Virus record (IMG/VR): IMGVR_UViG_3300017960_000047
Location: 1-29,724 of that record
DNA length: 29,724 nt
Reading direction: 5' to 3' (one strand)
From: a virus
Shown one piece after another: positions 1 through 29,724 of the stretch. The notes under the pieces are model-generated. The model ran no database searches, was not told the origin of the DNA, and worked only from the letters and a program-made list of their open reading frames with translations. The position numbers and the translations under genes were made by a program. Numbering within the stretch: the first letter of the stretch is position 1; every line of letters starts with the position of its first letter.

Positions 1-14
1 AGTACCGCCGTCAT
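1..14 (-). CDS. 5' end of a leftward gene, cut by the window edge
   Basis: Only the first codons (Met-Thr-Ala-Val) are visible, reading leftward from the ATG at 14..12. The call rests on a strong Shine-Dalgarno sequence (AAAAGGAG on the minus strand, about 7 bases upstream of the ATG), placed just after the stop codon of the SWIM-domain gene. It is probably the next gene of the same leftward operon. Nothing can be said about function. Confidence 0.45.
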
Positions 15-38
15 CGCTCGTCTCCTTTTCGATCTCGT

Positions 39-371
39 TTACCGAGCAAGCCGCTCGGTCATCCAAAGGCCAGTGCCGACGCGGCGCGTGCGCCTGTGCT
101 GCCGCGCCGCGTCTTCAGGGGTCGACCAGAAGCTGGCGAGCCGTCCGTGCGCCTCGCTGAACCATCGCTCGACCGCCAGCGCGTGCGAGCAAGGCCGCGA
201 CCGCGTGTCGTGGTACGCTGCCCAGTCGCACGTGCAGATCAGCCCCGAGGCCGTGTCGACCACGACGTAGGTGGATCCGCTCGGGCTCACGACCTCGAAG
301 TGTCCGCGCCCGGCGGGGTGAACCTTGCAAACCTTCACTTTGGTCTGCAACAGCTTCGCGTGTCTCTTCAT
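39..371 (-). CDS. SWIM zinc-finger domain protein
   Basis: A 110-residue basic protein. Residues 46-63 form a SWIM-type zinc finger: Cys46-x-Cys48, then Cys61-x-His63 (C-x-C-x12-C-x-H), preceded by beta-prone sequence (TYVVVDTASGLICTCDW) as is usual for this fold. SWIM fingers bind DNA or protein partners and occur in transposases, Swi2/Snf2 proteins and many small phage proteins, so the exact role is open. The start at 371 is chosen because GGAGGGAGG lies just upstream of this ATG; a longer reading frame to 437 has no such site. It is the second visible gene of the leftward unit, 99 bp after the unknown gene at 471-905. The C-terminus (QHRRTRRVG) is strongly basic, which fits nucleic-acid contact. 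Confidence 0.8.
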   Translation of the reverse strand: MKRHAKLLQTKVKVCKVHPAGRGHFEVVSPSGSTYVVVDTASGLICTCDWAAYHDTRSRPCSHALAVERWFSEAHGRLASFWSTPEDAARQHRRTRRVGTGLWMTERLAR

Positions 372-441
372 CGTCGCGCCTCCCTCCAGTTGGAACGATC
401 GGCCTGCCGTCATCAGGGGATAGCCGGCCAGTGCCATCCCG

Positions 442-464
442 ACCCTGGGCCATCGGCCCAGGGT
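442..464. terminator. 10-bp perfect hairpin between two leftward genes
   Basis: ACCCTGGGCC and GGCCCAGGGT pair perfectly around an ATC loop, seven bases after the stop codon of the leftward gene at 471-905. The stem is stable and GC-rich. There is no T-run on the leftward side, so it is not a textbook intrinsic terminator. It may slow polymerase, protect the 3' end of the upstream cistron, or terminate inefficiently. On the rightward strand it is followed by TTTCGGCTTATT, only a weak U-tract. Confidence 0.4.
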
Positions 465-470
465 TTCGGC

Positions 471-905
471 TTATTCCAGCTTGCCGAAGACCTTCTCCAA
501 CGTCGACCGCGTGTCTTCGACGTGTTCGAGGCCGCGCACCGTGTCAACCAGCTTGTCGATGTCGAGCGGGCTGCTGCCTGCCCAACCGTCGACACCTTCC
601 TCGATCAGCGTTCGCATCGCGGCGTCAAAGTAACCAGCGTGTGGCTCGCGGCATTCGTTGTCCAGCATCGTGATGAGCGCGTTCTTGAAGTAGCGCAGGG
701 CCGCCGTTGCCTGCTCGGCCGCGCTGATCCAATCGCTCAACGTTTGTTCGTCGCGCTCGCATTTGAAGTCAGCGTGCATGCGCTCGATCGTGCGTTTGCC
801 CCGATCGGCGCCCAGGGCAGCGACGATGTCTTCCTGCGAGAGCAGGCCGTCGTGATACTGGCGTTTCATCCACTCGTACCCGTGATCCATCAATATGATA
901 GTCAT
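471..905 (-). CDS. Hypothetical helical phage protein
   Basis: A 144-residue soluble protein that I do not recognise. It appears mostly alpha-helical, with charged helices through residues 20-75 (SQEDIVAALGADRGKRTIER) and a C-terminal helix ending VFGKLE; no membrane segment or signal peptide is visible. Start at 905 is chosen because AAGGGGG lies 5-10 bases upstream of that ATG; an in-frame start at 1013 would run through the tRNA-like element and has no ribosome site. It is the first gene of the leftward unit, behind a roughly 490-nt leader that begins at a candidate promoter near 1399-1427. Small early phage proteins often sit at this position, so a regulatory or host-takeover role is possible, but the sequence itself shows none. 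Confidence 0.72.
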   Translation of the reverse strand: MTIILMDHGYEWMKRQYHDGLLSQEDIVAALGADRGKRTIERMHADFKCERDEQTLSDWISAAEQATAALRYFKNALITMLDNECREPHAGYFDAAMRTLIEEGVDGWAGSSPLDIDKLVDTVRGLEHVEDTRSTLEKVFGKLE

Positions 906-953
906 CGTATCCCCCTTATTAGGTCGAACTCTTGTGCCGTCCAGTTGACGCCA

Positions 954-1041
954 CGTTGGGAGCCACCGAGGGAGTCGAACCCTCAGCGTCCGGCAAGCCC
1001 GCCTGGCTCCCAACGGGACGCCAACATGCTTGTTGTCCCGT
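954..1041 (-). ncRNA. tRNA-like element: T-arm with extended acceptor-like helix, no D arm
   Basis: Read leftward. An 11-bp perfect inverted repeat (954-964 with 1005-1015, core GTTGGGAGCC/GGCTCCCAAC) encloses a canonical T-arm at 968-984: stem GAGGG/CCCTC with loop TTCGACT. The T-arm is followed by GGTGGCT, one base and CCA, as at a tRNA 3' end. Only about 20 bases lie between the 5' strand of the helix and the T-arm, too few for D and anticodon arms, so this is not a normal tRNA. A second hairpin (1013-1019 with 1035-1041, ACGGGAC/GTCCCGT) overlaps the first stem by three bases, so full pairing of both is mutually limiting. It may be a tRNA remnant, a structured leader RNA, or an attP core that copies a host tRNA 3' end. 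It lies in the 5' leader of the leftward transcript. Confidence 0.45.
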
Positions 1042-1398
1042 TTCCTGCTTTCCTCGTCGTTCTCGGACTCCAGTTCTCGTTTTCCCTTCCTTCATCGCTT
1101 GATTCTCCCCTGTCCGTGTAGGGTGTGATCCTGCCAACTGCCCGATTCATAGGTGTAACCTGCTGAAGCAGGTTACCGGTTGAGTCAGAAGGTCACGCCG
1201 GAGTTGCACCGTCAGGAAGGTTAACATAATATAACCCAGTCGAGTGGATTCTACAGGCCAGTGGGGATCATACTAGCCCCGGGCCTCCCGGAGGTGAAGC
1301 TGGGAATTGGAGTGTACGTCAGTCCTGAGCGAGGTGCCACCGTCGGGTGTGAGGGCGATCTGATCCTTCCTGGTTGTTAATGTTCGTGAGGCAACATT
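1042..1398. other. Non-coding stretch with small hairpins
   Basis: No convincing gene is seen. The stretch contains a perfect inverted repeat at 1155-1176 (GTAACCTGCT/AGCAGGTTAC with a 2-base centre), a weaker one at 1219-1236 (GGTTA/TAACC around an AT-rich loop) and a small hairpin at 1279-1291 (CCGGG/CCCGG). If the leftward promoter at 1399-1427 is used, all of this is 5' leader RNA of the 471-905 gene. A 58-codon frame at 919-1095 on the minus strand has a GGGGAG site, but it translates straight through the tRNA-like element and is not called as a gene. Confidence 0.5.
1155..1176. repeat. Perfect 10-bp inverted repeat
   Basis: GTAACCTGCT at 1155-1164 and its exact reverse complement at 1167-1176 are separated by only GA. 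As DNA it is a near-perfect palindrome suited to a dimeric repressor. As RNA it is an 8-9 bp stem with a tight loop. No T-run follows on either strand, so it is not an obvious terminator. Confidence 0.6.
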
Positions 1399-1427
1399 AT
1401 CTTACCACGTAGCTGGCGAGTTGTCAA
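1399..1427 (-). promoter_or_regulatory. Candidate leftward sigma-70-type promoter
   Basis: On the minus strand TTGACA (1427-1422) is followed after 17 bases by TAAGAT (1404-1399); an overlapping GATAAT lies three bases further on. The -35 hexamer is perfect and the -10 matches four of six positions. It faces the leftward genes at 905 and 371 and would give a leader of about 490 nt. It is divergent from the rightward promoter at 1573 and about 5 bp from the first ACTGCCG repeat. Confidence 0.5.
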
Positions 1428-1557
1428 CAAAACTGCCGTTCTAACGACCAAAACTGGCAAAACTGCCGTTCTAACACCGACCTAGGGACGCTTGAGATCG
1501 CTCGACTGCCGTTCCTCGTTCCCTAGCTGAAACGCTCATTTATATACACAACTGCCG
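1428..1557 (+). repeat. Four iterated ACTGCCG motifs between divergent promoters
   Basis: The heptamer ACTGCCG starts at 1432, 1462, 1505 and 1551; the first three extend to ACTGCCGTTC. The first two sit inside identical 18-mers, CAAAACTGCCGTTCTAAC, at 1428-1445 and 1458-1475, exactly 30 bp apart (about three helical turns). All four have the same orientation and fill the gap between the leftward -35 (1427) and the rightward -35 (1573). An AT-rich patch (TTTATATACACA) lies just before the fourth copy. This is the layout of operator arrays or origin iterons; which of the two cannot be told from sequence alone. Confidence 0.6.
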
Positions 1558-1572
1558 ACCTCGGCGGTTCTG

Positions 1573-1601
1573 TTGACAAAAGGTCGCCCGTCGGCTACAA
1601 T
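1573..1601 (+). promoter_or_regulatory. Rightward sigma-70-type promoter for the structural operon
   Basis: TTGACA at 1573-1578 and TACAAT at 1596-1601 are separated by exactly 17 bp: a perfect -35 and a five-of-six -10. Transcription would start near 1608 and read into the membrane-protein, terminase and portal genes. Promoters of the same form occur at 6707 and 28425, also with 17-bp spacers. Confidence 0.8.
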
Positions 1602-1618
1602 GAAGGTACCGATCGAGC

Positions 1619-1636
1619 TGACCGGGTACCCGGTCA
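1619..1636. promoter_or_regulatory. 18-bp perfect palindrome, candidate operator
   Basis: TGACCGGGTACCCGGTCA is a perfect palindrome lying about 12-29 bases after the predicted start of the rightward promoter. That position suits a dimeric repressor that blocks promoter escape. In RNA it could also fold. A second small hairpin (GCGTCG-GTG-CGACGC) follows at about 1644-1658, so the leader before the ribosome site at 1695-1705 is structured. Confidence 0.5.
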
Positions 1637-1708
1637 CATGCACGCGTCGGTGCGACGCGCACTCCTTCCACGCTCCAGCGCGTGCCAGACAGTTACAGGA
1701 GGTCTCCC

Positions 1709-2167
1709 ATGTTTCGCAAGCGTCTCGTCACCGTGCTGAAGGTCGTCGCCATCCCCATCACTGCCGTGTTCGGACTCCTCTGCATGATCGTCACCCCCAT
1801 CGCAGCTCAAGGGCTGTTCCAGGAAGCGCCGATCACCGGCATCCCCATGATCGACGACGCGCTCGTTTCGGCTGCGCTTGGCACCGTGATCCTTGGCATC
1901 GTCGAGCTGCTCAAACGGCTACGCATCTTGCCAGACGGCACAGCAGGTATCTGGGCGTCGGCTGCCGGCGTGGTCACCTTCGCTGTCATGCAGCTCGCCG
2001 GCGGGTACGGCGTCGACGTCATGGATCCTGAGATACAATGGTACGTGAGCGTTGCCACGAAGATCGTAGACCTCGCCCTGCTCGTCCTCACACCGATCGT
2101 TGAGTTCAAGGCGCTACGCGCCGCCCGAGTGTTCCCACCCTTGCGTGAACGCGCGGCTGAGGAATGA
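1709..2167 (+). CDS. Small integral membrane protein (possible holin)
   Basis: A 152-residue protein with about four hydrophobic segments: roughly residues 7-35, 48-65, 75-93 and 107-130, ending in a charged cytosol-type tail (RERAAEE). The start at 1709 is preceded by AGGAGG with good spacing; the frame also opens at 1682 without a ribosome site. It is the first gene after the rightward promoter and lies directly upstream of the terminase genes. Small multi-spanning phage proteins of this size include holins and superinfection-exclusion proteins. No family motif was recognised and no endolysin lies nearby in the window, so holin is only a possibility. Confidence 0.75.
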   Translation: MFRKRLVTVLKVVAIPITAVFGLLCMIVTPIAAQGLFQEAPITGIPMIDDALVSAALGTVILGIVELLKRLRILPDGTAGIWASAAGVVTFAVMQLAGGYGVDVMDPEIQWYVSVATKIVDLALLVLTPIVEFKALRAARVFPPLRERAAEE

Positions 2168-2181
2168 TGCAGGTCTGATCC

Positions 2182-2808
2182 ATGCCTGATGCTTTCCAGT
2201 TTGATACGCAAGACCCTCTCGCACAGTGTGAAGGCGAGAGCGACCGCGCGAACGCAGCTCTGCGTGACTACGCCCACATGGGCGCGGGGCGGTCCCTGCG
2301 CCGCCTCGCCAAGCGTTACGCAAGCGTTCCGCAGACGGAAGCTCCCCCCACGCGCTCCGCTGGCACGGTTTCCGGTTGGAGCGTGCGTTACGCTTGGCAA
2401 GCACGCATCGCCGTTTGGACGCAGATCGACCAGCAGGAAGAGGAGGACGAGTGGAAGGCGCGACGCGCGCGCATCCGAGCGGACGCGTGGCAGGACTACG
2501 AGCAGCTGATCGAGCTGTGCCGCCAGATCACGGCTGCCGGGCCGACGTTCGTCCGCCGCACCCAACGCGTGGTCGACGAGGGCAAGCCGTCCATCATCGG
2601 GCCAGGCGGCGAGGTGCTTCACGCAGGGTCACCCCGCCAAGTCGTGATCACGCTGGCGCTCGACACCGTCGCGCTTTCGCGGCTGCGCAAGGTCGCGTCA
2701 GAGCTTGCCACGCAAGCGTCCGCAGACCTGGACGACGCGCTCGCCAGCGGGGTGATCCTTCACATCGTGCGCGACCGGGATGATACATCTAACGGTTCAT
2801 CTGCGTAA
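2182..2808 (+). CDS. Terminase small subunit-like protein
   Basis: A 208-residue protein. Residues about 36-80 form a helix-turn-helix of the kind found in small terminases (GRSLRRLAKRY, then TVSGWSVRYAWQARIAVW), followed by a charged helical stretch (EEEDEWKARRARIRADAW) that would serve oligomerisation. In this family the small subunit recognises the packaging site on phage DNA and hands it to the large subunit. The position supports the call: its last 29 bases overlap the start of the large terminase gene. The ribosome site is weak (CAGGT). The identification rests on the HTH pattern plus synteny rather than on strong conserved residues. Confidence 0.72.
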   Translation: MPDAFQFDTQDPLAQCEGESDRANAALRDYAHMGAGRSLRRLAKRYASVPQTEAPPTRSAGTVSGWSVRYAWQARIAVWTQIDQQEEEDEWKARRARIRADAWQDYEQLIELCRQITAAGPTFVRRTQRVVDEGKPSIIGPGGEVLHAGSPRQVVITLALDTVALSRLRKVASELATQASADLDDALASGVILHIVRDRDDTSNGSSA

Positions 2809-4039
2809 GCTCCACGCCAAGCAAGAGTGGGTATCATCCAACCTCGTCAAGCGCAACATCGTCGACGCGGGGCGTCGCTCGGGCAAGACGACGCTCGCCT
2901 CAGACATCGCCGTTAACAAGTTCTGCGAGGGCCGGCGCGTCCTGTACGGCGTGCCGACGATGGAGCAGATCGACCGCTTTTGGTTCGAGGTCAAGCTGGC
3001 CTTGGCCGAACCGCTGCAGCGTGGCATCCTGTACAAGAACGAGAGCCGGCACGTCATCGAGGTGCCTGGCACCGAGCAGCGCATCAGGGCCAAGACGTGC
3101 TGGAACGCTGACTCGCTGCGTGGTGACTACGCCGACTTCCTGATCCTCGACGAGTTCCAACTGATGCACGAGGACACCTGGAAGCGCGTCGGCGCGCCGA
3201 TGCTCCTGGACAACAACGGCGACGCCGTCTTCATCTACACCAACCGGCGCGGTTCCTACTTCGCCTCGCAGATGTACCAGACGGCCCAGGAGCGCGACCA
3301 GCTCGCGACCGCCAAGGGTGAGCGCCCGCGCTGGCGCACGTTTCACTTCACGTCGCACGACAACCCGTACCTGTCCAAGACCGCGCTCGAGGAGATCACG
3401 GAAGATATGTCACGCGTCGACTACCTGTTGGAGATCCTCGCCCAGGATATCGAGGACGACCCGCGCGCGCTGTGGGAGCGCGACTGGTTAGACGAGCTGC
3501 GAGCCATCAGGGCGCCCACCCTGACGCGCGTCGTGGTCGGGGTTGACCCGCCTGGAAGCGCCCAAGGAGCTGAGTGTGGTATAATAGTGGCAGGAACTGC
3601 GGTCTTTCACGGCCAGCTCCACGCGTACGTCATCGGTGACCGCTCGATCCGTGGCACGCCCAAGACCTGGGGCCAGGCCGTCTTGAGCGCTTACAACCTC
3701 CACGAAGCAGACATGATCATCGGAGAGGTCAACTTCGGCGGCGACATGGTCGAGGCCGTGATCCGCGCGGCGGCTGAGGCTGATTCCAAGTTCCGCTACA
3801 AGGGCGTACGGGCCAGTCGAGGCAAGGCGATCCGAGCCGACCCGATCGTCGCGCAGTACGAGAAGAAGCGCGTCCATCACGTCGGCACCTTCACGGCTCT
3901 GGAGGACGAGCTGTGCACGTGGTTCCCTGGAGGCGGACCGTCACCCAACCGGCTCGACGCGCTGGTTTGGGCTTTATCAGAGCTGCTCGTGCTGCCCAAC
4001 AAGCGTCGCCGCAAGGTGCGCGGGATGAGGACGGGCTGA
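2780..4039 (+). CDS. terL: Terminase large subunit
   Basis: A 419-residue DNA-packaging motor ATPase and nuclease. Walker A is GRRSGKTT (residues 31-38) and Walker B is LILDE (121-125), followed by the coupling motif FIYTNRRG. The C-terminal RNase H-like nuclease domain starts at VVVGVDPPGS (Asp256), continues with DMIIGEVN (Glu316) and ends at RLDALVWA (Asp393), which supplies the acidic metal-binding residues. The length is typical of compact siphovirus large terminases. It overlaps the small subunit by 29 bases, so translation is probably coupled. The nuclease part contains an embedded TGGTATAAT sequence (3577-3585) encoded with two consecutive ATA codons, unusual in this GC-rich gene. Confidence 0.95.
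   Translation: MIHLTVHLRKLHAKQEWVSSNLVKRNIVDAGRRSGKTTLASDIAVNKFCEGRRVLYGVPTMEQIDRFWFEVKLALAEPLQRGILYKNESRHVIEVPGTEQRIRAKTCWNADSLRGDYADFLILDEFQLMHEDTWKRVGAPMLLDNNGDAVFIYTNRRGSYFASQMYQTAQERDQLATAKGERPRWRTFHFTSHDNPYLSKTALEEITEDMSRVDYLLEILAQDIEDDPRALWERDWLDELRAIRAPTLTRVVVGVDPPGSAQGAECGIIVAGTAVFHGQLHAYVIGDRSIRGTPKTWGQAVLSAYNLHEADMIIGEVNFGGDMVEAVIRAAAEADSKFRYKGVRASRGKAIRADPIVAQYEKKRVHHVGTFTALEDELCTWFPGGGPSPNRLDALVWALSELLVLPNKRRRKVRGMRTG
3577..3585 (+). promoter_or_regulatory. Possible extended -10 promoter inside the terminase gene
   Basis: TGG-TATAAT is a perfect -10 hexamer with the extended TGn element, in coding frame as GGT-ATA-ATA. No matching -35 lies at 17 bp (a TTGACC is 31 bp upstream). 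Extended -10 promoters can work without a -35. If active it would add transcripts for portal and head genes. Confidence 0.3.
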
Positions 4040-4052
4040 CAAGGAGGATGTG

Positions 4053-5528
4053 ATGGAAACGAACGATCGAATCGCAGCCATGCGCGACGCCCGCCTGTTC
4101 GGCGCGACGCAGGCGCTGTCGCGCCTGATGCTCGCGTCGATGTTCGGTCAGAAGGCCTACGCGGGCGACCGTGACTACGAGCTGATCCTGGGTTACCCGA
4201 AGCAACCTAGCTTTCAAACGTACCGCAACCTGTACGAGAAGTGGAGCCTCGCCGGTCGCATCGTCGACCTGCCGGCCAAGGACACTTGGAAGTATCCGCC
4301 CGCCGTGACGGAACACGGTCGCGCGGACACCGACTTCACGAAGACCTTCGCGGAGCTGAACGAGCGCGTCCACGTCTGGAGCTCCCTGATGCGTCTCGAC
4401 CAACTGGCCGGTATCGGTCAGTACGGGGTCATGCTCATCGGCGTGCGCGACGGCGGCGCCCTTGAGGAACTCGTCGCTCCTGGATCGCTCTCTGATCAAG
4501 GGCCGGCGGGCATCCTGTACCTGCGCCCGCTCAACGAGGGCAGCGTGACCGTCTACCAGAAGAACAGCGACACGGCCAACGAGCGGTTCGGCTTGCCGGA
4601 GCTGTACAAGCTCAACCTGGAGTCAGGTAAGGAAGAGGTCATCGTTCATTGGCACCGCGTGCTCCACGTGGCCGAGAACTGCACGACGTCCCCTTGGCAG
4701 GGGCAGTCGCGCCTCGCGCGCTGCATGCAGCCGCTGCACAACATCATCAAGCTGGTCGGCGGCGGTGCCGAAGCAGCCTGGCTCGCCATGCGGCCGGGCA
4801 CGCTTCTGACCACGCAGCCGGACTACGAGATCGACGATGACGACATCAAGGACACGATCCAGCAAGAGATCAAGGAGTACGCCCACGACATGCTGCGCTT
4901 CCTTACGATCGAGGGAATGAACGCGCAGCAGCTTGGGACGCCGGACGTGCCGAACATCGAGAGTCAGTTCGACGCCAACATCGCGCTCATCGCTGCCGAG
5001 AGCGGCATCCCTCAGCGTGTGCTTCTCGGTAGCGCCGCTGGTGAGCTCGCTGCCGCCAAGTACGACTTGAAGCAGTGGGCAGGCGTCATATCAGCTCGCC
5101 AGCAGAACTACGCCGGACCTGAGATCGTGCGCCCGTTCGTTGAACGTCTGCAAGCGTGGGGGATCCTTCCGCCCACGCCTGATGGGTTCACGTTGGGGAT
5201 CGCCGAGCCCGGTTCAGATGATTACCGCTGGCCGACGATCCTACAGACCGACGCGCTGGAAGAGAGCGAGATCCTGCGGAACAAGGCCGCCGCCGTTCAG
5301 TCGTTGACCGATAAGGTGCAGATGATCATGCCGTCGACGATGACCGAGCGCCGGCAGTGGCTTGGCTTGCCCGCTGAGCCACCGAACGAACAGATCGCCG
5401 TCGAACGCGCCGGCGAACCGTCCGCCGTCGTCGTCAACGCCCTGTCGAACCTCGCGGAGGGCAAGATCACGATCGAGCAGTTCTCGCAGTTCGTCGTGTC
5501 CTTGCTGATGGAGCACGTACAGGAGTGA
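4053..5528 (+). CDS. Portal protein (DUF1073-type)
   Basis: A 491-residue portal subunit, which forms the ring at the capsid vertex through which DNA passes and on which the head assembles. The DUF1073-type pattern is visible: an N-terminal GYPKQPSFQTYRNLYEKWSLAGRIV-like start, then the core SPWQGQSRLARCM with a helical stem (LVGGGAEAAWLAMRPG), the IESQFDANIALIAAESGIPQ segment, RVLLGSAAGELA, and YDLKQWAGVISARQQNY leading to the C-terminal wing. The ATG at 4053 is five bases after AAGGAGG. A GTG at 4050 is also in frame but too close to the site. It lies directly after the large terminase and before the head morphogenesis gene, the standard order. Confidence 0.92.
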   Translation: METNDRIAAMRDARLFGATQALSRLMLASMFGQKAYAGDRDYELILGYPKQPSFQTYRNLYEKWSLAGRIVDLPAKDTWKYPPAVTEHGRADTDFTKTFAELNERVHVWSSLMRLDQLAGIGQYGVMLIGVRDGGALEELVAPGSLSDQGPAGILYLRPLNEGSVTVYQKNSDTANERFGLPELYKLNLESGKEEVIVHWHRVLHVAENCTTSPWQGQSRLARCMQPLHNIIKLVGGGAEAAWLAMRPGTLLTTQPDYEIDDDDIKDTIQQEIKEYAHDMLRFLTIEGMNAQQLGTPDVPNIESQFDANIALIAAESGIPQRVLLGSAAGELAAAKYDLKQWAGVISARQQNYAGPEIVRPFVERLQAWGILPPTPDGFTLGIAEPGSDDYRWPTILQTDALEESEILRNKAAAVQSLTDKVQMIMPSTMTERRQWLGLPAEPPNEQIAVERAGEPSAVVVNALSNLAEGKITIEQFSQFVVSLLMEHVQE

Positions 5529-5530
5529 GC

Positions 5531-6157
5531 ATGACGGAACTCGCCGCTTACGCAGAGCTTGGAGCCTTCGTCAGTGGAGGGCAATCGTCCTACGTTGCCG
5601 GGCTGCGTGCGGCCGTACGCGCGCTCTGGTCGGGCGTGATGACTTCCGAACAGGCCACGGACGCCTTCCAGTCTGCCGTCTCCCGGGGCGTGACGAGTGC
5701 CTGGTACGCTGGGCTGAAGGAGCTGGGCATCACGCCGGCAGAGATGAGCGAGGAAGAGCGCGCCGCGTTGTTGGACGAGAAGATCGCGCAGCTCACCTAC
5801 GCCGCGAACGCGATCGCTGAGATGGCGCAAGCCGTCGAGGACGGGGTGAAGCTTTCCACGCTTATGAATCGCGTTTCTTACTGGGAGCGCGCCTACGGGC
5901 ACATCAGAGAGAAGGCCGTTTCGCTCGCCGAAACGAACCCCAAGATGCGTTGGGAGTACGGCGACACGATCGACCATTGCCTCGATTGCTCGCGCGTGGC
6001 CGGGCGCGTGTACCGTAAGAAGACGTGGGACAAGTACGGATGGGTGCCGGGGAGCCGCGAGCTGAACTGCGGAGGCTGGCAATGCGATTGTCGACGGGTG
6101 GTGACGAAAGACCCGGTGACGCCGGGGCGTCCGCCCAACATGGTCGGACCGGGATGA
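5531..6157 (+). CDS. Phage head morphogenesis protein (Mu gpF-like)
   Basis: A 208-residue minor head protein. The C-terminal part shows the conserved gpF-like pattern: DTIDHCLDCSRVAGRVY (about residue 148 on), a tryptophan-rich middle (KTWDKYGWVPG) and a cysteine cluster (LNCGGWQCDCRR), which probably forms a small metal-binding fold. Such proteins enter the procapsid with the portal. ATG 5531 follows AGGAG at 5521-5525; a GTG at 5525 overlapping the portal stop is the alternative start. The protein is shorter than many gpF homologues because the usual long N-terminal region is reduced. The reading is tightly coupled to the portal gene. Confidence 0.85.
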   Translation: MTELAAYAELGAFVSGGQSSYVAGLRAAVRALWSGVMTSEQATDAFQSAVSRGVTSAWYAGLKELGITPAEMSEEERAALLDEKIAQLTYAANAIAEMAQAVEDGVKLSTLMNRVSYWERAYGHIREKAVSLAETNPKMRWEYGDTIDHCLDCSRVAGRVYRKKTWDKYGWVPGSRELNCGGWQCDCRRVVTKDPVTPGRPPNMVGPG

Positions 6158-6168
6158 CGGGGGTGCGT

Positions 6169-6567
6169 ATGAGCACGACGAGACGAGAGTTCTTGAAGGG
6201 GATGACGGCGAGCGCAGCACTGGCGGCGCTCGGGCGGTTGCCAGCGCCGCAAGGGCGTCTTTGGCTTGGGCGAGAGACGCCCTACGTGAAGGGCGACTTC
6301 AGCTTTACTACTGGCATCGGGCGGGGCAGCCCGCTCCTGTGGGATAACTGCCGGGTTGATCTCGGGGTCGACCTGGCGCAATGCGAGGGCGAGAACTGCG
6401 CTATGGCCTTTGGCGGCATCAACGGGCGAACGGTCTTCGTGGATCCGCACCATGGCAGTAATCACGCGAGCGGCACGAGCACAAGCGACGCCGTTCGCAC
6501 GCTCGCGCAAGCCCTCAATCTATCAGACCCCGTCGAGGGTGCAGACGAATGGATCATCTTGCCGTAA
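6169..6567 (+). CDS. Tat-signal protein with truncated beta-helix N-cap
   Basis: A 132-residue protein starting with a textbook twin-arginine signal (STTRREFLKGMTASAALAAL) followed by a short hydrophobic stretch. A mature region of about 100 residues follows. Its end (FVDPHHGSNHASGTSTSDAV, then RTLAQAL and EWIILP) matches the N-terminal cap of right-handed beta-helix proteins, like the region YYVDPSSGSDGNDGKSPSNA of the spike at 15826. The gene stops where the helix coils should begin. Start 6169 has GGGGGTG upstream; ATG 6154 overlapping the gpF stop (ATGA) is an alternative that would add five residues before the signal. Export of a folded protein through the host Tat pathway is implied, unusual for a phage structural operon. 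It may be a remnant of a larger spike or exported enzyme. Confidence 0.75.
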   Translation: MSTTRREFLKGMTASAALAALGRLPAPQGRLWLGRETPYVKGDFSFTTGIGRGSPLLWDNCRVDLGVDLAQCEGENCAMAFGGINGRTVFVDPHHGSNHASGTSTSDAVRTLAQALNLSDPVEGADEWIILP

Positions 6568-6710
6568 TCGAGATCGCGCTTTGGACGGTCGTCGCCGGGG
6601 CGTTAGCCGTTGCCTTTGCCTGGCTTTTCGTTCGCCTCTTCCTGGCGCTGATCAGCCCACTCTTCGGCTTCTATCACAAGAACGACGCCGGCAAAACGAA
6701 CGGCGGTTGA
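6549..6710 (+). CDS. 53-residue single-pass membrane protein
   Basis: A short frame that starts inside the end of the Tat-signal gene (19-base overlap) and translates to MDHLAVIEIALWTVVAGALA, then a continued hydrophobic run to about residue 41 and a hydrophilic tail (YHKNDAGKTNGG). GAGGG lies nine bases upstream of the ATG. The hydrophobic segment (residues 7-41) is long enough for one kinked or two short membrane helices. The stop codon (6708-6710) overlaps the -35 box of the next promoter, so the gene ends exactly where a new transcription unit begins. Function unknown; a membrane partner of the upstream Tat substrate or a lysis-related peptide are possibilities without direct evidence. 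Confidence 0.6.
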   Translation: MDHLAVIEIALWTVVAGALAVAFAWLFVRLFLALISPLFGFYHKNDAGKTNGG

Positions 6711-6735
6711 CAAGCGCACGTAACTCCAGTACAAT
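6707..6735 (+). promoter_or_regulatory. Internal rightward sigma-70-type promoter
   Basis: TTGACA (6707-6712) and TACAAT (6730-6735) are separated by exactly 17 bp, the same form as the promoter at 1573, including CGGCGGTT just upstream of or around the -35. Start would be near 6742. It serves the fibre and capsid genes downstream, but a terminator-like hairpin follows within 60 bases. Confidence 0.8.
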
Positions 6736-6750
6736 GAGTGTGTAAGCCGC

Positions 6751-6806
6751 GAGCACAACACACGTCATCGCAGCAGCGAACCCGATGACCGGGTTGTGCT
6801 CTTTTC
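6751..6806 (+). terminator. Terminator-like hairpin just after a promoter: attenuator or small RNA end
   Basis: GAGCACAAC (6751-6759) pairs with GTTGTGCTC (6793-6801) and, inside it, GTCATCG (6764-6770) pairs with CGATGAC (6783-6789), around a 12-base loop. The outer stem is followed directly by TTTTCT. This is the shape of a rho-independent terminator about 10-60 bases after the predicted transcription start. Either it ends a small RNA of about 65 nt, or it is an attenuator that must be read through to express the genes from 6821 onward. Confidence 0.6.
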
Positions 6807-6820
6807 TAACGTGATGGCCA

Positions 6821-7126
6821 ATGGCAGACCTGTTCGACCGTCTCTATCTTTCGTCACCCAACGACGCCTCGATCGGCGTTCATTACTTCCGCGCGGCGAT
6901 GGGCGACTACGCGACCGGCCACAGCACGCGCCAAGAGATCATCGGCCATTGGGCGCTCGATGCTGAAGCACAAGCCGATCTGAACGTGCTGTGCGACCAC
7001 GTCGACAGTCTGAGCGTGTTGGGCAAGGCTGGGTTTCTCCTGGAGCTGCACGACGTGCTGATGATCGCCGAGGAAGGCGCCAAGTACACGACCAAGGCCG
7101 CGTTTAGAGCGCGGCTGGGGCTGTAA
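6821..7126 (+). CDS. Conserved-type phage hypothetical protein
   Basis: A 101-residue acidic, mostly helical protein with the features HYFRAAMGDYATG, a DAEAQADLNVL helix, LLELHDVLMIAE and a C-terminal YTTKAAFRARLGL. This pattern resembles small uncharacterised proteins found next to phage fibre genes, but no biochemical role is known to me. It has no clear Shine-Dalgarno site; the stretch before its ATG is the 3' side of the terminator-like hairpin plus CTAACGTGATGGCCA. Expression may therefore depend on leader structure. It is one base upstream of the GTG start of the large fibre protein and is probably co-translated with it. Confidence 0.75.
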   Translation: MADLFDRLYLSSPNDASIGVHYFRAAMGDYATGHSTRQEIIGHWALDAEAQADLNVLCDHVDSLSVLGKAGFLLELHDVLMIAEEGAKYTTKAAFRARLGL

Positions 7127-7127
7127 T

Positions 7128-9866
7128 GTGGGCGTTACCTGTGCCGTCACGCGCGCCGCGTGCGCCGTCGGGGGTGGCAATCAGAACATCACCACCGACG
7201 ACCTCGGCGGGCTTACGCCGGTCGCCGCCTTGTTCATCGTCACCCGCGCTACAGCTGATGGCGTTGCCGCCGACCATTTCGTCTGGAGCATCGGGGCGGC
7301 CACCGCTGCCGCTGAGCAATGGGCTTGCTGCATCGGCAGCGAGCACAACCACGGTACGTCCGACGCCTACCGCCGAGGGGCGACCGACGAGTGCGTCTAC
7401 ATCACCGACCCGACCGACGGCACGGTTGACGGTGAAGCGAACCTTAACACCTTCATAGAAAACGGAGTGACGATCACCTGGGGCAACGCGCCAGCAGGCG
7501 CGTACCTCTTGACGGTCGTCTTCTTCGCCGGCACCGACGTCAGCGCCCACGCCGACACGTTCAACCCAGACGCGACTGAAGACCAAGCCACCAACGTCAC
7601 CGATCCAGGGTTCGAGCCGGACCTGGTCTTCTTCGCCGGCACCGACTCGCTGATGAACGACGCGTCTGCGAACGGGGCGCCCAACGCGGTTGGAGTCGTC
7701 GCCAACATCGCCGGAACGCCGCAGGGCTGCAAGGCGATCTACATCTCAGACAATAGCGGCACGTCGAGCTCTGATGGCACCACCGTTCACGACCGGGTGT
7801 ACCAGGCCACGAACGGGGTCGGCAACGTCAAGTACACCCTGGAGATCGACGACTTCGACTCGGACGGTTTCAGCGCGTACTCGCGGGACGGCGGTGGGGA
7901 CGCGAACGACGACATCGGCTACCTGGCGCTCAACTTCAACGCTGCCGTCAAGGTCTGGTGCGGGGGGTACGACTCGCCCACGGGCAACGGCAACGACTCG
8001 GACACCTCGCCGGGCTTCAAGCCTCAATTGCTCGTCCTGTTCCCGAACACGTGCGCCGCCGTCGACACGGTGTATGAAGACGGCAAGGGAAGCGTGCAGT
8101 GCATCTCGGTCATTGACGGGGACGAGGCTTACTGCATGTCGGCAGCTGATGAAGACAATCAGGGCACGACCGACTCGCAGAGCTTGAGCGATAACCAGGC
8201 CGTCAACCTGCCCTACGACGACGGTAGCCAGGCTTACGCCGCAACGTTCGTGAGCTTCGACGCGACCGGATGGACGCTGAACTTCACCAACACCGACGGC
8301 ACCGCTCACAAGTGGTACGGGTTCGCCGTCGAGGAAGTCAGCGCCGTCCAAGAGGACGTAGCGCTCACGATCACGCACGTCCGAGCCGTCACCGAGGCGG
8401 GTGCCGCTGCAGGAGCGGGAGCTCCCGCAGCACTCGCTCGATCGCACGCTATTACCGCAGGTGGGGCTGGCGCAGCTGCCGGGACTGCGTCCCTCACCTC
8501 AGTTCGTACCTTTACAATGCAGGGCACGGCTCAAGGCGAGTCTGCCCTCCCCTTGAGTCGCAGCCTGGACATCGCCCAAGCAGGAGCGGCGCAGGCTAGC
8601 AACGCCGTCGCGCTACTGCGCGTCCTCACCGTAGCGACCGTCTCGCTGGGCCAGGCAGCCAGCGGCACCTCGCTCACCCACTCGCTCGCTCTATCGACCA
8701 TCGCAGGTTCAGCAAGCGAAGGCGGCGTGTCGCTGGCTAGCCAACTTGGAGCCGTCCCTGGGGCTGGCGCCGTCACGTTGGCCGCGTTGGGCTTGGCGGA
8801 CGATCTTGGCCTGACGGTGAACGGTCTGTTCGTCGTCGGGGTCGGGCTCACGCTGGCCGGCCAGCGGGCGATCTCGTCTGCTGCGAGTGCTGCCGGTCAA
8901 GCGACGCTCACGCAAGCCAGGGCTATAGGGATCACGCCGGGCGCGGCGTCCACGGCGCAAGCTGACGCGACGTTGGGGGTGGTGATCGAGCTTTCTGCTC
9001 AAGCTGCCGGCCAAGCCGGAGCCGCTTTCTCGTTGGCGCTCGCCCGCGCCGCGCTCATCGCTGGTGCTGCTGGCGTGAACGTAAGCGTGCTTCTCGCAGT
9101 CGCGAGGGCTTTGGCGGGAACGGCACAGGCTGGAGCGCAGGCGAGCCAAGCGGTAGCCCGGTCGGTCGGGGCCGCGGTGCAAGCTGGCGCGACCGCCGTA
9201 GCAGACACGACGTTGTCAGCAGACCGCGCTTTCTCTGCGGAGGCTGAGGCCAGCGTGACCGCGACTCTCGCGTTGGCGTTAGTGGAGGCCGTGGCACAGT
9301 CCGGCACGGCACAAGCCAGCGCGCATTGCCCTGGGTGCAATTTCGTCACGGGGTTTGCGCTCACGCCGGCAGGCGGGGCCGCGACGCAGGCCAGCACGAC
9401 CGTGAGCCACGTGCTACAGCTCACGACCGACGGTCGGTTCTTGGTGTACGCGAGCTTGTCGTTGGACGCCAACCGGGCCATCGCTGCCGAGGCCATCGCG
9501 CAAGCTGAGAGCGCCGCCGCCGCCGCCATCACGCAGACCGTAGAGCCGGCTGGCAGCGTCGCAGCCGGCGGCGCGATCATCGTTCCCCTGGACCTGGACG
9601 TTACGACGGCCAGCAGTCGCGGCGTGACCGGGGCGATCGTTACGGCCATCGAGCACGCCGTCGCGGTCGGCACGATGATCTTCCCGGTGCCGTGCGAGCG
9701 CATCTACGTCGTGGTCGTCGAGGGAAGGGCCTACGCCGTCGCGCTCAACGTTCGGACGGCGACGATCGAGCTTGAGACACGCAGCGCGGGCGTCGCCGTT
9801 GAAGGACGCAGCACGACCGTTTCGGCAGAAGACCGCACCTTCGAGGTGCCGGATCCAACTGAATAG
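7128..9866 (+). CDS. Large repeat-rich virion fibre protein
   Basis: A 912-residue protein with three parts. Residues about 28-135, 156-282 and 293-404 are three divergent copies of one domain, each opening with a G(L/F)xPxLxxF strand and closing with an aromatic/Gly pattern (DFDSDGFSAYSRD, SFDATGWTLNFT). Such units occur in phage fibre and surface proteins. Residues about 408-830 are Ala/Gly-rich, with roughly fifteen degenerate repeats of about 20 residues (pattern hxRxhxhxxxGxAxAxaxhxL), likely a beta-rich shaft. The C-terminus (VEGRAYAVAL, then VEGRSTTVSAEDRTFEV) repeats an ExR-T-V motif common in phage structural genes. Start is GTG at 7128, two bases after the upstream stop. The position inside the head module suggests a head or neck fibre rather than a tail-tip fibre. 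Confidence 0.75.
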   Translation: MGVTCAVTRAACAVGGGNQNITTDDLGGLTPVAALFIVTRATADGVAADHFVWSIGAATAAAEQWACCIGSEHNHGTSDAYRRGATDECVYITDPTDGTVDGEANLNTFIENGVTITWGNAPAGAYLLTVVFFAGTDVSAHADTFNPDATEDQATNVTDPGFEPDLVFFAGTDSLMNDASANGAPNAVGVVANIAGTPQGCKAIYISDNSGTSSSDGTTVHDRVYQATNGVGNVKYTLEIDDFDSDGFSAYSRDGGGDANDDIGYLALNFNAAVKVWCGGYDSPTGNGNDSDTSPGFKPQLLVLFPNTCAAVDTVYEDGKGSVQCISVIDGDEAYCMSAADEDNQGTTDSQSLSDNQAVNLPYDDGSQAYAATFVSFDATGWTLNFTNTDGTAHKWYGFAVEEVSAVQEDVALTITHVRAVTEAGAAAGAGAPAALARSHAITAGGAGAAAGTASLTSVRTFTMQGTAQGESALPLSRSLDIAQAGAAQASNAVALLRVLTVATVSLGQAASGTSLTHSLALSTIAGSASEGGVSLASQLGAVPGAGAVTLAALGLADDLGLTVNGLFVVGVGLTLAGQRAISSAASAAGQATLTQARAIGITPGAASTAQADATLGVVIELSAQAAGQAGAAFSLALARAALIAGAAGVNVSVLLAVARALAGTAQAGAQASQAVARSVGAAVQAGATAVADTTLSADRAFSAEAEASVTATLALALVEAVAQSGTAQASAHCPGCNFVTGFALTPAGGAATQASTTVSHVLQLTTDGRFLVYASLSLDANRAIAAEAIAQAESAAAAAITQTVEPAGSVAAGGAIIVPLDLDVTTASSRGVTGAIVTAIEHAVAVGTMIFPVPCERIYVVVVEGRAYAVALNVRTATIELETRSAGVAVEGRSTTVSAEDRTFEVPDPTE

Positions 9867-9876
9867 GAGAGCTATC

Positions 9877-10446
9877 ATGCCAGTACAGTATGGCAGTCAA
9901 GTTGAAGATCATTACCGCGCCGCCGCCGGAGCGAGGGCCGGCGTTGAAGGTCGCATCGTGTTTGGCAATCGCTTCCACGTCGAGTGCCACGACAAGCACG
10001 GCAAGCTGAAGTGGGCCGACGACTTCGAGAACCTGGTCGTCAACGAAGGGCTCGATCACGCGTTGGAGCAACACCTGAAGGGGTCGGGCTATACCGCAGC
10101 CTGGTACGTGGGCCTGACCGACGGCACGCCTACCGTCGCCGCTGGTGACACGATGGGCAGCCACGCCGGATGGACTGAGGTCGAAGATTATGACGAGGCG
10201 GTCCGCCAGACGCTCACGTTGGGTGCTGTATCGAGCCAGTCGGTCGACAACTCGGGCAGCCCTGCGGCGTTCACGATCGACTCTGACGACACGACCATCG
10301 GCGGGGCGTTCATCGCCACCGACGACACCAAGGGCGGGTCGGGGGGCACGCTGTACGGGGGTGGAGTTTTCACCGCAGGCGACAAGACCCTTGACGACGA
10401 CGACACGCTCAGCGTGACGGTGACCTGCACGGCCTCCGCGTCGTAG
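9877..10446 (+). CDS. Fibre-associated phage structural protein
   Basis: A 189-residue protein of a type often found beside phage fibre genes. The recognisable core is FHVECHDKHGKLKWADDFEN then LVVNEGLDHALEQHLKGSGY, TAAWYVGLTDGTPTVAAGDT and SHAGWTEVEDYDE, followed by a beta-rich end (AFTIDSDDTTIGGAFIATDD). Function is not established; a capsid- or fibre-attached component is likely. The start at 9877 has AGGAG seven bases upstream. An upstream in-frame ATG at 9772 lies inside the fibre gene and is not used. It is ten bases after the fibre stop and ten bases before the adaptor-like gene, so the three form one cassette. Confidence 0.7.
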   Translation: MPVQYGSQVEDHYRAAAGARAGVEGRIVFGNRFHVECHDKHGKLKWADDFENLVVNEGLDHALEQHLKGSGYTAAWYVGLTDGTPTVAAGDTMGSHAGWTEVEDYDEAVRQTLTLGAVSSQSVDNSGSPAAFTIDSDDTTIGGAFIATDDTKGGSGGTLYGGGVFTAGDKTLDDDDTLSVTVTCTASAS

Positions 10447-10456
10447 GGGAGCTGGC

Positions 10457-10729
10457 ATGGGCGAGACGTTCGACAAGGATCCGAGCGCCAAGTTAGACTA
10501 CACCGTCGACTGGTCGAGCTGGCTTTGCGCCGGCGAGACGATCACGGCAAGCGACTGGACGGTGCCGGACGGATTGACTGAAGCTTCCGCGTCGTTCGAC
10601 GACGACAGCGCGACCGTCTGGCTCACCGGCGGTACCGATGATACGGACTACAAGGTCGTCAATCAGATCACGACCAACGCGGGACGCATCGACCAACGGA
10701 CGATCGTTATAGCCGTGAAGGAAAGGTGA
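10457..10729 (+). CDS. Fibre-tail adaptor-like protein
   Basis: A 90-residue beta-rich protein. It carries the pattern LDYTVDWSSWL, GETITASDWTVPDGL, VWLTGGTDDTDYKVVNQITT and a C-terminal IDQRTIVIAVKER, typical of the small phage family annotated as fibre/tail adaptor proteins, which resemble an Ig-like fold. It probably links a fibre to the virion. AGGGGAG precedes the ATG. Its stop (10727-10729) is three bases before the protease gene. The family call rests on pattern recognition and on the neighbouring fibre genes. Confidence 0.72.
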   Translation: MGETFDKDPSAKLDYTVDWSSWLCAGETITASDWTVPDGLTEASASFDDDSATVWLTGGTDDTDYKVVNQITTNAGRIDQRTIVIAVKER

Positions 10730-10732
10730 CGT

Positions 10733-12553
10733 ATGCCTTACGAGAAGTGGACCGACGTCAACACGGCGATCCGCGGGATCAAGCCGCAAGTCACGCTGGA
10801 GCAAGCCAACTTGATCGCCCGCTGGGCCGACGCGATCGAATCCGGAGACAACCCGCCGGACAGCCCGTGGGCCGCCGCGATCGCTCAGTTCAAGAAGGCG
10901 TACGAGGTCAAGGACGGCAAGTGGGTCAAGCAGGAAGGATCGTCTGCGAGCAACATGCTGACGGTCTGCACCCTGATGGACACGCAGGCCACGCAGCGCC
11001 AGTACCAGGGCCGCGACTACCTCGTGTCGCCGGCTATCCTCATCAAGGAAGGCGTCGTCATGAACGGCGAGCTGCCGGACGCCGAAGAGGTCTCACACCT
11101 GCCCTATGCCTGGGCCGGACGCCCGCTCGTCATGGATCACCCCAAGGATGCAGCTGGAGACCTCATCAGCGCCAACGACCCGACTGTACTGGACACCGTC
11201 GGCCTGGGCTGGGTGTTCAATCCTGAATGGCGTGACGGCGCCTTGCACGTCGAGCTGTGGACGGACATCGCCAAGGCGCAGGTCAAGGGTGGCTCATACG
11301 CGAGCGTGCTGAACAAGCAGCGCGTCGGCGAGCCGATCGAGATCAGCTCCGCTTACTTCCGCGACCGCGACTTCCAGGCTGGGGAGTCTGGAGGGCGTCC
11401 GTTCTTCACGCGGGCCTTCAACATGCGACCCGATCACGTGGCCGTCATCATGGACGGACAGGGCGCGTGTTCCTGGGAGGACGGATGTGGAGCGCCGCGC
11501 GTGAACATGGCCGTCAACATCAGGTCGAGCGCGCGGACGCCTGATTACAAGGGCACGGAGACGACGTCGTGGGAGAGCGCGAACAAGTCACTGGCGGCCT
11601 ACATCGCCGGTTACTACAAGCACTCCAGAGCGTCCAAGCCGGACGAGCCGGTGAAGACCGTCGGCGATATGCCGGCAGCCATGAAGACCTGGATCGCGTC
11701 GAAGTCGTTGTTGGGAGACGCGGGAGCTGACGAGTTCAGCGACCTGTTGTTCTTCCCGGTGGTGAATCCAGGCACGAACAAGCTCAACGCCGGCGCTTTG
11801 CAGGCCGTCATCAGCGGTCGCGGCGCGCAGGCGAAGATCGCGGAGGGCGCCAAGTCGTCCGCACAGGAGCGGGCGAGGGGTCTGATCGACAAGGAGTTTC
11901 AGTCGGAGAAGACCGCCGCCCAAAGGTTAGTCGCAGCCCTTAACTCCATCGTCGGGATGGTGGGGGCGCACATCACTCTACAGGAGGCCGATCAGATGGA
12001 TGAGAATCGAACGCTAATTCTCGACGATGGGCGTTTCGGATTGTCTCAGGAGCTGGTCGAAGGCTTGTCTGATGACGCAGCGGAGAAGTTCGCCGCTTTC
12101 ATCAAGGACAACCCCGCGACCGAGCCGAAGGACAAGGACGAAGACCCGGAAGGGAAGAAGCAGAAAGCAACCGAAGACCCGGAGAAGGGCGAAGACGACG
12201 AAGAACAGGGCGAAGACGAGAAGCAGGCGGCCAACGTCGAGCTTCCCGCAGAGGTCGCCGAGCTGGCTCAGTTCATCAAGGACGCTGGCGGGGCTGATAC
12301 CCTGAAGGCATCCTTGGCCGAGCTGGCTCAGAACGCGCAACAGGAGCGCGCCGAGCTGGTCGAGCTGTTGGTCGCTAACGACGCATGCGTCGTGCCGCAG
12401 GAGACACTCGAGCAGCTGCCGGTCACGACCCTGCGTGCGTTGAAGGCGTCCTTCATCAAGCCAGACTACTCCGGCCAGGGACTGGTGGTCGCGTCCAAGG
12501 ACAAGATCACGCCACTAGCGCGTCCGGACGTGTTCGCCGTCAAGGCGGACTGA
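10733..12553 (+). CDS. Capsid maturation protease fused to scaffold
   Basis: A 606-residue protein. Residues 1-65 resemble a ChaB-like helical domain (end: FKKAYEVKDGKWV). Residues about 75-260 are a DUF2213-type prohead protease: YLVSPAILIKEGVV, RPLVMDHP (His136), EPIEISSAYF (Ser205/206) and RPDHVAVIMDGQGACSWEDG (His235); the His and Ser residues are the likely catalytic ones. Residues about 285-392 are a conserved linker (SLLGDAGADEFSDLLFFPVV, ISGRGAQAKI). The rest is an acidic Lys/Glu stretch (about 459-500) and a coiled-coil-like tail, the scaffold part, cut out at maturation. Protease-scaffold fusion before decoration and capsid genes is a known arrangement. Confidence 0.85.
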   Translation: MPYEKWTDVNTAIRGIKPQVTLEQANLIARWADAIESGDNPPDSPWAAAIAQFKKAYEVKDGKWVKQEGSSASNMLTVCTLMDTQATQRQYQGRDYLVSPAILIKEGVVMNGELPDAEEVSHLPYAWAGRPLVMDHPKDAAGDLISANDPTVLDTVGLGWVFNPEWRDGALHVELWTDIAKAQVKGGSYASVLNKQRVGEPIEISSAYFRDRDFQAGESGGRPFFTRAFNMRPDHVAVIMDGQGACSWEDGCGAPRVNMAVNIRSSARTPDYKGTETTSWESANKSLAAYIAGYYKHSRASKPDEPVKTVGDMPAAMKTWIASKSLLGDAGADEFSDLLFFPVVNPGTNKLNAGALQAVISGRGAQAKIAEGAKSSAQERARGLIDKEFQSEKTAAQRLVAALNSIVGMVGAHITLQEADQMDENRTLILDDGRFGLSQELVEGLSDDAAEKFAAFIKDNPATEPKDKDEDPEGKKQKATEDPEKGEDDEEQGEDEKQAANVELPAEVAELAQFIKDAGGADTLKASLAELAQNAQQERAELVELLVANDACVVPQETLEQLPVTTLRALKASFIKPDYSGQGLVVASKDKITPLARPDVFAVKAD

Positions 12554-12584
12554 CGGGCGTCGAGATATAACGGAGGTTTTCAGA

Positions 12585-13064
12585 ATGGCAAGGACAACTA
12601 CACACCATCAGATCATCGTCCGCCAGGGACCTCACGGCGTGGCGCGCGCTGAGCGCGTCTGCGGCGAGGCCATCACGCCGGGGCATCTGTTGGAGGTCGA
12701 CTCCAGCGAGCACTACATCAAGCACGACGGCGCCGAGGAGTTCCTCCCTCGCAAGATCGTCGCGCTGGAAACCCTGACGCCGGACACGATCACCTACCCG
12801 ACCACAGCCATGATCGACATCCCGTACGCCAGTGGTGACACGGTGTACGCGGGCATCGTCGGGCCGGGCGATCGCGCGTATATGTTCCTCGCGGCCGGCT
12901 ACACTGCCGTCGAGGGCGTAAGCCAGTTGTGCAGCGCCGGTGACGGCACGTTGCACGTCAACGACTCGGTCAGCGACAAAGCCGTGGTCTTCGGCGTGCC
13001 CGCCGAGGACAAGGACAACTCTGGCGGGACCGCTGCCGTGAGGGTGCTCGTCGACGTCTCCTGA
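12585..13064 (+). CDS. Head decoration-like structural protein
   Basis: A 159-residue, beta-rich protein (RAERVCGEAITPGHLLEVDS, then PTTAMIDIPYASGDTVYAGI and GTAAVRVLVDVS). The HGVARAERVCGEAITPGHLL start and the DTVYAGIVGPGDRAYMFLA core match small capsid-stabilising proteins encoded between protease/scaffold and capsid genes. It probably sits on the outside of the mature shell. A GGAGG site lies nine bases before the ATG. The call depends on position as well as composition; an exact family name is not certain. Confidence 0.75.
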   Translation: MARTTTHHQIIVRQGPHGVARAERVCGEAITPGHLLEVDSSEHYIKHDGAEEFLPRKIVALETLTPDTITYPTTAMIDIPYASGDTVYAGIVGPGDRAYMFLAAGYTAVEGVSQLCSAGDGTLHVNDSVSDKAVVFGVPAEDKDNSGGTAAVRVLVDVS

Positions 13065-13104
13065 GCGGGACGATCATCAGAGCACGAACAGAAGGAGAAC
13101 TGAC

Positions 13105-14121
13105 ATGCTACATCCTATCACAGTCAACATCCTCCAGGATCCTGCCGCACTGGAGGACTTCATCACGAACTCCTGGCGTCCGCACGGCTTCTCGCCGGAT
13201 GGACGTGCCGTCGACGCGAACGGCCAGATCATCGGCAACGCGTGGCTGAACCGGGAGGAGTGGGAACGCCTCGACGCCGTCGTCATGGCAATGGGCAAGC
13301 AGCGGCTGGGTGCTTGGCAGGACGTCATCAACGCCGGCCTGCGTTCGAACACCACGCTCGCGGAGGAGTTCAGCAAGTGGCGCGTAGCGAGCGAGCGCAC
13401 GGAAGCGACCGTCTCTATGGACTTCCGCACGCGGGTCGACTACGATCGGACAGACCGGAAGACCTACGGCGTTCCAATCCCCATCTTCAGCGCAGCCTTC
13501 AGCATGGGACGCCGGGAGCTGGCGGTCGTTCGCGCGACCGGCGGCGACGTGGAGACCTTCGAGGCCGAGCAGGCCGCCGAGGCCGTCGCGGAGAAGGTCG
13601 AGGCCACCCTGGTAAACGGGAACACCGACGTCGTGATTGGCGGCTCCAGCATCGCTGGGTATACCACGCTCAGCGCCCGCGACACCGGGACCGCCGCCGC
13701 TTACGGCGGGGGCGACTTCGGCACCATCACGAACATCTATCCGACCTTCACTGGCATGATGGCCGCACTGGCTGCCAAGCGCTTTTACGGGCCGTTCGGC
13801 TGCTACCTCGCCTCCACCCAGTACAACCAGATGCTCGACTTCTACTCCGACGGGTCGGGACAGAAAGCTCTCGATCGGGTCGTGGGGCTGAACGAGATTC
13901 AGTTCGTCAAGCCGCATGACCTGATGACCGATGGCGAGCTGCTGATGGTGCAGCTTACAAGGGACGTCGTCGACGTTCGCATCGGGCTGAGCTTGGAAAC
14001 GCGACGCTGGGAGACACCGAGCGGGAGCGAGATGCACTTCCTGGTCGTGTTCTGCGGTACACCTCGCGTGAAGCAGAACTACGAAGGCAATGCAGGAATC
14101 GCGCACGCTACAGCTTGCTAG
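13105..14121 (+). CDS. Major capsid protein (HK97 fold, encapsulin-like)
   Basis: A 338-residue shell protein. Residues about 95-200 show the encapsulin-like HK97-fold pattern: SMDFRTRVDYDRTDRKTYGV, VPIPIFSAAFSMGRREL, then a long spine helix (ETFEAEQAAEAVAEKVEATL) and VNGNTDVVIGG. The C-terminal half holds the A-domain (LAAKRFYGPFGCYLASTQYN, then VKPHDLMTDGELLMVQLTRD and RVKQNYEGNAGIAHA). The length is usual for this capsid class and there is no cleavable delta domain of note. AAGGAG precedes the ATG. Its place between decoration protein and head-tail connectors is canonical. Confidence 0.92.
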   Translation: MLHPITVNILQDPAALEDFITNSWRPHGFSPDGRAVDANGQIIGNAWLNREEWERLDAVVMAMGKQRLGAWQDVINAGLRSNTTLAEEFSKWRVASERTEATVSMDFRTRVDYDRTDRKTYGVPIPIFSAAFSMGRRELAVVRATGGDVETFEAEQAAEAVAEKVEATLVNGNTDVVIGGSSIAGYTTLSARDTGTAAAYGGGDFGTITNIYPTFTGMMAALAAKRFYGPFGCYLASTQYNQMLDFYSDGSGQKALDRVVGLNEIQFVKPHDLMTDGELLMVQLTRDVVDVRIGLSLETRRWETPSGSEMHFLVVFCGTPRVKQNYEGNAGIAHATAC

Positions 14122-14132
14122 GAAAGGAGCAC

Positions 14133-14540
14133 ATGGCTAAGAAGTATCTCTGTGAGGTACGGGCTCGCTGCACGTACGGGCCGGGAGGGAAGATCGCGGC
14201 TGGAGAGCGAGTCGAAGTGACGCAGGCGGAGCTTGACGCCTTCGGTGACAAGCTCCAACTCGTCAACCTCGACCACGCGCCGGCCGAACCGTCCCTGCTC
14301 GTCGTGCGGCCCGAGCCGGAGGACGCCGAACGAATGCTGACGGACGCTGAGCGAGAACTCATCGAGGAAGCGTTGGAGGTCCGCGTCGATACGTCGAACG
14401 CGACCGACAAGGCCAAGGAGCTGGCCGGCAGCATAGGCATCCATCTGGCGGACGTCGAAGGGACCGGCGAAGACGGGCGCGTCCTCGTCAAGGACGTGCG
14501 CGCGCGCGCCAAAGCTCTCGGGCTAGAGGTCGATGGGTAG
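14133..14540 (+). CDS. Virion protein with peripheral-subunit-binding-like domain
   Basis: A 135-residue protein placed between capsid and connector genes. Residues about 90-127 read ATDKAKELAGSIGIHLADVE then GTGEDGRVLVKDV. This matches the peripheral-subunit-binding (E3-binding) domain of 2-oxo-acid dehydrogenase E2 chains: A..A..LA...GI.L..V.GTG..GR....DV. The N-terminal 60 residues are beta-prone with GERVEVTQAELDAFG. The AAAGGAG site precedes ATG 14133; an in-frame start at 14115 has none. A structural docking role at the neck is inferred from position; a metabolic role is unlikely because no enzyme domain is present. Confidence 0.75.
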   Translation: MAKKYLCEVRARCTYGPGGKIAAGERVEVTQAELDAFGDKLQLVNLDHAPAEPSLLVVRPEPEDAERMLTDAERELIEEALEVRVDTSNATDKAKELAGSIGIHLADVEGTGEDGRVLVKDVRARAKALGLEVDG

Positions 14541-14960
14541 ATGGCTCAACTGTCCGACACCGCCGTTGTGGACGCGAACGAGGTCAAGGAGATCCTAGAG
14601 ACAGACTTGACGACCGACCAGCTGAACGCGTTTATCAACATGGCAGTAGCCTTGCTGGCACCCGTCAAGGCCGCGATCGCCGCCCGCGCCGGCGCTGCCG
14701 GCTACAAGCAGATCGAGCTGCTGGTCGCCGCCCACCTCTCCACGATGCGCGAGCGCACCGTCAAGAGCAAGTCGGTCGGCGGGCAGTTCAGCGTCACCTT
14801 CATGGGCAAGGACGGCTTGGGACTCAACTCGTCCTTGTACGGCCAGCAAGCCCTAGTTCTCGACGGATCGGGCTCTCTCGCCAGCTTGGGGAAGAGGCGC
14901 GTCAAGTTCCACGTCACGACCTACGAGGACGTCAAGACGCTCAACGTCGACGATGACTGA
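14541..14960 (+). CDS. Head-tail connector (adaptor) protein
   Basis: A 139-residue, largely helical protein beginning directly after the stop of the previous gene. The pattern DANEVKEILETDLTTDQLNA, FINMAVALL, then YKQIELLVAAHLSTMRERTV and a beta hairpin (SVGGQFSVTFMGKDG) with SLYGQQALVLDGSG matches gp6/gp15-type connectors, which bind under the portal ring and start the neck. The size is typical. Its stop overlaps the next start (TGATG), so coupling with the stopper is expected. Confidence 0.82.
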   Translation: MAQLSDTAVVDANEVKEILETDLTTDQLNAFINMAVALLAPVKAAIAARAGAAGYKQIELLVAAHLSTMRERTVKSKSVGGQFSVTFMGKDGLGLNSSLYGQQALVLDGSGSLASLGKRRVKFHVTTYEDVKTLNVDDD

Positions 14961-15334
14961 TGACCGACAATGCGTTCACGCGCGAGCTGGTGCATTCGTG
15001 CACTGTCGTGCGGCCCGACACGACGCCGAGCGCGACTGGTGACGTAACGCCAGATTGCGCCGGTGGGTCTGCCGTCGGGACGTACGATTGTCTCTACCTG
15101 GAGCAACGTACCACGCGGGCGACCCATTCGCAAGGGTTCGTGTTCGCCGACGAGCGCAAGCTGCTCTTCGAGCCGGCTACGCCGATCCAGGCCGGTGACT
15201 GTGTCACGAGCGTCACGCTCAAGGCCGACGGGTCAAGCGTGACGGTTGAGACGCTTACCGTCGAAACGATCACGAAGCACCGGGATCACAAAGCGGATCA
15301 TCACATCGTCGCGGTGGTCGATCGGGTGGGTTGA
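14960..15334 (+). CDS. Head closure (stopper) protein
   Basis: A 124-residue beta-rich protein with FTRELVHSCTVVRPD at the start, DCLYLEQRTTRATHSQGFVF, DERKLLFEPATPIQAGDCV and TVETLTVETITKHRDHKADH then HIVAVVDRV. This is the pattern of the small SPP1 gp16/HK97 head-closure family, a beta barrel that plugs the connector and receives the tail. Both ends overlap neighbours by one base (TGATG), as in many phage neck operons. The assignment combines the beta-barrel pattern with strict synteny. Confidence 0.8.
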   Translation: MTDNAFTRELVHSCTVVRPDTTPSATGDVTPDCAGGSAVGTYDCLYLEQRTTRATHSQGFVFADERKLLFEPATPIQAGDCVTSVTLKADGSSVTVETLTVETITKHRDHKADHHIVAVVDRVG

Positions 15335-15810
15335 TGGCGCTACGCGAGAAGGTTCTTGGGCTGAAAGACCTGGAAAGGGACTTGGGCAAGGTCGCCGCTG
15401 TGGTCGTCAAGCCACAGGCCGGCATCGCGGACTCGCTCCAGGTCGGGGTGCAGATCGTCGTCGACGAGGCACGCCGGAACGTGTGGGAGCTGTTCGACAC
15501 GTCGGGCGACTTCCCGTCGCGCATCAAGGTGCGTCGGGTGAATCAGTACCGCGTCGACCTCGTCGTCGACGCCGTGTACGCCAAGGTTCACGAGTATGGG
15601 GGAACGTTCACGATCACGGCGCAACAACGGCGGTTCTTTTGGGCCAAATGGTACGAGACGAACGACGAGATGTGGAAGGCGTTGGCGTTGAGCACGCGTT
15701 ACACGATACCGCCGCGCCCTTACGTCCGTCCGGCCATCGACACGAAGCGTGAAGAAGCAATCGAAGTGGCAGCAGAAGATTTGGCAGACCGCATCGCTGC
15801 TGCCGTATGA
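15334..15810 (+). CDS. HK97 gp10-like tail completion/neck protein
   Basis: A 158-residue protein of the HK97 gp10 class: an N-terminal helix (LKDLERDLGKVAAVVVKPQA) with a DSLQVGVQIVVDEARRN helix, FDTSGDFPSRIKVR, VVDAVYAKVHEYGGTF, and the characteristic end IPPRPYVRPAIDTKREEAIE followed by a C-terminal helix. PPRPYvRPA is the family signature. It joins the head stopper to the tail terminator. The ATG overlaps the previous stop; a TTG at 15331 is in frame but unnecessary. Confidence 0.88.
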   Translation: MALREKVLGLKDLERDLGKVAAVVVKPQAGIADSLQVGVQIVVDEARRNVWELFDTSGDFPSRIKVRRVNQYRVDLVVDAVYAKVHEYGGTFTITAQQRRFFWAKWYETNDEMWKALALSTRYTIPPRPYVRPAIDTKREEAIEVAAEDLADRIAAAV

Positions 15811-15825
15811 TAAAGGAGTATCGAC

Positions 15826-16776
15826 ATGACTATGTCACGTCAAGAACTGAAGAACGCCAAGGGCGAGTGGGATCCTTGGGATTTTATGGATGAGTTGATC
15901 GACTCGTTCGGCATCGGCGTGTTGTCAGTGTTGGGCGACTTGTACTACGTCGATCCATCCAGCGGTAGCGACGGCAACGACGGTAAAAGCCCGTCGAATG
16001 CTTATGCCACGATGCAAACAGCAATCGACGCTTGCACCACCGACAACGGCGACGTCATCGTACGCATGCCGGGTGGCGAGACGGTGTCCAGTGCTATCAC
16101 GTTCGACAAAAGCGGTATCACCGTGATCCGTGGATGTTTCGGCGGGGATCCGCACGAGGTGGGAGAGAAGTTCTCTACCTATCAGGCAGCAAGTTATACG
16201 ACCGGGCCGCCTGCCATCATCACCGCCCCGTGCTCTATCATCGGCCTCGAATTCGTAACGCGGCGCACGGCTGCACACGTCTACCCTGACGATACGTGCG
16301 CGCAATCGAGCGCAGCGTTGGCAGTTTGCGGACATGGCGGCTCGTTCAACGGCGGATTTGGACTCATCAAAAACTGTCGTTTCACCGACTGGTGGGGAAA
16401 CCCTTATGGGATCGAGTTCGCCGCAGGCGCGTACTGGAAGGTCGAAGGCTGCACGTTTGAGAGCCTCGACGCGGGCATCTTGTTTCGTGCCACGACGACG
16501 CACAATCCAGACAAGTTCCGCATTTGGCGCAATCGTTTCGTCGGTTGCACGGACGGCATCCAAGTGCTGAACGGTTTGGGCTCACCGCACGACCTGGACA
16601 TCTACGACAACGTGTTTATCGACACGCCGACCGGGATCGACACGAGCGGAGGCCAGGGCGATGGGTTCGTCCGCGGCAACTGGTTCGAGGTCGCGAACAC
16701 GTCAGCATACGATGATACGGTCGCTAACCTCCAGGCGCAGAGTTGGAACTTCGCCGGCAACCACTACACGGAGTGA
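15826..16776 (+). CDS. Right-handed beta-helix tail spike-like protein
   Basis: A 316-residue protein. After a short acidic N-terminus (WDPWDFMDELIDSFG), a beta-helix cap begins at YYVDPSSGSDGNDGKSPSNA and leads into coils with Ile/Gly ladders and the usual N-rich turns (GLIKNCRFTDWW, WKVEGCTFESLDAGILF, FRIWRNRFVGC, LDIYDNVFIDTPTGI, FVRGNWFEV). This is the pectate-lyase-like parallel beta-helix of spikes and capsule depolymerases. It probably binds or cuts a surface polysaccharide; catalytic residues cannot be assigned by eye. AAAGGAG precedes the ATG. Its place between neck and tail-terminator genes is unusual for a spike. Confidence 0.8.
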   Translation: MTMSRQELKNAKGEWDPWDFMDELIDSFGIGVLSVLGDLYYVDPSSGSDGNDGKSPSNAYATMQTAIDACTTDNGDVIVRMPGGETVSSAITFDKSGITVIRGCFGGDPHEVGEKFSTYQAASYTTGPPAIITAPCSIIGLEFVTRRTAAHVYPDDTCAQSSAALAVCGHGGSFNGGFGLIKNCRFTDWWGNPYGIEFAAGAYWKVEGCTFESLDAGILFRATTTHNPDKFRIWRNRFVGCTDGIQVLNGLGSPHDLDIYDNVFIDTPTGIDTSGGQGDGFVRGNWFEVANTSAYDDTVANLQAQSWNFAGNHYTE

Positions 16777-16780
16777 TCTG

Positions 16781-17140
16781 ATGGCGTGGGGAAAGGTCAA
16801 TCCCGGCGACCCGCAGGTCACGCTTGATCCTGACAACGACGAGATGCGATGGAACGATGCCGCGCAAGCTGCCCTTGGAAATCCACAGGTGGTCAGCTTG
16901 CATTACGATGGACAAGCCAATCGCGGCGGGATCATGTGCGTTGATGCACAATGTCGGCGCACGAATGGAGCGGCTGACGTATTCTTCGTCACGCACGCTT
17001 CTGGCGAACATGCCATCGGAGCGGCGGGGAAGCTCGCGGTTATCGGCGTCGAGGAACTGACGACGCTCGACCTGAACGAGCCGGAGGGCGGCGGCGAGGA
17101 TCCGCAAGACATGGCTATCTGGTGGTTCGACCTATCATGA
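16781..17140 (+). CDS. Hypothetical companion of the beta-helix spike
   Basis: A 119-residue beta-prone protein starting MAWGKVNPGDPQVTLDPDND, with QVVSLHYDGQANRGGIMCVD, DVFFVTHASGEHAIG, KLAVIGVEELTTLDL and IWWFDLS at the end. The family is not recognised. A GGAG site lies about seven bases before the ATG at 16781; the longer frame from 16661 lies in the spike gene. Four bases separate it from the spike stop, so it may cap or chaperone the spike, but that is inferred only from proximity. Confidence 0.65.
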   Translation: MAWGKVNPGDPQVTLDPDNDEMRWNDAAQAALGNPQVVSLHYDGQANRGGIMCVDAQCRRTNGAADVFFVTHASGEHAIGAAGKLAVIGVEELTTLDLNEPEGGGEDPQDMAIWWFDLS

Positions 17141-17141
17141 C

Positions 17142-17543
17142 ATGACTGACACGCTGGGAAAGATCGTTTACGATCGAGTGACCGGGCACGCAGGGACTGC
17201 CGCGCTGATCGGGACGCGCTGCACGCGCAGCCAGCTCCCGCAGGTGACTGCGTGCCCTTGCGTGGTCTATCACGCGCCCGTATCTGCGTCCGACGAGATA
17301 TACCGTGATCACGATGGCGCTACGCGCGTTGTCGACCGTGTTCAGCTCGACTGTTGGGGCAAGGATGGGGACGAGGCCGAATCGGTCGCCACGCAGATCG
17401 TCGCGGCGTTCAACGGATGGACAGGACACGTCGACGTGGGGTACAGCCTGTTCGTCAACCGGGTTGAGTTCGGGTTCGATCCCGCCGTGCGTGCGTTTCG
17501 TCACGTTGTCGATGTGCTGATCGACCACAAGCGCGCCGCATGA
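17142..17543 (+). CDS. Tail terminator (DUF3168-like)
   Basis: A 133-residue protein with the DUF3168-type pattern: an N-terminal helix (GKIVYDRVTGHAGTAALIG), LPQVTACPCVVYHAPVSASD, RVQLDCWGKDGDEAESVATQ, VAAFNGW and a final FRHVVDVLIDHKR strand. These proteins cap the tail tube and join it to the neck. It follows the previous stop by one base. After it the expected next gene is the tail tube, which instead lies 3.3 kb downstream, beyond the inserted glycan cassette. Confidence 0.82.
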   Translation: MTDTLGKIVYDRVTGHAGTAALIGTRCTRSQLPQVTACPCVVYHAPVSASDEIYRDHDGATRVVDRVQLDCWGKDGDEAESVATQIVAAFNGWTGHVDVGYSLFVNRVEFGFDPAVRAFRHVVDVLIDHKRAA

Positions 17544-17565
17544 AGGCGCCGGAGGGCAGTGATAC

Positions 17566-18723
17566 GTGAAGATCGTTACCTGGACGGATGCGCCTTGGGC
17601 GCACACGGGATACGGCATACAGAACCTTATCAACCTAAGGATCCTGCAAGAGCTGGGGCACGAGGTCGTCGTCGCGTCGACGTTCGGCCTTCACGGCGCT
17701 GCCTTGACCTGGGGAGACACCACGATCTACCCGGTGTGCCGCAACGATCTCGGAGAGGACGTCTTGCCTACCTACCTGAGCCGCGAACAGGCCGACGTCG
17801 TGTTGAGCCTGCTCGACGTTTGGGGAGCGTCCCCCAAGGTGCGCCGCACGATGCCGTGCGCCTGGGCCGCCCAGATACCGGTAGACGGGACACCCGTCTC
17901 TGAGCGTATGCGCTACATCATCTCTTCGATCGACTACCCCGCGGCCATCTCTCGCTTCGGACAAGGAGAGCTGGAGAAGGTCGGCGTCGAGGCTGCCTAC
18001 GTGCCGCTCTCCATCGACACGGAGACCTTCACTCCAGGCAACAAGATGGAAGCGCGCACGCGCTTGGGCCTGCCCCAGGACCGCTTCATCGTCAGCGTCG
18101 TGGCGACCAACAAGGGCTATCCGTCGCGCAAGAGCTGGCCGGAGCTACTGCGCGGGTTCGCGCGCTTCCTCGTGGACTGCCCTGCCGCCATGATCTACCT
18201 GCATACGACGATGACGCCGTACGGGTCGAAGGGCGTGGGCTTCTACTTCGAGCCGTTCGTTCGGCAGCTCGGCTTATCGCCATCGTCCTACACCTTTCCG
18301 GACGAGAAGGAGCTGGCGATCGGGCTCTCTCAAGAGACGATGCGAGACGTGTACGTCGCGTCCGACGTTCTGTTGAGCCCGAGCATGGGAGAAGGCTTCG
18401 GTTTGCCGATCGTCGAGGCGCAAGCGTGCGGCTGCCCGGTCATCACGCAGAACTGCACAGCGATGGCCGAGCTGACCGTCAACGGTCTGGCGATCGAGCC
18501 GTTGCAGCCGTTTTGGGTGCCGCCGCTGACCTACTACTGGTACCTGGCGAGCGAGCAGCGCATCGCCCGCGCCTTGCATCAGGTTCATGATCGAACCGCC
18601 TACGAGGTGGAAACACATGCGTGGGCCGGAATCAACTTCGTGCGCGACGAGTTCTCGATACCCGTCGTGAGAGACCTCTACTGGCGCCCTTGGCTGCGAG
18701 AGATGGAGGCGACGCTATGGTAA
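17566..18723 (+). CDS. GT4-family (GT-B fold) glycosyltransferase
   Basis: A 385-residue retaining-type glycosyltransferase. The N-terminal Rossmann domain starts MKIVTWTDAPWAHTGYGIQN, with the Gly-rich acceptor-side loop typical of GT4. The donor-binding domain shows VSVVATNKGYPSRKSWPELL, then VYVASDVLLSPSMGEGFGLP with the E-x7-E pair Glu276/Glu284 and AQACGCPVITQN, which contact the nucleotide sugar. The start is a GTG at 17566 with GGAGGG upstream. It is the first of four glycan-modifying genes inserted between the tail terminator and the tail tube. Its substrate is unknown; a virion protein or an existing glycan is likely. Confidence 0.88.
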   Translation: MKIVTWTDAPWAHTGYGIQNLINLRILQELGHEVVVASTFGLHGAALTWGDTTIYPVCRNDLGEDVLPTYLSREQADVVLSLLDVWGASPKVRRTMPCAWAAQIPVDGTPVSERMRYIISSIDYPAAISRFGQGELEKVGVEAAYVPLSIDTETFTPGNKMEARTRLGLPQDRFIVSVVATNKGYPSRKSWPELLRGFARFLVDCPAAMIYLHTTMTPYGSKGVGFYFEPFVRQLGLSPSSYTFPDEKELAIGLSQETMRDVYVASDVLLSPSMGEGFGLPIVEAQACGCPVITQNCTAMAELTVNGLAIEPLQPFWVPPLTYYWYLASEQRIARALHQVHDRTAYEVETHAWAGINFVRDEFSIPVVRDLYWRPWLREMEATLW

Positions 18724-19511
18724 GCATCGGCTGGCTCCAGGACCGGGAGAGCATCATCGGGGGGTCAGAGCTGTCGTGCTCTCGCTTGATCGAGACTGCA
18801 CCGGCAGACATCGAGGTCGTCCGTTGCCCGCCCAACAAGAGGCCGCCGCGAAACGTTGCCGCGTTCGTCGTGCAGAACTGCACCACGTACACGCAGCGTT
18901 GGATCGAAGAGCTGGCTGTGCATCCTGTCATCAAGCAGGTGCGCGATCCGTGGTACGCAGGTGACGCGGTGCTGCGCCGGTGGATCCTCGATCACGCCGT
19001 GCTGGTCACTTTCTCGAGCACCGTGCATCTGGCGACGTTCGGTTACAACGTCAACGCGCCGCACAAGATCATGCCGCCGCCGCTCGACCTGACGCCGTTC
19101 AGGGAAGCTGCACTGCCCCGAGCCGAGCGGAGCGGTAACATCTTCGTCGGGCGACTCGACCCTTACAAGGGAGTGCCTGCCCTGATCGACCATGCGCTCT
19201 CAGAGCACCTTGAGCTGGACTGTTATGGAGACCCGTACATGAGCTTCGGAAAGCTGCCGTTGAACATCAAGCTCCACGGCCAGGCGCCTTACGAGCTGAT
19301 GCCGCAGATCATGGGCAAGGCCGACACGCTCTACTTTTGGCCTGAATGGCCGGAGGCGTTTGGAAGGGTCGTCGCTGAGGCGTGGGCTGCCGGGTGCTTC
19401 CTTGAGGTTCGAGGGAAGGTCGGGGCGATGGAGTGGATCGGGCACAAGGAGGACGAGATCGAGCAAGGCTCCAGCATGTTCTGGAACGCCGTTCAGGAGG
19501 TGATAGCATGA
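18717..19511 (+). CDS. Second GT4-type glycosyltransferase
   Basis: A 264-residue GT-B-like protein, smaller than usual GT4 enzymes. It starts MVSIGWLQDRESIIGGSELS (a short acceptor domain), passes through PPPLDLTPF, and its donor domain has NIFVGRLDPYKGVPALIDHA and WPEWPEAFGRVVAEAWAAGC with Glu213-x7-Glu221. ATG 18717 has GGAGG upstream and overlaps the stop of the first glycosyltransferase; the longer frame from 18621 lies within that gene. The reduced N-terminal domain may mean a different acceptor or dependence on the partner enzyme. Confidence 0.85.
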   Translation: MVSIGWLQDRESIIGGSELSCSRLIETAPADIEVVRCPPNKRPPRNVAAFVVQNCTTYTQRWIEELAVHPVIKQVRDPWYAGDAVLRRWILDHAVLVTFSSTVHLATFGYNVNAPHKIMPPPLDLTPFREAALPRAERSGNIFVGRLDPYKGVPALIDHALSEHLELDCYGDPYMSFGKLPLNIKLHGQAPYELMPQIMGKADTLYFWPEWPEAFGRVVAEAWAAGCFLEVRGKVGAMEWIGHKEDEIEQGSSMFWNAVQEVIA

Positions 19512-20218
19512 GTCGAGTGGTCTACGTTTTGTCTCTGCCGCGCAGCGGATCATCGTGCATCGCCGGCGCGCTGCATCGCGTGGGCGTCAACATGGGTGAG
19601 GGGAACTTCCAGCCGACGGACGCGCGGAATCCACGGGGGTACTACGAGGACGTGCGTTGGAAGCAGGTCATGCAGACCCTCAGCGGCACGCGTTACGCCA
19701 TGCATCTGCCGACGGGGCTGTCTGCTTGGAACGAGTACGCCATCAACGACTTCGCCAAGCGATGCGCGAAGCACAACCCGCTATGGGGGATGAAGTGCCC
19801 GCGCCTCGCCTTCACGCTCCAGGTCATCCAACCGATCGTGAGCGAGTACGTCGCGGAGAGCCGCGTCGTCCACGTCACGCGTGACCTGGGCGAGAGCGTC
19901 ATGTCGTTGGTCGAGCACTCACTCACGGCTTACGGAGGACGATGGAAGCTGACGCAGCTGGCGGCAGAGGAGAAGCTGCGCTTGTGGCAAGAGCAGCTCG
20001 ACGCCAGGCTGGAAGCGTTCGACGGGCAGGTGTTCGAGGTGGACTACCAGGAAGTGCTGGAAGATCCGCGACTCATCGTAGAGGAGCTGCGCGACTTCTG
20101 CTTCGCTGGCCTGAGCGTCGCCTCGCCTCCGATCGACCGCGCGCTGGAATGGGTCGCGCCGGAGCTGAAGCATCACGGCCAGGATGAGCCGGAGGGAGCC
20201 CCGGAGGATGCAGACTGA
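19508..20218 (+). CDS. PAPS-dependent sulfotransferase
   Basis: A 236-residue protein of the sulfotransferase fold. The 5'-phosphosulfate loop is VLSLPRSGSSCIAG (LPRSGSS at residues 10-16), and the 3'-phosphate site is VTRDLGESVMSLVEHS (Arg125, Ser130/Ser133), with WGMKCPRL between. These bind the donor PAPS, from which sulfate is moved to a sugar or tyrosine hydroxyl. The C-terminus has FEVDYQEVLEDPRLIVEELR, as in family members. The ATG overlaps the previous stop (ATGA), with AGGAGGTG upstream. Between glycosyltransferase genes, a sugar acceptor is most likely. A sulfotransferase in a phage tail operon is very unusual. Confidence 0.88.
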   Translation: MSRVVYVLSLPRSGSSCIAGALHRVGVNMGEGNFQPTDARNPRGYYEDVRWKQVMQTLSGTRYAMHLPTGLSAWNEYAINDFAKRCAKHNPLWGMKCPRLAFTLQVIQPIVSEYVAESRVVHVTRDLGESVMSLVEHSLTAYGGRWKLTQLAAEEKLRLWQEQLDARLEAFDGQVFEVDYQEVLEDPRLIVEELRDFCFAGLSVASPPIDRALEWVAPELKHHGQDEPEGAPEDAD

Positions 20219-20828
20219 AGCTGCCATCGTCGTGCCGACGCTTCGGGACAACCTGAAGCTGGGCGCTCGGCTCGATCACGCCGTGAGCATCGCGGGCGTG
20301 GACTGCTTGCCCGTCGTCGTGGAGGATCGTTCACGGGAAGGATACACGAGGACGGTCAATCGCGGGATTCGTCTGGCGCTCAAGAAGATACCGAACTACG
20401 CGCACATCTTGGTCATGGTCGATGACTGCGTGCCGGTGACGAATAATTGGCTCGTCGTGCTCATCGACGAGATGGAAAGCCGCGCCAGCGCTACCGCCCT
20501 CTTCTCTGGGCCATCGGGAACGTGCCGGACGCACCCGCAAAATACCGGGACCGTCGGGGATCATCGGCAGCCCAAGTTCGTCGACCATCTGGCCGGCTTC
20601 TGCTGGCTCATCAACAGGCGTGTGATCGACGAGCTTGGATTGCTCGACGAGCAATTCGAGCACTACGCGTCGGACGTTGACTATCAGTGGCGTGCTCATC
20701 ACGCCTTGGGCGCGCGGTCGCTTTGGGTTCCGCGCGTTTACGTGGAGCACAAGCTCCATGAACCGATCAGTGGGCGGTGGATGAAAGACCACCACGCACT
20801 GTCTAACATCTGGGAGGAAAAACGATGA
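20208..20828 (+). CDS. GT-A fold (GT2-like) glycosyltransferase
   Basis: A 206-residue protein with the N-terminal nucleotide-sugar domain EAAIVVPTLRDNLKLGARLD and a metal-binding DXD-like site at VMVDDCVP (Asp72-Asp73). The acceptor-side part is HLAGFCWLINRRVIDELGLL, then DEQFEHYASDVDYQWRAHHA and YVEHKLHEPISG, typical of GT2 enzymes that use a catalytic Asp and a late His. ATG 20208 overlaps the sulfotransferase end; the frame also opens at 20184. Its last bases overlap the tail tube start (ATGA), so cassette and tube are translated together. It probably adds one sugar to a glycan made with its neighbours. Confidence 0.85.
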   Translation: MQTEAAIVVPTLRDNLKLGARLDHAVSIAGVDCLPVVVEDRSREGYTRTVNRGIRLALKKIPNYAHILVMVDDCVPVTNNWLVVLIDEMESRASATALFSGPSGTCRTHPQNTGTVGDHRQPKFVDHLAGFCWLINRRVIDELGLLDEQFEHYASDVDYQWRAHHALGARSLWVPRVYVEHKLHEPISGRWMKDHHALSNIWEEKR

Positions 20829-21274
20829 CGAGACATCCATCACACGGGTTGAACTTGTACGCCGATTGGAATGGAGGCACGAGCTACGGCCAGATCGGAC
20901 AGATCAAGGACTGGACCGGCCCGGGGCTGAGCCGCGACTCGAACGACGTGTCGGATCACGACATCGCGGACTTCATGCGGGTCTTCGTCGCCGGACTGAC
21001 CGACCCTGGAGAGTGCAGCTTCGACGTCAACCTCGACCCGCATGACTCCGAGCACCTTGGAACAGGGGGTACGGGGATGTTCGGCTCGATGCAGGCGGAT
21101 CCGAGCGTGCTGAACGCCTTCAAGGTCGAGCTGCCCGGCATCGTGGGCGGCACCTTGACGATGACGTTCGACGGCTTCGTGAACGCGTGGGAGCCGTCCG
21201 CGCCTGTCGGGGGTTCGCTCAGCGGCTCCGTAGGCATCAAGGTCTCCGGCGCCCCAAGCATGGCCGTGACCTGA
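20825..21274 (+). CDS. Major tail tube protein
   Basis: A 149-residue tube subunit. After LNLYADWNGGTSYGQIGQIK come PGLSRDSNDVSDHDIADFMR and FVAGLTDPGECSFDVNLDPH, then LNAFKVELPGIVGGTLTMTF and FVNAWEPSAP, the pattern of lambda gpV/TP901-1-type tail tubes that polymerise around the tape measure. The length is at the short end of the family, without an extra C-terminal Ig domain. GGGAGG precedes the ATG, which overlaps the stop of the GT-A gene. The tube and fibre surfaces are candidate acceptors for the glycan cassette upstream. Confidence 0.87.
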   Translation: MTRHPSHGLNLYADWNGGTSYGQIGQIKDWTGPGLSRDSNDVSDHDIADFMRVFVAGLTDPGECSFDVNLDPHDSEHLGTGGTGMFGSMQADPSVLNAFKVELPGIVGGTLTMTFDGFVNAWEPSAPVGGSLSGSVGIKVSGAPSMAVT

Positions 21275-21297
21275 CACGGTCGCAACAGGAGTGATAT

Positions 21298-21768
21298 ATG
21301 CCAGACTACACGATCGTATCGAAGCGTGCCGAGTTCCTGAACAACCTGGGCTTCGCTACCGACGTCGTGCCGGTTCCAGAGCTGGGCGAGAAGATGGCCG
21401 TGCGTGTTCGGGCCATGTCGGCGTACGAGGTTGAGGAGATCGGGCTCGGGTCGGTCGACAAGCAAGGCAACTTGAACGTCCAGCTCACCCGCTCGATGCG
21501 GGCCAAGATCGTCGCCTGGGCCGTCATTGACGAGAACGACGATTCTCTCTTCACCGATAAGGACGTCCGCGCCCTCAACAAGAAGAGCTATGCCGTCATC
21601 CTGCGCATCAGCACGCGGGTGATGGAGCTTTCGGGGATGGAGGACGAGGAGAAGCGCCTCATGATCGAGTGCCCAGAGTGCGGGTGCGAGCACGAGGTCG
21701 ACCTCGTCGCTCTCGGCGAACGCTACGATAATGAACAAGCTGCGACGGAGAAGAGCCCAAAAGACTGA
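21298..21768 (+). CDS. Tail assembly chaperone G
   Basis: A 156-residue acidic protein read to the normal stop. Its core is KMAVRVRAMSAYEVEEIGLG then NLNVQLTRSMRAKIVAWAVI, DDSLFTDKDVRALNKKSYAV and RISTRVMELSG, the pattern of gpG-like chaperones that hold the tape measure during tail assembly. A CPECGC half zinc-ribbon near residue 130 is an oddity. A GGAG site lies before ATG 21298. Near its 3' end the ribosome meets C_CCA_AAA, giving the longer G-T product described separately. It lies between tube and tape measure, as expected. Confidence 0.87.
   Translation: MPDYTIVSKRAEFLNNLGFATDVVPVPELGEKMAVRVRAMSAYEVEEIGLGSVDKQGNLNVQLTRSMRAKIVAWAVIDENDDSLFTDKDVRALNKKSYAVILRISTRVMELSGMEDEEKRLMIECPECGCEHEVDLVALGERYDNEQAATEKSPKD
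21756..21762 (+). other. -1 programmed frameshift slippery site (C_CCA_AAA)
   Basis: CCCAAAA lies in the correct phase of chaperone gene G: the CCA codon is 21757-21759 and AAA is 21760-21762, six bases before the TGA at 21766. Slipping back one base lets both tRNAs re-pair (CCC, AAA) and continues in the frame that encodes the T part. No stop occurs in the -1 frame from the site to 22131. Confidence 0.88.
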
Positions 21769-22133
21769 GCGAGATTCAGCTCTTCTCCCACAGGCTCGCC
21801 CTCGCGCTGGGCATCGAGAATCCAGCCGCCATGCTGCGGAGAATGCCCGTATCCGTGTTCATGGATTGGCTGGCCTTCGCTGCATCGCAACCGTTCGGAG
21901 ACGAGCGGGCCGACCTGCGTATGGGCATCTCTACCGCCGCGATCGTCAACAGCTGGCTAGACAGGAAGAAGCGACCGTACAAGCCGTCTGACTTCATGCC
22001 GTTCACCAAGAAACGCCCGCAGGTGGGGACCGTCGAAGAAACGGCCCGCCGGCTCATGGCGTTGAACGCCAGCTTGGGTGGTACGTTCGTCGACAAGCGA
22101 CCGCCTGAACGAAGGGGTAAGATCGTTGGCTAG
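21762..22133 (+). CDS. T part of the frameshifted tail assembly chaperone (G-T)
   Basis: After the slip this frame adds 123 residues to the first 155 of G, giving a 278-residue G-T protein. The extension opens RLSEIQLFSHRLALALGIEN, contains PVSVFMDWLAFAASQPFGDE and RADLRMGISTAAIVN, then YKPSDFMPF. The FMDWLAF...PFGDERADLR pattern is that of the T-region (DUF4035-like) of gpGT proteins. It has no good start codon or ribosome site of its own; ATG 21831 lacks one and would omit a conserved helix. G-T is needed in small amounts to recruit the tape measure and tail tube. Confidence 0.87.
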   Translation, partial: RLSEIQLFSHRLALALGIENPAAMLRRMPVSVFMDWLAFAASQPFGDERADLRMGISTAAIVNSWLDRKKRPYKPSDFMPFTKKRPQVGTVEETARRLMALNASLGGTFVDKRPPERRGKIVG

Positions 22134-24432
22134 AGACATTACCGTCGCCCGGCTCGTCGTGCCAGTCGTGGCAAAGACTCAGAACTTTGCGAAAGGGCTA
22201 GGTGGTGCCACCAAGCAAGCCGCAAAATGGGCCGCCAATATAGGCGCCACCGTTGCAAAGTTCGGGCTCGCAACGGTGGCCGCCGGCGCTGCCGCTGCGA
22301 CCGGGGCAGTGCTCGGGCTAGGTGCCGCCCTCGCCAAGCTTACAATTGACGCTGTGCCGCTGGAGGGTATCGGCCAAGCCTTCGAGGCGATGGCACGCGA
22401 TGCGGGCTTATCCCTTGAATCAATGCGCAAATCTGCCGCCGGCACCGTATCAGACTTCGAGCTGATGCGGAAAGCGAACGTCGCCTTGACCGGTGCCGGC
22501 GAGGACCTCTCCAAGGAGCTCGGGCAGAACCTACCTCGTCTGCTGGAGATCGCGCGCGCTGCCTCGCGTGCCACGGGAGAGAGTGTCGACTTCCTCTTCG
22601 AGTCCCTGGTCACCGGCGTCAAGCGCAGCTCGCCCATGATGATCGACAACACGGGACTTGCGCTCAGGCTAAGTGAAGCCAATCAGGCGATGGCTGACAG
22701 CATGGGCGTGGCCGTCGACGAGCTGACGGCAGAGCAGAAGCAGATCGCCATCCTGCGCGCCACGGTCAAGGCCGGAGACAAGATGGTCGAGCAGTTCGGC
22801 GGGGGCGCTGTTACGGCAGCCGAGCGGCTGGCTCAGTTCAGGGTGCAGATTCAGAACGCCAAGGATCAGGTCGGCCTGGCGTTCGTACCCGCCTTGAACG
22901 AGCTGCTGAAGCCCATCAACGAGATCGCCAACACGTACGGACCGCAGCTCATCGGCTGGGCGAAGGAGGCCGGCACGTGGCTCGGCAAGAACATGCCCGT
23001 CTTCATCGGCATCGCCAAGTCCGTGCTGGAGGGTGACCTGGGTGGCGCGTTCTACATGGTGCGCGGCATCATCAAACAGACGTTCGGGCCCAAGGGCGTC
23101 GCCGTCTTCGACGAGTGGGTGGGCAAGATCAAGACGTTCATCGCCAACGCGAGAGCGTTCATCGACGAGCTGACGGCCAAGTTCGACGAGCTCAGACCGC
23201 AGATCGAGCAAGCGATGGAGGGCTCCCGCGAGGTGATCGCCGCCGTCTTGGGCTGGCTTGAGACGAACGGGCCGACGATCATCGCCAACGTGCTCGCCGC
23301 GTTCAACTCGTTCCGCGAGTGGTTCGTCACGAACTGGCCTACGATCAAGGCCGTGGGGCTTACCGTCCTCACCGTGTACCAGGCGATCATGGGCGCCCTT
23401 GTCGACACGATCGCTCAAATCATCCCTCCGCTGCAAGAGGCCTTCGGCAACATCACCGGCGCGATGCAGACGTTGGGCATCACGTGGTCGGACGTCGGCA
23501 ACGCGATCCTGACCGCGCTGAAGATAGTCGGGATCGCGTTCATCGCCGTGGTGACGATCATCTGGGGCGCCGTCATGGGCGTCATCAACGTGGTCACGCA
23601 GCTCGCCCTTCATATCTCGACGGTCGCGAAGGACATGGTCGCCAACTTCAAGGCTGGCATCGAAGCCATCTCCATGATCATCGGCGGCGGGATGGCGATC
23701 GTCAAGGGCATCTTCTCGGGCGACCTCGACATGATCCTTCAGGGGATCGTCGCCTTTCGTGAGGGCATCTGGAATCTCATCAAGGTGACCATGATCGGCG
23801 TGTGGAACACCATCAAGCTCACGTTCGGCTCCATCTTTGTCGCCGTGAAGGGCTTCATCGAGGGCTTCCTGAACTTCTTCACGAACTTGAAGGAACGGCT
23901 CGTCGGCGGGTCGATCGTGCCTGATATGATGAGACTGCTTGTGAGCGCGTTGCGCGCAGGCTTCCAGATGGCGCTCGACCTTGCCCATCAACTCGTCGAG
24001 GACATGATCCAGGCGTTCGTCGCACGCATGAACGAGTTCGTCGACGCTGGCAAGGCCATCGTGGAGGGGTTCATCGAGGGCGTCAAGGACAAGGCGCAGA
24101 AGCTGGTCGAGGCGGTCAAGGGCGTGGTCAACAACGCCATCCAGGCGGCCAAGAACCTGTTGGGTATGGGATCGCCGTCGCGCGTGTTCATGGACGTGGG
24201 CGTGCAGTCCATCAGAGGCATGCAGATCGGCATGGAGCGCGCGTCAACAGCCCTTGAGGCTGCGGCATCCGGCGCGGCGTTGACAGCCGTCACTGCCGCG
24301 CGCACGTCGATCGACCGCTCGATGACGCGAGAAGTTCATAACCATTGGGACGTGACCGTCAAGACGGCGGGCAACGCGAAATCGATCGGCAACGACCTGA
24401 AAGCCTACGGTGCCGCGTATGGAGGAACGTGA
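22126..24432 (+). CDS. Tape measure protein
   Basis: A 768-residue tape measure protein, which sets tail length and is released into the host. It starts at a TTG (22126) with AAGGGG upstream, overlapping the stop of the G-T gene; the frame opens earlier at 22078 without a site. An N-terminal Ala/Gly hydrophobic stretch (about residues 35-80) is followed by long amphipathic helices, a central hydrophobic part near residues 471-498 (VVTIIWGAVMGVINVVTQLA), and the usual C-terminal motif MGSPSRVFMDVGVQSIRGMQ. At about 0.15 nm per residue the tail would be roughly 115 nm long. Confidence 0.93.
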   Translation: MARDITVARLVVPVVAKTQNFAKGLGGATKQAAKWAANIGATVAKFGLATVAAGAAAATGAVLGLGAALAKLTIDAVPLEGIGQAFEAMARDAGLSLESMRKSAAGTVSDFELMRKANVALTGAGEDLSKELGQNLPRLLEIARAASRATGESVDFLFESLVTGVKRSSPMMIDNTGLALRLSEANQAMADSMGVAVDELTAEQKQIAILRATVKAGDKMVEQFGGGAVTAAERLAQFRVQIQNAKDQVGLAFVPALNELLKPINEIANTYGPQLIGWAKEAGTWLGKNMPVFIGIAKSVLEGDLGGAFYMVRGIIKQTFGPKGVAVFDEWVGKIKTFIANARAFIDELTAKFDELRPQIEQAMEGSREVIAAVLGWLETNGPTIIANVLAAFNSFREWFVTNWPTIKAVGLTVLTVYQAIMGALVDTIAQIIPPLQEAFGNITGAMQTLGITWSDVGNAILTALKIVGIAFIAVVTIIWGAVMGVINVVTQLALHISTVAKDMVANFKAGIEAISMIIGGGMAIVKGIFSGDLDMILQGIVAFREGIWNLIKVTMIGVWNTIKLTFGSIFVAVKGFIEGFLNFFTNLKERLVGGSIVPDMMRLLVSALRAGFQMALDLAHQLVEDMIQAFVARMNEFVDAGKAIVEGFIEGVKDKAQKLVEAVKGVVNNAIQAAKNLLGMGSPSRVFMDVGVQSIRGMQIGMERASTALEAAASGAALTAVTAARTSIDRSMTREVHNHWDVTVKTAGNAKSIGNDLKAYGAAYGGT

Positions 24433-26837
24433 TGGGTGACTGGAAGTTTCTTGAGGCCGCAGAGGCGTACAATCGCGTGTTGAACCCGGTCATCGGTGCC
24501 AGCTCCAACTACGCTGCGTTGGGAGGCGCGACGGTTTCTCGCGTCAAGACGTACCAGTTCTACCACCGCTGGTCACTGCGTGTGCAGACGAACGCCGACA
24601 ACAAGGGTGTGTCTTTCACGCTCAAGGCGCTGCCGAACGAGACGCACGTCGTATCGCTCGTCGTGCGCGGGACTCTGCCGTCGTCGTGGGACGTCAGTCT
24701 TGACGACTCGAACTACCATAGCATGACCAAGATGCTCGACTTCGACGACGACTGGGCCTGGTACTACGCCTCCATCCCCGCCGCACAGGCCAACGGATCG
24801 ACCACGCTCTACGTGCGGCAGAAGGGCAGTGGGTCGGGCGACTTCTACCTGGACGCCGTGAACGCCGTCAACGACGACACGCTCTCGACGCCGATCGCGG
24901 GCTCGCTGTTAGGATGCGAGTGGCTTGGCACCGAGCACGCGTCGACCTCGCGGCGGAGCATCAGCAGCCGGGCCGGAGGGTACGTGCGCGATTTCAAAGA
25001 CGACTATGGCTTTGGAATCACGCAGCGCACCGGCGCTGGCGCCGCGACCGTCAGCGCCAACGTCCAGGAGAACATCGGTATCTCAGGCGGGCAGATCGTC
25101 AGTGCGCGTCGCACCTCTCGCTCCCTCATCCTGAACGGGGTCTTGAAAGCGTCCTCGACCGTTCCGCTTGACGAGCGGCGCAGCGCGCTTCTCGAGGCAT
25201 TGGCATCCTCGTCGTTCATCGAAGGGAACTCAGGACCGCAGCCCGTGCGTATCTGGTACACCGGCAACGCGCCGGTGCGCGAGATCGAGGCCACGTATAT
25301 GAGCGGGCTTGAAGGAAGCGTGACGGTCGACTCAGCCAACGTGTACGAGAACGTCCCGCTCCAGTTCATCGCGTCGGCGCCCGACTGGTACGTCATCAAG
25401 GAGACCGCGCTAGACCTCGACACGAGCGATACGTTCGCTCAATACGGCGCCGTCGCGCACGTCGATGGCGACTGGGACAACTTCACCGTGCCAAGCGCCA
25501 TGACCACGAACGGCATCTACTATCTCGCCGAGGACGCCACCTACGTGTACATGGGCGGGGGGTTCACCAACGGGGACGGCAAGGCCGATTGCGACTACAT
25601 CATGCGCTATCACAAGCAAGACAAGACGTACAGCGCGATGGACAAGGGTTTGAACAGCAACGTTCGCTTCATGCTCGTCGGGCCGGATGACAAGGTGTAC
25701 GTCACGGGCGACTTCACGGCGGACGGCAACGCGACGGCCATGCGCCGGGCGTGCTACTGGGACGGGAGCTCGTTCACCGAGCTGGCGAACCTGAATGGCA
25801 TTTGCTACGGGATTCTGTTCGATCGCTTGGGCAACATCTACCTGTTCGGGGCGTTCACGCAGGTGGGCGGGGTCGCCAAGGCTTACCTCGTCGTCTCAAA
25901 GGACGGCGGATCGACATGGGCGATCCTGGGCACGGGCGTCAACGGGGCGGTACTCGCCGGCTGCGTGGACGTCGACGGCACGCTCGTCTTTTGCGGTATG
26001 TTCACTACGGCGCATGGAGCGACCGTCAACCGGGTTGCGCGTTGGGACCCAGTCGCTGAAGCATGGTCTGCAATGGCAAGCGGGGTTGACGCCGATCCGA
26101 ATGACGTGGTACTCTCTCCTGATGGGCGAGTGTTCATCGCAGAGGACTACATCAAGTACTACGACGGCAACACATGGGTTGAAGTCGAGACAGCCACGAC
26201 CGGGGAAGTCTTTCGGATGGAGTTCGGGCCGGACGGTCTGCTATACCTCGCGGGCGATTTCAGCGACATCGGCGGGCTCATCGCCGGCTATGGGGTGGCC
26301 GTATACAACGGGGCAGTGTTCGCGCACATCGGGTGCAAGCCGGCGCGCGGGCCGGCGCCTGTGCGTGACGTGCATCATGCGTTACCGTGTGACGTCGACC
26401 CTGCATCGTCGCTGCTGTACGACCTTTACATTGCCACGTCTGAAGTCTTGGGCACGAACAACTACTACGCCGGGGTCACGACCTGCACGAACGACGGCAA
26501 GCTGCCCGCCGCGCCGTTCGTCTCCATCAGTCGCAGCGGGGGTGACGGCGCTGAGCTGTGGATCCTACGCAACGAACGCAGCGGGCGGCAGATATGGTTT
26601 GACTACCCGCTCCAGGATGGGGAAGAGATACGCATCGACCTGCGCGATCACCGCTCGAAGACCTTCTGGTCGTCGTTTTGGGGCTGGCGCAACGACGCGT
26701 TCTTCAAGAACAGCGACGTCACGAAATTTGCGCTTCTGCCTGGCGCCAACGACATCGCGTGCTTTGTGGATCCAGATAACTCGCCGACCGTTGATGCCTA
26801 TATCCTGTGGCGCGAACGTTATGACGGGGTGAACTGA
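24432..26837 (+). CDS. Distal tail (Dit)-like protein with inserted beta-propeller
   Basis: An 801-residue tail-tip protein. Residues 1-150 form a beta-sandwich like a carbohydrate-binding module (FYHRWSLRVQTNADNKGVSF). Residues about 155-330 are Dit-like (EWLGTEHASTSRRSISSRAG, GVLKASSTVPLDERRSALLE). Residues about 350-640 carry at least six propeller-type repeats of about 45 residues (YVYMGGGFTNGDG, KVYVTGDFTADGN, NIYLFGAFTQVGG, LVFCGMFTTAHGA, LLYLAGDFSDIGG). The last 100 residues resume the Dit-like fold (WFDYPLQDGEEIRIDL, then FALLPGANDIACFV). So a propeller splits the Dit-like fold and probably faces outward to bind a receptor. Start overlaps the tape measure stop (TGATG) with GGAGGAACG upstream. 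Confidence 0.8.
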   Translation: MGDWKFLEAAEAYNRVLNPVIGASSNYAALGGATVSRVKTYQFYHRWSLRVQTNADNKGVSFTLKALPNETHVVSLVVRGTLPSSWDVSLDDSNYHSMTKMLDFDDDWAWYYASIPAAQANGSTTLYVRQKGSGSGDFYLDAVNAVNDDTLSTPIAGSLLGCEWLGTEHASTSRRSISSRAGGYVRDFKDDYGFGITQRTGAGAATVSANVQENIGISGGQIVSARRTSRSLILNGVLKASSTVPLDERRSALLEALASSSFIEGNSGPQPVRIWYTGNAPVREIEATYMSGLEGSVTVDSANVYENVPLQFIASAPDWYVIKETALDLDTSDTFAQYGAVAHVDGDWDNFTVPSAMTTNGIYYLAEDATYVYMGGGFTNGDGKADCDYIMRYHKQDKTYSAMDKGLNSNVRFMLVGPDDKVYVTGDFTADGNATAMRRACYWDGSSFTELANLNGICYGILFDRLGNIYLFGAFTQVGGVAKAYLVVSKDGGSTWAILGTGVNGAVLAGCVDVDGTLVFCGMFTTAHGATVNRVARWDPVAEAWSAMASGVDADPNDVVLSPDGRVFIAEDYIKYYDGNTWVEVETATTGEVFRMEFGPDGLLYLAGDFSDIGGLIAGYGVAVYNGAVFAHIGCKPARGPAPVRDVHHALPCDVDPASSLLYDLYIATSEVLGTNNYYAGVTTCTNDGKLPAAPFVSISRSGGDGAELWILRNERSGRQIWFDYPLQDGEEIRIDLRDHRSKTFWSSFWGWRNDAFFKNSDVTKFALLPGANDIACFVDPDNSPTVDAYILWRERYDGVN

Positions 26838-27985
26838 TGCCTGGCTCTTGGGAGATATGGTTGAACGACAATCGCGGGCGTCGCATCGCCGACCCTCGCG
26901 GACAATCGCTCATCGCTGACCACAAGGGCTTCAGCGTCTCCCTACGAGCGAACAAGCCGGCGCCGTTTGAGCTCCGCATCCCTCCATCGTTCGACCCGCG
27001 CTACATCGGCAAGGACTTCATGGTCGAGTTCTGGCGCTATCCGGCGGGCCGACGGGCCGCGTTCTTCCAGGTGTACTTCGTGCGCTTCATCGAGCTTGTG
27101 CGTCAACATGGGGAAAGCTCGATCATCGTCAAGGGCTACGATCCAAAGCATTTGCTCTCTCGACGCATCGTCGCCGCGTACGCCAACGAAACCCAGTCGG
27201 CCAAGACCGACTACGCCGACGACATGATGAAGGAGGTCGTCACCGAGTCAGAAGCCGATGGCGTCGATCCAACGCCGACCTATGGCACACGGGCGTGGTC
27301 GCTGATGACGGTCGCGGGTGACGACGGGCTAGGGCCGTCGATCACGAAAGGGATGGCCTTCAAGAAGCTGATGGAGTTGGACGGCACGGGCATCCTGCCG
27401 GACATCGCTAACGAGGCCAAGGAACGAGGGCACGAGGTCTTCTTCGACGTGGTGCCCGTGTTCACGCCGAGCGGGCTCTCGTTCCAGTTCCGCACGGCCA
27501 TCGACCAGCCGCGCCCGAACCTGCGCCAGCTAGTCGTGTTCTCAGACGAGCTGGGCACGCTGAGTGAAGGCCGGCTCGTCACCGATTACAGGGACGAGTT
27601 CAACTCGGCCTACGCCGGCGGGGTCGGCACGGAAGACTCGCGGAACGTGCAGCAGGCCTACAACGAGTCAGCGCACGATCAAGGACCGTTCGGGCGCATC
27701 GAAGAGTTCGTCAGTGCTACGCACGTCGAGGATGACAACGACCAGATCACCGCCGTTGCGCGCACGGCTCTCACCGAGGGGCTGCCGCAACGTTACTTCT
27801 CGTGCGTGCCGTTGGACGTTGCCCCGGCGCTTTACGGCGTGCATTGGGGGTACGGCAATCGGGTCGGCGCCCGCTTTTGGAAGCAGACCTACGAAGGCCT
27901 CGTGCGGGGCGTCACGATCACGGTCACGCCTGATGAGCCCGAAGCGATCCAGCCGCACATCACATGGGAGGCTGCTTGGACATGA
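26837..27985 (+). CDS. ReqiPepy6 Gp37-like tail hub protein
   Basis: A 382-residue protein that matches the siphovirus ReqiPepy6 Gp37-like family, usually found after Dit genes and thought to form the tail hub. Landmarks are WEIWLNDNRGRRIAD at the start, SVSLRANKPAPFELRIP, FFQVYFVRFIELV, VKGYDPKHLLSRRIV, FFDVVPVFTPSGLSFQFRTA and RYFSCVPLDVAPALYGVHWG, ending in VRGVTITVTPDEPEAIQPH. No lysin domain is seen. The start overlaps the previous stop (TGATG). Confidence 0.85.
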   Translation: MPGSWEIWLNDNRGRRIADPRGQSLIADHKGFSVSLRANKPAPFELRIPPSFDPRYIGKDFMVEFWRYPAGRRAAFFQVYFVRFIELVRQHGESSIIVKGYDPKHLLSRRIVAAYANETQSAKTDYADDMMKEVVTESEADGVDPTPTYGTRAWSLMTVAGDDGLGPSITKGMAFKKLMELDGTGILPDIANEAKERGHEVFFDVVPVFTPSGLSFQFRTAIDQPRPNLRQLVVFSDELGTLSEGRLVTDYRDEFNSAYAGGVGTEDSRNVQQAYNESAHDQGPFGRIEEFVSATHVEDDNDQITAVARTALTEGLPQRYFSCVPLDVAPALYGVHWGYGNRVGARFWKQTYEGLVRGVTITVTPDEPEAIQPHITWEAAWT

Positions 27986-28413
27986 CGATCGCATACGACC
28001 CGATGATCAGCGATCTCTTGGCGCGCATCAGTAAGCTTGAGAAAGAGTTAGCTCGCTTGCGAACCGTCGAGATACCCACGCCGACCGTTGACACAAACGT
28101 GGCGCTCAGCACGTACTCGGCGCGCACGATCGGCACGACCTACCAGGCCGCGACCGATGGGTATGTGGTTGCGCGCATCCAGGCCAATTCGGACGCCGAC
28201 TGTGGCTATCTTCGCGGTTACGCAGGCACGTCGTCGCCGCCCGGCACGGTGAGGAACGGGGCCAGCGTCTACTACAACTCCGGCGCGGGCATCTATCTCG
28301 ATTGGAACGGGTTCTGTATGCCTGTCAAGAGCGGGTGGTACTATCGGGTGGTGCTCACCACGCGCGCCGGCGGGTTGGCGTCTGCGATGTACTGGGTGGC
28401 TCAATCGGCATGA
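27982..28413 (+). CDS. Tail-tip protein with coiled-coil stalk
   Basis: A 143-residue protein. Residues about 8-30 form a short trimer-type coiled coil (SDLLARISKLEKELARLRTV). The rest is a beta-rich head (STYSARTIGTTYQAATDGYV, DADCGYLRGYAGTSS, GIYLDWNGFCMPVKSGWYYR). A small stalk plus compact beta head at the end of the tail operon is typical of tail-tip or receptor-binding proteins. ATG 27982 overlaps the hub stop; the frame from 27964 is not needed. It is the last gene of the rightward structural block before a new promoter. Confidence 0.72.
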   Translation: MTIAYDPMISDLLARISKLEKELARLRTVEIPTPTVDTNVALSTYSARTIGTTYQAATDGYVVARIQANSDADCGYLRGYAGTSSPPGTVRNGASVYYNSGAGIYLDWNGFCMPVKSGWYYRVVLTTRAGGLASAMYWVAQSA

Positions 28414-28424
28414 TCACGAACGGA

Positions 28425-28453
28425 TTGACAAACGCGTCTAGTTGGCCTATCAT
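28425..28453 (+). promoter_or_regulatory. Rightward sigma-70-type promoter before the ParB-like genes
   Basis: TTGACA (28425-28430) and TATCAT (28448-28453) are 17 bp apart. The start would be near 28460, giving a leader of about 47 nt to the ATG at 28507. The 93-bp gap between the tail operon and this gene is the widest in the right half of the window, which supports a new transcription unit. Confidence 0.72.
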
Positions 28454-28506
28454 AGGGAGGCGAGGGGAGACCGTTGCCTCTTTTGCTGTCACGTCAAGGA
28501 GACCGC

Positions 28507-29064
28507 ATGATGCAAGCGACTTTTGAGCGGCTTGACACTCTCGTTCGGCTTCCTCGCAACCCCAAGCTGCACGACCTCCAAGATATCAACGATGCGTACG
28601 ACGAGTTCGGCTTCATCCAGCGAATCATCATCAACGACGTCACCGGTCGGCTGATCGCCGGCGCAGGACGCGTGGACACGCTGCAGAGGCGCAAGGTTGC
28701 CGGCAAGGAAGCGCCGGCAAACATCAAGGTCGATCAAGACGGCATGTGGCTCGTGCCGGCTGACCGGGTGAGCGTTCCAGAGAGCAAGGAGGAGGCGGCG
28801 AGCTTGGCGTTGAACAGGATCGGGGAGAACGAAGGATACGACGACCGGCTGCTCGCCTCCATCCTCTCCGACCTGGCGGCAGACGGCCAGCGTGAGGGTG
28901 TCGACGGCCTGGCAGGGACCGGGTTCGACGGAGACGACCTGGACGCCCTGTTACTCAAGCTGCAATCGTCGGGACCGTTGCCGGAGGACGAGGACGGGAG
29001 TCGTGACGAGGACGAGTATCGCTGCCCGCAGTGCGGATATGAGTGGTCTGGGAGGCCGAGATGA
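28507..29064 (+). CDS. ParB-like protein with C-terminal half zinc ribbon
   Basis: A 185-residue protein. Its ParB-like domain has LVRLPRNPKLHDLQDINDAY, RLIAGAGRVDTLQRRKV (the box normally GHxR, here GAGR) and AASLALNRIGENEGYDDRLL. Family members bind or cut DNA; many phage copies sit next to DNA modification genes. A hydrophilic acidic linker leads to YRCPQCGYEWSG, only two Cys, a half zinc-ribbon. AAGGAG precedes ATG 28507 (ATG 28510 also in frame). It overlaps the next ParB-like gene by an ATGA. The altered box and zinc tail suggest a diverged regulatory or adaptor role. Confidence 0.78.
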   Translation: MMQATFERLDTLVRLPRNPKLHDLQDINDAYDEFGFIQRIIINDVTGRLIAGAGRVDTLQRRKVAGKEAPANIKVDQDGMWLVPADRVSVPESKEEAASLALNRIGENEGYDDRLLASILSDLAADGQREGVDGLAGTGFDGDDLDALLLKLQSSGPLPEDEDGSRDEDEYRCPQCGYEWSGRPR

Positions 29065-29724
29065 GCGAGCGAGAGTTCGAGACCGAGATGGTTGACGTGG
29101 GTGACCTGAAGGATCATCCTCAGAACTACCAGCAGCATCCAAACGATCAGCTCGAACATCTGATGCAGAGCCTGCGAGAGAACGCTGTTTACCGCAACGT
29201 CGTGGTCGCCCGTGACAACACGCTGCTCGCCGGACACGGTGTCGTGGAGGCAGCGCGGCGTCTCGGGCTGAAGCGCATGCCGGTATACCGCCTCGACCTC
29301 GACCCGTTCGAGCCTCGCGCGCTGAAGGTGCTGACCGGGGATAATGAGGCTAATCATCTGGCAGAGCGTGACGATCGTCTGCTGTCGGAGCTGTTGAAGC
29401 AGGTGCGCGACGCGGAGGACGTAAGCCTTCTTGGCACCGGGTATGATGACAAGATGCTGGCGAACCTGGTCTACGTCACGCGGCCAGCTCATGAGATCGA
29501 GACCTTCGACGCCGCAGCTGAATGGGTGGGAATGCCGGAGTTCGATCCTGTGCATCAGCCCAGCCTCAGCATCAACGTTCATTTTCGCAACCAAGAAGAC
29601 AAGCTGCGGTTCGGGAAAGAGATCGGGGTCGAGCTGACGGAGAAGAGCAAGTACACCTGGTGGCCGTCGAAGAAGCACGAGGACGTGAGATCCATCATGT
29701 TCGAGGGCGAAGCTGATGAGCGTG
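29061..29724 (+). CDS. Second ParB-like protein, 3' end outside the window
   Basis: At least 221 residues are visible with no stop before the window edge. The ParB-like core is FETEMVDVGDLKDHPQNYQQ, HPNDQLEHLMQSLREN, YRNVVVARDNTLLAGHGVVE then AARRLGLKRMPVY, with the intact GHG box (residues 58-60), followed by LTGDNEANHLAERDDRLLSE. Then come GYDDKMLANLVYV and, near the edge, SKYTWWPSKKHEDVRS. The arrangement parallels the first ParB-like gene, so the two are probably a tandem duplication. GGGAGG lies before the ATG, which overlaps the previous stop. Such genes often precede DNA methyltransferase or nuclease genes in phages. Confidence 0.8.
   Translation, partial: MSEREFETEMVDVGDLKDHPQNYQQHPNDQLEHLMQSLRENAVYRNVVVARDNTLLAGHGVVEAARRLGLKRMPVYRLDLDPFEPRALKVLTGDNEANHLAERDDRLLSELLKQVRDAEDVSLLGTGYDDKMLANLVYVTRPAHEIETFDAAAEWVGMPEFDPVHQPSLSINVHFRNQEDKLRFGKEIGVELTEKSKYTWWPSKKHEDVRSIMFEGEADER

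Follow-up and report, generated by a model that had tools for sequence, protein, structure and literature searches.

Why a promoter within the structural gene block of a virus should be followed at once by a terminator-like hairpin is the question raised by positions 6707–6806 of a linear virus record from IMG/VR, the full 29,724 bases of which are referred to here as the window. Judged from its sequence features, this element could be the start of a late transcription unit, comprising the fibre and head genes, that is gated by a promoter-proximal intrinsic terminator, and we give this reading about an even chance. Other phages already provide examples of such gates on late gene expression, and the element is probably one more of this kind, here in an uncharacterised phage group. 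Among 50,697 phage records, positions 6000–8500 have no near-identity DNA match and the closest terminase is that of Methanosarcina virus MetMV (52%); neither a portal search of viral contigs nor a capsid search of bacterial genomes returned a match. The gene order around the element is given in Table 1. Within the structural block, the gene directly 3' of the MuF-position gene (6169–6567, +) carries a Tat-like signal (MSTTRREFLKG) and is possibly accessory, and glycosyltransferase-like and sulfotransferase-like genes lie between the head and tail genes (17566–20828), modification of the virion or of the host surface being a possible function.

Table 1. Features around the promoter and hairpin; coordinates are those of the window unless another record is named.
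Feature	Coordinates	Strand	Comment
Terminase genes	2182–4039	+	
Portal	4050–5528	+	
Gene in MuF position	5525–6157	+	
Hydrophobic ORF, 53 aa	6550–6710	+	TGA stop overlaps -35 box of the 6707 promoter
Sigma70-type promoter TTGACA-17-TACAAT	6707–6735	+	TTGACA 6707–6712, 17-nt spacer, TACAAT 6730–6735
ACGTAACT in -35/-10 spacer	6718–6725	+	Candidate factor-binding site
Two-part stem, terminator-like hairpin	6751–6801	+	Arms 6751–6759/6793–6801 (9 bp) and 6764–6770/6783–6789 (7 bp)
Alternative hairpin AACCCG/CGGGTT	6779–6795	+	Would disrupt both terminator arms; may be chance
T-run TTTTCT, predicted RNA end	6802–6807	+	From sequence
First gene behind candidate gate, 101 aa	6821–7126	+	Start supported by homologues in L010–L012
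Repetitive protein, 912 aa	7128–9866	+	
Maturation-protease-like protein	10733–12553	+	Pfam and PHROGs
Major capsid protein	13105–14121	+	Pfam and PHROGs; tail genes come after
158-aa protein, RHH-like N-terminus and sigma70 region 4 C-terminus	L169 16022–16495	-	In the contig of L162

The original prediction had described a near-consensus promoter, a stem of 9 plus 7 bp ending in TTTT and a downstream gene lacking a clear ribosome site, and all three features are borne out. The promoter matches the consensus at 11/12 positions, and transcription would start at about 6742, seven bases past the -10, a placement taken solely from the position of the promoter. The promoter class is real, because TTGACAN16-18TANNNT has four matches in the window against none for the reversed pattern, with excesses of 6:0 and 7:0 in two related records; aligned with one another, the three + strand promoters of the window have little in common beyond the hexamers and adjacent bases. 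The hairpin, directly 3' of which TTTTCTAA begins at 6802, is the only perfect stem in the window of at least 7 bp that has a loop shorter than 45 nt and a T-run. Folding energy on its own makes the leader only modestly unusual, since its minimum free energy of -24.2 kcal/mol gives a z-score of -2.3 against dinucleotide shuffles, 6/200 of which fold equally well; a d'Aubenton-Carafa-type score of d = 5.6 marks the hairpin as a positive but weak terminator, comparable to some intragenic hairpins. No match of the leader to Rfam exceeded the gathering score. At the 6821 start, the anti-Shine-Dalgarno (anti-SD) duplex has an energy of -1.3 kcal/mol, the median for random sequence being -3.0. The homologues of the 101-aa gene in L010–L012 use the same start with a clear SD site and stand without a promoter/hairpin leader, and in the phage collection the gene has no relative. 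The gene and the large repetitive protein behind it are paired in otherwise unrelated phages (window 6821–9866; L010 and L011 from 10001).

Chance does not account for the pairing of promoter and hairpin in the window. As a null we used first-order Markov sequence matched to the dinucleotide composition of the window; its 358.5 Mb contained 108 promoters with at least 11/12 matches, equivalent to 0.018 expected per window on both strands, and three are observed on the + strand of the window. None of the null promoters at this threshold had a stem of at least 7 bp with a T-run within 100 nt, and a single one did when at least 10/12 matches were accepted. Terminator-like hairpins lie at most 110 nt downstream of seven of the 18 TTGACA-type promoters in the window and in the contigs of two relatives described below (G007 for L009, G010 for L162), where 2.7% would be expected (P 3e-7, an optimistic value, as some of the 18 are related to one another). 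No such hairpin lies behind most other promoters in G010 or behind any of the four promoters examined in the L007 stretch of G006. One of the seven is a second 11/12 promoter of the window (28425–28510), with a strong terminator-like hairpin at 28457–28480 (d = 24.5, TTTT) between the -10 and the SD/ATG at 28507, which belongs to a ParB-like gene. This hairpin begins upstream of the inferred start, at about -3, and is therefore probably a stop signal for transcription coming from upstream.

The capsid protein led to three related records, namely L009 (60%) and the pair L162 and L163 (63% to the window); L009 was the sole match in a capsid alignment search. L162 and L163 have the same sequence in this region and are counted as one case, giving three independent cases including the window, in records that are fragmentary. 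Synteny with the window extends to the tape measure gene, from the portal in L162/L163 and from the protease in L009. Ahead of the head protease each relative has one + strand 11/12 promoter (L009 1830; L162/L163 5405/5424); in L009 the -35 shares bases with the stop of the ORF before it, and in L162 it begins 8 nt past the stop. In L009 and L162 the promoter is followed, in this order, by a terminator-like hairpin, a good SD and a start codon. The L009 hairpin (1890–1942) is a 13-bp perfect stem with TTTTT (d = 47); in L162 another hairpin, with TTTTTT, lies ahead of the terminator-like one (5501–5520, with TTTTTCTTTT, d = 18). Right after the -10, L009 and L162 have similar 5' leaders (ACAAT.G.ATA.CAGG). 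The window hairpin aligns with no relative, the hairpin sequences of the three are unrelated and the first genes behind the candidate gate are dissimilar, from which it follows that the layout, and not the RNA sequence, is conserved. More distant relatives, comprising Brevundimonas, Mannheimia and Citrobacter phages and L168, do not have the layout. A promoter and hairpin in L005 were set aside, as the promoter is weak and the hairpin closes an excisionase-like gene at its 3' end and was taken for an ordinary terminator; a whole-collection pattern scan for a promoter plus GAGCACAAC was discarded as too loose, the GTTGTGCTC partner being kept in none of the loci returned.

We hypothesize that host RNA polymerase carrying the housekeeping sigma factor would initiate at about 6742 and that, unaided, much of this transcription would halt at the T-run near 6806, yielding a leader RNA of about 65 nt. 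Late in infection the polymerase may acquire resistance to termination, a phage factor loading at the promoter being the most likely cause, and would then continue into the gene at 6821 and the head genes; relief of the terminator could come from an antitermination factor or from partial read-through. The sequences themselves establish the promoter and hairpin, their non-random association, the recurrence of the layout in syntenic relatives and the common spacer element; termination, its relief and a protein as the agent of relief are all inferred here. Factor dependence of the gate is unproven, because searches for the Q families PF06530 and PF03589 gave nothing, a -10-like pause site is missing from the window and the terminator score is weak.

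Phage lambda has its pR' promoter before the lysis genes, whereas here the element sits within the structural region, ahead of the head and fibre genes. The resemblance to pR'-tR' of lambda and phage 21, which work with Q, consists in a sigma70 promoter, in an intrinsic terminator placed between it and the late genes, and in a candidate spacer element (PMC6606751). The spacer between -35 and -10 is the binding region of lambda and phage 21 Q and of AlpA (PMC6606751, PMC9371919), and here the 8-mer ACGTAACT is common to the window and L162 promoters in the same register, 4 nt before the -10 (shuffle P ~1e-4; the pair was picked after the data were seen, but it is orthologous). It is absent from the L009 spacer. 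In contrast to the lambda and phage 21 systems, the first transcribed bases of the window (6736–6760, by inspection) hold no -10-like pause element, and no Q family protein (PF06530, PF03589) was found. In L009 a -10-like CACAAT occupies -1 to +5, where the AlpA promoter has CACGAT, and L162 has GACAAT at about -3 to +3; the full set of features is present in none of the three phages.

The AlpA promoters of Pseudomonas aeruginosa, where the terminator begins at +54 in alpB and at +26 in PA0807 (PMC7969949), share with the window a short distance from start to terminator, the stem here spanning about +10 to about +60 with the T-run some 60 nt from the start. They also share a terminator before the first ORF and a recognition element between -35 and -10, a candidate for which is present in the window; the terminator of alpB, likewise weak, depends on NusA (PMC7969949, PMC9371919). 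Unlike the AlpA promoters, the window spacer is missing the AlpA element GGGACG, and the pause element at -1 to +5 is found in L009, not in the window. The element combines a sigma70-type promoter of an enriched class with a predicted intrinsic terminator before the first late gene that is weak by score and stronger in L009 and L162. We regard it as working like the Q/AlpA type and do not file it as a member, because a search of the window for the pause element was negative and there is no known cognate factor.

Neither PF06530 nor PF03589 identified a protein in the available records, those of the window, L009 and L163 being fragments without most early genes. One candidate factor, and a candidate only, is a 158-aa protein of the L162 contig that would recognise the TTGACA/ACGTAACT promoter. 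Its C-terminus matches sigma70 region 4 (PF04545, E 6e-12) and its ribbon-helix-helix-like N-terminus falls below the Pfam cut-off; a fold resembling sigma region 4 is also found in the DNA-binding part of phage 21 Q (PMC6606751). The records of the window and L009, which miss most early genes, showed no such 158-aa protein, and an AlphaFold model of the L162 protein was left unused (mean pLDDT 52). That the head operon is gated by an antitermination system unrelated to the known Q, N, AlpA and put systems is doubtful. If the proposed gate is real, promoter-proximal terminator gating would extend to a phage group without a close cultured relative and would operate within the structural region, ahead of the head and fibre genes, as a compact late switch for which the conserved spacer element and the candidate sigma region 4 protein in a relative would offer the clue to the factor. 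A literature search for internal promoters in structural operons found nothing.

The strongest competing explanation is an operon boundary without regulation and with incomplete termination, at which the hairpin ends terminase-portal transcription, the promoter restarts it and a fixed read-through sets the level of head-gene mRNA without any factor. The window hairpin is weak enough to leak, and at the 28425 site the hairpin precedes the inferred start and can stop only upstream transcription well. A boundary of this kind would be better served by a terminator placed before the promoter, whereas three phages have the promoter first, and it leaves the shared spacer element ACGTAACT unexplained. 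These arguments are not decisive; we consider the boundary unlikely, though a serious competitor to the gate.

Relief might instead lie in the RNA itself, either through an attenuator that switches between the terminator and the 6779–6795 fold or through an RNA that acts on RNA polymerase like HK022 put, and we hold this to be very unlikely. The alternative hairpin with its 5' fold reaches -20.6 kcal/mol, within about 3 kcal/mol of the terminator (-23.8), and is preferred at transcript lengths of 52–56 nt, but alternative folds this strong are common by chance and the leader is unconserved between the window and its relatives. The likeness of the L009 and L162 leaders counts in favour of an RNA-only mechanism. 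HK022 put resembles the window leader in being a structured RNA of about 70 nt just past a phage promoter, but it consists of two adjacent stem-loops and antiterminates downstream, whereas the window has one two-part stem with a T-run (PMC9378689).

That the stem serves as an RNase III site or a 5' stabilising hairpin, with the U-rich stretch aiding ribosomes at a gene without an SD, is highly improbable. A two-part stem with an internal loop does lie just past the promoter, 19 nt before an SD-less start codon, and the promoters and RNase III sites of T7 are arranged in a similar way. Yet L009 and L162 have good SDs and nevertheless retain hairpin and T-run, and an RNase III site would not require the T-run.

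The original prediction had left open whether the element makes an RNA of about 65 nt or gates the fibre and capsid genes, and comparison favours the gate. A dedicated trans-acting small RNA with its own promoter and terminator would be produced at exactly this length by the spacing of the two, but it is very improbable: relatives with the same layout do not conserve the RNA sequence, Rfam gives no match and a protein gene lies directly downstream in every case. A layout kept without the hairpin sequence suits a terminator better than a trans-acting RNA, and a short RNA would be a by-product of termination. A chance coincidence of promoter and hairpin, to which the folding z-score alone would lend some colour, is scarcely credible given the Markov null and the recurrence in relatives.

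Other structured or regulatory sites were seen in the same records. The leaders of HNH (NUMOD4-like) genes at L009 8626 (-), L009 13639 (-), L162 13304 (-) and L163 13323 (-) contain three long complementary segments of 16–19, 7–10 and 10–13 bp in the order 1-2-3-1'-2'-3', all of them crossing, and a T-run after the last segment precedes an SD and ATG. Their sequences vary while the pairing is retained, and they have no Rfam match. A clear three-helix leader is absent from six HNH homologues of known phages, L171 has several long complementary segments, and a literature search on HNH leader pseudoknots found nothing. Either an uncommon type of pseudoknot or a switch that works in sequence is conceivable here, and the novelty of these leaders may exceed that of the element at 6707–6806. 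At 1399–1620 of the window, divergent promoters (1427–1399, -; 1573–1601, +) surround repeated ACTGCCGTTCTAAC-like units and palindromes, which looks like a control region with operators. In L138 (G006 22776–22804, -), a locus with a tRNA at 163–232 (-), the sequence behind a promoter is GC-rich and structured, with possible pairing of GCGCTTTTTCTCTGCG to CGCAGAGAAAAGGCGC some 70 nt further on.
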